Shown here in pieces: positions 1-64,000 of a stretch of 64,000 nt of DNA (positions are counted from its first letter, which is position 1; each line of letters opens with the position of its first letter). The position numbers and the translations under genes were made by a program. The notes beneath the pieces are model-generated. The model searched no databases. It saw only the letters and a program-made list of their open reading frames with translations, and had not been told where the DNA came from. Origin of the DNA: an uncultured Litoreibacter sp. (GTDB lineage Bacteria; Pseudomonadota; Alphaproteobacteria; Rhodobacterales; Rhodobacteraceae); assembly GCA_947492995.1 (NCBI GenBank), contig CANLOU010000003.1:124001-188000 (forward strand), given 5' to 3'.

Positions 1-77
1 AGGACAAGCCAGCCGACGACGACATGTCCGAGGAAAAACTGCTGCGCGCGTTGATGGAAGCTCAAGAACCCAAGTAA
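1..77 (+). CDS. rpoZ: RNA polymerase omega subunit, C-terminal end (partial)
   Basis: Only the last 25 codons are inside the window, reading in frame from base 3 to the TAA at 75-77. The visible tail, with the motif DMSEEKLLRALMEAQ, matches the acidic C-terminal extension of omega in Rhodobacterales as I know it. Omega helps assemble the beta-prime subunit into RNA polymerase. It ends 27 bp before the (p)ppGpp synthetase gene, the conserved rpoZ-rsh order in proteobacteria, which supports the call. The 5' part lies outside the window, so nothing can be said about its start or promoter. Confidence 0.85.
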   Translation, partial: DKPADDDMSEEKLLRALMEAQEPK

Positions 78-104
78 CCGCTTAATCGGGACCACCGTAG
101 GACC

Positions 105-2234
105 ATGCTGGACGCCGCCGACCTGATCGACCTGATCCGCGCCTACAACCCGAAGACAGATGAAACTCTTATCAAGGCCGCCTATGACTATGGCGGCCTT
201 ATGCATGAGGGGCAGACCCGCCAGTCTGGCGAGCCGTACTTTACCCACCCCATCGAGGTTGCCGCCCTGTTGACCGAACAGCGGTTGGATGATGCCACAA
301 TCGTCACCGCGCTGCTGCATGACACCGTGGAAGACACACGCTCAACCTATAGCGATGTGGTCGCCAGGTTTGGCGAGGAAATCGCAGAACTGGTGGACGG
401 CGTCACCAAGCTGACCAACCTGCAGCTCAGCTCCACCGAGACCAAGCAGGCCGAAAACTTCCGCAAGCTGTTCATGGCCATGTCCAAGGACCTGCGGGTC
501 ATCTTGGTCAAGCTCGCCGACCGGCTGCACAACATGCGCACCATCCGGCACATGAAGCCTGAAAAGCAGGTGCAGAAGTCGCGCGAAACCATGGACATCT
601 ACGCGCCGCTTGCCGGCCGCATGGGCATGCACTGGATGCGCGAAGAGCTGGAGGACCTGGCCTTCCGCGTTTTGAACCCCGAAGCCCGCGCCTCGATTAT
701 CCGCCGCTTCATCACGCTGCAAAAAGAAACCGGCAACGTGGTGCCGAAGATCACCGAAGATATTCGCACCGAGCTGTCCGCCGCAGGCATCGAGGCCGAG
801 GTGTCAGGCCGCGCCAAGAAGCCCCATTCCATCTGGCGCAAGATGGAGGAGAAGAAGCAGGGCTTCTCCCGCCTGTCCGACATCTACGGCTTCCGCGTCA
901 TCTGCCGCACCGAAGACGATTGCTACCGGGTGCTGGGCGTGATCCACCGCCGCTGGTCGTCGGTGCCGGGTCGGTTCAAAGACTACATCTCGCAGCCCAA
1001 ATCGAACGGCTACCGGTCGATCCACACCACCGTGTCGGGCCGCGACGGCAAACGGGTGGAGGTGCAAATCCGCACCAGGCAGATGCACGAGGTCGCGGAA
1101 TCCGGGGTGGCCGCCCATTGGTCCTACCGCGACGGCGAACGCGCCGCGAACCCGTTTGCCGTGGACCCGACGAAATGGGTGAACCAGCTGACCGAACGCT
1201 TCGGCACGGTCGATGACGAGGACCACGAGGAATTCTTGGAGCATGTGAAGCTCGAGATGTATTCGGATCAGGTCTTCTGCTTCACCCCCAAAGGCGACGT
1301 CATCAAGCTGCCGCGCGGGGCGACGCCGCTCGATTACGCCTACGCCATCCACACCCGCATCGGCCATTCCTGCGTCGGGGCGAAGGTGGACGGGCTGCGC
1401 GTGCCGCTGTGGACGCGGCTGCGCAACGGTCAGTCGGTGGACATTATCACCGCCGAAGGCCAAAAGCCGCAGCCCACTTGGATCGACATTGCGGTCACGG
1501 GGCGCGCCAAAGCCGCAATCCGCAAATCGCTCAAGGAAGAACACCGCGACCGCTTCATCAAGCTGGGCCGGGAGCTGACCCGCGCCGCGTTCGAACATGT
1601 GGGCAAGAAGGCCACCGATAAGGCGCTGGCGACAGCGGCCAAGGAATTGAGCCTGACGGACGCGTCTCAGCTGCTGGAGTTTGTGGGCTCGACCGAGCTG
1701 TCCGCCCGCGAGGTGGTGCAGGCCATCTATCCTGATCTGGCTGAAAAGAAGCAGCAGCCGCGCGTGGACCCCAACCGCTCGGTTGCGGGGCTGCCTGCGG
1801 GGGTTTCCATCAAGCGTGCTCGGTGTTGCCAGCCAGTGCCGGGGGAGCGGATCGTCGGCATCAAGCACAAAGGGCAGGGCGTCTATGTCCATGCCATCGC
1901 CTGTGAGGCGCTGGCCGCCTTGGAAGACGAGCTGGACCGCTGGGTGGACCTGCATTGGCACGAAGGGCTGCACCCTGCCGGAAACGCTGTCACACTAAAT
2001 GCGACAATAGGTAATGAATTTGGTGTACTCGGCAGGCTTTGCACATTGATCGGGGAGCAGAAGGCCAATATCTCTGATCTGCATTTCATTGATCGCAAAC
2101 CGGACTACTTCCGTATTCTGATCGACGTTAATGTGCGCGACGCCGAGCATCTGCACGGGGTTATGACTGCCATTGACGCGGACAGCGATGTGGCCAATCT
2201 GGAACGGCACCGCGACCTGAACCGCGCGCCGTAA
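105..2234 (+). CDS. rsh: Bifunctional (p)ppGpp synthetase/hydrolase (Rsh)
   Basis: This 709-residue cytoplasmic enzyme makes and breaks the stringent-response alarmone (p)ppGpp. The HD hydrolase domain comes first, with His72-Asp73 in LLHDTVEDT and a second site in LADRLHNMRT near 138-147. The synthetase domain (about 240-345) carries R290-F-K-D293, the RXKD form known for bifunctional Rsh enzymes rather than the EXDD form of RelA. A TGS domain (about 388-450) and a C-terminal ACT domain (about 635-705) complete the usual layout and length. Alphaproteobacteria normally have one such long Rsh, so both activities are expected. It starts 27 bp after rpoZ and probably shares its transcript. Confidence 0.96.
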   Translation: MLDAADLIDLIRAYNPKTDETLIKAAYDYGGLMHEGQTRQSGEPYFTHPIEVAALLTEQRLDDATIVTALLHDTVEDTRSTYSDVVARFGEEIAELVDGVTKLTNLQLSSTETKQAENFRKLFMAMSKDLRVILVKLADRLHNMRTIRHMKPEKQVQKSRETMDIYAPLAGRMGMHWMREELEDLAFRVLNPEARASIIRRFITLQKETGNVVPKITEDIRTELSAAGIEAEVSGRAKKPHSIWRKMEEKKQGFSRLSDIYGFRVICRTEDDCYRVLGVIHRRWSSVPGRFKDYISQPKSNGYRSIHTTVSGRDGKRVEVQIRTRQMHEVAESGVAAHWSYRDGERAANPFAVDPTKWVNQLTERFGTVDDEDHEEFLEHVKLEMYSDQVFCFTPKGDVIKLPRGATPLDYAYAIHTRIGHSCVGAKVDGLRVPLWTRLRNGQSVDIITAEGQKPQPTWIDIAVTGRAKAAIRKSLKEEHRDRFIKLGRELTRAAFEHVGKKATDKALATAAKELSLTDASQLLEFVGSTELSAREVVQAIYPDLAEKKQQPRVDPNRSVAGLPAGVSIKRARCCQPVPGERIVGIKHKGQGVYVHAIACEALAALEDELDRWVDLHWHEGLHPAGNAVTLNATIGNEFGVLGRLCTLIGEQKANISDLHFIDRKPDYFRILIDVNVRDAEHLHGVMTAIDADSDVANLERHRDLNRAP

Positions 2235-2271
2235 AATTTCTGCCGCATTTGGTTGGCAAAGACACAGACGT

Positions 2272-2291
2272 CCCGCCACCAATCTGGCGGG
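2272..2291 (+). terminator. Hairpin after rsh
   Basis: A 7-bp perfect stem (CCCGCCA / TGGCGGG) with a 6-nt loop lies 37 bp past the rsh stop. It is followed by GTGTT rather than a clean T run, so it may be a weak terminator or an mRNA 3'-end stabiliser. The next gene begins 25 bp later. Confidence 0.45.
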
Positions 2292-2315
2292 TGTTAACTG
2301 GTAAAGGACGCATTG

Positions 2316-2954
2316 GTGTTTAAGCGCCGCACTCCGAAAAGCTGGGCCCTGTGGGCCTTGCACCTCATCTGGCCGCAAGGCGGATGGGCGCGGGCGGCGC
2401 ATTACGTCAAGCACCGGGTGCGCAGGCTGCCCGACAGCCCCCGCCGCATCTCGCGCGGCATTCTGTTTGGCGTCTTCACCACCTTCACGCCATTTTACGG
2501 CTTCCACTTCTTCATCGCGGCGGGGCTGGCAAAACTGGGGCGTGGAAATATCCTCGCAGCCCTGATGTCCACCTTCTTCGGCAACCCGCTGACCTATCTG
2601 CCGATCGGGGTGATTTCGCTCAAAACTGGCCATTTCCTGCTTGGCACCGAGTTCGAAGAGAACATGAACATTGCAAAGCGGTTTGGGGGCGCATGGCGCG
2701 ACCTGCGGCACAACTTCATGGCGATGTTCACCGATGATCGCGCCGATTGGCACCGGCTGAACGGCTTTTATGACGAGGTGTTTTTTCCCTACATGGTCGG
2801 CGGGGTTATTCCCGGCATCATCGCGGGCATCACCTGCTATTACCTTTCGCTGCCGCTTATCACCGCGTACCAGAACCGCCGCAAAGGCCGGCTGAAAGCG
2901 AAGTGGCAAGAACGCAGGGACAAGAAAGCCGCTAAGGCTGCGGAAAAGATCTAG
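2316..2954 (+). CDS. DUF2062 domain membrane protein
   Basis: A 212-residue protein with the DUF2062 pattern: a basic N-terminus (FKRRTPKSW), the segment [20 protein letters not shown], a second hydrophobic stretch [12 protein letters not shown], a third membrane span near 160-185 ([15 protein letters not shown]), and a Lys/Arg-rich C-terminal tail. The family is a small inner-membrane protein without a settled function. I prefer the GTG at 2316 to the TTG at 2313 because the AAAGGA at 2303-2308 then sits at a normal distance and family members begin MFKRR. Its place between rsh and pdxJ is a known Rhodobacterales order. Confidence 0.85.
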
Positions 2955-3042
2955 CGGGCATCTGTATCCACACAATCCTTTCCTTGCCTCATGTCGCGCG
3001 CGCTGCATTTATACCAGCAGCACCACCAGCGAGGGCCAGCCC

Positions 3043-3786
3043 ATGACCAACACACTCCGCCTTGGCGTCAACATTGACCACGTTGCCACCGTTCGCAATG
3101 CGCGCGGCGGCAATGTCCCCGACCCCGTGCGCGCCGCCAAGCTGGCCGAGGAGGCCGGGGCCGACGGCATCACCGCGCATCTGCGCGAAGACCGCCGCCA
3201 CATCGCCGACGCCGACATCGACGCGCTGATGGAGGCCCTGAGCGTGCCGCTGAACTTTGAGATGGCCGCGACGCCCGAGATGCAGCAAATCGCGCTGCGC
3301 CACAAACCGCATGCCGTCTGCATCGTTCCTGAGAAGCGCGAGGAACGCACCACCGAGGGGGGGCTGGAAGTGGCCCGCGAAGAAAACCAGCTTGCCCATT
3401 ACATCGCGCCCCTGCGCGACGCGGGCTGCCGCGTGTCGATCTTTATTGCCGCCGACCAACGCCAGATCGAGGCCGCGCACCGCATCGGCGCGCAGGTGAT
3501 CGAGCTGCATACCGGCGCCTATTGCGACGCGCATGCCGAGGGCGATCTCAAGACCCGCGACGCGGAGCTGGAAAAGCTGCGCGCCATGTCGACCTTCGCG
3601 CATTCGCTGGGGCTGGAGGTCCATGCAGGCCACGGCCTGACCTATGACTGTGTGCAACCTGTTGCCGCCTTCCCCGAGGTGATGGAGCTCAACATCGGGC
3701 ATTTTCTCATTGGCGAGGCCATCTTCCGTGGCCTCACCCCCGCCATCCACGAAATGCGCCGCCTAATGGACGCGGCCCGGGCATGA
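3043..3786 (+). CDS. pdxJ: Pyridoxine 5'-phosphate synthase
   Basis: PdxJ condenses 1-deoxy-D-xylulose 5-phosphate with 3-amino-2-oxopropyl phosphate in the last ring-forming step of de novo vitamin B6 synthesis. The 247-residue protein has the family length and signatures [17 protein letters not shown] at the N-terminus, the HLREDRRHI loop (about 46-54), the ELHTGAY phosphate-binding region and [10 protein letters not shown] near 195. The start follows GCGAGGGCC. In related genomes acpS usually follows pdxJ. Here acpS is 12.3 kb away, past an accessory block. Confidence 0.96.
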
Positions 3787-3793
3787 CCGGCGC

Positions 3794-3840
3794 CAAATTT
3801 TCGACGAAAATTTGTACCCAGAGTTTCGATGAAACTCTGG
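3794..3840. repeat. Pair of short perfect palindromes after pdxJ
   Basis: Two back-to-back inverted repeats lie 8 bp after the pdxJ stop. The first (3794-3814) has 10-bp arms CAAATTTTCG / CGAAAATTTG around one base. The second (3818-3840) has arms CCAGAGTTTC / GAAACTCTGG around GAT. The two start points are 24 bp apart and the sequences are unrelated, the same design as the array after tuf at 45530-45622. They could act as transcript ends, but there is no U run. Confidence 0.8.
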
Positions 3841-3853
3841 CATTGTCGCGCTC

Positions 3854-4168
3854 ATGATTCTGCATTCCGTCTACCTGCGCCTGCCCAAAGGCACCGACCG
3901 CACCGAGCTTGATGCCGTCATGTCGGGCCTCAAATCGCTATGCAAATCCTTGCCCGGCTGTGCTGGCTTCCAGCACGGCCCCAACCGCGATTTCGAGCAT
4001 AAATCACCTGACTACAGCTATGGGTTTGTTGCGCAATTTCGGGACCGGGACGCGCTTGCGACCTATTCAGACAATCCCGACCACCACGCGCTTGGCGGCC
4101 GGTTGGTGGCTATGTGTGAAGGTGGCGCTGACGGGATTATGGTCTACGACATCGAGGTTGCGCCTTAA
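3854..4168 (+). CDS. Dabb (stress-responsive A/B barrel) domain protein
   Basis: A 104-residue single-domain protein fitting the Dabb family: the opening MILHSVYLRLP, a central GFQHGPN and YGFVAQFRDRDALATYSDNPDHHAL, the typical helix-turn before a C-terminal strand. Dabb proteins are dimeric ferredoxin-like alpha/beta barrels. A few are cyclases or decarboxylases and many have no known role. It is the first gene after the palindrome pair downstream of pdxJ and the left edge of the accessory block. Whether it belongs to the catabolic genes that follow is unknown, because a 196-bp gap separates it from tctB. Confidence 0.75.
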   Translation: MILHSVYLRLPKGTDRTELDAVMSGLKSLCKSLPGCAGFQHGPNRDFEHKSPDYSYGFVAQFRDRDALATYSDNPDHHALGGRLVAMCEGGADGIMVYDIEVAP

Positions 4169-4204
4169 CGCAGACCACGCGGGATCCAGCGTGGCAATCA
4201 CATT

Positions 4205-4220
4205 ACTTGACATGTTAAGT
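4205..4220. promoter_or_regulatory. 16-bp near-palindrome, candidate operator/promoter of the tct genes
   Basis: ACTTGACATGTTAAGT is symmetric about its centre with one mismatch. It contains a TTGACA hexamer (4207-4212) that could be a -35 box, so a protein bound here would block the promoter. It sits 145 bp upstream of tctB, in the 196-bp gap after the Dabb gene. No clear -10 box is visible at the expected spacing, so the promoter part is tentative. Confidence 0.35.
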
Positions 4221-4364
4221 ATTTCTGACCAAGTTTGGGTGTGTGAATAAACCTCCCTGGGTCTGCTGTGTCGAAAACATGATCTATCTTGGCGATCTTC
4301 ATGCCCCCCATGGGGCCTCGCGCGGGCGTTGTGCTGCGGATGCCGGTGCTGCGCGGGCTGCCCC

Positions 4365-5099
4365 ATGACGGCTGCCCCCCAGACCAATGATGCCTTGTAC
4401 CTCTTTGACGAGGCCGCCCCAGCGGAGGGCGTAGCCACGTTCAAAAGCGAATGCCCCCCGGACAAAAAGGTGAAGGTCGAGGACCTGTTCAAATTTTCGC
4501 GGACCCGAGGCGATTTGCAGGTCTCCATCGTGGCCGCGCTGATCGCGCTGTTCTTTCTGGCGTTCTTCTGGACGCAGACGGGCTGGGACGCCCGCAAGCT
4601 GCCTGACGAGTTTGGCACCTACCTGGCCTACCAGTTCGGGCTGGCCGATATCGAGGGCCGGGTCACCCGGCTGGGGCGGATTTTCAAGCAATCCTGGGTC
4701 GCACCCATGCTGTGTCTGCTGGTCTTCGTGCCCGCTGCGCTGTGGAATTTGCGCGCGTCGTGGAAAGAAACGGCGTGGCGCCGGCGGTTCCTGCTGCCCA
4801 CCAGCGCGTCGTTTGAGCTGACCAAATACGCCGCCGCGCTGGAATATGTGGGCTATTTCATCGGCTACACCCTGATTGTGCCGGTGCTTGGCTATCTGGT
4901 GTCCACCTTGATCCTCGGCACGTTCCTGACATGGCGGCTGGGCTACCGCAGCCGCAGGTGGGTCCTGACGGGCGTGGCCTCCAGCTTTGCCGTGGTCATC
5001 GCGTTTCGCACCCTGTTGCAGATCAAGACGCCCGGCAGCATCTGGCTGTATGACCAGCTCCCCGCCGCCACGCGGGCCTTCATGCTGACGTATTTCTAG
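4365..5099 (+). CDS. tctB: Tripartite tricarboxylate transporter small membrane subunit (TctB-like)
   Basis: A 244-residue protein with a hydrophilic N-terminal segment of about 60 residues followed by four predicted membrane spans (VSIVAALIALFFLAFFW; APMLCLLVFVPAALW; YVGYFIGYTLIVPVLGYLVS; WVLTGVASSFAVVIAF). It is assigned to TctB mainly because it directly precedes tctA (12 bp gap). It is longer than the usual 150-170 residues of TctB and has a soluble loop between spans 1 and 2. The ATG at 4365 is preferred to an upstream Cys-rich extension starting at 4329, which looks non-coding. With TctA and TctC it would form a cation-coupled uptake system for a carboxylate. Confidence 0.75.
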   Translation: MTAAPQTNDALYLFDEAAPAEGVATFKSECPPDKKVKVEDLFKFSRTRGDLQVSIVAALIALFFLAFFWTQTGWDARKLPDEFGTYLAYQFGLADIEGRVTRLGRIFKQSWVAPMLCLLVFVPAALWNLRASWKETAWRRRFLLPTSASFELTKYAAALEYVGYFIGYTLIVPVLGYLVSTLILGTFLTWRLGYRSRRWVLTGVASSFAVVIAFRTLLQIKTPGSIWLYDQLPAATRAFMLTYF

Positions 5100-5111
5100 G
5101 GGGGCGCGCGG

Positions 5112-6608
5112 GTGGAGGCATTTCTGACAGGTCTGGACAGTCTGATGCAGCCCGCGGTTTTGGTGGCGATTGTCATCGGCTCCATTGGCGGGCTGATTAT
5201 CGGGGCGGTGCCGGGCATTGGCCCGGCTATTGCGATTGCCATCTTGTTGCCGGCGACGGTGTTTCTGGACGACCTTGTCAGCCTCGTGCTGCTGCTGGGG
5301 GTCTACGGGTCCTCCATGTATGGCGGCGCCATTCCGGCCATCTTGATTAACACGCCGGGCACACCGGTGAACGCGCTGACAACCTATGACGGCTACGCCA
5401 TGACGCGGCGGGGCGAGGCGTCGCGGGCGCTGTCGCTGGCTTATTCTGCCTCGTTCTTCGGGGGGTGTTTCTCGATCATCATGGCGCTGATTGCCCTGTT
5501 CGTCTTTGGCCCCTACCTGCGCGACCTCGGGGCGTTGTTTGGCCAACGCGACATCTTGATGGCGGCAATTTTGGGCGGGGTCCTGCTGATCGCGGCGCAT
5601 CGCCAGACCATGGGCATCGCGGCGCTGCTGTTTGGGTTCGGCTTCCTGATTGCCATGATCGGGCGGCAATCCACCCGCAGCATCGACCGCTACACGTTCG
5701 ACATCGAATACCTTTATGCGGGCTTCAACCTGATCGTCGTCATCGTTGGCATTTTCGCGTTGAGCCAGGCGCTGAACCTGATGGTCGGCAAGGATGACGA
5801 CCCGCCCGAGGCGCGGATCACCGGTGGCCTGCTCAGCGGGTTTCGCGAGATCGCGGGCCGCAAGATGATCTCGGTCCTGTCGGCGATATACGGCACCATC
5901 ATGGGGATCATCCCCGGGGTGGGCGAATTCGTAGCGCAGTTTTTCAGTTACTCGACGGCGCGGTCCTTGTCGAAGGAGCCCGCGCGGTTCGGCCATGGCT
6001 CGCATGAAGGGCTCATCGCGTCGGAGACCTCCAACAACGCGGTGCCCGCCGCCGCCATGATCCCGCTGCTGGCGCTGGGCGTGCCGGGGGAGGCGTTGAC
6101 GGCCATGATGATGGTCGTGTTCTTTGACGCAGGGATCAAGCCGGGGCCGGACATCTTCGAGAATAATCCCGACTTCCTGTTCAGCCTGTTCACGGCGCTG
6201 CTGATTATCAATGTGCTGGTGCTGGCCACGCTGCTGGTCTCGACCCGGTTCATTGCCAAGATGGTCTACATCCCCAACCGTTTTCTGGGGGCCTTCATCA
6301 TGATTTTGTCCTTTGTCGGCGTCTATTCGATCCGCAACAGCCTGACGGATTGCATCTTTGCGGTGATTTTTGGCTTTATCGGCTTCGTGCTGCGCCGCCT
6401 TGACTGGCCGCTGGTGCCGATTGTGTTGGGGCTTGTGCTGGGCTCCATCATTGTGGAGCGTCTGACGGCGGGGGCCGGCCAGATCAAATCTGCCGTGGAC
6501 CTCATCAACCGACCCGTCTCGGGAACCTTATTCGTGGTGATCCTTGTGGTCATAGGATTCATCATTTGGACGTCACTTAAAAACAGACGCACGGACTATC
6601 AAACATGA
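5112..6608 (+). CDS. tctA: Tripartite tricarboxylate transporter large permease (TctA)
   Basis: A 498-residue inner-membrane protein with about 12 hydrophobic spans. It carries the two TctA hallmark regions: IIGAVPGIGPAIAIAILLP near residue 32-50 with YGGAIPAILINTPGTP just after, and the repeat-related GIIPGVGEFVAQFFSY / SNNAVPAAAMIPLLALGVPG in the second half. TctA is the translocating subunit of TTT transporters. The GTG start at 5112 follows a GGGGGCG stretch. The substrate cannot be read from the sequence. The flanking enzymes suggest a carboxylated nitrogen compound. Confidence 0.95.
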   Translation: MEAFLTGLDSLMQPAVLVAIVIGSIGGLIIGAVPGIGPAIAIAILLPATVFLDDLVSLVLLLGVYGSSMYGGAIPAILINTPGTPVNALTTYDGYAMTRRGEASRALSLAYSASFFGGCFSIIMALIALFVFGPYLRDLGALFGQRDILMAAILGGVLLIAAHRQTMGIAALLFGFGFLIAMIGRQSTRSIDRYTFDIEYLYAGFNLIVVIVGIFALSQALNLMVGKDDDPPEARITGGLLSGFREIAGRKMISVLSAIYGTIMGIIPGVGEFVAQFFSYSTARSLSKEPARFGHGSHEGLIASETSNNAVPAAAMIPLLALGVPGEALTAMMMVVFFDAGIKPGPDIFENNPDFLFSLFTALLIINVLVLATLLVSTRFIAKMVYIPNRFLGAFIMILSFVGVYSIRNSLTDCIFAVIFGFIGFVLRRLDWPLVPIVLGLVLGSIIVERLTAGAGQIKSAVDLINRPVSGTLFVVILVVIGFIIWTSLKNRRTDYQT

Positions 6609-6630
6609 CCAAAACCAACGGGAGAAGAAA

Positions 6631-7572
6631 ATGAAGAAATTTGCATTGTCAGCCGCGCTTGCGGCCAGCACCATCCTTGCGGGCGCATTGCCTGCGGCGG
6701 CCGACTATCCAACCGCGCCAGTCCAGTTCATTGTGCCGTTCCCTCCGGGCGACTTTGAAGACATCACTACCCGGATGATTGCAGCCAAGCTGCAGGAAGT
6801 CAGCGGCGTCTCGGCCTCGGTTGTGAACCGCCCCGGCGGCGGTGACGGCCCGTTCCCGGGCGCGCTTGAGGTGCTGAACGGCCCGACGGACGGCTCCGTC
6901 ATCGGGTCCTTTGTGATTGGTGTGCCGGTTGTAGGGCCGCAGATCGACATCGGCATTGAGGAAGACAGCTTCACGCCCATCGGCGTCTATCTGACCTATC
7001 CTTTCATTCTGGCAGCCGCTGGTGACGCGCCCTATTCAAACATGGCAGAGCTGGCCGCACATGCGCAGGACAATGACGTTGTTCTGGGCCATTTCGGGGC
7101 CGGGCTTGCGCCAACCAAAGCGACCTTCGCGGGCGCGGCGTTGATGGATTTCGAATTTGCAGACGATGCGGCGTTTGACCTGCTGGATTGCAACTCGCTG
7201 TCCTCGGGCGATGCGGATGTCATCAACACCACGCTGGCGCTGATCGAGCCTTGCTTGGACGATGTCAAAGTGCTCGCCAATATCGGGTCAGAGCGCATCG
7301 GCAAGCTGCCAGATGTTGCAACATTGTCTGAACAGTCGGGCGTTTCCGAGCTGGAACTGTGGAACGGCTTGTTCGTCAAGAAGGGCACCCCACAGGAAGT
7401 GATCGACGTGATCGCGGATGTCGCGCAGCAGGTTGTAAACAGCGAAGAAGGCCAGCAGTTGATGGCTGAAACCGGCGCGCGCCTCTATTGGGAAGGGACC
7501 GCAGAGGCCAACGCCCGGATCGAAGCCGATCGCGCAAACATTGCCGAGATGAACAAGATCATCGGCAACTAG
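6631..7572 (+). CDS. tctC: Tripartite tricarboxylate transporter substrate-binding protein (TctC / Bug family)
   Basis: A 313-residue periplasmic receptor with a Sec signal peptide (MKKFALSAALAASTILAG, predicted cut after AAA at 24) and the Bug-family opening YPTAPVQFIVPFPPG. The ligand loops differ from the family norm: PPGDFEDITTR replaces the usual PAGGGTD pattern, and NRPGGGDGPFPGALEV replaces the usual Gly-rich NRPGAGG. This suggests a less common ligand. The start has a good ribosome site (GGGAGAAG). The order tctB-tctA-tctC differs from the more common tctC-B-A. A strong hairpin follows the gene. Confidence 0.92.
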   Translation: MKKFALSAALAASTILAGALPAAADYPTAPVQFIVPFPPGDFEDITTRMIAAKLQEVSGVSASVVNRPGGGDGPFPGALEVLNGPTDGSVIGSFVIGVPVVGPQIDIGIEEDSFTPIGVYLTYPFILAAAGDAPYSNMAELAAHAQDNDVVLGHFGAGLAPTKATFAGAALMDFEFADDAAFDLLDCNSLSSGDADVINTTLALIEPCLDDVKVLANIGSERIGKLPDVATLSEQSGVSELELWNGLFVKKGTPQEVIDVIADVAQQVVNSEEGQQLMAETGARLYWEGTAEANARIEADRANIAEMNKIIGN

Positions 7573-7582
7573 CACTGCTTAA

Positions 7583-7607
7583 AGGTGGCCACGTTTAGTG
7601 GCCACCT
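7583..7607 (+). terminator. Perfect 10-bp hairpin after tctC
   Basis: AGGTGGCCAC and GTGGCCACCT pair perfectly around the loop GTTTA, starting 10 bp after the tctC stop. No T run follows, so it may protect the tct mRNA or partly end transcription before the enzyme genes, which begin 21 bp later. Confidence 0.55.
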
Positions 7608-7628
7608 CCACTCAATTGGAACACGTTC

Positions 7629-8360
7629 ATGCGCCGCATCAAACTCGGTATCCTCCAAACCAATCACGACAAATCGGTCGATGTCGGGGACGCGTTTCCA
7701 GACGACGCGCACCGGTTTCGGGACATGTTCGACGCGCAGGACGACCGGTTCCAATACAAAATCTACATGACCATCGGCGGCGAGGTGCCGCAGGATCTGG
7801 ACGAACAAGACGCCTTTCTCATCACCGGTAGTCCGCTCAGCGTGCTGGACCAGCATATATTCAGTGACGGGCTCAGCGACTTCATCCGCCGGTGTGACGC
7901 GGCCAAAAAGCCGCTAATGGGCGCGTGCTTTGGTCATCAAGCCATCGCGCTGGCCTTGGGCGGCAAAGTCGAGAAATCCCCAGATGGCTACAACGTTGGG
8001 ATCGAAGACACGGTCTATTGCGCCAAACGCCCGTGGATGGTGCCGGACCGCGACCGGCTGCCGATGTACATGTTTCACGAGGACGCGGTGACCGCATTGC
8101 CCGAAGGCTGCGCGTTGCTCGGGTCCTCCGCACGGTGCAAAAACGCCAGCTTCGCCAAGGGCGACCACATTTTCACGACGCAGGCCCATCCCGAATTCAC
8201 CAGTGAATTCATGTCCTGCGTGCTGCGGTTTTCTGAAAGCGCGATCCCTGAGCCGGGGCGAAAGCCCGCTTGGGACAGCCTTGAGAAAGCACAGGAAGGC
8301 CATGTCTTTGGCCTCTGGACCACAGAATTCTTCAAAAGGGCGCTTTCGCATGCGGGATGA
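7629..8360 (+). CDS. Class I glutamine amidotransferase-like hydrolase
   Basis: A 243-residue stand-alone GATase1 domain. The nucleophile elbow is GACFGHQ with Cys100, and the catalytic His187 and Glu189 lie in AHPEF, so the triad is complete. Stand-alone enzymes of this type next to a glutamine synthetase-like gene include PuuD and AtdA2 (aniline degradation). Known or proposed roles of such pairs are hydrolysis of a gamma-glutamyl amide or supply of ammonia. The P450 start overlaps its last codons and a GS-like ligase follows, so the three are almost surely one transcript. I infer a gamma-glutamyl hydrolase role. GMP synthase-type transfer is unlikely as no partner domain is present. Confidence 0.82.
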   Translation: MRRIKLGILQTNHDKSVDVGDAFPDDAHRFRDMFDAQDDRFQYKIYMTIGGEVPQDLDEQDAFLITGSPLSVLDQHIFSDGLSDFIRRCDAAKKPLMGACFGHQAIALALGGKVEKSPDGYNVGIEDTVYCAKRPWMVPDRDRLPMYMFHEDAVTALPEGCALLGSSARCKNASFAKGDHIFTTQAHPEFTSEFMSCVLRFSESAIPEPGRKPAWDSLEKAQEGHVFGLWTTEFFKRALSHAG

Positions 8361-9585
8361 CGGACATCTGAGCCTCTTGAGCCATGACAGCTTCGCCAAC
8401 GGCGTGCCGCATAAAACCTTCGCGCGCTTGCGCCGCGAGGACCCTCTGTCATGGACCGATGGCGACGCGGAAACCAAGGGCTTTTGGAACCTCACCCGCC
8501 ACGCCGACATCGCGCTGGCCAACCGCGAAGGGCCGGTGTTCAGCTCGGCCCAGGGCATCCGGCTCGAAGACCAAAGCCACGACGAATACATGGCCCGGCG
8601 CACCTTTCAGGAAACCGACGCGCCCGACCACACCGCCACGCGGCGGGTCGTGAACCCCAGCTTTGCCAAGCCCGTCATGGCCCGGTTTGAGGGGCTTATC
8701 CGCGAGCTGGCCAGCGACATTGCCGACACAGCGCTGCAGCAGACCGAATTCGACGCGGTCGACGCGATGGCCAAGCAGTTGCCGATGATGATGCTGGGCC
8801 GCATCCTCGGGGTGCCGGACGAGGATCTGGGCTGGCTCGTCGAAAAGGGTGATGCGCTGATTGGCAACTCGGACCCCGACTTCACCGACCACGTGGTCGA
8901 CAAGATGGACACCAGCGCCTACCGGCTGATGCCGTTCCGCAGCCCGGCGGGGGTCGAACTCTACGACTACGCCGCCGACCTACTGGAGAACCGCCGCGCC
9001 GTGGCCGAGGAAGGCATCCTCGCCAAAATGATGCGCGACGAGAACGGGCTGAAGGAGCTGGAGTTCAAAAACTTCTTCTGCCTGCTAGTCGCCGCCGGCA
9101 ACGACACGACCCGCTATTCCATTGCCATGGCGCTCAATCTTCTGGCCCATGACCCCGCCCTGATCGAACAGCTGCGCGGTGGCGCCTATTGGGACACTTG
9201 CGCAGATGAATTTATCCGGTTGGCCTCCCCCACCATGCATTTCCGCCGCACGCTGACGCAGGACTATACGCTGCACGGCAAGACCATGAAGGAAGGCGAC
9301 AAGGCGCTGCTATGGTTCGTCTCCGGCAGTCGCGACGAGGCTGTTTTTGACGACCCGCATGCCTGCCAGCTGGGGCGCAGCCCAAACCGTCATCTGGCCT
9401 TTGGGCAGGGTGGCATTCACGTCTGTCTGGGCATGCATCTGGCCAAGCTGGAGGTGCGCATCGCCATCGAAGAGCTGGTCAAACGCATTGACCGCTTCGA
9501 GGCGGTGGAGCCGCCCACCTGGACCCGGTCCAACTTCATCTGCGGCGTCAAGAAATTGCACGTCCGCGCCACAAGGGCCGCCTGA
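8350..9585 (+). CDS. Cytochrome P450 (CYP125/142-like heme motif)
   Basis: A soluble 411-residue bacterial P450. The I-helix oxygen-activation motif AGNDTTR is at 249-255, the K-helix ExxR is E287-R290, and the heme thiolate is Cys359 in FGQGGIHVCLG. That loop has one residue more than the common FGxGxHxC and follows the F-x-x-x-G-x-H-x-C form known from CYP124/125/142. SPTMHFRRT after the K helix also resembles those families. The start at 8350 (MRDDGHLSLL) overlaps the amidotransferase gene by 11 bp; an in-frame ATG at 8203 lies far inside that gene and is rejected. No ferredoxin or reductase gene is in the cluster, so redox partners must be elsewhere. Confidence 0.92.
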   Translation: MRDDGHLSLLSHDSFANGVPHKTFARLRREDPLSWTDGDAETKGFWNLTRHADIALANREGPVFSSAQGIRLEDQSHDEYMARRTFQETDAPDHTATRRVVNPSFAKPVMARFEGLIRELASDIADTALQQTEFDAVDAMAKQLPMMMLGRILGVPDEDLGWLVEKGDALIGNSDPDFTDHVVDKMDTSAYRLMPFRSPAGVELYDYAADLLENRRAVAEEGILAKMMRDENGLKELEFKNFFCLLVAAGNDTTRYSIAMALNLLAHDPALIEQLRGGAYWDTCADEFIRLASPTMHFRRTLTQDYTLHGKTMKEGDKALLWFVSGSRDEAVFDDPHACQLGRSPNRHLAFGQGGIHVCLGMHLAKLEVRIAIEELVKRIDRFEAVEPPTWTRSNFICGVKKLHVRATRAA

Positions 9586-9588
9586 CAC

Positions 9589-10863
9589 ATGACCAAGATC
9601 ACCCGCACTCGCGCGCTTTTCAATGACATGCTGAACCTGCCGCGCGGCAAATATGTGCCCCCGGATGTGGCCGCGGGCGGCGCCATCGGGTTCGCGCGCG
9701 GGGCGTTCGCCGTCTCCTATGACCGCGATCTGGTGACGGTGCCGGGCTGCGAATTCTTCAACGGCGTGCCGGATATGGAGCTGGTGCTGGACGCAGAGCG
9801 CCGCAAAGGCTGGCAAGCAGGTACCGAGATCGCGCTGGGCGATCTTTACGCAGATGACACGCCCTTCGGCCTCTGCCCGCGCGGGGCGGTGAAGCGGGCG
9901 GTAAAAGACTGGGAAGATCTCGGCTACACGCCAATGATTGGCCTAGAGACAGAGGCCTTCATTTTCCAACGCGACGAAGACGGGATTTGGCGCCCCTATG
10001 ACACCCCCGGTGCCTTCGTTTACAGCACCGGCCCCGAAAGCGATCCCAAAGGTGTCATGGACGACATCTGGGAGGCGGCACATGCCGCCGACATCCCCAT
10101 CGAAAGCATGAACGGGGAATTCGACAATGGCCAGTTCGAGCTGACAATGCGGTTCGACAATGCCGTCAAAGCCTGTGACGACGCCTTCCTGATGCGCACC
10201 ATGGCGCGTGAAATCGGGCTGAAGAAGGGCCTGCTGCTGACCTTCCTGCCCAAGCCGGTGCCGGATCGCGGCGGGTCCGGCCTGCACGTGAATTTCAGCT
10301 TCAATGATGCCAACGGGACCAATGCAATCGCCCCCGATGGCCAGCTCTCTGAGGTCGCAAGGCATTGCGTCGCGGGGCTGGTCCACCATCACCCGGCCTT
10401 GGCGGGCCTGCTGGCCACGACCGTCAACAGCTATGACCGTCTCAACCCCGGCGGGCTGGCGGGGTATTGGGCAAACTGGGCCGAGGATCACCGGCTGGTC
10501 ACCACGCGGACCTCGACCAAGTCGCGGAAATCCGCGCGGCTGGAACACCGGATGGCCGATTGCGCGACCAATCCCTATCAAGCTGTGGCAAGCGTGCTGC
10601 AGGCGGCGCGGCTGGGCTACGTCAACAAGCGGCCACTGCAACCTGCCGAGGACCTCGACGGCTGGGAAAACGTGCGCGAAAAGCGGCATGTGCCCTCCGG
10701 TCTGGACAAGTCGCTGAATGCGCTCGACCAAGACGCCGAGTTGCGCAAGGCGATTGGCGCGCTGTATTGCGACGCCCTGCTGTATCTCAAACGCGACGAA
10801 TTTAAGCGGCTGCTGGGCAAAAGCGTGGACGAGGTGCGCGACTTTTATCTGCCCTTCATCTGA
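9589..10863 (+). CDS. Glutamine synthetase-like gamma-glutamyl-amine ligase
   Basis: A 424-residue member of the glutamine synthetase superfamily. Recognisable elements are IGLETEAFIF (first metal Glu), NGEFDNGQFEL (metal and ATP site), GGSGLHVNFSF (equivalent of GSGMHxH), and ARLEHRMADCATNPYQA (equivalent of the RxExRxxDxxANPY region). Housekeeping GlnA residues are only partly kept, as in PuuA, AtdA1 and similar ligases that join glutamate to an amine other than ammonia. It starts 3 bp after the P450 stop. Pairing with the amidotransferase two genes upstream suggests an attach-then-remove gamma-glutamyl cycle. The amine is unknown. Confidence 0.85.
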   Translation: MTKITRTRALFNDMLNLPRGKYVPPDVAAGGAIGFARGAFAVSYDRDLVTVPGCEFFNGVPDMELVLDAERRKGWQAGTEIALGDLYADDTPFGLCPRGAVKRAVKDWEDLGYTPMIGLETEAFIFQRDEDGIWRPYDTPGAFVYSTGPESDPKGVMDDIWEAAHAADIPIESMNGEFDNGQFELTMRFDNAVKACDDAFLMRTMAREIGLKKGLLLTFLPKPVPDRGGSGLHVNFSFNDANGTNAIAPDGQLSEVARHCVAGLVHHHPALAGLLATTVNSYDRLNPGGLAGYWANWAEDHRLVTTRTSTKSRKSARLEHRMADCATNPYQAVASVLQAARLGYVNKRPLQPAEDLDGWENVREKRHVPSGLDKSLNALDQDAELRKAIGALYCDALLYLKRDEFKRLLGKSVDEVRDFYLPFI

Positions 10864-10876
10864 AATCTCAAAATAC

Positions 10877-10898
10877 TTTACTACACGGTTTAGTTAAA
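10877..10898. promoter_or_regulatory. Imperfect inverted repeat before the nicX-like gene, candidate TetR operator
   Basis: TTTACTA and TAGTTAAA form facing half-sites around CACGGTT in the 61-bp gap between the GS-like gene and the nicX-like gene. One arm has an extra base. Size and symmetry suit a TetR-family operator, and a TetR domain is encoded at the end of this same transcription unit. The AT-rich stretch is the only likely promoter between the two gene groups. Confidence 0.35.
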
Positions 10899-10924
10899 GC
10901 ATCCTCCCCAAAAGGGAGTCGCCA

Positions 10925-11971
10925 ATGCTACAAGAAATCCCCGAAGGCAAATGGGTCGCCAGCTTTCGCCGTGTCCTGAAACTCAACGGGATCGGCAAAG
11001 GAACAGCCGTCGCCGTCGTTGCCGAAAGCCAGTCGCGGCCTGTGTTGGTGCAGCTTTGCGCCTTGGCGCTCTATGATCTGGGGGCCGCGTTCTCGACCAT
11101 CACGCTGCCCACACCGGAACAGACCGCGCTCGTGCCGGTCAAATCCACCGGTGCGTCCAATGCCATCTCGGGCAAGCGCCACGTGATCGAAGCGCTCAAA
11201 CAGGTCGAGGTGGTGGTGGACGTCACAGTCGAGGGCCTGCTGCATGCCGCCGAATGGCCCGAGATCGAGGACGCCGGCACAAGATTGTTCGTGATCTGCA
11301 ATGAACACCCCGAAATTCTGGAACGCACCGAACCGCAAGCCGCCCTTGGGCCAAAGGTCGCGCTTGGTATCGAGATGCTGCGCGATGCCGCCGAAATGCG
11401 GGTGACAAGTGCCGCTGGCACGGATCTGACCATCGACATCAAAGACGCGCCTTGCGGCGGCACGCCGGGATTTACGACCTCCAAAGGCGGGGTTGCGCAT
11501 TGGCCGGGCGGGCTGTGTCTGTGCTTCCCCGGCCCAAACACCATCAACGGCAAAATCGTCATGGCGCCGGGCGACATGAACCTGACCTTCAAAAGCTACC
11601 TGACCTCCGAGATCGGGTTTCAGATCGAAGACGACTTCGTCAAATCCATCACAGGCGACAGCCTCGATGCGGACCTGTTCCGCGAATACCTGGCCGCTTG
11701 GGACGACCCCATCGCCTATGGGCTGAGCCATGTTGGCTGGGGCATGAACCCGCGCGCGCGTTGGGAGAGCATGGCGCTCTATGACAAGCGTGACGTGCAG
11801 GCGACTGAGTTCCGCGCATGGTCCGGCAATTTCTTGTGGTCCACCGGCTCTAACCAATATGCAGGGCGTTTCACATTAGGCCATTTCGACCTGCCAATGC
11901 GCGGCTGCACCATTTCACTTGATGGCACAGCGGTCGTTGTGGACGGCGTTTTGCAAGGAGACCTCGCATGA
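10925..11971 (+). CDS. NicX-like 2,5-dihydroxypyridine 5,6-dioxygenase family protein (M29-like fold)
   Basis: A 348-residue protein that aligns over its length with Pseudomonas NicX as I recall it, notably AHWPGGLCLCFPGP, DPIAYGLSHVGWGMNPRARW, and GNFLWSTGSNQ. The NicX iron ligands are His265, Ser302, His318 and Asp320. The matching residues here are His269, Ser306, His320 and Asp322, with identical spacing between the first pair and a 2-residue shorter loop before the HxD. NicX opens the pyridine ring of 2,5-dihydroxypyridine to N-formylmaleamate. Relatives are often misnamed leucyl aminopeptidase. A good ribosome site (AAGGGAG) precedes the ATG. Its stop overlaps the next start (ATGA). The exact substrate is not fixed by sequence. 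Confidence 0.8.
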   Translation: MLQEIPEGKWVASFRRVLKLNGIGKGTAVAVVAESQSRPVLVQLCALALYDLGAAFSTITLPTPEQTALVPVKSTGASNAISGKRHVIEALKQVEVVVDVTVEGLLHAAEWPEIEDAGTRLFVICNEHPEILERTEPQAALGPKVALGIEMLRDAAEMRVTSAAGTDLTIDIKDAPCGGTPGFTTSKGGVAHWPGGLCLCFPGPNTINGKIVMAPGDMNLTFKSYLTSEIGFQIEDDFVKSITGDSLDADLFREYLAAWDDPIAYGLSHVGWGMNPRARWESMALYDKRDVQATEFRAWSGNFLWSTGSNQYAGRFTLGHFDLPMRGCTISLDGTAVVVDGVLQGDLA

Positions 11972-13254
11972 CCGATTTTCGTGAATATTACGATGTGTCA
12001 AAGTTCCGCCCCCAGCATCTGGAGATGCTGGACAGGATCAACGCGCTCGGCCCGAAATTTGCCGAACGTGCCGCTAAGCACGACAAGGAAGCCAGCTTTC
12101 CAACCGAAAATTACAACGAGCTGCGCGACGGCGGTTTCCTGAAACTCGTCATCCCCGAAGCGTTCGGCGGCATGGGGTTCAGTCTTGGCGAATACGCAAC
12201 CATCGGTGCCGAAATCGGCAAGTATTGCGGGGCAACAGCGTTGACCTTCAACATGCACACGTCCTCCATGATGTGGCTGCGGTTCATGTATGAGATGCCG
12301 AACCTGACCGACGCCGAACGCGCCGCGTTCAAGCGGATGCGGGAGCTGCAATTCCCCAAAGTGGTCAACGAGGGCGCGATCTTTTCGCAGCCCATCTCGG
12401 AAGGCGGGGTCAACTGGACGTCGGAGCCGATCAAAACCAACTGCCGCAAGGTCGATGGCGGCTGGGTCATCAACGGGTTCAAGAAATTCGCCTCGCTCGC
12501 GGGCCATTGCGACTACTACTCCATCGTCTGCACCGAGCATTTCGAAGGCAAGGACCCCGCCCACGAGGACACCATGGACTTCGCGGTCCACAAAGACGCC
12601 AAGGGCCTGTCCATCACCGGCGACTGGGACCCGATCGGGATGCGCGGCACGGTCAGCCGCGACCTGATCCTGAAGGACGTCTTCGTCAACGAGGATGACA
12701 TGATGATGCCCGCCGGCGTCTTCGGCAAAACGCTGTCGCAATGGCCGCATATGATGGCCACGCTGACGCCCGCCTATATGGGCGTCGCGCAGGCGGCCTA
12801 TGATTTCACGGTGCGCTACCTGCGCGGCGAAACCCCCGGCCAGCCCCCGATTGACCGCCGGGTCTACCCCACCAAACGCGCCGCCGTGGGCCGCATGTTC
12901 CAGCGCCTGACCGAGATGCGCACCCTGTGGACCACCGCGTTCTTCGAGGCGCGGGGCTTTCCGACACAGGCCGAGGTGATGCGCGTCTACGCGGCGCAAT
13001 ACGCGGTGATGGAGGGCGTGCAGGAACTGGCGGCGCTGGCCATCCGCACCTGCGGCGGGCAGTCGATGCTGAAATCCCTGCCGCTCGAACGGATCTACCG
13101 CGACAGCCGCTGCGGGGCGCTGATGCTGCCCTACACCACTGAAATCATGGAGGATTACCTGTCGATGATGACCGTCTATGACATGGACACAATCGACGAG
13201 GTCAACACCGATACCGTGTCGGCACGTGTGTCGATGTGGCGGCCCGCGGGCTAG
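11968..13254 (+). CDS. Acyl-CoA dehydrogenase-like flavoprotein without the usual catalytic Glu
   Basis: A 428-residue protein with the acyl-CoA dehydrogenase fold: an N-terminal helical domain with FGGMGFSLGEYA, a middle beta domain (ISEGGVNWTS, WVINGFKKFAS, DPIGMRGTVSRD), and a C-terminal helical domain ending in RTCGGQSMLKSLPLERIYRDSR. After YRD, canonical enzymes read ...IYEGT with the base Glu. Here the region reads CGALMLPYTTEI, placing Leu where Glu is expected. The enzyme may therefore be a flavin monooxygenase or oxidase of this fold, or use a displaced acid. It overlaps the nicX-like gene by 4 bp and is followed after 4 bp by the hydrolase/TetR fusion. Confidence 0.83.
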   Translation: MTDFREYYDVSKFRPQHLEMLDRINALGPKFAERAAKHDKEASFPTENYNELRDGGFLKLVIPEAFGGMGFSLGEYATIGAEIGKYCGATALTFNMHTSSMMWLRFMYEMPNLTDAERAAFKRMRELQFPKVVNEGAIFSQPISEGGVNWTSEPIKTNCRKVDGGWVINGFKKFASLAGHCDYYSIVCTEHFEGKDPAHEDTMDFAVHKDAKGLSITGDWDPIGMRGTVSRDLILKDVFVNEDDMMMPAGVFGKTLSQWPHMMATLTPAYMGVAQAAYDFTVRYLRGETPGQPPIDRRVYPTKRAAVGRMFQRLTEMRTLWTTAFFEARGFPTQAEVMRVYAAQYAVMEGVQELAALAIRTCGGQSMLKSLPLERIYRDSRCGALMLPYTTEIMEDYLSMMTVYDMDTIDEVNTDTVSARVSMWRPAG

Positions 13255-13258
13255 GCCA

Positions 13259-15256
13259 ATGCCCGCCGAACAGGTTCAATGCTCCCGCAAACTTGACGCC
13301 GCCCCAGACGATGTCTGGGCGGTGCTGCGCGGTTTTGACATTGGCTGGCACCCGATGGTGGCGTCTTGCACGCTGTTGCGTGGCCGGGCCGGGGCGGTGA
13401 CCCGCGCCTTCACAACAACCGATGGCGGGCAGATGGTGGAGCAGCGCAGCTACCTCAGCGACACCGACCGGGTGCTGCGCTACACCGCCCTTTCCGGCAT
13501 CGAGGGCGCGTTCGGCTATGCCGCGTCGGTCGAGGTGACCGGAAAGAACGGCACGTCCACCGTCACGTGGCAGGCCAACATCACTGCGCGCGCCGATCGT
13601 GTTGCGCAAATTGCCGACGGCACCCGCGCGGTGTTTGAGGCCGGGCTTGACCAACTGGGCCACGACCTGCCGCCCGCGCCGCCCTCCAAGCAGGCCAAAC
13701 GCCGCCCAACCGCCACCAAGCGCATGACTTTTGGCACGCCACGCCTCTCTTTACTCACAACCTCTGCGGATCACGCGGCCAGTGATACATTGGTGTTGTT
13801 CCTGCACGGCATCGGCGGGCAGGCCACAAACTGGGCCGACCAGATCGCGGCATTCGGGGCGGGCTACCGCGTGGCTGCGATGGATTTGCGCGGCTATGGC
13901 GACAGCGCGCGCGGGCCCACGCAGACGCAGGTTAGTGACTACTGCGCCGACATCTTGGCGGCTGCCAAACAGGTCGGGACCAAACGGGTGGTGCTGGTGG
14001 GCCTCAGCATGGGCAGCTGGATCGCAACCAGCTTTGCGATGCGCCACGGCGATATGCTGGCGGGGCTGGTTCTTGCGGGCGGCTGCACCGGCATGTCGGA
14101 GGCCGACCCGCAGGAGCGGGACGCCTTCCGCGCCGCGCGCGAATTGCCCCTGTCGCAGGGCCAAAGCCCTGCCGATTTCGCCGCGTCAGTCGTCGACATC
14201 ATTGCCGGCCCGCAGGCCAGCAAAGCCCAGCACGACATCCTCCATGCCTCAATGGCCGCCATCCCGTCCGACACCTACCGCGACGCGCTCACCTGCTTTT
14301 GCAATCCGCCGGAAACTTTCGACTTTGCCAAAATCAGCTGCCCCGTCTTGATGGTCACAGGGGAACATGACCGCCTTGCGCCACCCGCTGAAATCAGGGC
14401 GGTCAGCAGGCGCATCTTCTCTGACCTCGCGGCGACAGGCGGCCACCCCGACATCCGGTTCGAGGTGCTGGCGGGGGCCGGTCATCTGTGCAATCTCGAA
14501 CAGCCCGCAGCGTTCAATGACGTGTTGGCGCAGTTCCTGGAACGCCTGCCTCACGTCGGCTCCGCCTTTAAGCCAACCCGCGCGGAAAAGCAGCACGAGA
14601 AACGCGCGCGTATCCTGCAGGCGGCCCATGCAGAATTCTGCGAGGCCGGATTTGATGGGGCTTCCATGGATCGGCTGGCAAAGGCTGCGGATGTGTCCAA
14701 GCCGACGCTCTATCAGTATTTTGGTGATAAGGACGGCTTGTTCGCCGCCGTGCTGGAAGAGGGGCGCGCCCATATCATCGCGCCGCTTGTGGGCGGGGAT
14801 GGCACGCTTGTGGACAGGCTTTGGCGGTTTAGCTGGACCTATGCGCGGTTTGTGTTGCGACCAGATATGCTGTCGCTGGCCCGGTTGATTTTGGGGGAGG
14901 CGGGGCGCAGGCCCCAAAGTGCCGTTCAATATCATCAAAGCGGTCCTGCCCGTGCTTTTGACGGGCTGGTTGAGTTTGTCTCGGCCGCCGATGCCGCTGG
15001 CGAGCTGGACATTGATGACCCGAAACGCGCCGCCAACGACCTTTGGTCGCTGATCCTGTCAGGGCCACGCGATCACTACCTGCACCACGTCGCGGATCGC
15101 CCGACAGAGGCAGAGTTGCTCGCAGCCATCGGGCATGGCTTGGGTGTTTTCCTCAAAGCCTATTCGCGCAACCCGTCTGAGGACCGGCAGGCCCTGTCTG
15201 ACAAAATGCACGCGGCGCAATCGCGGCTGGATCGCGCCCCCAAAGACGCGGGCTGA
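13259..15256 (+). CDS. SRPBCC - alpha/beta hydrolase - TetR regulator triple fusion
   Basis: A 665-residue protein with three unrelated parts in one continuous frame. Residues 1-135 look like an SRPBCC ligand-binding domain (CSRKLDAAPDDVWAVLRGF at the start). Residues 155-432 are an alpha/beta hydrolase with HGIGG, Ser250 in GLSMGS, Asp371 in TGEHD and His409 in GAGHL, so the triad is complete. From about 440 a TetR-type domain begins, with the helix-turn-helix DRLAKAADVSKPTLYQYFGDKDGLF. NicD, which acts after NicX, is also an alpha/beta hydrolase, so the middle domain may deformylate the ring-opened product. It might instead be a sensor. The ATG at 13259 follows the previous stop by 4 bp; a frame-open extension back to 13178 lies inside the upstream gene. 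Confidence 0.85.
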   Translation: MPAEQVQCSRKLDAAPDDVWAVLRGFDIGWHPMVASCTLLRGRAGAVTRAFTTTDGGQMVEQRSYLSDTDRVLRYTALSGIEGAFGYAASVEVTGKNGTSTVTWQANITARADRVAQIADGTRAVFEAGLDQLGHDLPPAPPSKQAKRRPTATKRMTFGTPRLSLLTTSADHAASDTLVLFLHGIGGQATNWADQIAAFGAGYRVAAMDLRGYGDSARGPTQTQVSDYCADILAAAKQVGTKRVVLVGLSMGSWIATSFAMRHGDMLAGLVLAGGCTGMSEADPQERDAFRAARELPLSQGQSPADFAASVVDIIAGPQASKAQHDILHASMAAIPSDTYRDALTCFCNPPETFDFAKISCPVLMVTGEHDRLAPPAEIRAVSRRIFSDLAATGGHPDIRFEVLAGAGHLCNLEQPAAFNDVLAQFLERLPHVGSAFKPTRAEKQHEKRARILQAAHAEFCEAGFDGASMDRLAKAADVSKPTLYQYFGDKDGLFAAVLEEGRAHIIAPLVGGDGTLVDRLWRFSWTYARFVLRPDMLSLARLILGEAGRRPQSAVQYHQSGPARAFDGLVEFVSAADAAGELDIDDPKRAANDLWSLILSGPRDHYLHHVADRPTEAELLAAIGHGLGVFLKAYSRNPSEDRQALSDKMHAAQSRLDRAPKDAG

Positions 15257-15345
15257 CGCGCCTGCTTTGCTCCCCCCCGCGCTTGCGCCACCTGATGGCC
15301 CGTGACACTCTCTCCGCAGTTTCAAATCCGCCGGAGGAACGCATC

Positions 15346-15969
15346 ATGACCGGATACGAACTCGTCCTTTTGTGGGTCGCGTGGATACTGGGCGGTGGCA
15401 GCCCGGGGCCTGCAACCCTTGGCATCGCCAGCACCTCGATGAACACGGGGCGGCGGATGGGGCTGATGTTTTCGCTGGGTATCCTCTTTGGCAGCGCGTT
15501 CTGGGGTGTCGCGGCGGCTTTGGGCATGAGCGCGGTGATGATGACCAATGCATGGGTGTTCGAAACCATGCGCTATGTCGGCGCGGCCTATCTGCTGTAT
15601 CTTGCGCTGAAATCGCTGCGCTCCGCCCTGTCGGACAAAAATGCGCTGATGGGCAAGGCCCAAAGCGGCTCGGCTGCGCGGGTCTTCACCAAAGGCGCGC
15701 TTATTCATCTGACCAATCCCAAGGCGATCCTCGGCTGGGGGGCCATCTATGCGATTGCGCTGCCCGCCACGGCCTCTGTGGGTGATCTGTTCTGGATGTT
15801 CGGGTTTCTCTATTCCGGCTCTATTTTGGTCTTCATCGGCTATGCCTTCCTGTTTTCGTCGGCGGGGGTCGTGCATGTGTACCAGCGGATGCGCCGCTGG
15901 TTCGAATTCACCTTCGCGCTGCTGTTCGGGGCGGCCAGCCTCAAGATATTGACCGCAAAAGCGCTTTGA
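15346..15969 (+). CDS. LysE family exporter
   Basis: A 207-residue inner-membrane protein with about six hydrophobic spans and the LysE-family N-terminal signature WILGGGSPGPATLGIASTSMNTGRRMG, followed by VGAAYLLYLALKSLRSA and HLTNPKAILGWGAIYA. LysE/RhtB proteins export amino acids and related small molecules. The ATG at 15346 has a strong GGAGGA site 9 bp upstream; earlier in-frame starts lack one. It ends the accessory block before acpS, 89 bp after the fusion gene, and could relieve build-up of a pathway intermediate, but that link is inference only. Confidence 0.88.
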   Translation: MTGYELVLLWVAWILGGGSPGPATLGIASTSMNTGRRMGLMFSLGILFGSAFWGVAAALGMSAVMMTNAWVFETMRYVGAAYLLYLALKSLRSALSDKNALMGKAQSGSAARVFTKGALIHLTNPKAILGWGAIYAIALPATASVGDLFWMFGFLYSGSILVFIGYAFLFSSAGVVHVYQRMRRWFEFTFALLFGAASLKILTAKAL

Positions 15970-15990
15970 CGGGGGCCGCCGCGCATGCGC

Positions 15991-16027
15991 ATGAAATACA
16001 TATGAAATACACATCAAATACACATTT
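15991..16027. repeat. Three 11-bp tandem units upstream of acpS
   Basis: ATGAAATACAT, ATGAAATACAC and ATCAAATACAC follow each other without gaps and end in ATTT. The block starts 55 bp before the acpS ATG and ends 18 bp before it. One unit per helical turn would place each site on the same face of the DNA. An almost identical block occurs at 56802-56838 ahead of nusG, with a single changed base across the units. Eleven is not a multiple of three, so this is not repeated coding sequence. Confidence 0.85.
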
Positions 16028-16045
16028 GCCGTTTGGGGGCGCAAA

Positions 16046-16450
16046 ATGATCCTCGGTATCGGCACGGATCTGGCAAATATCGAACGGATCGAAGGCACGC
16101 TGGAGCGCTTTGGCGATCGCTTCCGTAACCGTGTGTTCACTGAGGTCGAACAGCGAAAAGCCGAGCGTCGTCAAGACGTTGCAGGCACCTACGCCAAACG
16201 CTGGGCCGCCAAAGAGGCGTGCTCCAAGGCGCTTGGAACCGGTTTGCGCATGGGAATTTCGTGGAAAGACATGGCCGTGTCCAACCTCAAGACCGGCCAA
16301 CCCGTCATGGCGGTGACCGGCTGGGCGGCGGAGCGGCTTTCTTCAATGACCCCAGAGGGTTACGAGGCGGTAATTCACGTCACCCTGACGGATGACCACC
16401 CCTGGGCGCAGGCCTTCGTGGTCATAGAGGCGCTGCCCAAGCAATCTTGA
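16046..16450 (+). CDS. acpS: Holo-[acyl-carrier-protein] synthase
   Basis: AcpS transfers 4'-phosphopantetheine from coenzyme A to acyl carrier protein. The 134-residue length is normal. The metal-binding Asp is in [13 protein letters not shown] and the second conserved motif is [15 protein letters not shown], with Glu58 as the partner ligand. It heads the acpS-lepB-rnc-era group of essential genes. The upstream region contains the three-unit repeat instead of a recognisable ribosome site beyond GGGGGCG, so translation or transcription may be tuned there. Confidence 0.95.
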
Positions 16451-16521
16451 CCGCCACCACGCTTGACACCATCGCTGCTGACCCGCATTTAACCCTTAAC
16501 TTACAAGGATAAGAGGCCCAA

Positions 16522-17331
16522 ATGGCGCGCAGTGACGACAAAGAAGACGGCATCACCGAAACCGTGAAAACGGTTGTTTACGCGCTGCTCATCGCCGCCG
16601 TTTTCCGCAGTTTCTTCTTCCAGCCCTTCTACATCCCCACCGGCTCCATGAAGGACACTTTGCTGGTCGGCGACTTCATGTTCGTCAACAAGATGGCCTA
16701 CGGATATTCCAAATATTCCTGCCCCTTCGGCATCTGCCCCATCCCTGATCGCATTCTGGCGCGTGACCCCAACCGCGGCGACGTGGTGGTGTTCCGCCAC
16801 CCGACCTCCGGTCAAGACTACATTAAACGCCTTGTCGGCCTGCCCGGTGACACTGTGCAAATGAAGCAGGGCGTGTTGTTTTTAAACGGAAAAGAGCAGG
16901 TGCAAACGCCAGACGGGCAGTTTGTTGAAGAGAACGCACCGCAAGGATCAGTCGGCGGCTACCCGCGCTGCGGCAACGGCGCGACCGGCCTTGGCGCCGA
17001 TTGCATCAAGCCACGTGCGCAAGAGGCTTTGGATGGGTATGGCAACCACAGTGTCCTCAACATTGTTGACCTGCCAGTTCCTGCGCAGGGGCAGCTGAAC
17101 GCCGACAACACGCCGGTGTATACGGTGCCCGAGGGGCATTTCTTCTTCATGGGTGACAACCGCGATAACTCTCTGGATTCGCGGTTCTCGCAGACCGCGA
17201 ATGGGGTCGGCATGGTGCCGTTCCAGAATCTCCTTGGCCGCGCGGATCGGGTGATCTTTTCCTCCGCGGGCAGCCGGATGCTGTTCTTCTGGACATGGCG
17301 TGGCGACCGGTTCTTCAAGGCAATCCAGTAA
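16522..17331 (+). CDS. lepB: Signal peptidase I
   Basis: A 269-residue type I signal peptidase that removes signal peptides on the outer face of the inner membrane. One N-terminal membrane span (TVVYALLIAAVFRSFFF) is followed by the nucleophile Ser42 in PTGSMKDTLLVGD and the general-base Lys102 in YIKRLVGLPGD. The later box [12 protein letters not shown] is also present. It begins 71 bp after acpS with AAGGATAAG as ribosome site. A second, related peptidase gene starts 2 bp after its stop. Confidence 0.96.
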   Translation: MARSDDKEDGITETVKTVVYALLIAAVFRSFFFQPFYIPTGSMKDTLLVGDFMFVNKMAYGYSKYSCPFGICPIPDRILARDPNRGDVVVFRHPTSGQDYIKRLVGLPGDTVQMKQGVLFLNGKEQVQTPDGQFVEENAPQGSVGGYPRCGNGATGLGADCIKPRAQEALDGYGNHSVLNIVDLPVPAQGQLNADNTPVYTVPEGHFFFMGDNRDNSLDSRFSQTANGVGMVPFQNLLGRADRVIFSSAGSRMLFFWTWRGDRFFKAIQ

Positions 17332-17333
17332 CG

Positions 17334-18074
17334 ATGCGCCCCGCGCGCCGCAGTGAAGTTGCACTTCTTGCGGTGCTTGCGCCATTCTCTTTTGCGATCA
17401 TCCTGACGCTGGTGCTGTTCCGCGCCTATTGGATCCCGTCAGGGTCAATGAAGCCAACGCTGTTAATCGGGGATTACCTTTTGGTTAACAGGGCCGCTTA
17501 CGGCTTTCCCGCCCTCATGTGTGGCTTGGGTCAATGCGACGGGGACATGGGGCCATTAGGCGGCCAGCCCGAGCGCGGTGACGTGGTCACCTTCATTCAT
17601 CCCGTGGTCGGGCATCACTACATCAAGCGCATCATTGGCTTGCCCGGTGACAAGGTGCAGATGAAATCTGGACAGCTGCTGCTGAACGGCCAGCCCCTCA
17701 AAGCAGAGCCGCTTGCCGATTTTGCGGAAGCCTATCATCTGGAGGATGGCTACATCGCCTGCAACAACGCTCCGGTCGATGTCGGGGGCGAATGTCTTAA
17801 GGCGCAGGCCCGTGAAGTCTTGCCCGATGGGCGCAATTACCTCACGCTGAACATTGCAGACGGGATGCGCGCGGATGACACGAAACTGTTCGAAGTTCCG
17901 CCCGGTTCGGTGTTTGTGGTCGGTGACAACCGAGATAACTCTTTAGATTCAAGGTTCCCCGCGGGGAACCACGGTATGGGGTTCGTTCCCCTGGAGAACA
18001 TGGTGGGCCGCGCAGACGTCATTTTGTTCTCGTTGAAAGGTGCCGATGGGAGGGTGCTGCGATGGGTGGAATAA
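17334..18074 (+). CDS. Second signal peptidase I paralogue
   Basis: A 246-residue protein with the same layout as the gene just upstream: one membrane span ([19 protein letters not shown]), catalytic Ser38 in [13 protein letters not shown], Lys98 in [11 protein letters not shown] and [12 protein letters not shown]. All catalytic boxes are intact, so it is probably active. It has diverged between the boxes, with a Cys-containing loop ([14 protein letters not shown]) and another Cys pair near 145-160 that could make disulfides in the periplasm. The two genes are a tandem duplication 2 bp apart. Its 3' end overlaps rnc by 13 bp. Confidence 0.92.
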
Positions 18075-18754
18075 AGCTGTCAGCTGACCTGTCTTCGTTC
18101 ATGGATCGTTTGGGCCATCGCTTTGCGAACCCCGAGCTTTTGATCCGCGCGTTGACGCATGGCTCGATCTCCTCGGCGACACGGCCAGACAACCAGAGGC
18201 TCGAATTTTTGGGCGACAGGGTGCTGGGGCTGGTGATTGCCGAAACGCTTTTGGCGGAGGACAAAGTGGCGGCGGAGGGTATTCTGGCCCCGCGTTTCAA
18301 CGCGTTGGTGCGCAAGGAAACCTGCGCCGATGTGGCCCGCGACCTTGATCTGGGCGCAGTGTTAAAATTGGGTAAATCCGAGATGGTCTCCGGCGGTCGC
18401 CGCAAGGAAGCGTTGCTTGGCGACGCGATGGAGGCGGTGATTGCCGCCGTCTATCTGGACGGCGGGATCGAGGCCGCACGGGCACTGATCCTGCGGTTTT
18501 GGGGCCCTCGGGTGGACAGCGTTGAGGAGGACGCGCGCGATCCCAAAACGGCGCTGCAGGAGCTGGTGCAAGCGCGCAAGCAGACCCCTCCGGCCTATAC
18601 GATCACCAAGCGGTCTGGCCCGGATCATGCGCCGCAGTTTACCATTGAAGTTCGCACCGAAAGCGGCCAGACGGCGGAGGCTCAGGCGGGATCAAAACGC
18701 CACGCCGAGCAAGCCGCCGCCAAGGCGCTGTTAGAGAGATTAGAGAATGAGTGA
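18062..18754 (+). CDS. rnc: Ribonuclease III
   Basis: RNase III cuts double-stranded RNA in rRNA maturation and mRNA decay. In this 230-residue protein the catalytic signature [13 protein letters not shown] holds Glu48 and Asp52, and [16 protein letters not shown] supplies Asp121 and Glu124. A double-stranded RNA-binding domain fills residues about 160-228 ([18 protein letters not shown] and [15 protein letters not shown]). It overlaps the upstream peptidase gene by 13 bp and era by 8 bp, which implies translational coupling. Confidence 0.96.
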
Positions 18755-19664
18755 TGACCCGACCCGCGCTGGCTTTGTGGCGCTCATTGGCGAACCGAAT
18801 GCTGGCAAGTCGACGCTGCTGAACCGCATGGTCGGCGCGAAAGTGTCGATTGTGACCCATAAGGTGCAAACCACCCGCGCCCGCATCCGCGGCATCGCGG
18901 TGGAGGGGCAGTCGCAGCTGGTGTTCGTGGACACGCCGGGGCTGTTCAAGCCCAAGCGCCGTTTAGACCGGGCCATGGTCGCGGCGGCCTGGACCGGCGC
19001 GTCTGACGCGGACGTTGTGGTGCTGATGGTCGAGGCGCATCGCGGGATCACCGAAGGGGTGACGGCGATTTTGGAAGGGTTGGGCGAACGGGTCGGCTCG
19101 GTCAAAGTGGCGCTGGCGATCAACAAGATTGACCGCGTAAAACCGGATGTTCTGCTTGGGTTGACCGAGAAGCTGAACGAGATTTATCCGTTCTCTGAGA
19201 CCTTCATGATCTCTGCCGAAAAGGGTCATGGGGTTGAGGTTCTGCGCCAATGGTTGGCAGGCGAGATGCCCGAAAGCCCGTGGCTATACCCCGAAGACCA
19301 GATCGCCGACTGGCCCATGCGCAACATTGCCGCCGAGATCACCCGCGAGAAGCTGACCCTGCGGCTGCATCAGGAATTGCCGTACCAGATGACGGTCGAG
19401 ACCGAGAATTGGGAAGAAAAGAAGGATGGCTCCGCCAAGATTGACCAGATCATTTATGTGGTTCGGGACGGGCATAAGGGCATTGTTCTGGGCAACAAGG
19501 GCGAGACCATCAAAGCGGTCGGCAAAGCCGCCCGCGAGGAGTTGGTCGAGTTTCTGGGCCGTAAGGTGCATCTGTTTTTGCAGGTCAAAGTGCGGCCCAA
19601 CTGGTTGGAAGAGAAAGAGCGCTATTCCGAGATGGGGCTCAATTTCAAAGACGGGAATTCATGA
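18747..19664 (+). CDS. era: GTPase Era
   Basis: Era is a ribosome-assembly GTPase that binds the 3' end of 16S rRNA. The 305-residue protein has the Walker [15 protein letters not shown], switch and G3 [15 protein letters not shown]4 NKID, and a C-terminal KH domain (about 205-290) with [15 protein letters not shown]. The ATG overlaps the rnc stop. The rnc-era pair is conserved in proteobacteria. Confidence 0.97.
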
Positions 19665-19718
19665 GCTTTTTGAGCAAAAGTGGGGACCGGTTTTGCGGTT
19701 AAGAACAGCGGACAGAAT

Positions 19719-20051
19719 GTGACGAGAGTTACTGCAGAATTCTGGGTTGGCGCGTACCTGCGCCGTCTGTCGCTGTCCGACATTCCGGCCTTTGTGACAT
19801 CAAAAGGGGATGCAACCGCGGGAGCCGTTTTGGTCAAGATGAACACGCTGGATGGGCAGGCGTGTTGTTATCAGCGGTCCTTTGATTTGATGCGCGGGGC
19901 GCGGGCTTGGGTGGTTCTGGCCGAAGGTGTTGAGGCAGATGTGGACGCGGCATTGGCCAAACAGCGCAGCTTTGATCCTGATTTATGGGTGATCGAGGTT
20001 GAGGACCGCGACGGGCGGCATTTGCTGGACGAGCCGGGGCTGGCAGAATGA
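19719..20051 (+). CDS. DUF1491 family protein
   Basis: A 110-residue protein beginning TRVTAEFWVGAYLRRL and containing KGDATAGAVLVKMNTLDGQACCYQRSF and a FDPDLWVIEVEDRDGRHLL end, which is the DUF1491 pattern. The family is small, alphaproteobacterial and without known function. I chose the GTG at 19719 because the family begins a few residues before the AEFWV motif; the frame extends back to 19680, which has no support. It lies between era and recO in a conserved order. Confidence 0.8.
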   Translation: MTRVTAEFWVGAYLRRLSLSDIPAFVTSKGDATAGAVLVKMNTLDGQACCYQRSFDLMRGARAWVVLAEGVEADVDAALAKQRSFDPDLWVIEVEDRDGRHLLDEPGLAE

Positions 20052-20093
20052 GTGCCTGTGGCACGCATGATGTTTTTGCGCTGCCGCGCGTGC

Positions 20094-20140
20094 TTAGGGG
20101 CTCTGCCCCTAAAACCCCGGCATATTTTCGGCAAAAAGAA
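20094..20140. repeat. Intergenic hairpin plus CATATTTT-type element before recO
   Basis: A perfect 7-bp hairpin (TTAGGGG / CCCCTAA, 20094-20112) is followed by CATATTTTCGGCAAAAAGAA at 20121-20140. A degenerate copy of the second part, CATATTTTTGGCAGAAAGAG, lies just after recO at 20883-20902. Elements of this look are common between genes in Rhodobacterales. Confidence 0.6.
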
Positions 20141-20148
20141 GCCCGCTG

Positions 20149-20871
20149 ATGGAGTGGCGGGGGCAGGGGATATTGCTCTCGGTGCGGCGGCATGGCGAGC
20201 ATGCGGCGATTATTGAAGTGTTTACCAAAGAACACGGCCTGCATGCCGGGGTTGTCCGTGGGGGCACCTCGCGCAAGCTGGCCCCTGTGTTGCAGCCCGG
20301 CGCGCAGCTGGATGTCAGCTGGCGGGCGCGGTTGCAGGACCATTTGGGGGCATTCACCGTGGAGCCCGTGAAGTCGCGGGCGGCGCAGGTTATGGGGGAT
20401 CGACAAGCGCTGGCGGGGCTGAACGCGATCTGCGGGTTGTTGTGTTTTGCGCTGGGCGAGCGCGACCCGCACCCCGAATTATATGACCAGAGTTTGGACC
20501 TGTTTGACCGCCTTGGTGGCGATCCGGCCTGGCCATTGGCCTACATGTTTTGGGAATTGGCGTTGCTGGAAGAGCTTGGGTTCGGGCTGGATCTGGACAG
20601 CTGTGCGGTGACGGGGGAGACGCAGGAGTTGACCTACGTATCGCCAAAATCCGGGCGGTCGGTGTCGACCAAAGGGGCAGGTGAGTGGGCGGACCGGTTG
20701 TTGCCGTTGCCGCCGTCTTTGCGCGGGCTGTTTGGGCAGAATGCGTTGGACGAAGTGCCCGCGGGGCTGCGGGTCACGGGGCATTTTCTGGAGGCCTGGA
20801 TGGCACCTTCTATTGGCAACAAGCCCCTGCCAGCGGCGCGTCAGCGGTTGCTGGATGTGCTTGGCGGCTGA
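20149..20871 (+). CDS. recO: DNA repair protein RecO
   Basis: RecO works with RecF and RecR to load RecA on single-stranded gaps. The 240-residue protein has the N-terminal OB-fold opening [26 protein letters not shown], the [12 protein letters not shown] segment and the helical middle with [14 protein letters not shown] and [22 protein letters not shown]. Length and order after era are typical for the group. The TGATGG context gives a weak ribosome site. Related intergenic elements lie on both sides. Confidence 0.93.
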
Positions 20872-20882
20872 TCCGGGACGTG

Positions 20883-20903
20883 CATATTTTTGGCAGAAAG
20901 AGG
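20883..20903. repeat. Second CATATTTT-type element, after recO
   Basis: Matches the element at 20121-20140 at most positions and starts 11 bp after the recO stop. It lies at the very end of the convergent META-domain gene, whose stop is 2 bp further on. Confidence 0.5.
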
Positions 20904-20904
20904 C

Positions 20905-21288
20905 CTATTCTGCTTTGAACTCCATCTTGTCGCCCTCGGCGGTGGAGAGGATCAAGAACTGGTTTGAGACCTCTGACAGGGTCATCTTTTCAAGGGTTTG
21001 GAAGAACTGGGTTTCTGCCGCAAGGTCAGGGCAGGCACGCTTTGTGGACAGGATGGGGCCTGTTTTGAACCATGGGTAGGGGACGTCCTGCGTGGCGGAG
21101 TAGCTGTTGCAAGGGGCTTGGCCTGAGATGCGGCCTTCCTCCGGGAAGGTAATGGTGGCACGGGCTGTGAACGGCGCGCCGTTTATGGATTGCAGCACGA
21201 AGATCTTCCCCTCCGCCCCGTAGCCGGTGAGGGTCTCGTCGGTGCAATAGCCGAGGATCAGGGGAAGCAGGAGGGCCGCGTATTTCAT
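20905..21288 (-). CDS. META domain-containing exported protein
   Basis: A 127-residue protein with a short N-terminal hydrophobic signal (MKYAALLLPLILGYC) and a META domain (DUF306, as in HslJ): VLQSINGAPFTARATITFPEEGRISGQAPCNSY contains the family GxxxCNxY motif. HslJ-like proteins are envelope proteins linked to stress tolerance, without known activity. LGYC is a poor lipobox because of Tyr at -1, so a lipid anchor is doubtful. It runs convergently towards recO and sits downstream of the mcd-type gene on the same strand, 13 bp from its stop. Confidence 0.7.
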   Translation of the reverse strand: MKYAALLLPLILGYCTDETLTGYGAEGKIFVLQSINGAPFTARATITFPEEGRISGQAPCNSYSATQDVPYPWFKTGPILSTKRACPDLAAETQFFQTLEKMTLSEVSNQFLILSTAEGDKMEFKAE

Positions 21289-21301
21289 GGGTCCCTTTTA
21301 G

Positions 21302-22993
21302 CTAGCCAAGCAGGCGGCGCGCAATGACCTGGGCCTGAATTTCTGCAGCACCCTCAAAGATGTTGAGAATGCGGGCGTCGCACAGGATGCGGCTGATTTT
21401 GTATTCCAGCGCGAAGCCGTTGCCGCCGTGGATTTGCAGCCCGTTATCCGCGCAGGACCACGCGACGCGGGCGCCAAGCAGCTTGGCCATGCCTGCCTCC
21501 AGATCGCAGCGGCGGTCGTTGTCTTTCTCGAAGGCGGAGAAATAGGTCAGCTGGCGGGCGACCATGGTTTCGACCGCCATCATCGCCAGCTTGCCGGAGA
21601 CGCGGGGGAAGTTGATGAGGCTTTTGCCGAATTGTTTGCGGTCTTGAGCGTATTGCATCGACACGTCCAGCGCGGAGGCCGCGACGCCTATGGCGCGGGC
21701 AGCGGTCTGGATGCGGGCGGATTCAAAGGTTTGCATCAGCTGCTTGAAACCCTGGCCTTCAACGCCGCCAAGCAGGTTCTCACCTTTGACTTTGAAATTG
21801 TCGAAGGCGAGCTCGTATTCTTTCATGCCGCGATAGCCCAAGACTTCGATTTCGCCGCCGGACATGCCGTCGGTGGGGAAGGGGGCCTCGTCCGTGCCGG
21901 GGGTCTTTTCGGCCAAGAACATCGACAGGCCTTTGTAGTCTGTGGTGCCCGCGTCGGTGCGGGCGAGCAGGGTCATGACTTGCGTGCGGGCCGCGTGGGT
22001 GATCCATGTTTTGTTGCCGGTGATGGTGTAATCATCGTTGGTTTTGATGGCGCGGGTTCTGAGCGAGCCGAGGTCGGAGCCGGTGTTTGGTTCTGTGAAG
22101 ACGGCTGTTGGCAGCGTCTCGGCCGAGGCCAGTTGAGGCAGCCACTTTTGCTTTTGCTCTTCGGTGCCGCCGCACAGGATCAGCTCGGCCGCGATCTCGG
22201 AGCGTGTGCCCAAGGAGCCCACGCCGATATAGCCGCGCGACAGTTCTTCGGAGACGACGCACATCGCGGTCTTGGACATGCCGAAGCCGCCATATTCCTC
22301 GGGGATGGTCAGGCCGAAAACGCCAAGCTCGGCCATCTCGTTGATGATCTCCATCGGGATCAGTTCGTCCTTGAGGTGCCAGTCATGGGCGTGCGGCTCG
22401 ACCTTATCGAGGGAGAAGCGGCGGAATTGATCGCGGATCATTTCCATCTCGTCGTCGAGGCCGGCATTGCCGACGGTGGCATTGGCGGCTTGTTCCTGCA
22501 TCAGGTCTACCAGCCGCGTGCGGGCGGCCTGGGTGTTGCCGGATTGGGTCAGCACCATGACGGACGGGTTCATCATTGCGCGCTGGTCGTCTTGGGTGAG
22601 CCCCATATCTTGCGGGCGCAGCATTTCGCCTTGGGACATCGGGATGCCGCCATAAATCTGCCAGAGATACTCGCCAAAGGCGATCTGGTGGATCAGCTGT
22701 TCTGCTTCGCCGAACTTGGCCTCAGATTGCAGTTTTTCCGCCCAGTTTTGCATCTGTTGCAGCGCTTGAGCGTAGGTGGCGAGCCATGCGAAACCATGGG
22801 CCGCGGTCTGGTTTTCCTCAAGTAACTTACCGGAAATGCGTCCGTTGTCGGTGAGAAGGGTGGTGATTTTGGCCTTGGCGGTCGCCAGCAAATCGTTCAC
22901 CGCTGGCACGGCGTTGGCGGTGTGGGTGAGTAGATCGTCCACGATGATCTGAGTTGCGGAGTTCATTGTGATGTCCTGACCGTCATGCGCCAT
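21302..22993 (-). CDS. mcd: (2S)-methylsuccinyl-CoA dehydrogenase-type acyl-CoA dehydrogenase
   Basis: A 563-residue flavoprotein: an extra N-terminal helical domain of about 170 residues (HGFAWLATYAQALQQMQNWA, IAFGEYLWQIYGGIPMSQGE) precedes a full acyl-CoA dehydrogenase with IPEEYGGFGMSKTAMCVVSE, FTEPNTGSDLGSLRTRA and QIHGGNGFALEYKISR. The catalytic Glu is present in ILNIFEGAAEIQAQ. The long N-terminal extension and this C-terminal motif are features of Mcd from the ethylmalonyl-CoA pathway, which assimilates acetyl-CoA in many Rhodobacterales without glyoxylate cycle. The ATG at 22993 (MAHDGQDIT) is preferred to an upstream one at 23050 on distance from the family start. No other pathway gene is nearby. 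Confidence 0.78.
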   Translation of the reverse strand: MAHDGQDITMNSATQIIVDDLLTHTANAVPAVNDLLATAKAKITTLLTDNGRISGKLLEENQTAAHGFAWLATYAQALQQMQNWAEKLQSEAKFGEAEQLIHQIAFGEYLWQIYGGIPMSQGEMLRPQDMGLTQDDQRAMMNPSVMVLTQSGNTQAARTRLVDLMQEQAANATVGNAGLDDEMEMIRDQFRRFSLDKVEPHAHDWHLKDELIPMEIINEMAELGVFGLTIPEEYGGFGMSKTAMCVVSEELSRGYIGVGSLGTRSEIAAELILCGGTEEQKQKWLPQLASAETLPTAVFTEPNTGSDLGSLRTRAIKTNDDYTITGNKTWITHAARTQVMTLLARTDAGTTDYKGLSMFLAEKTPGTDEAPFPTDGMSGGEIEVLGYRGMKEYELAFDNFKVKGENLLGGVEGQGFKQLMQTFESARIQTAARAIGVAASALDVSMQYAQDRKQFGKSLINFPRVSGKLAMMAVETMVARQLTYFSAFEKDNDRRCDLEAGMAKLLGARVAWSCADNGLQIHGGNGFALEYKISRILCDARILNIFEGAAEIQAQVIARRLLG

Positions 22994-23141
22994 GTTCGAA
23001 TCCTCAAAATGCTGTTGGTTCGTTTTAGGCATTGTGCAAGTGCAGCGCAATTATAATTCACTGTGGTTGCTCCGAATGAACAAATGTGTCGCAGGCCTGA
23101 TTTCGGATGCGAAAGGGGGCGTGGCAAGATAGTACCGCATT

Positions 23142-23909
23142 ATGGAGCTGTTGCTAAGCACATACGGGCTGGGCGCCATTGCGATGGCGGTGCTGATTGC
23201 GTTGGTGGCGGGGGTCATCAAGGGCGTGGTGGGCTTTGCGATGCCCACGATCATGATTTCGGGGCTGGCGTCTTTCATGTCTCCGGAGCTGGCCTTGGCA
23301 GGGCTGATCCTGCCGACGTTGGTAACCAACGGGATGCAGGCGTTGCGGCAAGGCCTGGGTGCCGCTTGGGCGTCTATCAAGAAGTTCCGCGTCTTTCTAA
23401 GCGTTGGGTTGGTGATGCTGCTGATGAGCGCGCAGTTGGTGCGGATATTGCCGATCAGCTGGCTGTTTCTGGTGATTGGTGTGCCGATTGTGGTGTTCAC
23501 CGGCAGCCAGATCGCGGGATGGCGGCCTGCCACAATTTTGCGGAGCGCGCGGGTAGAGGCAGCCGTTGGCGCGCTGGCGGGATTTGTTGGGGGCATGTCG
23601 GGTGTCTGGGGGCCGCCTACGGTGGCCTATCTGACCGCTATTGATACGCCCAAGAAAGAACATCTGCGCATTCAAGGCGCGATTTATGGCCTAGGGGCGA
23701 CAGCGCTGTTTATGGCGCATTTACAGTCGGGCGTTATCCGGGCGGAGACGTTGCCCTTGTCCGTTGCGCTGGTTTTCCCGGCGGTGGTTGGCATTTGGCT
23801 GGGCTTTCAGGTCCAAGACCGCATCAACCAAGAGGTGTTTCGCAAGGTGACCTTGTGGGTGTTGCTGCTGGCTGGCTTGAACCTGATCCGACGCGGGCTG
23901 GTCGGCTAA
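23142..23909 (+). CDS. TauE/SafE family permease
   Basis: A 255-residue protein with about eight hydrophobic spans and the two-repeat pattern of the TauE/SafE (former DUF81) family: VAGVIKGVVGFAMPTIMISGLA in the first half and VGALAGFVGGMSGVWGPPTVAYL in the second. Family members export sulfite, sulfoacetate or other organic anions, or have unknown substrates. It is divergent from the mcd-type gene and convergent with the DUF3859 gene, overlapping that gene by 4 bp. Confidence 0.85.
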   Translation: MELLLSTYGLGAIAMAVLIALVAGVIKGVVGFAMPTIMISGLASFMSPELALAGLILPTLVTNGMQALRQGLGAAWASIKKFRVFLSVGLVMLLMSAQLVRILPISWLFLVIGVPIVVFTGSQIAGWRPATILRSARVEAAVGALAGFVGGMSGVWGPPTVAYLTAIDTPKKEHLRIQGAIYGLGATALFMAHLQSGVIRAETLPLSVALVFPAVVGIWLGFQVQDRINQEVFRKVTLWVLLLAGLNLIRRGLVG

Positions 23910-24442
23910 CTGGTGAGCGAGATGCCGTCGCACAGCGTTGCCATTTCAGGCAACAAGGCGGGGTTCACCACCTGAAACGTGACCGAGTAAAGCGTTCGGA
24001 AGCCCTTTTTGGCTTCCATGGTCCATGTGCCTTCGACCAGCTCGTAGGGATGTTCGAACTCGAAAAAGTTCAGGTTTGAACTGTTGGGCGAGAAATTGAC
24101 GGTCCAGCTGTCTTTGGTCAGCTCTGATCCGATAAACGGCGGATGCGTCACCGTGATTTTGACCCCGTCAAGCGCGCGAGGTGCAGCCGGTTTCATGTCG
24201 ACGCCAAGCGCCATGCCCTTGATTAAGGGAATGGTTTGCGTCTCTACGATGATTTTTTGCCAGTCTTGGCGCACTTGAATTGTGCCAGTGGCGGTTTCAG
24301 GCGCGGGCAGAGTCTCGTCCGTATCCGATCCGCAGACGAGGCCGAATTTCAGGTCACCCACGCGCTTGTCGTCAAACGAAACACCCGCCGCCAGAACTGG
24401 CAGCGGGCAAAGAAGCATGGCGATGAGAACCGGCTTAGCCAA
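23906..24442 (-). CDS. Exported DUF3859-like protein
   Basis: A 178-residue protein with a clear signal peptide ([20 protein letters not shown]). The C-terminal part, [34 protein letters not shown], resembles the DUF3859 pattern in which a beta-sandwich domain ends in a WTFEV-type strand. Function is unknown. It starts within the last 8 bp of pckA on the same strand, so it may be co-transcribed with it, and converges on the TauE-like gene. Confidence 0.55.
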
Positions 24443-26033
24443 TGGCGGCGGCTTTCACATCAGCGTCGATATGTGGCAGGTACTGCTCGAAGTTGTCGGA
24501 GAACATATCCACCAGTTTGGCGGCCTGACGGTCATAAGCCTCCGGGTTGTCCCATGTCCGGCGTGGATCAAGGATCACGTCGGCCACCCCTTCTGCAGAG
24601 ACCGGCACGTCAAAGCCAAAATTGGGGTCTTTGCGGAACGTACCCTTGTTGAGGGAGCCGTCTAACGCTGCTGTCAGCAGCGCACGGGTCGCACGGATTG
24701 GCATGCGGGAGCCGGTGCCATATGCGCCGCCGGTCCAGCCAGTATTGACCAACCAGCAGGTCGAGCCGTGTTTGGCGATCTTTTCCTGCAGCAACTTGCC
24801 GTAGACCTCGGGGCGGCGTGGCATGAACGGTGCGCCGAAACAGGTGGAGAATGTGGGCTCCGGCTCTGTCACGCCGCGTTCCGTGCCTGCCACCTTGGAC
24901 GTGAAGCCAGACAAGAAGTGATACATCGCCTGCGCAGGCGTCAGCCGCGCGATGGGAGGCAGCACCCCGAACGCATCGCAGGTCAGCATGATGACGTTTT
25001 TGGGATGCCCGCCAAGGGCCGTGTCGGATGCGTTGGAAATGTAGTGCAACGGGTAGGCACAGCGCATGTTGGCGGTCAGGCTGTCATCGTCAAAGTCGAG
25101 CTCTTTGGTCTCGGCGTCATAGACCATGTTCTCGATCACGGTGCCGAATTTTTCGGTCGTGGCGTAGATTTCGGGTTCCGCCGTGGGCGACAGGTTGATG
25201 GTTTTTGCGTAGCAGCCCCCCTCGAAGTTGAAAGAGCCGCGGTCCGACCAACCATGTTCGTCGTCGCCGATCAGGGTGCGGGAGGGTTCCGCCGACAACG
25301 TGGTCTTGCCGGTGCCGGACAGGCCGAAGAACACGGCAGTATCCGCAGGGTTGCCGGGCGCGTGGTTGGCAGAACAGTGCATCGGCATGATGCCTTTTTC
25401 GGGCAGCAGGTAGTTGAGCAGCGAGAAGACCGATTTTTTGTTTTCGCCTGCGTAGGCGGTCCCGCCTATCAAAATCAACTTCTTGTCGAAGTTCATCGCG
25501 ATCACGGTCTCCGACCGGCAGCCATGCTTGGCCGGATCGGCGTTGAAGGTTGGGCAGTTGATGATGGTGAATTCCGGGATGAACGTGTCCAGCTCTGACG
25601 CCGCGGGGCGGCGCAGTAGGTGACGGATGAAAAGGCCGTGCCACGCAAGTTCCGTGACCACGCGCACATCAAGGCGTTGCGACGGGTCTGCGCCGCCAAA
25701 CAAATCCTGAACGTAGTAGTCGCGGCCTTTCATGTGGGCCAGAATGTCTTCGTGCAGCACATCGAAGGCCGCAGGCTCCATTGGCGCGTTGTTTTCCCAC
25801 CAAATGCTGTTCTCGACGCTGGGCGTGCGAACAACAAACTTGTCTTTGGGGGATCGCCCGGTATGCGTCCCTGTCGTCACCAGAAACGCGCCACCTTTGC
25901 CAAGCGTGCCTTCATCGGCTTTCAGGGCGTTTTCAATCAACGCCGGCTCCAGATAGTTGTAATAGACGCTTCCAAGTCCGGTGATGCCTTGGGTGTCCAG
26001 CGTATGCGCCGGGTTTACGCGTCCGTGTGTCAT
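24435..26033 (-). CDS. pckA: Phosphoenolpyruvate carboxykinase (ATP)
   Basis: PckA turns oxaloacetate and ATP into phosphoenolpyruvate, the entry step of gluconeogenesis. The 532-residue protein has the kinase P-loop [18 protein letters not shown], the metal-site region [14 protein letters not shown], the substrate-binding [11 protein letters not shown] and the C-terminal [17 protein letters not shown]. It is divergent from chvI, the neighbour order known in Rhizobiales and Rhodobacterales, where ChvI-type regulators influence pckA. Confidence 0.97.
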
Positions 26034-26359
26034 GGAGTGCTCCTGTTGCGGGGTGTCCTACGCCCGCCAGTCAAGTTTTCACGCGATGGGCCATACCGCA
26101 TGTCGCCGCTGTCGCGCGGCGTGACACCTTTATACCAACGAGAATTTGTACGCGGAACCGGTCAAGACGCTACAGTTAGCGTTATCATTTTGCCCCACGG
26201 TCAAAAAATGTGCGGCAAATTAGTCAAACATTAGGGCGGAAATGGCCAAATTGACTCACGTCCCAGGTGATTCGGAACAAAACCATTGATTCTTAAGGGG
26301 TCTCGGCGGATGGTATGAAAAAAATAAATAAGAAAACGAGCAGCACGAAGGGTTTCCCC
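26034..26359. promoter_or_regulatory. Divergent pckA / chvI control region
   Basis: This 326-bp gap has no gene. It must hold the promoters of pckA (leftward) and chvI (rightward). The half nearest chvI is AT-rich, with GATTCTTAAGGGG and a run of A and T just before the start. I see no clear direct or inverted repeat that would define a regulator site. Confidence 0.5.
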
Positions 26360-27061
26360 ATGTCAAAGATTGCACTGGTGGATGACGACAGGAATATCCT
26401 GACGTCGGTACAGATGACTCTTGAAGCCGAAGGCTTCGAGGTAGAGACATATAATGACGGGCAAAGCGCGCTGGACGCGTTCTCCCGCAAAATGCCGGAT
26501 ATGGCGGTGCTAGACATCAAGATGCCCCGCATGGACGGGATGGATTTGCTGCAACGCTTGCGCCAGAAATCCGAAGTGCCCGTGATCTTCCTGACATCGA
26601 AAGATGACGAGATTGACGAAGTGCTTGGCCTACGGATGGGCGCAGATGACTATGTGCGCAAACCGTTCTCGCAGCGCCTGCTGGTTGAACGCATCCGCGC
26701 CATCCTGCGCCGCAAAGAAGCGATTGCCAAAGATGATGCCGGTGAAGGCGAAGTCGCCCAAAGCATGGTGCGTGGTGATCTGATTATGGATCCGCTGCGT
26801 CACACGGTGTCTTGGAAGGGCAATGACGTGTCCCTGACCGTCACCGAGTTCTTGCTGCTGCAGGCGTTGGCGCAACGCCCGGGCTTCGTGAAGTCTCGTG
26901 ACCAGCTGATGGACGTGGCGTATGACGACCAAGTCTACGTCGACGACCGCACCATCGACAGCCACATCAAGCGTTTGCGCAAGAAAATGCGCACGGCGGA
27001 CGACGAATTTTCCGCGATTGAGACGCTTTACGGCATCGGCTACCGTTACAACGAAGAATAA
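26360..27061 (+). CDS. chvI: Two-component response regulator ChvI
   Basis: An OmpR-class regulator of 233 residues. The receiver domain has the acidic pair DDD (8-10), phospho-acceptor Asp52 in [12 protein letters not shown], and Lys100 in VRKPF. The winged-helix DNA-binding domain follows (about 135-230), ending [16 protein letters not shown] and [13 protein letters not shown]. The ATG at 26360 (MSKIALVDD) matches the family start; a frame-open extension back to 26315 is Lys-rich and unlike the family. With ChvG it senses envelope or acid signals in alphaproteobacteria. Confidence 0.93.
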
Positions 27062-27093
27062 AAAGAACCGTTACTAAGACGTCGAGGATCGCA

Positions 27094-28800
27094 GTGGCCA
27101 ACGCAAGAACTGCTGGAAGTGCCGAACTGGAAATGGGCGAGGACTGGACGGACGAACATGTGTCCGTCGAGGCCGAGCTGCAGTCGAGCCGTGAGAAGCG
27201 CAATTTCATTTCGCTGAACCGCTCGCCTTTGGCGCGCAAGATCATCACGTTCAACCTGCTCGCATTGATAATTCTTGTGGCAGGTGTGTTGTTCCTGAAC
27301 CCGTTTCGCGACAGCCTCGTTGCGCAGCGCGAGGCAGGTCTGGTGTCCGAGGCCGAGCTGATTGCCGATGTGTTCGAAGCCCGTTTGGAAGGAGCGGCTG
27401 TCGCCAGCCTGACAGATGGCGACGGGCTGGCCGCTGAGCAAACTTTAGCGGGGCTGGATATTTCCCCCGGCGTTGAGGTCTATGTTTTTACAGCTGACGA
27501 GGTTTTGCTGGCGACAACCTTAGGCACCGAGCGCGAAACACTTGCCGGCACCGAGGCGCTGCAGCCCGGCAGCGAAAGCACCATTATCACCAACTTCCTC
27601 AACTCGGTTTGGGAAACGGTATCGGGTATTTTCGGACCCGATGATATAGCAGTTCCAAGCGTCAACGGCGAGGAAGAAGCACGCATATTGCTGGGCTCTG
27701 CCTTGAGCGGGGCCACGCAGGTGCGCAGCGGGCTTGATGGCGCTGGTGGAAGCCTTTTTTCGGTCGCGACCCCAATAGAATTGGCCGACGGGACGGTCGG
27801 CGTGATCGCGTTGACCACTGTCGCAGGGCAGATCGACCAGCTTGTCCGCGTGGAGCGCGAACAGGTCCTGCAGATGTTCGTCATCGCCATTTTGGTGTCG
27901 ATTGGTTTGAGCCTTGTGCTCGCCTCTACCATTGCCAACCCGCTATCGGACCTGTCCGCCGCGGCAGAGCTGGGCCGCGACAAGAACGCCCGCAAAGTCA
28001 GCCCATCGCGGGTTCGTATTCCTGACCTGACCGCGCGGCCTGACGAGATTGGCCGACTGTCCGGCGCGATGCGGGGCATGGTATCGGCGCTTTACGAACG
28101 CATTGATGCCAATGAACAATTCGCAGCCGACGTAGCGCATGAAATCAAGAACCCGCTGGCCTCCCTTCGGTCTGCCGTTGGCACATTGCATGTGGCCAAA
28201 ACTGACGAGCAGCGGACGCGGCTGCTGGAGGTGATCGAACATGACGTGCGCCGGTTGGACCGGCTTGTCAGCGACATCTCTAACGCCTCTCGGTTAGACA
28301 GCGAGCTGGTCAAGGAAGACGAAGAGCCGTTCGACCTGATGAAGATGCTCAACAACCTCACTGAATATCTTGGTCAGCAGGCCGCCGAAAAAGGTGTGGA
28401 GTTCATCCGCGACGTTCCCAAAGAGCCTATTGTCATCCACGGTCTGGAAGCACGATTGGCGCAGGTTTTCGTGAACCTGATTACCAATGCGACATCCTTT
28501 TGCGAGGACGGTGACGCAGTCCGAATTTGGGCGCGCCGCCGCGACAATCGCGTTTTGGTGGTTGTCGAAGACACGGGGCCAGGCATTCCTGAACAAGCGC
28601 TCAACAAGGTGTTCAACCGCTTCTATTCGGAACGGCCTGAGCAGCAGTTTGGCAACCATTCCGGGCTGGGTTTGGCGATCTCTAAGCAAATCATCGAGGC
28701 GCATGGCGGTGTCATCTGGGCTGAGAATATTCGCCCGACCGATGCCGACATTACCTCGGAACCGCTTGGGGCTCGGTTTGTCGTTGGTCTTCCAACTTGA
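27094..28800 (+). CDS. chvG: Sensor histidine kinase ChvG
   Basis: A 568-residue membrane kinase with span 1 at about 50-69, a periplasmic sensor domain (70-260), span 2 at about 261-281, a HAMP linker, the H-box FAADVAHEIKNPLASLRS with His349, the N-box NLITNAT and the G-boxes EDTGPGIPEQ and NHSGLGLAISKQI. The GTG at 27094 follows GAGGATCGCA, 33 bp after chvI. It partners ChvI; its 49-residue acidic cytoplasmic N-terminus before span 1 is typical of this family in the group. Confidence 0.93.
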   Translation: MANARTAGSAELEMGEDWTDEHVSVEAELQSSREKRNFISLNRSPLARKIITFNLLALIILVAGVLFLNPFRDSLVAQREAGLVSEAELIADVFEARLEGAAVASLTDGDGLAAEQTLAGLDISPGVEVYVFTADEVLLATTLGTERETLAGTEALQPGSESTIITNFLNSVWETVSGIFGPDDIAVPSVNGEEEARILLGSALSGATQVRSGLDGAGGSLFSVATPIELADGTVGVIALTTVAGQIDQLVRVEREQVLQMFVIAILVSIGLSLVLASTIANPLSDLSAAAELGRDKNARKVSPSRVRIPDLTARPDEIGRLSGAMRGMVSALYERIDANEQFAADVAHEIKNPLASLRSAVGTLHVAKTDEQRTRLLEVIEHDVRRLDRLVSDISNASRLDSELVKEDEEPFDLMKMLNNLTEYLGQQAAEKGVEFIRDVPKEPIVIHGLEARLAQVFVNLITNATSFCEDGDAVRIWARRRDNRVLVVVEDTGPGIPEQALNKVFNRFYSERPEQQFGNHSGLGLAISKQIIEAHGGVIWAENIRPTDADITSEPLGARFVVGLPT

Positions 28801-28829
28801 TGCGGTCTGCATTTTACATTTCTCGCTAA

Positions 28830-29258
28830 ATGCCGTCTGGTGATCGGGTGTTGATGCATGCGACCGCCGTCGCCAAAGATGGGTGCGCGGTGCTCATTCT
28901 TGGGCAATCGGGCGCGGGTAAGTCAGCGCTGGCGCTACAGCTTCTAGCCCTTGGATGCAGCCTTGTCGCGGATGACCAATGCGAAATCAGTTATACGGAT
29001 GGCGCTTTGTGGGTTGATGCGCCCGAGGCCTTGCCGAGCATGATCGAGGCGCGCGGGGTTGGCCTGCTGAAAGTGCCGTTGATTGGCCGCACGAAGTTAT
29101 CGCTGGTCGTTGACATGGATAACCTGGCCTCGGACCGTTTGCCGGGGGAGAAGACCATGGAAATTTCCGGACAACGCATCAAAGTGATCGAGAAATTTGA
29201 AGGCCCGCATTTCCCTGCGGCGATTTTGCTTTATCTTACCCACATGTTTTCAGGTTAA
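28830..29258 (+). CDS. hprK: Short HPr kinase/phosphorylase
   Basis: A 142-residue protein containing only the kinase core of HprK: Walker A GQSGAGKSA at 25-33 and the KVPLIGRTKLSLVVDM segment. Firmicute HprK has about 310 residues with an N-terminal domain that is absent in alphaproteobacterial forms, so the size is normal here. It would phosphorylate Ser46 of the HPr encoded 1.35 kb downstream. It lies between chvG and rapZ, the standard order. Confidence 0.9.
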   Translation: MPSGDRVLMHATAVAKDGCAVLILGQSGAGKSALALQLLALGCSLVADDQCEISYTDGALWVDAPEALPSMIEARGVGLLKVPLIGRTKLSLVVDMDNLASDRLPGEKTMEISGQRIKVIEKFEGPHFPAAILLYLTHMFSG

Positions 29259-29261
29259 CTG

Positions 29262-30158
29262 GTGTCCATGACAGTCGCGCAAATCGACACGACCCAACTG
29301 ATCGTCCTTGTAACGGGCCCCTCGGGGGCAGGCCGTGCGACGGCGATTAATGCCCTGGAAGACCTTGGGTTTGAGGCGATTGACAACCTGCCGCTGACAT
29401 TGGTGCCGCGGCTTTTGGATGGCCCGCGGCTGGACCGCCCCTTGGCGCTGGGTCTGGATGTCAGAAACCGAGATTTCTCGCCCTCTGCCGTATCAGGTCT
29501 GATGGACCAACTGTCGGCGAACCCGGAGATAGAGGGCCATTTGCTGTTCGTCGATGCCAAGGCGGATACTTTGATCCGCCGGTATTCTGAAACCCGACGC
29601 CGTCATCCGCTCGCCGCCCAAAGCAGCCCCCGCGAAGGGATCACGCAAGAACTTGAGCTGCTTGAGCCGCTGAAATCTCGTGCCGATATGTTGATCGACA
29701 CGTCTGAGCTGACCCCACATGACCTGCGGGCAGAGCTTGGCAATTGGTTCGCCGCCGACGGGTGTGGCATGATGGCGCTGACGGTCGAGTCGTTCTCGTA
29801 CAAGCGCGGTCTGCCACGCGGGGCGGATTTGGTCTGGGATTGCAGGTTCCTGAACAACCCACATTGGAACGCCGAACTGCGCCAACTGAATGGGACCGAC
29901 AGCCAAGTTTCAGCCTACGTCGCGGCAGACCCCCGGTACGCCCCGTTCTTCGAAAAGCTGGTTGAAATGGCAGAGTTGCTGCTGCCCGCGTTTCGTGACG
30001 AGGGTAAAACCCATTTGGCTATTGCGACCGGCTGCACTGGCGGGCAACATCGTTCAGTTGCCGTAGCGGAAGCCTTTGGCAAGGCCCTTGCAAATAAGGG
30101 GTGGCAGGTGTCTATAAGGCATCGGGAATTAGAACGGCGGCAGGCTGGGGATGGCTAG
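29262..30158 (+). CDS. rapZ: RapZ-type nucleotide-binding RNase adapter
   Basis: A 298-residue protein with [28 protein letters not shown] (a Walker A with Arg in place of Lys, common in this group) and the C-terminal [20 protein letters not shown]. In Escherichia coli RapZ guides RNase E to a small RNA of amino-sugar control; in alphaproteobacteria the role is less clear. GTG at 29262 and ATG at 29268 are both possible starts. It starts a few bases after hprK. Confidence 0.92.
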
Positions 30159-30218
30159 ACGTCGAAGCGGAACACATTGGGCCGTCGCGGCACCGCGCGG
30201 CCTTGGGGACAAAACCGG

Positions 30219-30617
30219 GTGATAGGCATCGTCATCGTCGCGCATGGTGGGCTGGCAAGGGAATACCTCGCCGCGGTAGAACATGTTGTGGGCAGACAAA
30301 GCGGCATCCGCGCCATCACCATTGAAGAGAACCATGACCGCCCCGCCAAACAGCTGGAAATCTGCGCGGCCGCTGATGAGGTGGACAACGGTGAAGGCGT
30401 CGTTGTGGTGACAGACATGTTCGGGGGCTCTCCGTCCAACTTGTCGCTTCAGGCCTGCGCCCCACAAAACCGCCGGATTTTGTACGGAGCCAATTTGCCA
30501 ATGCTGATTAAGCTGGCCAAATCGCGCCATCTGGACGTTCCGCAGGCCGTTGACTCTGCTATGGATGCCGGACGAAAGTACATTAATAGCTTTAATGGAT
30601 TGGCCTCGGATGGCTGA
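30219..30617 (+). CDS. PTS EIIA component, mannose family
   Basis: A 132-residue EIIA(Man) domain. The phospho-acceptor is His9 in IGIVIVAHGGLARE, followed by VVVVTDMFGGSPSNLSLQ. No EIIB or EIIC gene is nearby, so this is the regulatory PTS of alphaproteobacteria, not a sugar importer. GTG at 30219 places the strand VIGIVIVAHG at the N-terminus, as in the family; upstream in-frame codons encode a basic stretch without homology. Its stop overlaps the HPr start. Confidence 0.88.
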   Translation: MIGIVIVAHGGLAREYLAAVEHVVGRQSGIRAITIEENHDRPAKQLEICAAADEVDNGEGVVVVTDMFGGSPSNLSLQACAPQNRRILYGANLPMLIKLAKSRHLDVPQAVDSAMDAGRKYINSFNGLASDG

Positions 30618-30879
30618 ACGCACCCTCAAGATTATCAACGTCAAAGGGCTTCATGCCCGCGCCTCCGCCAAGTTTGTAGAAGTGGTTGAAGAGTTCGACG
30701 CCAATGTAACAGTCAGCAAGGACGGCATGGACGTGTCAGGCGACAGCATAATGGGATTGTTGATGCTTGCAGCGTCTGACGGCACGTCGATCGACATTGT
30801 CACGTCGGGGGCGCAAGCCGATACCCTTGCCGACGCCCTTGAAGCGCTGGTGGCTGACAAGTTTGGCGAAGAGTCTTGA
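30610..30879 (+). CDS. HPr family phosphocarrier
   Basis: An 89-residue HPr. His15 in NVKGLHARASAKF accepts phosphate from EI, and Ser46 in SGDSIMGLLML is the HprK target, which fits the hprK gene just upstream. EI is not in this window. The ATG at 30610 overlaps the EIIA stop by 8 bp, so the two are translationally coupled. Confidence 0.93.
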   Translation: MAERTLKIINVKGLHARASAKFVEVVEEFDANVTVSKDGMDVSGDSIMGLLMLAASDGTSIDIVTSGAQADTLADALEALVADKFGEES

Positions 30880-30892
30880 GCGCCATAGCATT

Positions 30893-31789
30893 ATGACCGA
30901 AACCAAAGACATCCCCGATGCAGCAGAAGAGATGACCCCGGATCATCCCGAATACGTTGCCTATGATCGCCGCAACCTGTCCTATGCGAACACATTCACC
31001 AACCCGTTCAAGCGCCTGACCATTCAGATCATCGAACTGTTCACGGGCAAGCTGCACCTGCTGTACCTGATCCGCAAATTTGAACGTGGCGGCGTAAGGT
31101 TCGGGCAGGGCTTTTGGGAAGATGCGCTGAAAGTCATGGGCATCGAGCTTCAGACGCCCCAAGAACAGCTGGACCGGATCCCGGCAACTGGCCCGGTCAT
31201 CATCGTTGCCAACCACCCGCATGGGCTTGTTGATGGCATGGTGCTGGCCGAAACCATAGGCCGTCGTCGCACCGACTACAAAATTCTGACGCGGTCCTTG
31301 CTGACTGGCGTAAACGCGATTGACCAGTTCATGATCCCGGTGCCTTTCCCGCATGAAGAGGACGCGTTGCAGCAGAACCTGGAAATGCGCCGCAAAGCGA
31401 TGGAACATCTAAAGGACGGTGGGTGCATTGTGCTGTTCCCGTCCGGTGTGGTGGCGTCAGCCGACACGTGGTTTGGCCCCGCGATAGAGCAGGAATGGAA
31501 CCCGTTTACCGCCAAGATGATCCAACGGTCAGGGGCATCGGTGGTGCCGATATATTTTCAGGGCCAGAACTCCCGTGCATACCAGATTGCGAACCAGATT
31601 TCGCCGACTTTGCGGCAGGGGCTGCTGATCTACGAAGTCCGCCACGCGCTGTACAAACCGCAGGCTCCTGTGGTCGGGGAGCCGTTTGACCCCGAGGAGA
31701 TCAAGCAATGGTCATCGAACCCGCGTGGGTTTGTGGCCTGGTTGCGGGAACAAACGCTGGCGTTGAAATCTCAGGCCAAGAAGAAGTAG
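30893..31789 (+). CDS. Lysophospholipid acyltransferase family protein
   Basis: A 298-residue membrane-associated acyltransferase. The catalytic NHxxxxD box is NHPHGLVDG and the acceptor-binding box is VLFPSGVVAS; an extended N-terminal region (FKRLTIQIIELFTGKLHLLYLIRKFE) probably lies on the membrane. Family members acylate lysophosphatidic acid, ornithine lipids or other acceptors, and the acceptor cannot be told here. It starts 13 bp after HPr and may be co-transcribed. The next gene converges with a 4-bp gap. Confidence 0.85.
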   Translation: MTETKDIPDAAEEMTPDHPEYVAYDRRNLSYANTFTNPFKRLTIQIIELFTGKLHLLYLIRKFERGGVRFGQGFWEDALKVMGIELQTPQEQLDRIPATGPVIIVANHPHGLVDGMVLAETIGRRRTDYKILTRSLLTGVNAIDQFMIPVPFPHEEDALQQNLEMRRKAMEHLKDGGCIVLFPSGVVASADTWFGPAIEQEWNPFTAKMIQRSGASVVPIYFQGQNSRAYQIANQISPTLRQGLLIYEVRHALYKPQAPVVGEPFDPEEIKQWSSNPRGFVAWLREQTLALKSQAKKK

Positions 31790-31793
31790 TGAC

Positions 31794-32669
31794 CTAACGG
31801 GTCGGGACCGGCGGCTCCTGCCTGTAGTCGTAGAAACCACGATCCGTTTTGCGACCGAGCCAGCCGGCCTCTACATATTTGGTGAGCAACGGGCAGGGGC
31901 GGTATTTCGTGTCCGCCAACCCGTCATGCAGCACATTCATGATCGCCAAGCAGGTGTCCAACCCGATGAAGTCGGCCAGCTCCAACGGCCCCATCGGATG
32001 GTTGGTCCCCAGCTTCATCGCGCTGTCGATTGACGACACGTTGCCCACACCTTCGTAAAGCGTGTAGACCGCCTCGTTAATCATAGGCATCAGGATTCTG
32101 TTCACGATGAAGGCGGGGAAATCTTCTGCGGATGCAGCCGTTTTTCCAAGGCGTTCGACAACAGCAAGGCATGATTTGTAGGTGTCTTCGTCCGTGGCGA
32201 TGCCTCGAATAAGCTCGACCAATTGCATGATCGGGACGGGGTTCATGAAGTGAAACCCCATGAATTTTTCGGGCCTGTCGGTGCGCGAGGCCAGCCGCGT
32301 GATCGAAATGGACGAGGTATTTGATGTCAGAATGGTGTGCGGCTGAATATGCGGAAGCAGATCGTCAAAAATCGCGTTCTTTACGGTCTCCCGCTCGGTG
32401 GCGGCCTCGATTACCAAGTCGCTTGGACCAAGTTCGGACAATTTTAGGGTTGTCGCGATGCGATCCAATGCGCCTTGCCGGTCTTCAGCGGATATTTTTT
32501 CCCGGCTGACCTGACGCGTCAGGTTGCCGTCTATGGTTGCTATCGCGCTGTCCAACGCATCCTGCGAAATATCGCTCATGATGACCTGATAGCCAGACAA
32601 AGCAAAGACATGCGCAATCCCGTTGCCCATTTGACCTGCGCCGACAATGCCGACTGTGTTGATGTCCAT
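31794..32669 (-). CDS. 3-hydroxybutyryl-CoA dehydrogenase
   Basis: A 291-residue NAD(P)-dependent enzyme oxidising 3-hydroxybutyryl-CoA to acetoacetyl-CoA. The Rossmann motif GIVGAGQMGNGIAHVFALSG opens the protein. Later motifs are EAATERETVKNAIF, SNTSSISITRLAS, FHFMNPVPIMQLVELI and GLDTCLAIMNVLHDG. The ATG at 32669 (MDINTVGIVGAG) matches the family; the frame extends upstream to 32741 through Cys-rich sequence that is not family-like. Together with etfBA and the mcd-type enzyme it belongs to acyl-CoA metabolism. Confidence 0.93.
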   Translation of the reverse strand: MDINTVGIVGAGQMGNGIAHVFALSGYQVIMSDISQDALDSAIATIDGNLTRQVSREKISAEDRQGALDRIATTLKLSELGPSDLVIEAATERETVKNAIFDDLLPHIQPHTILTSNTSSISITRLASRTDRPEKFMGFHFMNPVPIMQLVELIRGIATDEDTYKSCLAVVERLGKTAASAEDFPAFIVNRILMPMINEAVYTLYEGVGNVSSIDSAMKLGTNHPMGPLELADFIGLDTCLAIMNVLHDGLADTKYRPCPLLTKYVEAGWLGRKTDRGFYDYRQEPPVPTR

Positions 32670-32839
32670 GCGGCGTGACCTTTGTTGGAAAGACGTGCTG
32701 GGGTTTCGGGCAGGATATGCTGCCGAGCCGCACAGGCACAAGGGGCGCAGATCCTTAAAAATTTCGGCAAACTTGGAGTTTAGCGTTTTGGAAACGGGTC
32801 AGCGGCACATTTGCGTTGTGTGAGTCGTGGAGGTGGGAA

Positions 32840-33658
32840 ATGGCCTACGAAAGACCGGGCGAAAGCCCGTTGGATTACCAAGTCTGCCGCTATGGGCAAT
32901 CGAAACTTTTGTTTCGAGGGCCGAAGCGGAATACCAAACAAAACTTCATCGCTTTTGTGGGGGGGACAGAAACCTATGGCAAATACGTGGTCAAACCGTT
33001 TCCCGACTTGATTGAACAACGCCTTGGGGTGCCCTGTGTCAACCTGAGCGCAATGAATGGCGGCGTGGACGCGTTTGTGAATGATGACAGTGTCTTGTCG
33101 CTATGTGGCAGAGCGCAGACAACTGTGGTGCAGATCATGGGCGCTCACAATATGTCCAACCGCTTCTATTCGGTACACCCGCGAAGGAATGACAGGTTCC
33201 TGAAGGCTTCGACACTTATGCGGACGATTTTTAGAGAGGTGGATTTTACCGAGTTCTCCTTTACTCGACACCTTTTGACGACCCTAAAGACGCTTGCCCC
33301 TGACAAATTCGAAGTTCTGGAACAGGAACTAAAGGCCGCGTGGCAAGCGCGGATGGACCTGCTGCTGAGCAGGATTACCGGAAAGGTCATTCTGCTGTGG
33401 GTGGCTGACAGGGCGCCTGACGATACCCAGCAGTGCCGTGGTTTGGGGCAAGACCCGTTGTTTGTTGATGACGCAATGGTCGCCCATGCCCGCGCTAAGG
33501 CGCATGGCTATATCGAAGTGATTGTACCAGAAGACGTAAAGAAACAGGGGACGCATGGTATGCTGTTCCCGCAGTTGGAGGCAGCCGCGGCACAGGAAAT
33601 GTATGGTCCCGCTACACATGAAATTGTCGCCGATCAACTGACCGCCGTGCTGGAATAG
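32840..33658 (+). CDS. DUF6473-type hypothetical protein
   Basis: A 272-residue cytoplasmic protein without signal or spans. It has FVGGTETYGKYVVKPFPDLIEQRLG near the N-terminus and VVQIMGAHNMSNRFYSVHPRRNDRF in the middle, a pattern I associate with DUF6473 of Rhodobacterales. The GGTETYGK stretch and the Gly-Ala-His segment recall SGNH-hydrolase or sulfotransferase-like folds, but no catalytic set can be named. The ATG at 32840 follows GGAGGTGGG. A bidirectional terminator separates it from etfA. Confidence 0.6.
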   Translation: MAYERPGESPLDYQVCRYGQSKLLFRGPKRNTKQNFIAFVGGTETYGKYVVKPFPDLIEQRLGVPCVNLSAMNGGVDAFVNDDSVLSLCGRAQTTVVQIMGAHNMSNRFYSVHPRRNDRFLKASTLMRTIFREVDFTEFSFTRHLLTTLKTLAPDKFEVLEQELKAAWQARMDLLLSRITGKVILLWVADRAPDDTQQCRGLGQDPLFVDDAMVAHARAKAHGYIEVIVPEDVKKQGTHGMLFPQLEAAAAQEMYGPATHEIVADQLTAVLE

Positions 33659-33660
33659 AC

Positions 33661-33694
33661 AAAAAAAGGGCCCCGCAATCGCGGAGCCCTTTTC
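33661..33694. terminator. Bidirectional intrinsic terminator
   Basis: GGGC-CCGC and GCGG-GCCC pair around AATC with one internal mismatch. An A run on the left and a T run on the right make it work on both strands, ending the DUF6473 gene and etfBA. Confidence 0.85.
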
Positions 33695-33710
33695 CAGAAA
33701 TGTGGGTGCA

Positions 33711-34637
33711 TTACAGCTTTTCAATCAGCTCCGGCACGGCGTCGAACAGGTCGGCGACAAGGCCATAATCCGCAACCTGGAATATCGGCGCTTCCTCGTC
33801 TTTGTTGATCGCAACGATGATTTTGGAATCTTTCATCCCAGCAAGGTGCTGGATCGCGCCGGAGATGCCGACTGCGACGTATAGATCAGGGGCGACGACT
33901 TTGCCGGTCTGACCGACTTGCCAGTCATTGGGTGCGTAGCCGGAATCAACCGCTGCGCGCGACGCGCCAACGGCTGCGCCCAGCTTGTCCGCCAGTTTTT
34001 CGATCAGGGCGAAATCCTCTTCAGAGCCCACGCCACGGCCGCCAGACACAACGACACCAGCCGATGTCAGTTCTGGACGGTCAGAGGCGGCAACCTTGTC
34101 GGCAACCCATTCGGACAGGCCGGGATCACCCGCTGCATCGATGTTGTCGACAGAGGCGGACCCGCCCATCTTAGCCGCATCAAAGCTCGATGTCCGGAAG
34201 GACACGACCTTCTTGGCCTCATCCGACTTTACTGTTTGGATCGCGTTCCCCGCGTAGATTGGGCGCTCAAACGTCGCGCCATCCACGACGCCGGACACAT
34301 CGGTCATCACCATGACGTCCAGCAAAGCGGCAACGCGTGGCATGATGTTTTTGGCGTCAGTCGTCGCCGGGGCCACGATATGCTCGTAGTCGCCAGCCAG
34401 CGACACGATCAGGTCCGCAGCCGGTTCGGCCAAGCGCTTGCCATAGATTGCGTCTTCGGCGCAAAGAACTTTGGCAACGCCTGAGATTTTCGCGGCCTCG
34501 GCGGCGGCGGCGGCACAGGTCGCGCCAATCGCCAGAACGTGGATGTCGCCCAATGAGCCAGCTGCGGTGACAGCGGACGCAGTTGCGTCAACAGCCAGTT
34601 CACCGTCGTTGACTTCAGCCAGTAGAAGTACAGCCAT
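33711..34637 (-). CDS. etfA: Electron transfer flavoprotein alpha subunit
   Basis: A 308-residue FAD-binding ETF subunit passing electrons from acyl-CoA dehydrogenases to ETF-ubiquinone oxidoreductase. The C-terminal FAD domain shows [55 protein letters not shown] and [20 protein letters not shown]. It shares an ATGA junction with etfB, so the two are coupled. Confidence 0.97.
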
Positions 34638-35398
34638 CAGATAACCCCCGCTTCGTCTTTAAGTTTCGTAACCAGTTCTTCGACAGAACCGACTTTGACG
34701 CCTGCTTTGCGCGACTCGGGTTCGGCGGTGCCAACCACAGTCAAACGCGCGGACGCATCCACACCGTAATCTGCGGCCGTTTTCTCGTCCAATGGCTTCT
34801 TCTTCGCCTTCATGATGTTTGGAAGCGAGGCATAGCGTGGCTCGTTCAGGCGCAGGTCAACCGTGACAACAGTTGGCATGTTTACCTTGATGGTTTGCAG
34901 GCCACCATCCACTTCGCGGGTCACAACGGCCTTGTCGCCATCAATGTCCAGCTCAGATGCGAATGTTGCCTGAGACCACCCCATCAGTGCCGACAGCATT
35001 TGACCAGTGGCGTTCATGTCGTTGTCGATGGCTTGCTTGCCGCACAACACGAGGCTCGGTTGTTCTTCGTCAACGACAGCTTTTAGCAACTTCGCAACGG
35101 CCAGCGGCTCGATGTCATTGTGTACATCATCTGCAGCTACGATCAGGATCGCGCGGTCAGCGCCCATTGCAAGTGCGGTGCGCAGCGTTTCCTGGCTTTG
35201 TTTCACGCCAACCGAAACCGCGACCACTTCTTCTGCTTTGCCAGCTTCTTTCAAGCGGATCGCCTGTTCGACGGCAATTTCGTCAAACGGGTTCATCGAC
35301 ATTTTTACGTTTGCAAGATCGACACCGCTGCCATCCGCTTTGACGCGGACTTTGACGTTATAATCGATCACGCGTTTGACGGGTACGAGGACCTTCAT
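34637..35398 (-). CDS. etfB: Electron transfer flavoprotein beta subunit
   Basis: A 253-residue ETF subunit that binds AMP. It begins [20 protein letters not shown] and contains [17 protein letters not shown] and the ETF-beta signature [24 protein letters not shown]. The ATG at 35398 is the family start; the frame runs on upstream to 35458 without homology. A ribosome site GGAGATACC precedes it on the minus strand. Confidence 0.97.
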
Positions 35399-35622
35399 CA
35401 GCGGTATCTCCCAAAGTGAATGTGCCGGTAATGGCACGCCAAAGTGTTCTGTTTCCAATTAGCGAAGCGACGACTTGGAAAACAGGTCAAAATCGACGCG
35501 CTTCCCCATTCTGACGTCGCGTTGGTGAAATTCCAATGGACTTTTTCACAAACCAGAGGTGGTTATTGTTTCCGGCAGGCTATTCCCTAAGCAAAAACGG
35601 TGCTTTTTGCATGTCGGCGCGC

Positions 35623-36195
35623 TTAACGATTTGCTCCAGGTACCCAAAGCACATCATCCTTGCCATCGTTGTTGGCAATGCGGGAGGCCACGAAGAACCA
35701 ATCGCTCAGCCGATTGAGGTATTTGACCGCCGCCTGATTGACCGATTCCATTGTTGCAAGCTCGACCGAAAGACGCTCTGCGCGGCGCGACACCGTCCGG
35801 CAAAGATGCAGTTGCGCGGCCAAAGCAGAGCCACCGGGCAAAATGAATGACCGCAACGGCTCAAGCGCGTCGTTCATCGCGTCGATTTCTGTTTCCAGCC
35901 GCGCGACCTGCACGTCACTCATCCGCAAAGGCTGATATTCGGCGTCTTTGTCTTTCTCCATGTCCGGTCTGCACAGATCCGCGCCAAGGTCGAACAGGTC
36001 ATTCTGGATCGCGGCCAGTTGCGCGTCCATTTCGCCCGACGCGTGTTGGCGGGCCAAACCCACGGTCGCGTTTGCTTCATCCACAGTGCCGTAGGCCGTA
36101 ACCCGCATGGAATGTTTTGCCACGCGCGCCCCGTTGCCTAGGGCGGTTTCGCCCGCGTCACCTGTTTTGGTATAAATTTTGTTGAGTACGACCAC
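35623..36195 (-). CDS. Cob(I)alamin adenosyltransferase, PduO type
   Basis: A 190-residue ATP:cob(I)alamin adenosyltransferase making adenosylcobalamin, the cofactor of methylmalonyl-CoA and ethylmalonyl-CoA mutases. Family features are NKIYTKTGDAGETALGNGARVAKH at the ATP site, YGTVDEANATVGLARQH, and ILPGGSALAAQLHLCRTVSRRAER in the active-site helix. It lies 3 bp after the HIG1-like gene on the same strand. The link to the ethylmalonyl-CoA pathway is functional inference. Confidence 0.93.
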   Translation of the reverse strand: MVVLNKIYTKTGDAGETALGNGARVAKHSMRVTAYGTVDEANATVGLARQHASGEMDAQLAAIQNDLFDLGADLCRPDMEKDKDAEYQPLRMSDVQVARLETEIDAMNDALEPLRSFILPGGSALAAQLHLCRTVSRRAERLSVELATMESVNQAAVKYLNRLSDWFFVASRIANNDGKDDVLWVPGANR

Positions 36196-36198
36196 GAT

Positions 36199-36408
36199 CT
36201 AAGACCCTCCCATCCGACGGAAAAAGACAAACGCAAGGATCAATACGATAGCCACGGCTTGCCCGTAGATGCGGTACCGCATGATTTTGTTTGCGTGCTT
36301 ACGGTTGAAGTCACCGCCTTTGGCGAAGCCGCCAATGCCCAAAAGCAAAATGCAAAGCACCGCGATACACGCGACTGCGACAACAATGAAAAGCGGGTCA
36401 TTGGCCAT
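36199..36408 (-). CDS. Small two-span HIG1-like membrane protein
   Basis: A 69-residue protein with two membrane spans (FIVVAVACIAVLCILLLGIGGF and AVAIVLILAFVFF) and between them the polar loop FNRKHANKIMRYRIYGQ, the pattern of bacterial HIG1/twin-transmembrane proteins, some of which are linked to cytochrome oxidase assembly or hypoxia. It ends RRMGGS. It is directly upstream of the adenosyltransferase gene. Confidence 0.7.
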   Translation of the reverse strand: MANDPLFIVVAVACIAVLCILLLGIGGFAKGGDFNRKHANKIMRYRIYGQAVAIVLILAFVFFRRMGGS

Positions 36409-36487
36409 AAGGTTAGGGTCCTTCTACCTGTTGCCATTAGCATTTAGCGGCGATAGCAGAAAAAGCGAGGGCCAATTCGCCGCGCTC

Positions 36488-37318
36488 TCATGCCTTGGCA
36501 AGAATCCAGTCCATTGCCCGTGTCGGCAAGACGCGCTTCAAAATCGCCATCACATATGTCGGGGTGGTGATCTTATAGCGGGCTTTTGGGCGGCTGCTTT
36601 CAAGTGCTTGCACCACTTTGGCGCTGACGGCGGATGCGGGAAGCTCGAAGGCGTCGGGACCGTTATCTTCATAGAGACGCTTGTTCAGCGAGCCCTCATA
36701 TTGATCGCGTCTGACTGATCCCCTCCAGTCAATCCATTTCTCGAAATGCGGGATCGCATTTTGTCGAATCCTGGAGGTAATCGGCCCGGGTTGGATCAAC
36801 ACGACGTGGATGGGCGTATCGCGCATCTCGACCCTTAAAGTGTCGGTCAAGCCTTCCATCGCAAATTTGGTGGCGTTGTACGCCCCGCGCCATTTTAGAA
36901 CAGCGAAGCCCAGCACTGATGAACAGTTCAGAATGCGCCCATGGCCCTGTGCCCGCATCACGGGGATCACCTGCCGCGTCAGCTCGTGGTAGCCAAAGAG
37001 ATTGGTTTCAAAGATGGACCGCAGCGCGTCGGTCGGCAGATCTTCCACAGCGCCCGGGATGCCGTAGGCACCATTGTTAAAGAGCGCGTCCAACGTGCCA
37101 CCGGTCCGCTTGAGGCACTCGGCCAACGCGCCATCAATGCTGGATTGATGGGTGTAATCAAGGACGAAGCTCTCAAAGCCTTCTTCGCTTAGTCGGGCAC
37201 AGTCTTCGGGTGCCCGACATGTTGCAAAGACCCGCCACCCGCGATCTTTCAAGGTCAGGGCCGCGTCATAGCCGATGCCAGAGGAACAGCCGGTGATAAG
37301 AATGGATTTCTGTGTCAT
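36488..37318 (-). CDS. Short-chain dehydrogenase/reductase
   Basis: A 276-residue classical SDR. The cofactor motif is TGCSSGIG at the N-terminus, the NNGAYG strand follows, and the active site is Ser in NCSSVLGF with YNATKFAMEG (YxxxK). The substrate cannot be predicted. Members of this subgroup are often called retinol-dehydrogenase-like by annotation pipelines. The C-terminal hydrophobic part (YVMAILKRVLPTRAMDWIL) suggests membrane contact. Confidence 0.88.
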   Translation of the reverse strand: MTQKSILITGCSSGIGYDAALTLKDRGWRVFATCRAPEDCARLSEEGFESFVLDYTHQSSIDGALAECLKRTGGTLDALFNNGAYGIPGAVEDLPTDALRSIFETNLFGYHELTRQVIPVMRAQGHGRILNCSSVLGFAVLKWRGAYNATKFAMEGLTDTLRVEMRDTPIHVVLIQPGPITSRIRQNAIPHFEKWIDWRGSVRRDQYEGSLNKRLYEDNGPDAFELPASAVSAKVVQALESSRPKARYKITTPTYVMAILKRVLPTRAMDWILAKA

Positions 37319-37360
37319 GAAGCGTGGCTAGGCGAAATGAGCCACCTATGCAAAGGGGAT

Positions 37361-37918
37361 TTAACCGTCTTCGCGTGCAAGGAATTGTGCGGACATATAA
37401 GCCTCCAACCCTGTTTCCAAGATGTACACCTTGGCCCAGCCGTTATCCAACAGCTCCATAACTTCCGCGCTGTCGCCTCGCTTGGTGCGCCCAAGAACGG
37501 TGGCTTGCGTTGTTGCCCCTGCGCGCAGGTTCACGGTCGATCCTGTTACGGTCCAAATTTCACCGATGCCCCGGGCATCTGCGGCGGGCGTCTCTTCGGC
37601 TTCAGTTTCAGCCGGGGCTGCGGATTGTGGGGCAGGCGTTAGGACAATGGTCGGACGCTGCTCTGTTTCCAGGCTGACGGTCACTATTTCCGGGGCGGCT
37701 GCGGCTGCGGGTTCAACTGCAGGCTCGGACACGGCTTCGGCTTCCGTTATTTCGACGGGTTCTTCATCGTTGGAAACATCTTCGATTGTCGCCGCGACGC
37801 TCCCGTCTTCCTGGGCCTGCTCGACAGCGGCAGCTTGTTTCTCGTCTTCTGGCGGCTCACCCACAACAAGGAGCGTTAAGTATAGTGCTGCGCAAAGGCA
37901 TGCGACCCATTTGAACAC
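37361..37918 (-). CDS. SH3-domain protein with acidic Ala/Pro/Glu-rich linker
   Basis: A 185-residue protein: an N-terminal signal or anchor (FKWVACLCAALYLTLLVVG), a long disordered linker rich in Glu, Ala, Val and Pro (about 25-115), and a bacterial SH3 (SH3_3) domain with VNLRAGATTQATVLGRTKRGD and LDNGWAKVYILETGLEAYM. Such domains usually bind cell-wall peptides in the periplasm. The GTG at 37918 has GGGGGAC as ribosome site; a TTG further upstream (37978) has none. It is divergent from parC. Confidence 0.75.
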   Translation of the reverse strand: MFKWVACLCAALYLTLLVVGEPPEDEKQAAAVEQAQEDGSVAATIEDVSNDEEPVEITEAEAVSEPAVEPAAAAAPEIVTVSLETEQRPTIVLTPAPQSAAPAETEAEETPAADARGIGEIWTVTGSTVNLRAGATTQATVLGRTKRGDSAEVMELLDNGWAKVYILETGLEAYMSAQFLAREDG

Positions 37919-38056
37919 GTTGTCCCCCAAAACCGAGTTGTTCGTCGGGTCAGAAGTTAACGCATCTGGCGGGATCAAAACTAGGGGGAATAAATTAGTG
38001 TGGGTGACCGCATCTCAGTGCTTTACCCCTGCAAATGGCGCAGTTACACACAATAT

Positions 38057-40399
38057 ATGGCCGACGAGACAGACGACCCCAAGATGAGCGACGCCAACAT
38101 GGTGGAGCCGCTGCGCCGCGCAATCGGCGAGCGCTATCTTCAATATGCGCTGTCGACCATTATGCACCGTGCCTTGCCGGATGCGCGGGACGGGTTGAAG
38201 CCGGTTCACCGCCGAATCCTGTACGCAATGCGCGAATTGCGACTGGCCTCAAACGGTGGTTTCCGCAAATCCGCCAAGATTTCCGGCGATGTGATGGGCA
38301 ACTATCACCCGCATGGTGACGCCGCGATCTACGACGCGATGGCGCGACTCGCGCAGGAATTCAACGTCCGCTACCCGCTGGTCGACGGGCAGGGCAATTT
38401 CGGCAATATCGACGGCGATAACCCGGCTGCGGCTCGCTATACCGAAGCGCGGATGACGCCCTATGCCGAGGCACTGCTGGAAGGTCTGAACGAGAACGCC
38501 GTCGATTTCCGCGACAATTACGACGGCACTTTGACTGAACCGGCTGTGCTTCCGGCAAGCTACCCGAACCTACTGGCCAATGGTGCCGCAGGCATTGCGG
38601 TTGGGATGGCAACCAACATACCGCCGCACAATATCGAAGAGCTTATCAACGGCTGCCTTCATCTCATCACGGCGCCCAATGCGCGCGACGAAACATTGAT
38701 CGAAAAAATTCCGGGTCCAGACTTTCCGACCGGCGGCATCGTCGTTGAGCCGCGCGAAAACATTGTCCAAGCCTACAAAACGGGACGGGGCTCGTTCCGC
38801 CTGCGGTCCCGCTATGAGGTTGAGGATATGGGGCGCGGGCAGTGGCAGATTGTTGTCACCGAAATTCCCTATCAGGTTCAGAAATCCAAGCTGATCGAAA
38901 AGATTGCAGAGCTGATCCAGACCAAGAAAATCCCGATCCTCGCCGATGTGCGCGATGAATCCACCGAAGATATTCGCCTGATCCTTGAGCCGAGGTCCAA
39001 GAATGTGGACCCGGATGTGCTGATGGGCATGATGTTCCGCAACTCCGATCTTGAGACTCGTTTTTCTATGAATCTCAACGTGTTGATTGATGGGATGACG
39101 CCGAAAGTGTGCTCGCTCAAAGAGGTGCTGCGCGCCTTCCTTGACCATCGGCGCGACGTGTTGGTGCGCCGCTCGCAGCACCGGTTGGAGAAGATCGACC
39201 ACCGTTTGGAAGTGCTGGAAGGCTTCATCATCGCCTTCCTCAACCTTGACCGCGTGATCGACATTATCCGCTACGATGACGACCCGAAATCCGCGCTGAT
39301 GTATGAGGATTGGGGCAAGACCCATCCACGCGCCATGTCGGAGGCGGACTATGTAGGCCCGGTCAAAACCGATGACGAGCCATCGCTGACCGAGGTGCAG
39401 GCCGAAGCCATTTTGAACATGCGCCTGCGGTCCCTGCGGCGTTTGGAAGAGCTGGAACTGAAGCGCGAGCAGGACGAGCTGATGCGCGAACGTGCTGAAA
39501 TCGTTGATATTCTTGACAGCGAAGACCTGCAATGGAAGCGGATTGCCGAACAATTGCGCGAGACACGCAAGCAGTTCGGCAAGGGGTCTGATATCGGAGC
39601 GCGGCGCACGGAATTTGCGGACGCGGTCGAGTTTGAAGAGGTCCCGATCGAGGCGATGATCGAGCGGGAGCCGATCACTGTTGTCTGCTCGCAGATGGGG
39701 TGGATCAGGGCGATGACGGGGCATATTGATCTGACGCGGGAGCTGAAGTTCAAGGATGGCGACGGGCCGCGGTTCATCTTCCACGCGGAGACCACGGACA
39801 AGCTGCTGTGTTTCGGCTCGAATGGCCGGTTTTACACCATCGCCGCATCGAATTTGCCCGGTGGCCGAGGGATGGGTGAGCCGCTGCGGTTGATGGTCGA
39901 TTTGCCCAATGACGTTGAAATCATTGATCTTTTCCTGCATAATGCGGAGCGAAAGCTGCTCGTCGCCTCCTCGGCGGGGGACGGGTTTGTGGTGCCGGAG
40001 GCGGATGTGGTTGCGCAGACGCGATCCGGTAAACAGGTGCTTAACGTCAAGGATGATGCGCGGGCGGTGAAGTGCGTGCCGGTGCAAGGTGACCACGTGG
40101 CGATTGTCAGCCAGAACGGAAAATTCCTTGTATTTCCGACACTTGAGTTGCCCGAGATGGGACGCGGCAAGGGTGTGCGGCTTCAGAAATACAACATGGC
40201 GCGCGGCAAGCAGGGCTCGTTGGAGCTGGATGGCGGGCTGTCAGACCTGACAACTTTTGAATGGTCTCAAGGGCTTAGCTGGGAAATGGGCGGCGGCAAG
40301 ACCCGGACCGAGGCGGATATGAGCGAATGGCTCGGGAAACGCGCAGGCGTGGGCAAGCGGCCACCATACGGATTCCCGAGAAACAACCGATTTAGCTGA
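38057..40399 (+). CDS. parC: DNA topoisomerase IV subunit A
   Basis: ParC cuts and rejoins DNA to unlink daughter chromosomes. The 780-residue protein has the quinolone-region motif [39 protein letters not shown], and the active-site Tyr in [10 protein letters not shown]. The C-terminal beta-pinwheel repeats are degenerate and fewer than in GyrA ([52 protein letters not shown]), which marks ParC rather than GyrA. The ATG at 38057 is preferred to GTG at 38000. Confidence 0.94.
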
Positions 40400-40410
40400 T
40401 TTGTACGGAG

Positions 40411-40463
40411 TTTTGTACAAATTGGGGATGGTTTTGAGAGGCCAAAACCCAGTTTGTACAAAA
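40411..40463. terminator. Long imperfect inverted repeat after parC
   Basis: TTTTGTACAAATTGGG and CCCAGTTTGTACAAAA face each other 12 bp after the parC stop, with one G-T pair and additional TTTT/AAAA pairing further in. The core TTTGTACAAA is itself palindromic, and a third TTTGTAC lies at 40400. It probably ends the parC transcript, though the repeated core could also be a protein site. Confidence 0.6.
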
Positions 40464-40521
40464 TTGTGAGGCCGATTTTTTAGGAGTTTGTTAGGAATTT
40501 CGCGGTTCTTGAGAGTTTCGG

Positions 40522-40575
40522 GATGGTGGGTGGACCCTCGACCGGAGGTCTCGGAACCACCCACCCTACATGTCT
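40522..40575. repeat. 54-bp element, copy 1 (left of orphan gene)
   Basis: A 54-bp sequence present again at 41820-41873 in the same orientation with two mismatches. It holds a 9-bp inverted repeat, GGTGGGTGG / CCACCCACC, with 24 bases between the arms. Its right end overlaps the stop codon of the unrecognised gene at 40574-41518. Confidence 0.85.
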
Positions 40576-41518
40576 AGACAAATTTCTCGGCCAGTGCGCG
40601 TTTGCCTGTTGGATCGCTATGAGTAATACGGTCGTCGGCGACGTAGTAGAACCCGGAGACGTACAAATCGAAGTTACCTATTTGGACACGGATTGATAGC
40701 TCGGTGCCGTCGTCCCAAGTATCGCGCACTGCCGCCTTGCAGGTTTCTCCTCGCAGTTCGAACGTGAAGTCGGAGCTCTTTTTGTCCCATACGTCTACTG
40801 CGGTGCGAATGAGTGTTTCGCTTATTCGATCCCGTTTTTTTTCAGACAACATTGCAAGAGAGGACTCTTTAATGGGCCCAAACATCCCACTGTTATTTAA
40901 TGCCTCCAAAATTTTTCTCATGTGCGAGCCTGTATGTTGGTTCACGAATAGCGAAGATCGTGATCCGTGCGGATCGCCCAAAATGTAAGAACGAATGTTC
41001 CACCAAGTTTCTGCGACCTGCGCATCCCTTGCTTCTTTTGTTGTTTGTTGTGTGAACCAAATAAGAGCATCGCGGCTTCGAATGGTGCCGTCCGCCTCTA
41101 GCACAACGTCTGTTGCTTCGACCACTACGGGGAAAGCTTCGTCAGAGAATAGCGGTTCATCTAGTCGATAGGCGTACAGGCCGGGAACTTCATTGACCGT
41201 TTCAACAAGTTGTTTGGCAACAATTTCGGAATAGGGGCAAGTTATGAATCCCCGAACAAACTCGCGTGTGTGATCCAATCCTTCATAGGCTTCCAACTGA
41301 GAAAGGAAATATTTCTGTCCCGACCTAGTTTGATTTGGCGCAGTTAGAAGTGGGTGCCAATTGGGATACGAATTTGTTGCGTTGCCTAGTTCAGCAATGA
41401 TCCTTTTCACACTGTTCCGACCTCGTGCTGGGTCTTTGAGATTTTCTGTCAAATATTCTGTTGCACGTTCATTTTGATCCAATGCGACGGCGGGAGCTCT
41501 GAATTCCATTATTTTCAT
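40574..41518 (-). CDS. Unrecognised protein, lone gene between direct repeats
   Basis: A 314-residue protein I do not recognise. It has no signal peptide or membrane span. Notable stretches are NSVKRIIAELGNATNSYPNWHPLL, FVRGFITCPYSEIVAKQLVE, GDPHGSRSSLFVNQHTGSHMRKILEAL and an ending DDRITHSDPTGKRALAEKFV. Codon use and base composition are visibly more AT-rich than in its neighbours, and it lies alone between two direct repeats, so recent gain is likely. The start follows several AT-rich TACGT motifs in the upstream gap. A full-length open frame with biased third positions makes it likely to be real. Confidence 0.65.
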   Translation of the reverse strand: MKIMEFRAPAVALDQNERATEYLTENLKDPARGRNSVKRIIAELGNATNSYPNWHPLLTAPNQTRSGQKYFLSQLEAYEGLDHTREFVRGFITCPYSEIVAKQLVETVNEVPGLYAYRLDEPLFSDEAFPVVVEATDVVLEADGTIRSRDALIWFTQQTTKEARDAQVAETWWNIRSYILGDPHGSRSSLFVNQHTGSHMRKILEALNNSGMFGPIKESSLAMLSEKKRDRISETLIRTAVDVWDKKSSDFTFELRGETCKAAVRDTWDDGTELSIRVQIGNFDLYVSGFYYVADDRITHSDPTGKRALAEKFV

Positions 41519-41966
41519 TCCTACGTTAAATTTATTATTACGTGATATTAGAAGTTACGTAAAGTGTCAATTAACGTTATGACTCGGTTTTGAGGCCGAC
41601 AAACGTAGTTTTAGGTGCGTGCCTAACTTGGGTGATTTGACCTTCAACTACGCCTAGAGAATTGCGGTCGCATATTTATCCCGCCCGGAATCAAGCCGAA
41701 GGCGCCGGGCAGCGCCTGACCGTCCGGCGGGCTGGCGCTTGGGTGATGGGGGGCGCATCGCATATTTGGAAGATGTGCCTGGCCGCCATAAAGCATGATG
41801 AAAAGGCGTTAGAGCGCCAGATGGTGGGTGAACCCTCGACCAGAGGTCTCGGAACCACCCACCCTACATGTCTGCCGTACCCATATTGAACTAAACCGAG
41901 AGCCATTGAGGCGATGCAGTCTTCGTGGGCTTTGACGTTGCGGACGTGGTCGGAGCAATCTCCGAC
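41519..41966. other. 448-bp gene-free stretch with regulatory and repeat features
   Basis: The part next to the orphan gene (41521-41600) is AT-rich and contains four TACGT or ACGTTA-type sites (CTACGTTAA, TTACGTGAT, TTACGTAAA, AACGTTATG), likely its promoter and operator. The middle (41665-41770) is GC-rich, bounded by two TCGCATATTT copies and holding the hairpin GCGCC...GGCGC. Then comes 54-bp element copy 2. At 41949-41966 GTCGGAG / CTCCGAC pair around CAAT, directly after the P450 stop. Confidence 0.55.
41820..41873. repeat. 54-bp element, copy 2 (right of orphan gene)
   Basis: Differs from the copy at 40522-40575 at two positions, one of which breaks the ninth base pair of its inverted repeat. 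Same orientation as copy 1, so the two are direct repeats 1.3 kb apart. The match to a nearby intergenic spot suggests a small mobile or REP-like element. Confidence 0.85.
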
Positions 41967-43325
41967 TTAAGCCTCTTCCACATTCAGCCAGACGCCGCCT
42001 TCGGGGCGGAGGGTTAGGATCAGGACCGGCTTGGGGTCTTTGCCCTCGACGCGTGTGAACTTGAAGCGGGAGATGATGGTGGCGAGCATGATGACCGCCT
42101 CCTGGATGGCGAAAGAGGCGCCGATGCAAATACGCGGGCCGTCGCCGAAGGGGAGGTAGGCGTAGCGGTCGATCTCGCGTTTGCCATCGAAACGCGACGG
42201 GTCGAAACGGTGCGGGTCGTCCCACAAAAGATGCGAGCGGTGCAACGCATAAATCGGCAGCGTGACCGTGTCCTTGCGCCGGATGGGCCGGTCGCACAGC
42301 GTGTCGTCTTTTTGAGCCGTGCGCGACAGGAAGGCGGCGGGGGGGTAGAGGCGGAGCGTCTCGTCGATCACCTGACGCGTATAGGGCAGGTTTGCCACGT
42401 CCTGCGCCGTGGCGGTGCGGCCCTGCAGGACGGATTGGGCCTCGGCCCGCAGGCTGTCCTGCACGTCCTGGTCGAAGGCGCACAGATACAAGGCCCATGA
42501 CAGCGTCAGGGCGGTGGTCTCGTGGCCCGCGACGATGAAGGTGAGCAGGTTGTCGCGGAGTTCCGCCGTGTTCATGGAGCGTTTGGTTTTGGGGTCCTCG
42601 CCCGCCAGCAGCAGGTCCAGCAGGTCGGGGATGTCGCCGTCCTGTTTTTCGCGGCGGCTGTCGATGACGCCGTCGGACATTTGCTTCATCTGCTTCATCG
42701 CCGCCGAACCCTTGATGCGGGACGGGCGGGGGATCCATGTGGGCGCGGCCACGATGTCGAGGATAGACACCTTGGCGGCCTGATCGATGTAGCCATCGAC
42801 GGCGCGGTGCACCGCCTTGCGGTCAAATTCCTCGTCGCCGGAGAAGGTGACGTCGGAGATCACCTCGAACGCGGCGGTCATCATCTCGGTATAGAGGTCA
42901 GTGGCGCGGCCCGCATGTTTGGCGATGCGCGCGCAGCTGCGGTCGGCGGCGGCGGACATGACGGGGGCCAGATTGGCGATGTTTCGATGGGTGAACACCG
43001 GAGCGGCGGCGCGGCGCTGCCAGCGCCAATGCGCCCCCTCGGCCACAAAGAGGCTTTCGCCAATGGCGGGGCGCAGGATGTTCTTGGTGACGTCGGATTT
43101 GGGGTAGTCGTCGACCTTTTCGAGCAGGATGCGTTTGAGCGCCACCGGGTCCATTATCATGTGCCACGGGCGGCCCATTTTGCCGGACACGATCGGCTGG
43201 TGCAGCGCCAGCTCGGGGATGAGCTCTAGGATGTTGCGCCGCGCGGCGGTCAGCGTTTGCCAGATGCCCCAGACCTCGGTGACGAGGGGGACCTTCGGCG
43301 GGTACATATCAGCGACATCCTTCAT
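41967..43325 (-). CDS. Cytochrome P450 (CYP4/CYP102-like)
   Basis: A 452-residue P450. The I-helix motif is FIVAGHETTALTLSW, the K-helix ExxR is in VIDETLRLYPPAAFLSR, and the heme loop is FGDGPRICIG with the thiolate Cys. The helix-C motif is HWRWQRRAAAPVF. These features place it with CYP4/CYP102-like fatty-acid or alkane hydroxylases rather than with the camphor-type P450 at 8350. The ATG at 43325 (MKDVADMYPP) is preferred to one at 43379. A hairpin abuts its stop. No redox partner is nearby. Confidence 0.92.
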   Translation of the reverse strand: MKDVADMYPPKVPLVTEVWGIWQTLTAARRNILELIPELALHQPIVSGKMGRPWHMIMDPVALKRILLEKVDDYPKSDVTKNILRPAIGESLFVAEGAHWRWQRRAAAPVFTHRNIANLAPVMSAAADRSCARIAKHAGRATDLYTEMMTAAFEVISDVTFSGDEEFDRKAVHRAVDGYIDQAAKVSILDIVAAPTWIPRPSRIKGSAAMKQMKQMSDGVIDSRREKQDGDIPDLLDLLLAGEDPKTKRSMNTAELRDNLLTFIVAGHETTALTLSWALYLCAFDQDVQDSLRAEAQSVLQGRTATAQDVANLPYTRQVIDETLRLYPPAAFLSRTAQKDDTLCDRPIRRKDTVTLPIYALHRSHLLWDDPHRFDPSRFDGKREIDRYAYLPFGDGPRICIGASFAIQEAVIMLATIISRFKFTRVEGKDPKPVLILTLRPEGGVWLNVEEA

Positions 43326-43430
43326 GGCGTTGAGTATATGTGGCGGGAACGCCACGGCAACCGGGTGCGCCGATTGCACGCAGGTTTGGGCGGCGATATG
43401 CAGGGGGCCACGCTTTTAGGGGGCCTGCCC

Positions 43431-44039
43431 ATGATCCGACATCTGATTTCCGTTTTGTGCCTGATGGCCGTGGCGGCCTGCGCCGTGCCCAACCCGGATC
43501 TGGAAAAGCAGGTTGACCTGGGCGACTTCCGCCTGCTGGGCAACGTGGCCGTGACCACCAACGCGCGCAAGATGGGGGTATCGCGCGACGCCAGCGCCGA
43601 GGCGTGGGAGACCGCGCTGGAGGCCGCCGTGCAGAAGCGGTTTGGCCGATACCAGGGCGAGACGCCCTACACGCTAAGCTACTCGCTGGACGGCTACATT
43701 CTGGCCACCAAGGGCGGGCGGCTGGCCTTGGCCCCGCGATCCGCCATGAGCATGACGGTGCATATCTGGCAGACCGACCCGCTGGACCGGCTGGAAGACC
43801 GCTCCAAACAGCTGCTGATCTTTGAGCAGCTGGACGGGGAGTCGGTGATCGGCTCGGGCCTGTTCCGCGACGGGGACGAGCAGATGGCCAACCTTGCCGC
43901 GCAATTCGCCAAAGCGATGGAGCGCTGGCTGGTCGCCAATGGCGACCTGTTCGGGGTTGGCGTGTCCGCCGAGGCCCGCGCGGCGGCCGACAAGGACGAC
44001 GCCGCCAAGATCGCCGCACAGGTCAAGGACGGCGGGTAA
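43431..44039 (+). CDS. Predicted lipoprotein of unknown function
   Basis: A 202-residue protein with a lipoprotein signal: MIRHLISVLCLMAVAAC, lipobox VAAC with Cys17. The mature part contains DLGDFRLLGNVAVTTNARKMG, a central YTLSYSLDGYILATKGGRLAL and an amphipathic C-terminal helix ending in a Lys/Asp-rich tail. Nothing catalytic is visible. It is divergent from the P450 and 126 bp upstream of tuf on the same strand. Confidence 0.7.
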   Translation: MIRHLISVLCLMAVAACAVPNPDLEKQVDLGDFRLLGNVAVTTNARKMGVSRDASAEAWETALEAAVQKRFGRYQGETPYTLSYSLDGYILATKGGRLALAPRSAMSMTVHIWQTDPLDRLEDRSKQLLIFEQLDGESVIGSGLFRDGDEQMANLAAQFAKAMERWLVANGDLFGVGVSAEARAAADKDDAAKIAAQVKDGG

Positions 44040-44165
44040 AGCCCGCCGCAGCAGATCAGCGCGTTTGTGCAAGTCAGGCTTGATTTTTATGCCCACTCTG
44101 AATAGGTACCCCCCGAACGGAAATCGGGGTTGATATGCCCCACAAATTGAAGGGCGCCTGACGAG

Positions 44166-45341
44166 ATGGCTAAAAGTAAGTTTGAACGGACGAAACCGCA
44201 CGTAAACATCGGCACGATTGGTCACGTTGACCACGGCAAGACGACGCTGACGGCTGCGATCACCAAGTATTTTGGCGACTTCAAAGCGTATGACCAGATC
44301 GACGGCGCGCCGGAAGAAAAAGCGCGTGGCATCACCATCTCGACCGCGCACGTGGAATATGAGACCGAGAGCCGCCACTACGCCCATGTCGACTGCCCCG
44401 GCCACGCCGACTACGTCAAAAACATGATCACCGGTGCCGCCCAGATGGACGGCGCGATCCTGGTTGTGAACGCTGCTGACGGCCCCATGCCGCAGACCCG
44501 CGAGCACATCCTACTGGGCCGCCAGGTTGGTATCCCGAAGATGGTCGTCTACATGAACAAAGTGGACCAGGTGGATGACGACGAGCTCTTGGAGCTGGTT
44601 GAGATGGAAATCCGCGAGCTGCTGTCCTCATATGACTACCCGGGCGACGACATCCCGGTGATCCCGGGCTCGGCTCTGGCCGCGATGGAAGGCAACACCC
44701 CTGAGATCGGCGAAGAATCCATCAAGAAGCTGATGGCCGCCGTCGACGAGTACATCCCGACCCCTGAGCGCGCTGTTGACCAGCCGTTCCTGATGCCGAT
44801 TGAGGACGTGTTCTCGATCTCTGGCCGTGGTACCGTTGTGACGGGCCGTGTTGAGCGTGGCGTCATCAATGTGGGCGACGAGATCGAGATCGTGGGTATC
44901 CGCGACACCTCGAAAACGACCTGCACCGGCGTTGAAATGTTCCGCAAGCTGCTGGATCGTGGTGAGGCTGGCGACAACGTCGGCGTCCTGCTGCGCGGCA
45001 CCGCACGTGACGGCGTTGAGCGCGGTCAGATCTTGTGCAAACCGGCTTCCGTGAAGCCGCACACCAAGTTCGAGGCCGAGGCGTATATCCTGACCAAGGA
45101 AGAGGGTGGCCGCCACACGCCATTCTTCGCCAACTACCGCCCGCAGTTCTACTTCCGGACGACGGACGTCACCGGCACCGTTCAGCTGCCATCCGGCACA
45201 GAGATGGTCATGCCTGGCGACAACCTGAAGTTCGACGTCGAGCTGATCGCGCCGATCGCGATGGAGCAAGGCCTCCGCTTCGCGATCCGCGAAGGCGGCC
45301 GGACTGTGGGTGCCGGTGTTGTGTCCAAAATCACTGAGTAA
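44166..45341 (+). CDS. tuf: Elongation factor Tu
   Basis: EF-Tu brings aminoacyl-tRNA to the ribosome. The 391-residue protein has G1 [10 protein letters not shown], the effector loop RGITIST, G3 DCPGH, G4 NKVD and the two beta-barrel domains ending [11 protein letters not shown]. The 126-bp leader has a small hairpin (CCCCGA / TCGGGG at 44111-44129). In most relatives tRNA(Trp) and secE follow closely; here they lie 5.5 and 8.6 kb away. Two terminator-type hairpins and a palindrome array follow. Confidence 0.98.
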
Positions 45342-45474
45342 CGACGGCTTAGCCGTCGGGTGGGTGGCAGGTCTGTTTGCGCAGCCAACTGACCGAGAAC
45401 CCACACCCCTGACACTCTAGGGGTTACCGGTTGAAGGAATAGAGAAGGCCGTCTCCAACAGGAGGCGGCCTTTT
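45342..45474 (+). terminator. Two hairpins after tuf, the second a strong terminator
   Basis: CGACGGC / GCCGTCG with loop TTA begins right after the tuf stop (45342-45358). At 45445-45474 a 12-bp stem AAGGCCGTCTCC / GGAGGCGGCCTT with loop AACA and a following TTTT forms a good intrinsic terminator. They open a 453-bp gene-free gap that runs to ktrA. Confidence 0.8.
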
Positions 45475-45529
45475 CTGCCTCTATAGAATGGCCGCTCTGC
45501 GGGAGGAAGCGGTCGTTCGGATCTGAAAA

Positions 45530-45622
45530 AATCCGCTTCGAAGCGGATTGGGGTAAACGTCTTCGAAGACGTTTTTGAGCACGAATTGCAATTCGTGCGC
45601 ACAAGGCCGTTCGAACGGCCTT
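45530..45622. repeat. Array of four different 20-bp perfect palindromes
   Basis: The units are AATCCGCTTCGAAGCGGATT (45530-45549), AAACGTCTTCGAAGACGTTT (45555-45574), GCACGAATTGCAATTCGTGC (45579-45598) and AAGGCCGTTCGAACGGCCTT (45603-45622). Each is a perfect 20-base palindrome, start points are 25, 24 and 24 bp apart, and sequences are otherwise unlike one another. As RNA each would fold to an 8-bp stem with a 4-nt loop. No protein-coding reading is plausible. Confidence 0.9.
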
Positions 45623-45794
45623 TTCCCGCTACGATCCCGCCAAAGTCCTGTTCGGCGAACCGTTGACCAAGCGGTGTATTTTGGAGCGACCAAGGGTGCG
45701 GAACAATAGCTGTTCACTCACGCTTTCAAATGACGCAGAATGAGCAGGGTAACTATCCACATGACGAAACTATGTAGGCATCCCGTTTAACATT

Positions 45795-46460
45795 ATGGCA
45801 AAGCACAGCAGTCGCACATTTGGTGTTATTGGCCTTGGAAATTTTGGCGGTACCGTGGCGACCGAATTGCAGCGTTTCGGCAACCATGTGATCGGTATTG
45901 ATATCGACGAGGCGAGAGTTGCGAGACATGCAGAGAGCTTGTCGCAGGCCATGATCGTCGATGCCCGCGATGATGCTGCGTTGCGTGAAGCCGGGCTGGC
46001 CGATTGTGCCATCGGTCTGGTCGCGATGGGTTCTGACCTCGAAGCGAGCATTCTTGCCGCAATGAACCTCAAGCTGATTGGAGTGCCAATCGTCTGGGCG
46101 AAAGCGGCAACCAAAACGCACCACCGTATCCTGAGCAAGCTGGGTGTAGACCGGATTATCCATCCCGAAGTCGAGGTCGGTCAGCATATCGCACAGGTTT
46201 TGCATAATCCACTCGTGCGAGATTATGTCAGTCTGGGCAACGGCCACCATGTTGTGAATTTCCGGATTCCCGAGAGCCTCGAAGGCAAGTCTTTATCAGA
46301 CCTCAAACACAAATCCGGCTTTGATTTGCGCTGCATCGGAGTGATGCGGGGAACCGAATTTCTGGGTCAGGATGGCAGTGATTGCACGCTCGAACGTGCT
46401 GATCTTCTGTTACTTTTGGGCCAACGCAAAAACCTGCGCGATTTTGCTGGCAGCCTTTGA
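45795..46460 (+). CDS. ktrA: Potassium uptake regulatory subunit (TrkA/KtrA family)
   Basis: A 221-residue cytoplasmic ring-forming subunit controlling a K+ channel. The N-terminal RCK/TrkA-N domain has the nucleotide motif FGVIGLGNFGGTVATELQRFG with GIDIDEAR after it; the C-terminal TrkA-C domain spans about 140-220 (VNFRIPESLEGKSLSDL). One RCK unit and this length fit KtrA rather than the doubled TrkA. The ktrB start lies at its stop, so the two form an operon inserted between tuf and the rest of the translation gene group. Confidence 0.93.
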   Translation: MAKHSSRTFGVIGLGNFGGTVATELQRFGNHVIGIDIDEARVARHAESLSQAMIVDARDDAALREAGLADCAIGLVAMGSDLEASILAAMNLKLIGVPIVWAKAATKTHHRILSKLGVDRIIHPEVEVGQHIAQVLHNPLVRDYVSLGNGHHVVNFRIPESLEGKSLSDLKHKSGFDLRCIGVMRGTEFLGQDGSDCTLERADLLLLLGQRKNLRDFAGSL

Positions 46461-46462
46461 CC

Positions 46463-47806
46463 ATGTGGCGGCACGTCATGGGCAAGTTGCGCTCGGGTAA
46501 ATCCATAAACCTGTCGCCACCAGCAATTTTGGTTTTGGTTTACACCGTCTTTATCATCATTGGCGGGCTTGTCTTGTGGCTGCCCGTCTCACATATGGGC
46601 GGCATTGGCTTCAGCGAAGCGATTTTCACCTCTACCTCTGCCGTGACAGTGACTGGGCTGGTGCTTGCCGATACGGGCTCTGCCTTTACCGGTTTTGGCC
46701 AAGTGGTCATCGCTATCCTTATCCAGCTTGGCGGGCTTGGTTTGATGACGACCGCGGTTCTGGTTCTGGGCGCGCTTGGGATTCAGGTCGGTATGCCGCA
46801 GCGCATGATTTTACGCGAGGAAGTGAACCAGACCTCCTTGTCCAACCTCACAGTTCTCGTGCGAATTATTCTTGTCATTGCGATTGTGTGCCAGACCATA
46901 GGCGCCGTTTTTCTCGCGTTCGTATTTGTCCCGCAATACGGCTGGAGCGGCCTATGGCAGGCGGTATTTCACTCAATTTCAGCTTTTAACAATGCGGGTT
47001 TTGCACTGCATCCTGACAGCCTGTCGCAGTGGGTCGGCAACCCCGTCATCAATATTGTGATTCCGCTTCTGTTCATTTTCGGGGGGATCGGATTTATCGT
47101 ATTGGGGGACATTTACCAGAAACGAAACTGGACGCGGCTTACCTTGCACACAAAGCTGATGCTGGTCGGAACGCTTGTCTTGATCCTATGGGGCAGTATC
47201 GCGTTCGGTCTGTTGGAATGGTCCAATCCCAACACGCTCGGCACGCTTACGACGGGTGAAAAACTATGGGCCAGTTGGTTTCAGGGCGTGACACCCCGCA
47301 CTGCCGGTTTCAACACCATCAATACGGGCGGCATGCACGACAGCTCGACCCTGCTGACGATGACCCTGATGGTTGTGGGTGGTGGAAGCACGTCCACTGC
47401 AGGCGGCATTAAGGTGACCACTTTGGCAGTTCTCCTGCTGGCAACAGTGGCCTTCTTCCGCAGGCGGACGGTTCTTCATGCGTTCAACCGCTCCATTGGT
47501 CTGGAGGAAGTCATGAAAGTCATGGCTCTGACCACAATCTCCATGTTGCTTGTGCTTGCAGGCATTTTCATTGTCTCGATCAGCCATGACGGTGATTTCA
47601 TGGATTTGGCTTTTGAGGTGACATCTGCTTTTGGCACTGTCGGCTTGTCGCGTGGTGCTACTGGGGAGCTGGACGGGTTCGGTCGCGCAGTCATTATTTT
47701 TGTGATGTTTCTTGGCCGTGTCGGTCCGCTTGCCATCGGATTTTTTCTGGCAACCCGCAGCGTCCCACGTGTGAAATATCCATCCGGCCAGATCTATCTG
47801 GGATAA
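46463..47806 (+). CDS. ktrB: Potassium uptake membrane subunit (KtrB/TrkH family)
   Basis: A 447-residue channel-like membrane protein with about eight spans and the four pore-loop regions of the family: STSAVTVTGLVLADTG, SISAFNNAGFALHPDS, GVTPRTAGFNTINTGG with GGGSTSTAGGIKVTT after it, and EVTSAFGTVGLSRGATG. It moves K+ driven by the membrane potential or Na+. ATG at 46463 is 2 bp past the ktrA stop; a TTG at 46457 overlapping that stop is the alternative. Confidence 0.93.
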   Translation: MWRHVMGKLRSGKSINLSPPAILVLVYTVFIIIGGLVLWLPVSHMGGIGFSEAIFTSTSAVTVTGLVLADTGSAFTGFGQVVIAILIQLGGLGLMTTAVLVLGALGIQVGMPQRMILREEVNQTSLSNLTVLVRIILVIAIVCQTIGAVFLAFVFVPQYGWSGLWQAVFHSISAFNNAGFALHPDSLSQWVGNPVINIVIPLLFIFGGIGFIVLGDIYQKRNWTRLTLHTKLMLVGTLVLILWGSIAFGLLEWSNPNTLGTLTTGEKLWASWFQGVTPRTAGFNTINTGGMHDSSTLLTMTLMVVGGGSTSTAGGIKVTTLAVLLLATVAFFRRRTVLHAFNRSIGLEEVMKVMALTTISMLLVLAGIFIVSISHDGDFMDLAFEVTSAFGTVGLSRGATGELDGFGRAVIIFVMFLGRVGPLAIGFFLATRSVPRVKYPSGQIYLG

Positions 47807-47961
47807 GGACCAACGACATTATGTCAGCGTGTGCTTTGCCAGCCCTGTGGGCGGTCTGGCGATGCGCGGGGCCTGCGGCCTGTTGACCGAGCAGGGGCGA
47901 CAGCATCGACGAGGGTCATCTGGGCCTATAGCGGACGCCCAACGCGCCCTGCCCAGCCCAT

Positions 47962-47994
47962 AAAAAAAGGCCGCCTGAGATGGCGGCCTTTTTA
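47962..47994. terminator. Bidirectional intrinsic terminator
   Basis: AAGGCCGCC and GGCGGCCTT form a perfect 9-bp stem with loop TGAGAT, with an A run on the left and T run on the right. It ends ktrAB and the convergent histidine phosphatase gene. The 155 bp between it and the ktrB stop hold nothing I recognise. Confidence 0.9.
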
Positions 47995-48016
47995 AGCATC
48001 ATTATGCTGTTGGGTG

Positions 48017-48820
48017 CTAGTCCACCCGGAAATGGCCGACATCAGGGCCTGAGTTGTTCAGACGCAGATAGCCCAGCACGCGGTTGTCGCGCTTGGGGTC
48101 TACCACCAGTATCTCGCCCTCATAGACGTTGAATTCGGTCAGCTCCGCGATGTTGGTGAAATGGGTGACCAGCAGCAGCGGGCCGCCGGTGCCGCCCTCC
48201 CAGTTGGTAATCATGTTGCGCAAGTTGGTGACCGTGGGGGCGCCTTGAAGGGACAGCAGCAAGTTCAGGTCTGCGCTGGTCTCGACGATCAGCTTTTCAG
48301 CGTAGACGGGGTCGACGTCCCCAAAGCCCGCGACGATGGCGTCCTTGGTTTCCTGATTGCGGCACCATTCGCTGACGATCAGGGTGGAGGGCTCAAGCTC
48401 GTTGCTGGACATCAGGCGGCCCAGCTCGCGCATATCCGCCTTGCCCAGCTCGGTCATGATGCGCTGGTTCTCGCAATCGGTGGGGGCGACGTTGGGGATG
48501 TCGCGTTTGTCCCAATCCGTGGGGCCGTGGCGCATGATGAAGACGATGTCCTCGCGGAACAGCTCCTCGCGCATCTGCCATGGCTCAAACCGCAGGTTCG
48601 GCAATTCACGGTCCGCAGAGGCGGTCCGTTCGGCATCCTGAGGCATTTGCACGCTCATCTCGCCCATATGGGTGGAGATCTGCTCCATCGTGCCGACGGG
48701 GCGGTCCTGCGCGGAGGCGGGGTTGAGGGCTGCCAGCAGCGCGGAGGCCGCAACGGCCAGAGACAGGGTTCGGAGGGCCCGTGGGCGGCGTGTTATCGTT
48801 GAAGCGAGGTCATCAATCAT
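48017..48820 (-). CDS. Exported histidine phosphatase family protein
   Basis: A 267-residue protein with an N-terminal signal (TLSLAVAASALLAALNPASAQ) and a histidine-phosphatase core: FIMRHGPTDWDKRD carries the RHG nucleophile motif, ELGKADMRELGRLM follows, and LLLVTHFTNIAELTEF contains the second active-site His. Broad phosphatases of this kind act on small phosphoesters. The substrate is unknown. It is one of three exported hydrolases or reductases lying between ktrB and tRNA(Trp). Confidence 0.8.
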   Translation of the reverse strand: MIDDLASTITRRPRALRTLSLAVAASALLAALNPASAQDRPVGTMEQISTHMGEMSVQMPQDAERTASADRELPNLRFEPWQMREELFREDIVFIMRHGPTDWDKRDIPNVAPTDCENQRIMTELGKADMRELGRLMSSNELEPSTLIVSEWCRNQETKDAIVAGFGDVDPVYAEKLIVETSADLNLLLSLQGAPTVTNLRNMITNWEGGTGGPLLLVTHFTNIAELTEFNVYEGEILVVDPKRDNRVLGYLRLNNSGPDVGHFRVD

Positions 48821-49014
48821 GGCTGCATCCTAAGCAGAAGGCCGCCCCAACATTTGAGGCAGTGGCGGGTAGTCTTTTCACATTCGGCGGAAGTTGCAAC
48901 GCGTTTGGTGACGTTCACGTCAGATTGTGATCTGCAACGCGGCCTGGGGCGGGGGAAATGAAGAACCGCCCCCCCTGAGGGGAGGCGGCCGTCAGTCGTA
49001 TGGGACGTTTCCGC

Positions 49015-49929
49015 CTAGATCAGCTGGTAGCTGTGCGGCACGTAGCGGTAGCCGCCCTCGCCGCGCGTCTCAATGAAGCCCATGCCGGGGAACGGCATGT
49101 GGTAGCCGATCAGCGGGAAGCGGTCGGCGGCGGCCATGTCCATCAGCTTTTTGCGGCTGGCAGCGGCAGCGGCCTTGTCCATGTCGAACCGCACCTCCCA
49201 ATCGGGGTAGGCCACGGACCAGACGTAGTGGTTGGCCAGGTCGGCCATCAGGAACAGCTGCTTGCCGCCGCTTTCCAGCATGTAGCCCATATGGCCCGGC
49301 GTGTGGCCGAACGCGTCGACGGCGGTGACGCCGCCGCGCACATCTTCGCCGGGGTTGAGGAAGGTCATCTTCTCGGCCAGCGGGCGGACTTTTGCCTCGA
49401 AGTTCTCGTTTTCGGCCTTGGCCCAGGCGTCAAATTCCACCTGGCCCGTCAGGTAGGCGGCCCCTGCGAAGGTTTCCGCGCCTGCGTCATCGGTCAGCCC
49501 GCCAATGTGGTCGCCATGCATGTGGGTGATGACGACATGGGTCACGTCTGATGCGGCGTAGCCCGCGGCCTCCAGCGCGCCGGTGGTGCCGGCGGCGTTC
49601 AGGCCTGTGTCAAACAAGATCACCTCGGAGCCGGTGTTGACCACCGTCGGGGTGAAGAAGAACTGCGCCGCGTCGGTGGACAGGAAGTTGGCGGCGCTGA
49701 CCTCGTTGAAGGTCGCGTCATCCACGTTCAGCCCGAAAATCTTGTGCGGCTCTTCCACGGCGCGGCTGCCGACCAGCAAGGTGGTCACCTTGAAGTCGCC
49801 CAGCGTGAAATCGCGGTGCGTGGGCATCGAGGTGGCCGCGTGGCCAGCGGCAAGTGACACGGACGGCGCGGCGGCGGCCAGCGGCAGCGCCGCGCCAGCG
49901 AGAAGAGTTTGACGGCGAGAGAGGTTCAT
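49015..49929 (-). CDS. Tat-exported metallo-beta-lactamase-fold hydrolase
   Basis: A 304-residue protein whose N-terminus LSRRQTLLAGAALPLAAAAP carries a twin-arginine signal. The zinc motif is ITHMHGDHIGG (HxHxDH), with a later DAFGHTPGHMGYM and C-terminal His. Relatives include quorum-quenching lactonases and other MBL hydrolases, so a lactonase role is possible but not shown. The hairpin-like GC-rich stretch at 48962-48990 after its stop may end the transcript. Confidence 0.86.
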   Translation of the reverse strand: MNLSRRQTLLAGAALPLAAAAPSVSLAAGHAATSMPTHRDFTLGDFKVTTLLVGSRAVEEPHKIFGLNVDDATFNEVSAANFLSTDAAQFFFTPTVVNTGSEVILFDTGLNAAGTTGALEAAGYAASDVTHVVITHMHGDHIGGLTDDAGAETFAGAAYLTGQVEFDAWAKAENENFEAKVRPLAEKMTFLNPGEDVRGGVTAVDAFGHTPGHMGYMLESGGKQLFLMADLANHYVWSVAYPDWEVRFDMDKAAAAASRKKLMDMAAADRFPLIGYHMPFPGMGFIETRGEGGYRYVPHSYQLI

Positions 49930-50028
49930 GGTCGGCCCTTTATGTTGCGTTATGAGATGTTGCGTTATGAGAAAAAGCTAGTCCGCGACCGCCCCAAAGC
50001 AAATCTGCGGGGCGGTCTTTGAGGGGTG

Positions 50029-50601
50029 TCACGCCGCTGCGGGCACGAAATCCAGCGCTTCGCCGTTGATGCAATGGACCTGCTGGCCCTCGACCGGCAG
50101 CAGATGGCCAAGATGCGATCCGCAGCGGCGGCAATGGACCTCGACAAAGGCGCCGGGTCCGGTGTCCATCGCGGAACCATATTCGGCGACGGGGCCGTCG
50201 ATCCCGGTCAAAACGGCGTTGGTCTGCGAATGGGTGAAGAACACCCAGCCCTTGTCGATCGGGACCTTCCAGGCGCTGCTGAAAGAGGGCAGGGCGCAGC
50301 CTTTGCAATGGTACATCCCGTCGTCAAATTGCAGCCAAAGGTCGCTGGTTTTGGGCTTCTCGGTCGCGCCCTCGCGCATGATGGCGTAGCTGTCCTCGGA
50401 CAGCATGTCGCGCCATTCGGCGTCGCTGCGCGTGACCTCGTATTCAAAATCGTCGGATTGGGTGAGGGTCGCATGATGCGGGGTGGCTGCCTTGGCCTTT
50501 GGGGCTGCTGCAACGGCAAGCAGTGACAAGGCCGATGTGCTGACAAAGGCACGGCGCGACAGCGCGGGCGCGTGGGTGGGCGTGGTGGGTGTTTGGGACA
50601 T
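50029..50601 (-). CDS. Tat-exported MsrB-like methionine-R-sulfoxide reductase
   Basis: A 190-residue protein with a twin-arginine signal (ALSRRAFVSTSALSLLAVAA) and an MsrB fold. The zinc cysteines are Cys99/Cys102 (YHCKGC) and Cys157/Cys160 (CRRCGSHLGHL), and the catalytic Cys177 is in VHCINGEALDF. The normally invariant GTGWPSF substrate loop is replaced by DKGWVFF, and RYC by VHC, so activity or specificity may differ. Periplasmic MsrB would repair oxidised envelope proteins. The ATG at 50601 directly precedes the family start. Confidence 0.78.
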   Translation of the reverse strand: MSQTPTTPTHAPALSRRAFVSTSALSLLAVAAAPKAKAATPHHATLTQSDDFEYEVTRSDAEWRDMLSEDSYAIMREGATEKPKTSDLWLQFDDGMYHCKGCALPSFSSAWKVPIDKGWVFFTHSQTNAVLTGIDGPVAEYGSAMDTGPGAFVEVHCRRCGSHLGHLLPVEGQQVHCINGEALDFVPAAA

Positions 50602-50791
50602 GGGTTGTTCCTCCTGCCGCCAGAATAGCGCCAAGGCGCGCTTGGACCAAGCAAGCCTTCGTGAGAATCGAGTGATCGCCCGTCAGTGCCCGCCGCTCAG
50701 CAGGGCTGCGTCAAGCGGGGCTGGGCGCAAGCCGACAGATGCAAATTGGCACAATCGCTGTGCGGCTTGCACCTTTCGGGCTTTTAGACGC

Positions 50792-50820
50792 TTGCAAAGC
50801 GCGCACGGCTTTCGTAATCA
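50792..50820 (+). promoter_or_regulatory. Candidate sigma-70 promoter of tRNA(Trp)
   Basis: TTGCAA (50792-50797) and TAATCA (50815-50820) are separated by 17 bp and sit 14 bp upstream of the mature tRNA. This would give the tRNA its own transcript now that it is far from tuf and secE. Confidence 0.5.
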
Positions 50821-50834
50821 CACGTCTCAAGTGC

Positions 50835-50910
50835 AGGGGATTAGCTCAGTTGGTAGAGCGCCGGTCTCCAAAACCGAAGGTCGTGAGTTCGAGTCTCTCA
50901 TCCCCTGCCA
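50835..50910 (+). tRNA. trnW: tRNA-Trp (anticodon CCA)
   Basis: A 76-nt tRNA with acceptor arms AGGGGAT / ATCCCCT, D-arm GCTCAGTTGGTAGAGC, anticodon loop CTCCAAA with anticodon CCA, T-arm GTGAG-TTCGAGT-CTCTC and an encoded GCCA 3' end. The first anticodon-stem pair is C-A, the other four are normal. In related genomes this tRNA sits between tuf and secE, and the order is kept here with large gaps. Confidence 0.97.
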
Positions 50911-50973
50911 CTTAAAACGCCCGGCATGACGGCGTTAGAGCGTTGGTAGGGGTCATATTGGTATGGAAGCCCA

Positions 50974-51756
50974 ATGAAGTGCGTTTCCGACATTGTCTAT
51001 GACAGCCAGAACAGCCTTGCCCTTGATCTGTACCTGCCTGACGACCTGACCGCCGAGGCCTGCGTGATCTACATGCATGGCGGCGGCTTCCAGAAGGGCA
51101 GCCGCGACGGCGACGAAGTTGCCCATTTTGCCAAGGCGCTGACAGATGGCGGCTTTGCGATGGCGTCCATCAGCTACCGGCTGAACACGCCCGCCGACAT
51201 GTTCTCGACCAAGGAACAGGACTACATCGAGGCCTATGTCGGCCGCAGCCAGAAATTGGGCCTGTCGCTGTCGCCCAACCTGTATGGCGCGGCCTATATT
51301 GCGGCGATGGAAGACCTGTCGCGGGCCATCGAATACCTGTGGGTCGAAGGCGAAGCGCTTGGCATCGCGCACCGCAAGGTCGGGGTGATTGGCATCTCGG
51401 CAGGCGGCATTGCCGCGCTGTCGCTGGCCTACCCGCCGACCCATTGGATGGAACGGGTGTCGCGCCCTGACGCCGTTGTCGCCGTCAGCGCCGCCATCGT
51501 CCAGCCATGGCGGTTGCAAGAAGACGGCCCCACCTGCCTGATGGTGCATGGCCCCCGCGACCGGATCATCAAGCTCAGCGATGCCGAGATGGGCGCGCAA
51601 CGCGCCGAACAGGTTGGCGCGCCGATCACCTTGCTTAACACGGGCGTGCCCGGACACAACACCCAAATCGACGTCCTGCTGGATGGCACATCGGAGCATG
51701 GCGAGGCCTATATGCAGCTGGTTCTGGACCAGTTCGCGCGGCTGATCGACGACTAG
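50974..51756 (+). CDS. Alpha/beta hydrolase, HSL-type esterase
   Basis: A 260-residue cytoplasmic hydrolase. The oxyanion motif HGGG is in YMHGGGFQKGSRDG, the nucleophile Ser in GVIGISAGGIAAL, the acid in HGPRDRIIKL and the His in VPGHNTQI. This fits the hormone-sensitive-lipase/carboxylesterase group. The start is 63 bp after tRNA(Trp). Substrate unknown. Confidence 0.87.
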   Translation: MKCVSDIVYDSQNSLALDLYLPDDLTAEACVIYMHGGGFQKGSRDGDEVAHFAKALTDGGFAMASISYRLNTPADMFSTKEQDYIEAYVGRSQKLGLSLSPNLYGAAYIAAMEDLSRAIEYLWVEGEALGIAHRKVGVIGISAGGIAALSLAYPPTHWMERVSRPDAVVAVSAAIVQPWRLQEDGPTCLMVHGPRDRIIKLSDAEMGAQRAEQVGAPITLLNTGVPGHNTQIDVLLDGTSEHGEAYMQLVLDQFARLIDD

Positions 51757-51856
51757 GGCCGCAGCCCCCTCACCGCACCGCGATCACCCCCCGACTATAC
51801 AAAAGGGCCGATGCGGCTTAGCATCGGGGCATTGAATCAAAGACTTTGGTGCCGAC

Positions 51857-53191
51857 ATGATTAAACTTATTTGCGCCGCTCTGGCGTTTCTGTGCTGCTT
51901 TCCAATGGCTGGGCTGGCCAAATCCCTGGCCCTGATTATCGGCAATGACAGTTACACCAACATCGCCCCGCTTCAAAAAGCGCGCTCTGACGCGGCCGGC
52001 TACAGCGAGCTGTTCGCCCGCCAAGGCTTCGACGTCACCCTGCGCGAGGATTTGGGCGGCGGGGACATGATTTTTGAGCTGTCCACCTTCTTTGACCGCA
52101 TCCAGCCCGGCGACACGGTGGTGTTTATCTTCTCCGGCCACGGCTGGAGCGACGGGACCGAGAATTTCCTTGTGCCCACCGACATCCGCGTGTCGGGCTC
52201 CGAGACGTTGCTGGCGCGCGAAAGTTTCCCACTGCGCAACGGCGTCAACGGGGTGATTGACGAGATCGCCAAACGCGGCGCGGGGCTGACCCTGGCCATT
52301 GTGGACGCCTGCCGCGACAACCCGTTCACGCCCAAAGAAGGCACCCGCTCCGTCGGGCTGGCCCGTGGATTGACGCCGGTGCAGGCGCCAACGGGCACCT
52401 TTGTGGCGTTTTCGGCGGGGGCGGGGCAGACCGCCCTGGACCGGCTGTCAAACAGCGACCCGGAACCCTATTCGGTCTTCACCCGCCATTTTTTGACGGA
52501 ACTGGCCAAGCCGCAGGACCTGCAAGCCGCGTTCAAGCGCACCCAACGGCTGGTCAACGAAGATGCGGGCCGGATCGGGCATCCCCAACGCCCCGCCTAT
52601 TATGACGAGGTGATCGGCTCTGCCTGCCTCAGCGGCAATTGCGCCGCCGCCGCCCAGCCTGCCATTGCCGTTGTGCCGCAGCCTGCGGCCCCGGCACCCA
52701 ACCGCGTGCCTCAGGCCTCCGCCGCGACGGATTGGGCCGCGTTCAAAGACACCAAATCCATCGAGGTCCTGCGCCGCTTCGCCCAGCAATATGAAGGCAC
52801 GGCCTATGCGGCCCTTGCGCAGGAACGCATCGCCCTGCTCAGCAAGCCCGTGGCCGTTGACCCGGCGCCGCCAAAGCCCGAACCGGCCAAACCGGTCCAG
52901 CCTGCGCAACCCGCCCAGACTGCGCTTGCCCCCACGGGCCCGCGCCCCAGCTGGTGCCGCGCAGCGGCAACATCGACCGAGAAAGCAATCTGCAGCAACG
53001 CGCAGCAATGGGGCTATGACCAGCGCATCACCGCCGCCTACAAATACTGGCGCTCCAAGCTGACGGGCAGCGCGCGCAACAGGTTCACCAACCAGCAAAA
53101 GGCGTGGATCGGGCAGCGTAACCGGTGCGGCGGCAACCAGTCCTGCATCTCCTCGGCGTATAAATCGCGGCTGGCCGAGCTGGGCTTCTAG
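51857..53191 (+). CDS. Exported caspase-like peptidase with C-terminal LprI-like domain
   Basis: A 444-residue protein with a signal peptide (MIKLICAALAFLCCFPMAGLA). The caspase-like p20 domain (about 23-250) opens LALIIGNDSY and has the His95 of FSGHGWSDG and the Cys152 of VDACRDNPF, so the dyad is intact. A Pro/Ala linker with a short tetratricopeptide-like helix pair (DWAAFKDTKSIEVLRRFAQQY) leads to a C-terminal domain (about 365-444) with two pairs of Cys (WCRAAATSTEKAICSN and RCGGNQSCIS) resembling LprI/DUF1311 modules. Its substrate and role are unknown. It overlaps the convergent hypothetical gene by 4 bp. Confidence 0.85.
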   Translation: MIKLICAALAFLCCFPMAGLAKSLALIIGNDSYTNIAPLQKARSDAAGYSELFARQGFDVTLREDLGGGDMIFELSTFFDRIQPGDTVVFIFSGHGWSDGTENFLVPTDIRVSGSETLLARESFPLRNGVNGVIDEIAKRGAGLTLAIVDACRDNPFTPKEGTRSVGLARGLTPVQAPTGTFVAFSAGAGQTALDRLSNSDPEPYSVFTRHFLTELAKPQDLQAAFKRTQRLVNEDAGRIGHPQRPAYYDEVIGSACLSGNCAAAAQPAIAVVPQPAAPAPNRVPQASAATDWAAFKDTKSIEVLRRFAQQYEGTAYAALAQERIALLSKPVAVDPAPPKPEPAKPVQPAQPAQTALAPTGPRPSWCRAAATSTEKAICSNAQQWGYDQRITAAYKYWRSKLTGSARNRFTNQQKAWIGQRNRCGGNQSCISSAYKSRLAELGF

Positions 53192-53745
53192 ATCTCCTCG
53201 CCCTGCTCCAGCAGGCGGTCAATCAGCTGGCGCTGCAAAGGCACACTGTCCCCGCCGCCAAAGCTCATCGCCCCGCCAGTGTATAGCGAGCCGTAGGTCT
53301 TCGCCAGGTTCACCGCCTGCCCAAGCCCCGAGATCAGCTGGTCCTTTTGCAGCGGCGACAACGGGTGGATGAACACGCCCCACAGCCGCCCCTGCGCCAC
53401 CGCGTAGCGGGCGTCCAGCGCGGTGTCGAAATTGGCCTGCATGACGCGCAGCAGCTCGTCGCCGGTCATGTTCTCCATGGCGCGGATCGGGACCATGGCC
53501 CGCATCCGGTCGGCAACGGGGTCGGTGATGATGAGCATCGGCACGTCCTCGATGGTCAGCTGGAACCGGGTGCCGTTGGATTGGCTGTCGGGGTCCAGCG
53601 CCGCCACGATGTCGCCCAGCCGCTGCACGGTCATCGGGGCCTCTTGGGTCGGGGCCGCCGTGGGCGGGGTGGGGGTGTCGTCGGTGGTCTGCGCCATGGC
53701 GGGGGCGGCGAGGGCCATCAGCGTGGCGGTCAGAACATGTTTCAT
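53188..53745 (-). CDS. Exported hypothetical protein
   Basis: A 185-residue protein with a signal peptide (MKHVLTATLMALAAPAMAQ), a Thr/Pro-rich spacer, then a single domain (about 38-180) with RLGDIVAALDPDSQ, FQLTIEDVPMLIIT, MTGDELLRVMQANFDTALDARYAVAQGRLWGVF and HPLSPLQKDQLISGLGQ. The alternating pattern resembles type III secretion chaperone or YbjN-like folds, but I would not assign it. It converges with the caspase-like gene and is divergent from secE. Confidence 0.65.
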   Translation of the reverse strand: MKHVLTATLMALAAPAMAQTTDDTPTPPTAAPTQEAPMTVQRLGDIVAALDPDSQSNGTRFQLTIEDVPMLIITDPVADRMRAMVPIRAMENMTGDELLRVMQANFDTALDARYAVAQGRLWGVFIHPLSPLQKDQLISGLGQAVNLAKTYGSLYTGGAMSFGGGDSVPLQRQLIDRLLEQGEEI

Positions 53746-53901
53746 AGGGGGCCTCCAAATGCGGTTGCGGGCAGGCTAGTCCGCAAAGGCCGCACGCGCC
53801 AAGGCACCTTTTGGTGATCCCGCATGCGCCCACCCCTTGCAAACGGGCGGCAACAGCCGTATCTGCAGGCTATTCAACGCGAACCCCAAAGGCGCAGCAC
53901 C

Positions 53902-54096
53902 ATGGCGATCACCAACCCGGCCCAGTTCATCCAGCAAACCCGCGCAGAGGTTGCCAAGGTCGTTTGGCCCACCCGCCGCGAGGTTGTGCTGACCACGGTG
54001 ATGGTGTTCATCATGGCCACCCTGACGGCGATCTTCTTCAGCCTGGTGGACCTGACCATCCGCACCGGCCTGAATTCGGTGTTCGGGCTGTTCTAG
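53902..54096 (+). CDS. secE: Protein translocase subunit SecE
   Basis: A 64-residue short-form SecE with the cytoplasmic amphipathic helix and motif KVVWPTRREV followed by one membrane span (VMVFIMATLTAIFFSLVDL). It clamps SecY in the Sec translocon. The ATG at 53902 is the family start; a frame-open extension from 53824 is rejected. SecE normally sits next to nusG, but two lipoprotein genes now separate them by 2.9 kb. Confidence 0.96.
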   Translation: MAITNPAQFIQQTRAEVAKVVWPTRREVVLTTVMVFIMATLTAIFFSLVDLTIRTGLNSVFGLF

Positions 54097-54185
54097 GCCG
54101 CAATTCCCTAAAAATTCGCAAGACGATCGGCTGAGAATCGGCCAAGATACCCCAGTTGTATTTTGGGTTATTGGAAGACGGTTTT

Positions 54186-55595
54186 ATGGCGTTCAGGTTT
54201 TGTTTGGCGGCGGTGGCCGCGGCTTTGGTTTTGGCGGGCTGTGGCGGGGTCACGCAGGTCCATAATACGTCGCGGGAGGTGACAGACCCCAAGGTCCGGA
54301 TCATCGACAACACGGTCTATCTCACGCAGGCCAAACGCCCCAAAAACATCGCGCTGTTTCTGGACGGCACGGGCAATGACCTGAACACCACCACCAATGT
54401 TGCACGGCTTTACCAGCTTACCGTCAATCAAAACCGGCGCGACATTGCGGCGTTCTACACCTCCGGGGTCGGGGCCGACCGCACCCGTGTGCTGGGGCTG
54501 GCCACAGGCTTGGGCTTCAAAAAGGATGTGCAGGCCGCCTATGGCTTCCTGTCCGACAGCTATGACGACAACCGCGATGTCATTCACCTGTATGGCTATT
54601 CGCGCGGGGCCTACACGGCCCGCGCCTTGGCGGGTTTGGTCCATGTAACGGGGCTGATGGATCTGTCGGTGTTCAAGAAACAATCCGACCGGGAGCGGTT
54701 CTTGAACGCGCTCTACAATGCCTCAAAGTTTCCCGAACGCCACTCCGTCGGGCCGGATTGCCAAATTCGGGTCGGGGCGCTGCAAGAACGTATCGACCGG
54801 CGCAGATGCACCACTGACGCGGTGCGACTGAAATTCGGGGTCCGCAGAAAGGCCCAACATGACGACGTGCGCTTTGCAATGGTGGGCCTTTGGGACACGG
54901 TCGAGACGCTGGGCATCTCGAACGGGCAGGACGACCCGGACTTTGCCAATCCACTTTATGTCGACCAGCTGTGCAACATGGACAAGGTGCGCCACGCGGT
55001 GTCTTTGCATGACAACCGGTCTGGCTCCTACACCCCGGTTTTGATGACGCGGCGTTGGCTGTTGCGGGACTGCGAAACGCAGAACGAAAATGTCTTCAAG
55101 CGTGTCCGGGAGGTGTGGTTTCCCGGCGATCATGCGCAGGTTGGCGGCACTGAATCGCGCGGGTTCCTGTCAGGTCTCACCCTGAATTGGATGCTGTCAC
55201 ATGCCCGCAATGAGGGGCTTGGCGGCAGGCCCATTTTCCCGCGCAATGCGCAGGTTTACGAGCAGCCACTGGATTTCGTGAAGGATGCTGAGGGGCAAAG
55301 CCCGTTCTTTCAGATTTTCAAACGGATACCGCGTGGCATCAGGTGTTACAGCCGGGTCGGGACCGACTTAGGGTATCGCACGGGGTCGTATAGCTCCGAC
55401 ATTTTGATCCACAAATCGGCGCTGGCCCGACAGGCGGCGCTGACCATTCCGGCAGCCTACCGCAAGGACCCCGTTGGCAAGCCAACAGTTGAACTGCCGC
55501 GCCACGAAGACCTTGGGCAGGTCAGCAAAATTGGTGATACGACCCTTGCCGGCGAAAAATGCGCGCCTGCAAACGTTACCTATGTGGACCACTGA
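54186..55595 (+). CDS. DUF2235 alpha/beta hydrolase, predicted lipoprotein
   Basis: A 469-residue protein with a lipobox LAGC (Cys19) and a DUF2235 domain. The family opening is KNIALFLDGTGNDLNTTTNVARLYQL, the nucleophile Ser139 is in IHLYGYSRGAYTARALAGLV, and VGLWDTVETLG plus VWFPGDHAQVGG provide later conserved Asp and His. DUF2235 includes Tle1-type phospholipase effectors, but no secretion-system gene is near and the lipobox points to anchoring in the cell's own envelope. The ATG at 54186 gives the best signal peptide. Its 3' end overlaps the convergent MBL gene by 20 bp. Confidence 0.83.
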   Translation: MAFRFCLAAVAAALVLAGCGGVTQVHNTSREVTDPKVRIIDNTVYLTQAKRPKNIALFLDGTGNDLNTTTNVARLYQLTVNQNRRDIAAFYTSGVGADRTRVLGLATGLGFKKDVQAAYGFLSDSYDDNRDVIHLYGYSRGAYTARALAGLVHVTGLMDLSVFKKQSDRERFLNALYNASKFPERHSVGPDCQIRVGALQERIDRRRCTTDAVRLKFGVRRKAQHDDVRFAMVGLWDTVETLGISNGQDDPDFANPLYVDQLCNMDKVRHAVSLHDNRSGSYTPVLMTRRWLLRDCETQNENVFKRVREVWFPGDHAQVGGTESRGFLSGLTLNWMLSHARNEGLGGRPIFPRNAQVYEQPLDFVKDAEGQSPFFQIFKRIPRGIRCYSRVGTDLGYRTGSYSSDILIHKSALARQAALTIPAAYRKDPVGKPTVELPRHEDLGQVSKIGDTTLAGEKCAPANVTYVDH

Positions 55596-56715
55596 CCATT
55601 TTGTGAAACGGATCGAAGGGGCGGCCCACGGGGGGAAAGCGCAGGCTGACGCCTTGCGACTGCGCCAGATGCTGAAGGTGGGTGAACACCTTTTCATGCG
55701 GCTCGTAAAAGGTCGGGACCAGATGCCCGCCAGCATCGGGCAGGCGGTCTTGATGCTCGTCCCAATGGATCATGAAGACCCGCTTGGCGCCGACCTGTCG
55801 CACGGTCTTGTTCCAATAATCAGTCCACATCTCCGGCTTGGCAAAGCCCGCGCCCAAGCCACCGATACTTAGAAAGACCACATCCGCTTTGACGGCATTG
55901 TCCTTGAAGACCGTCCCGACATTGCCGGAACTGCCGACGATCAATATCTTCTTTCCATCCGTCTTTATCAGTGCCGAAACTGCCGTGCCTTCCCCCATAT
56001 CCCAGATGCGTGACGGGAACTCAAAATCGGCAGGTGTGACATGCTTGATCCGCCGGGAGATGATGTTCTCGTTATGCGCGGTTTCGAACAGGCGAATATC
56101 CATCGACGACACCGGTAGGCGCCGCGGAGGCGTGCCAACATAATCTGCCACATCCAGCCTTGGCCCGCTTTGCCATGTCATCGACGGCCGGACGTCACTG
56201 ATGTAGGCCTTGGTCGCGTCCCACTGCCGGTCAAGAGACAGGTCGCGCAGCATTGGCGCCGCTGACCATCCGCCAATATAGGGCGCGTCCATCCCATGAT
56301 CGTAATGCCCGTGCAGCGTCAGGATCAGCGACAGTTTCGGGTGGCTTGTATCGGCGCAAATGTCTGGCTGGTCGCGCTTGTCTTTTGCGGCGTGGGCTTT
56401 GCAAAGTTGCAGGCGCTCGATCCATTTGTGGATTTCCGCAAGGTCCGGGGCGATGCGTTTCACCAGATTGTGCCGCACGCGACTGACATAGCCGTCAATC
56501 AGAACCTGCTCCTGCGGGGTTTGAAACAGGAAGGAGCTGGTGCCAAGAAAGGTGACAGACAGGGAGGTCTTGCTGGCGGGTGCCTGAAAGACCCCTTTTG
56601 AGGCCTCGATGAACTCGGTGTTGTCACAGGCAGAAACGAGGCAAACCACCCCTGCAAGAAGTACGGTGCGACAGCGGCTTGATAGCGGTGAAATCAACTT
56701 GCTGAAAAATGACAT
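55576..56715 (-). CDS. MBL-fold metallohydrolase, predicted lipoprotein
   Basis: A 379-residue protein with lipobox VSAC (Cys30). The metallo-beta-lactamase motif is LTLHGHYDHGMD (His135, His137, Asp139, His140), with later ILIVGSSGNVG and FMIHWDEHQDRLP. The N-terminal part VTFLGTSSFLFQTPQEQVLIDGY is typical of UlaG/YcbX-side MBL branches. It is convergent with the DUF2235 lipoprotein and overlaps its last 20 bp. Both are surface-anchored hydrolases and lie exactly between secE and nusG. Confidence 0.78.
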   Translation of the reverse strand: MSFFSKLISPLSSRCRTVLLAGVVCLVSACDNTEFIEASKGVFQAPASKTSLSVTFLGTSSFLFQTPQEQVLIDGYVSRVRHNLVKRIAPDLAEIHKWIERLQLCKAHAAKDKRDQPDICADTSHPKLSLILTLHGHYDHGMDAPYIGGWSAAPMLRDLSLDRQWDATKAYISDVRPSMTWQSGPRLDVADYVGTPPRRLPVSSMDIRLFETAHNENIISRRIKHVTPADFEFPSRIWDMGEGTAVSALIKTDGKKILIVGSSGNVGTVFKDNAVKADVVFLSIGGLGAGFAKPEMWTDYWNKTVRQVGAKRVFMIHWDEHQDRLPDAGGHLVPTFYEPHEKVFTHLQHLAQSQGVSLRFPPVGRPFDPFHKMVSGPHR

Positions 56716-56801
56716 GGTTTGAACTTAGCCAATCGGCGGGGGCAGGCAATCAAATTGGGTGGGCCGTTTGGCATCCACAAAGGTTAACGCCACGCGTGCG
56801 C

Positions 56802-56838
56802 ATGAAATACATATGAAATACATATCAAATACACATTT
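56802..56838. repeat. Three 11-bp tandem units upstream of nusG
   Basis: ATGAAATACAT, ATGAAATACAT and ATCAAATACAC, then ATTT, 154 bp before the nusG start. It matches the block at 15991-16027 except for one base, and the GCGC before it and GC after it also match. This is far above chance for a 37-bp AT-rich string in a GC-rich genome. Confidence 0.85.
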
Positions 56839-56991
56839 GCGATTTCGGCCTTTGTTTACAGGTCTTAACCCCTTGAACTTATAGGGCTTGCGCGGTACTC
56901 AGCCCCCAACACCAAACAGATGGCGCGCATTGATTCGAGATGCGCGCTGTTTTCGTTTCGGTAAGGCTCTGATTATAAAGGCAATTCTGCA

Positions 56992-57528
56992 ATGGCAAAA
57001 CGGTGGTACTCGGTTTCTGTCCTCTCGAATTTCGAGAAGCGCATTGCTGAACAAATCCGCACCTCTGTTGAGGAGAACGGCCTGCAGGAAGATTTCGGCG
57101 AAGTCCTGGTGCCCACCGAGGAAGTCATTGAAATCAGACGCAATAAAAAGGTCACCGCCGAACGCCGCTTCATGCCGGGCTACGTGCTGGTCCACATGGA
57201 GATGTCGGACGCGGGTTACCATTTGATCAATAGTATCAACCGCGTAACCGGATTTTTGGGCCCGCAGGGCAAGCCCATGCCCATGCGCGACGCCGAAGTG
57301 CAGGCCATCCTTGGCCGCGTTCAGGAAAACGAGGGTGAAGGCCCACGTTCGACCATTGTTTTCGACGTAGGCGAAAACGTAAACGTCACCGACGGCCCCT
57401 TCGAAGGCTTCTCGGGCATGGTGGAAGAAGTAGACGACGAGCAGCAGCGCCTGAAGGTGACTGTCTCGATCTTTGGCCGGGCGACCCCGGTAGAGCTGGA
57501 ATTTACTCAGGTCACGAAAGCGAGCTGA
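56992..57528 (+). CDS. nusG: Transcription antitermination factor NusG
   Basis: A 178-residue NusG with the N-terminal RNA-polymerase-binding domain ([45 protein letters not shown]) and a C-terminal KOW domain ([23 protein letters not shown]). It couples RNA polymerase to Rho and the ribosome. It starts the nusG-rplKA group and appears to have its own 276-bp upstream region carrying the three-unit repeat. Confidence 0.97.
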
Positions 57529-57547
57529 GAAATCTGTGGGAGAGGAC

Positions 57548-57561
57548 CCGGGCGCGCCCGG
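57548..57561. promoter_or_regulatory. GC palindrome in the rplK leader
   Basis: CCGGGCGCGCCCGG is a perfect 14-bp palindrome in the 101-bp gap between nusG and rplK. It could be part of a leader RNA fold for autogenous control by L1, or a weak pause site. Confidence 0.35.
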
Positions 57562-57629
57562 AAAGTCGGACCACAACAATCGTAAGCTAAGGGTCGCGAC
57601 CCAAGGCTGTTGTAAGAAGGAGAGGCCCC

Positions 57630-58055
57630 ATGGCCAAGAAGATCGCTGGCACGATGAAGCTGCAGGTTCCTGCAGGCGCTGCCAACCCATCCCCGCCCGT
57701 AGGCCCCGCATTGGGTCAGCGCGGCATCAACATCATGGAATTCTGCAAGGCGTTCAACGCGAAGACCGCAGACATGGAGCCCGGCGCCCCATGCCCAACC
57801 GTGATCACCTATTATCAGGACAAGTCCTTCTCGATGGACATCAAGACGCCACCTGCGTCTTACTACCTGAAAAAGGCCGCCAAGGTTAAGTCCGGCGCCA
57901 AGACCCCGTCGCGCGAAACCGTCGGTTCGGTCACCACCAAGCAGCTGCGTGAGATCGCAGAGGCGAAGATGAAAGACCTGAACGCGAACGACATCGAAGG
58001 CGCAATGCTGATCATCGCGGGCTCTGCTCGCTCTATGGGCATCGAGGTGAAGTAA
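57630..58055 (+). CDS. rplK: 50S ribosomal protein L11
   Basis: A 141-residue L11 with the family opening [41 protein letters not shown] and the RNA-binding half ending [10 protein letters not shown]-like ([11 protein letters not shown]). A strong AAGGAGAGG ribosome site precedes the ATG. Its TAA overlaps the rplA ATG (TAATG). Confidence 0.98.
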
Positions 58056-58753
58056 TGGCCAATAAAGGTAAACGTACTGTCGCGGCCCGCGAGCAATTTG
58101 CCGGCAAGCGCGACGTCACCGTCGAAGAAGCTGTGGCACTGGTGAAAAACAACGCCAAAGCCAAGTTTGACGAAACCGTCGAAATCGCCATGAACTTGGG
58201 TGTTGACCCACGCCACGCCGACCAAATGGTCCGCGGCGTTGTGGCCCTGCCAAACGGCACCGGCAAAGACGTGCGCGTCGCTGTCTTCGCCCGTGACGCG
58301 AAGGCTGACGAGGCCAAAGCGGCTGGCGCCGACATCGTTGGTGCCGAGGACCTGATGGAAATCGTGCAAGGCGGCAAGATCGACTTTGATCGCTGCATCG
58401 CAACCCCTGACATGATGCCAATCGTTGGCCGTCTGGGTAAGGTGCTTGGCCCCCGCAACCTGATGCCGAACCCCAAAGTGGGCACGGTCACCATGGATGT
58501 GGAAGCCGCTGTCAAAGCCGCCAAAGGCGGTGAAGTGCAGTTCAAGGTTGAAAAAGCCGGCGTGGTTCACGCGGGCGTCGGCAAAGCGTCCTTTTCCGAG
58601 GACAAGCTGGTTGAAAACGTGCGCGCCTTCGTTGGTGCCGTGTCCAAGAACAAGCCTGCCGGTGCCAAGGGCACATACATGAAGAAGATCGTTGTGTCTT
58701 CGACCATGGGCCCAAGCGTGACGATCAACGTCGAAAACGCGACTGGCAACTAA
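58055..58753 (+). CDS. rplA: 50S ribosomal protein L1
   Basis: A 232-residue L1 with [62 protein letters not shown] and the C-terminal [19 protein letters not shown]1 often represses its own operon. Directly after its stop a series of five short hairpins begins. Confidence 0.98.
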
Positions 58754-58757
58754 AGCG

Positions 58758-58898
58758 AAAATCGCGCAAGCGATTTTGGCGCGGCGGGGCAAGCGGGTTC
58801 AAAGAACCTGCGGCCCGCACCCAGAAAAACTGGGTGACGCCGACAAAGAATTTGGAAGGCTTCCGGGCCTTCCATTTAGCGGCATCGCAAGATGCCGT
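58758..58898 (+). repeat. Array of five different short hairpins after rplA
   Basis: Five unrelated stem-loops follow one another: AAAATCGC-GCAA-GCGATTTT (58758-58777), GCGGGTTC-AAA-GAACCTGC (58793-58811), CACCCAG-AAAAA-CTGGGTG (58818-58836), a TGGAAGGC / GCCTTCCA stem (58853-58874), and GCGGCATC-GCAA-GATGCCGT (58879-58898). Two have GNRA-type GCAA loops. The 7-8-bp stems and about 20-nt size match the arrays after tuf and pdxJ. Confidence 0.85.
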
Positions 58899-58929
58899 TC
58901 TGTCCGAGACGGAGGGTTTGGCGCAAGCT

Positions 58930-59086
58930 GAATAATTCCTTCCTGAGATGGGAAACGAGACAATTTTTCGAGGGTTCAGACCTTCGGGTGATTTTGGCCT
59001 CGGGACCCTGAATTGGACCCGAACGCCTGTGGAGACACAGGCAAAACTGAGCCGGAGGGGTGACCCTCCACAATTGGAGTGAAACT
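58930..59086 (+). promoter_or_regulatory. L10-type leader RNA ahead of rplJ
   Basis: The stretch with GAATTGGACCCGAACGCCTG, GTGGAGACAC and GAGCCGGAGGGG resembles the conserved leader bound by the L10-L12 complex, which represses rplJL translation. The GGAGTG ribosome site (59075-59080) comes just before the GTG start. The whole rplA-rplJ gap is 333 bp and carries no gene. Confidence 0.6.
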
Positions 59087-59602
59087 GTGGATAGAGCACA
59101 AAAAGAGAAATTGGTCGAAGAGCTCGGCCAAATCTTTGAAAGCTCTGGCGTCGTAGTGGTTAGCCACTACGAGGGTATCACGGTTGCCGAGATGCAAGAC
59201 CTGCGTGCGCGTATGCGCGAAGCTGGTGGGTCTGTCCGCGTCGCCAAGAACAGGCTCGCCAAAATCGCCCTTGAGGGTCAGCCTTGCGCAAGCATTGCCG
59301 GCTACCTTTCGGGTATGACCGTTCTCGCCTACTCAGAGGACCCAGTTGCCGCCGCGAAAGTGGTGAACGACTATTCCAAGGACAATGACAAGCTTGTCAT
59401 CCTTGGGGGTGCAATGGGCGATAACGCGTTGGATGTCGCTGGTGTCAAAGCCGTGGCCGCCATGCCAAGCCGCGAGGAGCTTATTGCTTCCATCGTGGGT
59501 TGCATCGGTGCCCCTGCTTCGAACATCGCCGGCGCGATTGGCGCACCTGCTTCGAACGTCGCAAGCATTCTCAGCACCATCGAGGAGAAGGCAGCCGCCT
59601 GA
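59087..59602 (+). CDS. rplJ: 50S ribosomal protein L10
   Basis: A 171-residue L10 that anchors L7/L12 dimers on the stalk. It begins [46 protein letters not shown] and ends in an Ala-rich helix that binds L12. GTG at 59087 fits the family start and the ribosome site; ATG at 59060 lies in the leader and is rejected. Confidence 0.96.
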
Positions 59603-59675
59603 TCTTTGGACAGATACCCTCGTGGGCTTGAAAGCTACGCGTTGGAACACAACTTAATAGAACGGAAACAGTATA

Positions 59676-60053
59676 ATGGCTGATCTGAAAAAACTGGCGG
59701 AAGAGATTGTTGGTCTGACACTCTTGGAAGCACAAGAACTGAAAACCATCCTCAAAGACGAGTATGGCATCGAGCCCGCCGCTGGTGGCGCGGTTATGGT
59801 TGCAGGCGGCGGCGACGCTGGCGGCGCAGCTGCTGAAGAGAAAACCGAATTTGACGTGATCCTGGTTTCTGCCGGTGCGGCAAAAATCAACGTCATCAAA
59901 GAAGTCCGCGGCATCACCGGCCTGGGCCTCAAAGAAGCAAAAGACTTGGTCGAAGCTGGCGGCAAAGCTGTCAAAGAAGGCGTCGACAAAGCCGAAGCAG
60001 ACGAGATCAAAGGCAAGCTGGAAGCTGCTGGCGCCGAAGTCGAAGTCAAGTAA
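59676..60053 (+). CDS. rplL: 50S ribosomal protein L7/L12
   Basis: A 125-residue L7/L12: N-terminal dimer domain ([19 protein letters not shown]), Ala/Gly hinge and C-terminal factor-binding domain [39 protein letters not shown]. It recruits elongation factors. A terminator-type hairpin follows before rpoB. Confidence 0.98.
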
Positions 60054-60086
60054 TTGGGCGCAGCTGCGGCTGCGACCTAAGAAAAG

Positions 60087-60118
60087 AGCTGGACCCGAGC
60101 ATTTTCGGGTCCGGCTTT
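60087..60118 (+). terminator. Attenuator hairpin between rplL and rpoB
   Basis: AGCTGGACCCGA and TCGGGTCCGGCT form a 12-bp stem (one G-T pair) with a 6-nt loop and a short T run. Partial termination here is the usual way to make more ribosomal protein than RNA polymerase. The rest of the 240-bp rplL-rpoB gap shows no gene. Confidence 0.75.
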
Positions 60119-60293
60119 CCGCGTCTTAGAGAGGGCCCCCAGTCCGAGGGCTTTCTCTAAGGAACGGTTAATCCGCTCGGGAGCGCATCCTTGGGAAGAT
60201 GCGCAGGTATTGAGTGAACTGATCCTTGTCCAAGTGATACGCCGCCCGGCCCCGGGGTGACGTGTCCGAGGAAACTGAAAGGCTTTGACGAGC

Positions 60294-63200
60294 ATGGCGC
60301 AAACATACGTTGGTCAGAAACGCATCCGTAAATACTTTGGCAAAATCCGCGAAGTTCTCGCGATGCCAAACCTAATTGAAGTTCAGAAGTCGTCTTACGA
60401 CCTGTTCCTGAAGTCCGGCGACCAGCTGGAACCGATGGACGGCGAAGGCATCAAAGGTGTTTTCCAGTCGGTCTTCCCGATCAAGGATTTCAACGAAACA
60501 GCCATTCTTGAGTTCGTGAAATACGAGCTGGAAGAACCAAAATACGACGTCGAGGAATGTCAGCAACGCGACATGACCTACAGCGCGCCACTGAAAGTGA
60601 CGCTGCGCCTGATCGTGTTTGATATTGACGAAGACACCGGCGCCAAGTCGGTCAAGGACATCAAAGAGCAAGACGTCTTCATGGGCGACATGCCATTGAT
60701 GACCCCGAACGGCACGTTCGTTGTGAACGGCACCGAGCGCGTGATCGTTTCCCAGATGCACCGCTCGCCGGGCGTGTTCTTCGACCACGACAAAGGCAAG
60801 ACCCACTCCTCGGGCAAATTGCTGTTTGCATGCCGCATCATCCCATATCGCGGCTCGTGGCTGGACTTTGAGTTCGACGCCAAAGACGTGGTTTTCGCGC
60901 GCATCGACCGCCGCCGCAAACTGCCCGTGTCCACCCTGCTGTACGCACTGGGTCTGGACCAAGAGCAGATCATGGACGCCTATTACGACACCGTAACGCT
61001 GAAAGCGGTGAAGAAGGGCGGCTGGGCCACCAAATTCTTCCCTGAGCGGATCAAAGGCACCAAGCCTGCAACCGATATCGTGAACGCCAAAACCGGCGAA
61101 GTGATTGCGGAAGCCGGCAAGAAAGTCACCCCACGCGCCGTCAAGGCGATGATCGACGGTGGCGACATCGAAGACGTGTTGCTGCCGTTCGAGGGCGCCA
61201 TTGGTCGCTTCGTGGCCCGCGACATGATTAACGAAGAAACCGGCGAGATCTGGGTTGAAGCCGGCGACGAGCTGACCTGGGAGCTGGACAAAAAGGGCGA
61301 AGAGGTCATCGGCGGCACGCTGAAGACCCTTGTTGACAACGGCGTTAAGGAAATTCCCGTCCTCGACATCGACCACGTCAATGTTGGCCCCTACATCCGC
61401 AACACCGTTGCGGTGGACAAGAACTTTGGCCGCGACACCGCGTTGATGGACATCTACCGCGTCATGCGCCCGGGCGAGCCGCCCACGGTTGAAGCAGCGT
61501 CCGCGCTGTTCGACACGCTGTTCTTCGACAGCGAGCGCTACGACCTGTCGGCCGTTGGCCGTGTGAAGATGAACATGCGCTTGAACCTGGACGCCGAAGA
61601 CACCGTGCGCACACTGCGCAAGGAAGACATCGTGTCCTGCATCAAAGCGCTGGTTGACCTGCGCGACGGGCGTGGCGACATCGACGACATTGACCACTTG
61701 GGCAACCGTCGCGTGCGCTCCGTTGGCGAGCTGATGGAAAACCAGTACCGCGTTGGCCTCTTGCGCATGGAGCGCGCGATCAAGGAGCGTATGTCCTCGG
61801 TCGAGATCGACACGGTGATGCCGCAAGACCTGATTAACGCGAAACCTGCGGCTGCGGCTGTACGTGAATTCTTCGGCTCCTCGCAGCTGTCGCAGTTCAT
61901 GGACCAAACCAACCCGCTGTCGGAAGTGACGCATAAGCGTCGCCTGTCAGCGCTTGGGCCAGGTGGTCTGACACGCGAACGCGCGGGCTTTGAGGTGCGC
62001 GACGTTCACCCAACCCACTACGGCCGCATGTGCCCGATTGAAACGCCGGAAGGGCCAAACATTGGCCTGATTAACTCGCTGGCGACCTTTGCCCGCGTGA
62101 ACAAATACGGCTTCATCGAAACACCGTACCGCAAAGTGGTCGACGGCGTTGTCACCGACGAGGTGCAATACATGTCGGCGACGGAAGAAATGCGTCACAC
62201 CGTGGCGCAGGCCAACGCGAACCTTGATGAGAACATGAAATTCGTCAACGATCTGGTGTCCACACGCCAGTCGGGCGAATACATGCTGCAATCGAACGCG
62301 AATGTGGACCTGATTGACGTCTCGCCGAAGCAGTTGGTCTCGGTCGCGGCCTCGCTGATCCCGTTCCTTGAAAATGACGATGCGAACCGGGCCTTGATGG
62401 GCTCGAACATGCAACGTCAGGCGGTTCCTTTGCTGCAAGCCGATGCACCATTCGTGGGCACCGGTATTGAAGGCGTGGTCGCCACCGACTCCGGGGCTGC
62501 GATCCAAGCGAAACGTGGCGGTATCATCGACCAGGTTGACGCGCAGCGTATCGTTGTGCGGGTAACTGACGATTTGGAGCCGGGCGACCCGGGCGTGGAC
62601 ATCTATTCCCTGCGCAAGTTCCAGCGGTCGAACCAAAACACCTGCATCAACCAGCGTCCGCTGGTGAAGGTGGGCGGCGTTGTGTCTGCTGGCGAAGTTA
62701 TCGCTGACGGTCCATCGACCGACATGGGAGAGCTGGCGCTTGGCAAAAACGTGCTCGTCGCGTTCATGCCCTGGAACGGCTACAACTATGAGGACTCGAT
62801 CCTGATTTCCGAGCGCATCGCGCGTGACGACGTGTTTACCTCGATCCATATCGAGGAATTCGAAGTCGCCGCCCGTGACACGAAGCTTGGCCCAGAAGAG
62901 ATTACCCGCGACATTCCAAACGTTGGTGAAGAAGCGCTGCGCAACCTCGACGAGGCTGGCATCGTTTACATCGGCGCGGATGTGGAGCCGGGCGATATTC
63001 TGGTGGGCAAGATCACACCGAAGGGCGAAAGCCCGATGACGCCAGAAGAAAAGCTTCTGCGTGCCATCTTTGGTGAGAAAGCGTCCGACGTGCGTGACAC
63101 CTCGCTGCGCGTGAAGCCGGGTGATTTCGGGACCGTCGTTGAAGTGCGTGTTTTCAACCGCCACGGCGTTGAGAAAGACGAGCGGACCGTTCAGATCGAG

Positions 63201-64000
63201 CGTGAAGAAGTCGAACGTCTGGCCCGTGACCGTGACGACGAGATGGCGATCTTGGATCGTAACATCTACGCGCGTCTGCAAGGCATGCTGCTTGGCAAAA
63301 AGGCCGTCAAAGGCCCGAAAGGCGTGAAGCCGAACTCGGAAATCAACGCTGAATTGCTGGAAATGCTGTCCCGTGGGCAGTGGTGGCAGCTGGCCTTGGC
63401 CGAAGAGACTGAGGCCGCGGCTGTTGAAGCCCTGAACGGTCAATACGAAGCGCAGAAACGCGCTTTGGAAGCGCGTTTTGAGGATAAGGTTGAGAAGGTT
63501 CGCCGCGGCGACGACCTGCCACCGGGCGTGATGAAGATGGTCAAAGTCTTCGTGGCTGTGAAGCGCAAGCTGCAGCCCGGCGACAAAATGGCCGGCCGTC
63601 ACGGCAACAAAGGGGTTATCTCCAAAGTTGTGCCGATGGAGGACATGCCGTTCCTTGAGGACGGGACACCCGTTGATTTCTGTCTGAACCCGCTGGGCGT
63701 GCCGTCGCGCATGAACGTTGGGCAAATTCTGGAAACCCATATGGGGTGGGCCGCACGCGGTCTGGGCCTGAAAATCGACGATGCTTTGGATGATTTCAAA
63801 CGCACCGGCGACAGCCAGCCTGTGCGCGATGCCTTGCAGCACGCTTACGGTGACGAGACGTATAACGAAGCGTTCGGCAACATGATCGAAACCGACATGA
63901 TTGAGTCCGCTGAAGCCGTCCGCAAGGGCGTGCCGATTGCGACGCCGGTCTTTGATGGTGCGAAAGAAAGCGACGTGAACGAGGCCTTGGCGAAAGCCGG
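60294..64000 (+). CDS. rpoB: RNA polymerase beta subunit (3' end outside window)
   Basis: The first 1,235 codons of rpoB, about 90 percent of the roughly 1,378 expected, run open to the window edge. It begins [22 protein letters not shown]. Landmarks are [25 protein letters not shown], the rifampicin region [38 protein letters not shown] (wild-type-like), and [24 protein letters not shown] with the catalytic-side [13 protein letters not shown]. In the rifampicin cluster Asp, His and Ser positions look ordinary. The two long reverse-strand open frames across it are shadows. Confidence 0.98.

Follow-up and report, generated by a model that had tools for sequence, protein, structure and literature searches.

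The operon described here joins, as judged from its sequence, two gene modules: the first encodes a class I glutamine amidotransferase-like protein (GATase1), a cytochrome P450 and a glutamine synthetase (GS)-like ligase, and the second a NicX-like protein, a flavoprotein of the acyl-CoA dehydrogenase (ACAD) fold, an SRPBCC-hydrolase and a TetR protein. It lies in a stretch of 64,000 nucleotides from an uncultured Litoreibacter sp., called the window below. Our full reading, to which we give a probability of about 0.45, is that this is a horizontally mobile catabolic operon that would import and degrade an aromatic alkylamine of the tyramine, dopamine or phenethylamine class, or an amino acid that yields one on decarboxylation, by way of gamma-glutamyl conjugates. 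The parts, their intact catalytic motifs, their conservation and their linkage are observed; from these we infer the steps of the pathway.

All six enzymes are encoded on the forward strand within positions 7629-15256, in the order GATase1, P450, GS-like ligase, NicX-like protein, flavoprotein and hydrolase. An earlier note on this DNA had listed the same run, and its membership stands, with the gene order and the descriptions of the flavoprotein and the hydrolase corrected here. The TTT transporter that it placed upstream is also confirmed on the same strand, with a TctB-like small membrane subunit (4365..5099; Pfam TctB E 1.5e-6, its score of 28.9 bits just below the cut-off of 29.1), the large permease subunit TctA (5112..6608; GTG start; Pfam TctA E 3.4e-117) and the periplasmic binding protein TctC (6631..7572; Pfam TctC E 3.2e-11). 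Copies of TctB that are 78-83% identical occur in loci L071, L072, L074 and L078. A transporter of this kind is better suited to a carboxylate than to a free amine. Intergenic gaps of -11 to +61 bp from TctB through the last gene of the run describe a tight operon behind the transporter, set in an island of about 12 kb that separates pdxJ from acpS and is missing from a genome of the same genus. Two flanking genes were rejected as members of the pathway, LysE (15283-15969) and a Dabb ORF (3854-4168), because each occurs between pdxJ and acpS in a genome that has no island at that site, LysE in G123 and Dabb in G145; among the 85 loci discussed below, LysE matches were confined to the window and L074 (34%). 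The importers and the catabolic neighbours speak against reading the operon as a biosynthetic cluster.

The GATase1 protein (7629..8360, forward strand; Pfam GATase, 59 bits) has Cys100 within a GACFGH motif, together with an AHPEF motif, and is probably a gamma-glutamyl hydrolase. The P450 (8350..9585, forward strand; 411 aa, its start picked by comparison with L078; Pfam p450, with the longer ORF scoring 69 bits) contains the heme motif FGQGGIHVCLG, AGNDTT and ExxR, and its best NCBIfam matches, SolI, Cyp119 and TxtE, all score far below cut-off. The ligase, GS1 (9589..10863, forward strand; Pfam Gln-synt_C, 237.6 bits), has a counterpart, GS2, at many related loci. In an alignment with the GlnA of this genome, the D50 column of GS1 holds Ser or His, and the flap Glu, E327, gives way to Leu or Met; D50 is replaced in 8/8 GS1 rows, and E327 in 8/8 GS1 and 14/14 GS2 rows. 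The loss of ammonium use by GS2 is uncertain because Asp is kept in its D50 column in 14/14 rows, although the GSS directly after it is not. The GoaS-type signature, a GS fold without E327 and D50, is therefore complete in the GS1 of the window and half present in GS2. Both residues are likewise lost in the amine ligase NpaA1, where the flap Glu is numbered 357 (PMC11335346).

The first enzyme of the second module (10925..11971, forward strand; match to 7cn3, E 1.5e-52) is a putative member of a NicX-like Fe(II) dioxygenase subfamily. At about 33% identity it resembles NicX of Pseudomonas putida (PDB 7cn3) in length and fold, the AF2 model (pLDDT 88.9) superposing with a TM of 0.91. The earlier note was right to call its iron ligands complete: H269, S306, H320 and D322, corresponding to NicX H265, S302, H318 and D320, are kept in 85/85 orthologues, as are the equivalent of R293 and the substrate-contacting H192 (NicX His189) and H107 (NicX His105). 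The NicX Leu104 position is Ile in 69 orthologues, Leu in 15 and Val in 1. The protein differs from NicX in that T180 replaces the substrate-anchoring Glu177, with Thr in 85/85 orthologues, and Y312 replaces E308, with Tyr in the orthologues except for Phe in 1/85; in addition, no nic partners were seen in the run. In NicX, Glu177 hydrogen-bonds N1 and O1 of 2,5-DHP, the E177A variant retains 2.7% activity, and NicX is described as not reported to act on any other substrate (PMC7910607). On our best reading, the orthologues form a NicX subfamily of changed specificity that would open the ring of a non-pyridine aromatic compound.

The next gene (11968..13254, forward strand) encodes the flavoprotein of the earlier note, which Pfam scans, alignment and structure matches refine to an ACAD fold. 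Its Pro388 occupies, in 20/20 aligned sequences including that of the window, the column that we take to be the site of the ACAD catalytic Glu near the C terminus (an alternative IVD position also exists). The closest solved structures are 5z8t, titled a flavin-containing monooxygenase, and 5gj7, titled a putative acyl-CoA dehydrogenase; a literature search on the identity of the two found nothing relevant. The protein probably supplies the oxygenase of a two-component flavin monooxygenase. Of the loci of at least 17 kb, 48/66 contain a gene for a flavin reductase (FlvR, RutF/HpaC-like); in the window no FlvR match adjoins the flavoprotein gene, and a homologue is located elsewhere in the genome. 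The alpha/beta hydrolase that had been noted is likewise present, not as a stand-alone enzyme but as the middle of a 665-aa SRPBCC-hydrolase-TetR (AefR-like) triple fusion (13259..15256, forward strand; Pfam Polyketide_cyc2, Abhydrolase, TetR_N and TetR_C_7). Among the 78 loci that could be assessed, 19 have a fused TetR and 57 a separate one.

We collected 85 NicX-like orthologue loci, 66 of which are at least 17 kb long. A GS1 or GS2 gene occurs in 55 of these long loci (GS2 in 51, GS1 in 6), and 11 have no match to either. The link between glutamylation and a NicX-like enzyme that the earlier note proposed is therefore real, and much of the gene set does co-occur in other genomes, which is where that note had said its claim could fail. 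Its inclusion of the P450 does not generalise, the P450 being a neighbour in only 6/66. Matches to the flavoprotein, SRPBCC and hydrolase are found in 65/66 long loci, to TetR in 63/66 and to an APC permease in 37/66, and this second module is more widely distributed than the first, which also occurs without the NicX-like gene. Among 394 genomes of the family, counted with shared ancestry ignored, 16 of the 24 with a NicX-like orthologue also have a GS1-type ligase, where 4.4 would be expected, and 10/18 still do when the six closest genomes are removed. An Ensifer plasmid carries the NicX-like protein, flavoprotein, hydrolase, TetR, GS, flavin reductase and APC permease in a single run that lies between an IS3 transposase and, at its other end, VapBC with an IS30 transposase; a literature search for the selecting substrate of Ensifer W2-B9 returned nothing relevant. 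Genes of the mgs (N-methylglutamate) type lie near L076, L081, L103 and L107, loci without a GS match; the copies scanned were those of L035, which has the same module as L081.

Neighbours of both modules include benzenoid pathways. The first module is found beside homoprotocatechuate, homogentisate or phenylacetyl-CoA genes: GS1-P450-GATase adjoins HpaH/G/D/E/F and a decarboxylase in L181, hmgA and fumarylacetoacetase in L178, and paaABCD elsewhere. The NicX-like gene is accompanied by homoprotocatechuate, gentisate-like and salicylyl-CoA pathway genes and, in Aminobacter, a distance of about 6 kb separates its module from the gene for tyramine oxidase subunit B. In the genome of the window, contig C5 holds homoprotocatechuate genes in an HpaF-E-D-decarboxylase-G-H run. 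The closest solved relatives of this decarboxylase are DOPA and aromatic-L-amino-acid decarboxylases (7xin, E 1.6e-104); its nearest NCBIfam model, 2,4-diaminobutyrate decarboxylase, scores far below cut-off. Across the 394 genomes it accompanies a GS1-type ligase in 67/72 (34 expected) and a NicX-like orthologue in 22/24 (11.4 expected). The latter link is mostly genome-wide, because only 3/66 loci have the decarboxylase close to the NicX-like gene, and the same number have HpaD there (both at 40% identity or more).

Other substrates and arrangements have to be weighed against an aromatic alkylamine. The earlier note held that TctABC imports a pyridine carboxylate or amino-pyridine whose ring is opened in a true NicX-type step, and the NicX fold and iron ligands favour this, as do the molybdenum hydroxylase-type genes that adjoin at least two loci (L112 and L055). 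We nevertheless consider it very unlikely because Thr replaces Glu177 throughout the 85 orthologues and because Pfam and NCBIfam scans of the proteins of the run showed no maleamate-pathway gene, neither a maleamate amidase nor a maleate isomerase; the lower pathways nearby are, moreover, benzenoid. In Azospirillum, Asp/Glu-racemase and isochorismatase-family genes, which we take to encode maleate isomerase and maleamate amidase, adjoin an annotated 2,5-DHP dioxygenase. A role for the NicX-like protein as a peptidase of the M29 type, removing the glutamyl group, is more improbable still: plasmid records annotate its orthologues as peptidase M29, and Foldseek also matches PepS and AmpT, but the peptidases reach a TM of only 0.57-0.62 against 0.91 for NicX, the closest match, and the NicX iron site is fully conserved.

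An unlikely but more substantial alternative is that two separate pathways have been placed side by side in one operon in this lineage: GATase-P450-GS1 would deaminate arylethylamines and so supply arylacetate pathways, while the NicX-like module, which at other loci has a GS2 of its own, would degrade another compound. This would fit the prevalence of GS2 over GS1 at NicX-like loci and the GS1 units without a nearby NicX-like match in Ruegeria TM1040 and in L177-L179 and L181-L184; the tightness of the operon, the presence of the same joined gene order in L071 and L072, and the genome-level co-occurrence argue against it. We think it rather improbable that the substrate is an indole amine of the tryptamine type, whose indole the flavoprotein would oxygenate and whose C2-C3 bond the NicX-like enzyme would open to leave an N-formyl group, the hydrolase then removing formate as NicD does and anthranilate/salicylate-type enzymes completing the route. 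Indole-bound TdsC is among the fold matches of the flavoprotein (rank 22), a tryptophan decarboxylase is among the solved relatives of the decarboxylase, and gentisate/5-aminosalicylate-type dioxygenases (under NCBIfam cut-offs) and FAA hydrolases each lie near the module in 24/66 loci at 40% identity or more. A salicylyl-CoA 5-hydroxylase/reductase cluster is also found in L038, L085, L088 and L102, two of them alike in layout, with the L038 protein above cut-off. However, the genome of the window has no gentisate dioxygenase match and no salicylyl-CoA hydroxylase above cut-off, and the lower pathways that accompany GS1 (HpaD, hmgA, paa) serve arylacetates and are not known to be used for indoles. 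Nitrilase genes occur near the NicX-like module in 14/66 loci; together with the gentisate-type dioxygenase and salicylyl-CoA neighbours they fit an ortho-substituted benzoate better than an arylacetate.

On the aromatic alkylamine reading, TctABC would import the amine compound or its amino-acid form and the GS-like ligase would join glutamate to the amine. The P450 would oxidise this conjugate; attack at the carbon beside the amide nitrogen would be the simplest course, and the aryl-acetaldehyde released may feed an arylacetate ring pathway. The flavoprotein, with reductase supplied from elsewhere, would hydroxylate the aromatic ring, which the NicX-like Fe(II) enzyme would open and whose product the fused hydrolase would split; the GATase-like protein would strip surplus gamma-glutamyl amide, like AtdA2 in aniline breakdown, and the fused TetR domain may sense an intermediate. 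The work could be divided in several ways between the branch with the P450 and the one that cleaves the ring, and if HpaD cleaves homoprotocatechuate made here, a second ring-cleaving enzyme needs a reason. More tentatively, and with the odds against it, the NicX subfamily, spread through alpha- and gammaproteobacteria by horizontal transfer, may cleave a non-pyridine ring only when the substrate bears a removable handle, a conjugate-then-cleave route whose hydrolase is fused to its own TetR regulator. For amines the handle would possibly be gamma-glutamyl, and for the acids used by a sister clade it would be CoA, a suggestion that we hold just as loosely.

The earlier note knew of no described pathway that joins the two modules, and none was found in the literature searched, which did not cover one 2026 homarine paper; homarine degradation was considered in view of the roseobacter context. 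The aniline and 1-naphthylamine systems (AtdA, TdnQ, NpaA1-A5) also place a GS-like amine ligase and a GAT-like hydrolase ahead of an oxygenase, which there is a Rieske dioxygenase; here a P450, a probable two-component flavin monooxygenase and the NicX-like protein take its place, and no Rieske protein was found among the proteins scanned in the run. Aromatic modules of the HsaABCD and HpaBC type consist of an ACAD-fold oxygenase with a flavin reductase, a ring-cleaving dioxygenase and an alpha/beta hydrolase. Here, in contrast, a NicX-like protein stands in for the extradiol dioxygenase, gamma-glutamyl conjugation is added, and the hydrolase is fused to SRPBCC and, in the window, to TetR. 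The PuuA/PuuD polyamine pathway has the same pairing of GS-like ligase and GATase-like hydrolase, but the oxygenases here are of aromatic type and GS1 scores 192 bits against the NCBIfam gamma-glutamylputrescine synthetase model, whose cut-off is 650 bits.

The seven-gene Ensifer run could serve directly as a minimal gene set for expression. If our reading is correct, it would explain why genes annotated as 'peptidase M29', 'glutamine synthetase family' and 'acyl-CoA dehydrogenase family' cluster together, NicX would gain a second substrate class, and roseobacters and rhizobia would have a gene-level route for the turnover of natural aromatic amines.

The operon comprises nine genes on the forward strand, with intergenic gaps of -11 to +61 bp from TctB to the terminal fusion. 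Genes for the TctABC importer (TctB, 4365-5099; TctA, 5112-6608; TctC, 6631-7572) are followed by those for a class I glutamine amidotransferase-like protein (GATase; 7629-8360), a cytochrome P450 (8350-9585), a GS-like ligase of a type that we call GS1 (9589-10863), a NicX-like protein (10925-11971), an ACAD-fold flavoprotein (11968-13254) and a 665-aa SRPBCC/alpha-beta hydrolase/TetR fusion (13259-15256); the starts of the P450 and fusion genes were chosen against relatives. ORF and family scans of the window bore out the six enzymes of the earlier note and their coordinates, except that the P450 gene comes before that of the GS-like ligase and the hydrolase belongs to a three-domain fusion. 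The gene at 13259-15256 thus joins a pathway hydrolase to a TetR regulator; the triple fusion is seen in 19 of 78 assessable loci and an SRPBCC-hydrolase with a separate TetR in 57. Upstream lie spoT/relA, DUF2062, pdxJ and a Dabb gene, and downstream acpS, two tandem lepB-type genes and rnc. In the sole same-genus genome of the 394-genome family panel (G171), acpS follows pdxJ after about 440 bp, with lepB next, and the spacing is even shorter in G075 and G045. The gap holds a LysE-like gene in G123 and a Dabb-like gene in G145; the NicX-like genes of both genomes are elsewhere, so LysE and Dabb were dropped as pathway genes. The pdxJ-acpS gap (3787-16045 in the window), where the operon forms an island, is a variable insertion site in the family. 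The two signal peptidase I genes ahead of rnc (16522-18074) are tandem and overlapping.

The gene combination is real and its core is conserved. NicX-like matches occurred in 47 of the 394 family genomes, reaching at least 69% identity in 24, and a scan of genome collections confirmed 330 relatives, the best 80 loci lying in Rhodobacteraceae, Rhizobiaceae, gammaproteobacteria and SAR116. Copies at 80% identity in gammaproteobacterial bins, which may be misassigned, outscore many rhodobacteral copies at 70-73%, and this points to horizontal transfer of the gene; Leucothrix, the sole gammaproteobacterial isolate, carries it at 76% without the module. In the 66 loci that span 17 kb or more, one of which is the window, tblastn at E 1e-6 matched the flavoprotein, SRPBCC domain and hydrolase in 65 each and TetR in 63. 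At 40% identity or more, the neighbours were GS2, a different GS-like ligase (51/66), a flavin reductase (48/66; a second in 23/66), an APC permease (37/66), a gentisate-type dioxygenase and an FAA hydrolase (24/66 each), a nitrilase (14/66), TctC (9/66), P450 and GS1 (6/66 each), and a decarboxylase and HpaD (3/66 each). Of the set joined in the earlier note, then, the link between GS and the NicX-like gene holds, with a GS of either type in 55/66 loci, but the P450 is a local partner. As far as the literature searched shows, this combination is undescribed. On plasmid p1 of Ensifer adhaerens W2-B9 a seven-gene module (NicX-like, flavoprotein, hydrolase, TetR, GS, flavin reductase and APC permease) lies between an IS3 transposase gene on one side and VapBC with an IS30 transposase gene on the other. 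No GS match was found in 11 of the 66 loci (L075, L076, L079, L081, L090, L099, L100, L103, L104, L107 and L110). In L076, L081, L103 and L107, N-methylglutamate-synthase-like sets (GlmS-like, FwdC-like, GltB-like) are close to the modules, the third gene being clustered in three of the four. An ORF beside the module in L034 (4701-5975) looks by eye as if a flavin amine oxidase had been rearranged: a block that looks C-terminal stands ahead of the FAD motif.

NicX, the 2,5-dihydroxypyridine (2,5-DHP) dioxygenase, was the only PDB sequence match to the NicX-like protein up to E = 10 (E 1.5e-52), and the AlphaFold2 model (pLDDT 88.9) superposed on it with a TM-score of 0.91 at 2.3 A, as against 0.57-0.62 for M29 peptidases. 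We aligned 85 orthologues: the best 80 of the 330 relatives, four from plasmid records and the window's own. All four iron ligands, noted earlier as complete, are invariant in 85/85, as are the equivalents of Arg293, His105 and His189. Thr replaces Glu177 in every sequence; Glu308 is replaced by Tyr in 84 of them and by Phe in the other. In NicX, Glu177 contacts N1 and O1 of 2,5-DHP and E177A retains 2.7% activity (PMC7910607). Three members checked in a sister clade (43-49% identity) have Val or Ile at 177 and Phe at 308; in a more distant pair (34-36%), one protein has Glu at both positions and the other Gln at 177 and Glu at 308, with the Ser ligand absent in this alignment. By its residues this is a NicX-type iron site with an altered pocket; the protein therefore probably works like NicX but is unlikely to be a 2,5-DHP dioxygenase.

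The flavoprotein has Pro388 in 20/20 aligned sequences, at what we take to be the place of the ACAD catalytic Glu. Foldseek ranked highest 5z8t, whose title is flavin-containing monooxygenase, and a putative ACAD; nitrososynthases and TdsC came lower in the list, and true ACADs score close behind. An oxygenase function is thus inferred, with help from the RutF/HpaC-like reductase gene, whose family matches are below cut-offs. GS1 and GS2, at about 22-25% identity, are separate kinds of ligase. The flap Glu of GlnA (E327 in this genome's GlnA) is Leu or Met in 8/8 GS1 rows and Phe in 14/14 GS2 rows, and the D50 column is Ser or His in all GS1 rows and Asp in all GS2 rows, the latter without the GSS that comes next in GlnA. 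PMC11335346 describes the loss of both residues in the amine ligase NpaA1 and assigns to AtdA2-type GAT-like proteins the hydrolysis of surplus gamma-glutamyl product. GS1 thus looks like an amine ligase and GS2 less certainly so.

The GS1-P450-GATase unit also occurs without a nearby NicX-like match, in L177-L179, L181-L184 and Ruegeria TM1040. It is accompanied by HpaH/G/D/E/F, a decarboxylase and TctCAB in L181, by TctABC and UPF0261 in L182-L184, and by a decarboxylase, an HpaI-like aldolase and a ferredoxin in L177-L179, L178 adding hmgA and fumarylacetoacetase, both above NCBIfam cut-offs; in Ruegeria TM1040 it adjoins paaABCD, TctCBA, ALDH and a UPF0261/Tm-1-like gene. Homoprotocatechuate, homogentisate and phenylacetate belong to one class, the arylacetates, which suggests that the unit serves to feed in an arylethylamine. 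The UPF0261/Tm-1-like protein (L172, 13576-14820; Ruegeria TM1040, L164) is a recurrent neighbour of TctABC, aldehyde dehydrogenase and GS1 units. The closest solved relatives of the decarboxylase are DOPA, aromatic-L-amino-acid and tyrosine decarboxylases; NCBIfam matches of the L032 copy are weak, 2,4-diaminobutyrate decarboxylase being the best. On contig C5 of this genome (L172, 7108-13032) the DOPA-decarboxylase-like gene lies within a homoprotocatechuate operon, HpaF-E-D-decarboxylase-G-H, with HpaD and HpaH above cut-off, and the genome also has an HpaB-family gene and a flavin reductase homologue. Across the 394 genomes (matches at E 1e-60), in tests that ignore shared ancestry, GS1-type ligases co-occurred with the decarboxylase in 67/72 genomes (34 expected, p 1.5e-19), and NicX-like genes with the decarboxylase in 22/24 (11.4 expected, p 3.5e-6), with GS1-type in 16/24 (4.4 expected, p 7.6e-8; 10/18 against 3.3, p 3e-4, with the six closest genomes removed) and with the gentisate-type dioxygenase in 9/24 (1.7 expected, p 7.9e-6). 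Decarboxylase relatives at E 1e-60 are present in 187 of the 394 genomes, and in 13 genomes, by eye, GS1 is within about 15 kb of the gene.

The DOPA-decarboxylase-like partner, the GS-like ligases and the arylacetate pathways together favour an aromatic alkylamine as substrate, as do the amino acid/amine (APC-family) permease and the gene for tyramine oxidase subunit B, which lies some 6 kb away from the NicX-like one on Aminobacter pAA02. The pyridine carboxylate proposed earlier is disfavoured by the Thr at position 177 and by the arylacetate-pathway neighbours. An ortho-substituted benzoate or indole product would also fit, given the gentisate-type and salicylyl-CoA genes near the module; an N-heterocycle would suit the few molybdenum-hydroxylase neighbours, and a carboxylate the TTT type of the importer. 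These neighbours speak against one simple answer, with an aromatic alkylamine as the favoured class.

The sister clade provided ten matches, eight as long loci (L048-L055), in none of which did GS1 as query find a GS match. In six of the eight (L050-L055) one gene matched CoA-ligase families with an E-value no higher than 1e-60, scoring below most cut-offs; L048 has a CoA-ligase-like ORF by eye, short of that value, and no CoA ligase was seen in L049. L055 encodes molybdenum hydroxylase-type subunits besides the NicX-like protein, hydrolase and flavoprotein. The recurrence of these last three genes with a different conjugating enzyme, a putative CoA ligase in place of the GS, is what our boldest reading builds on.
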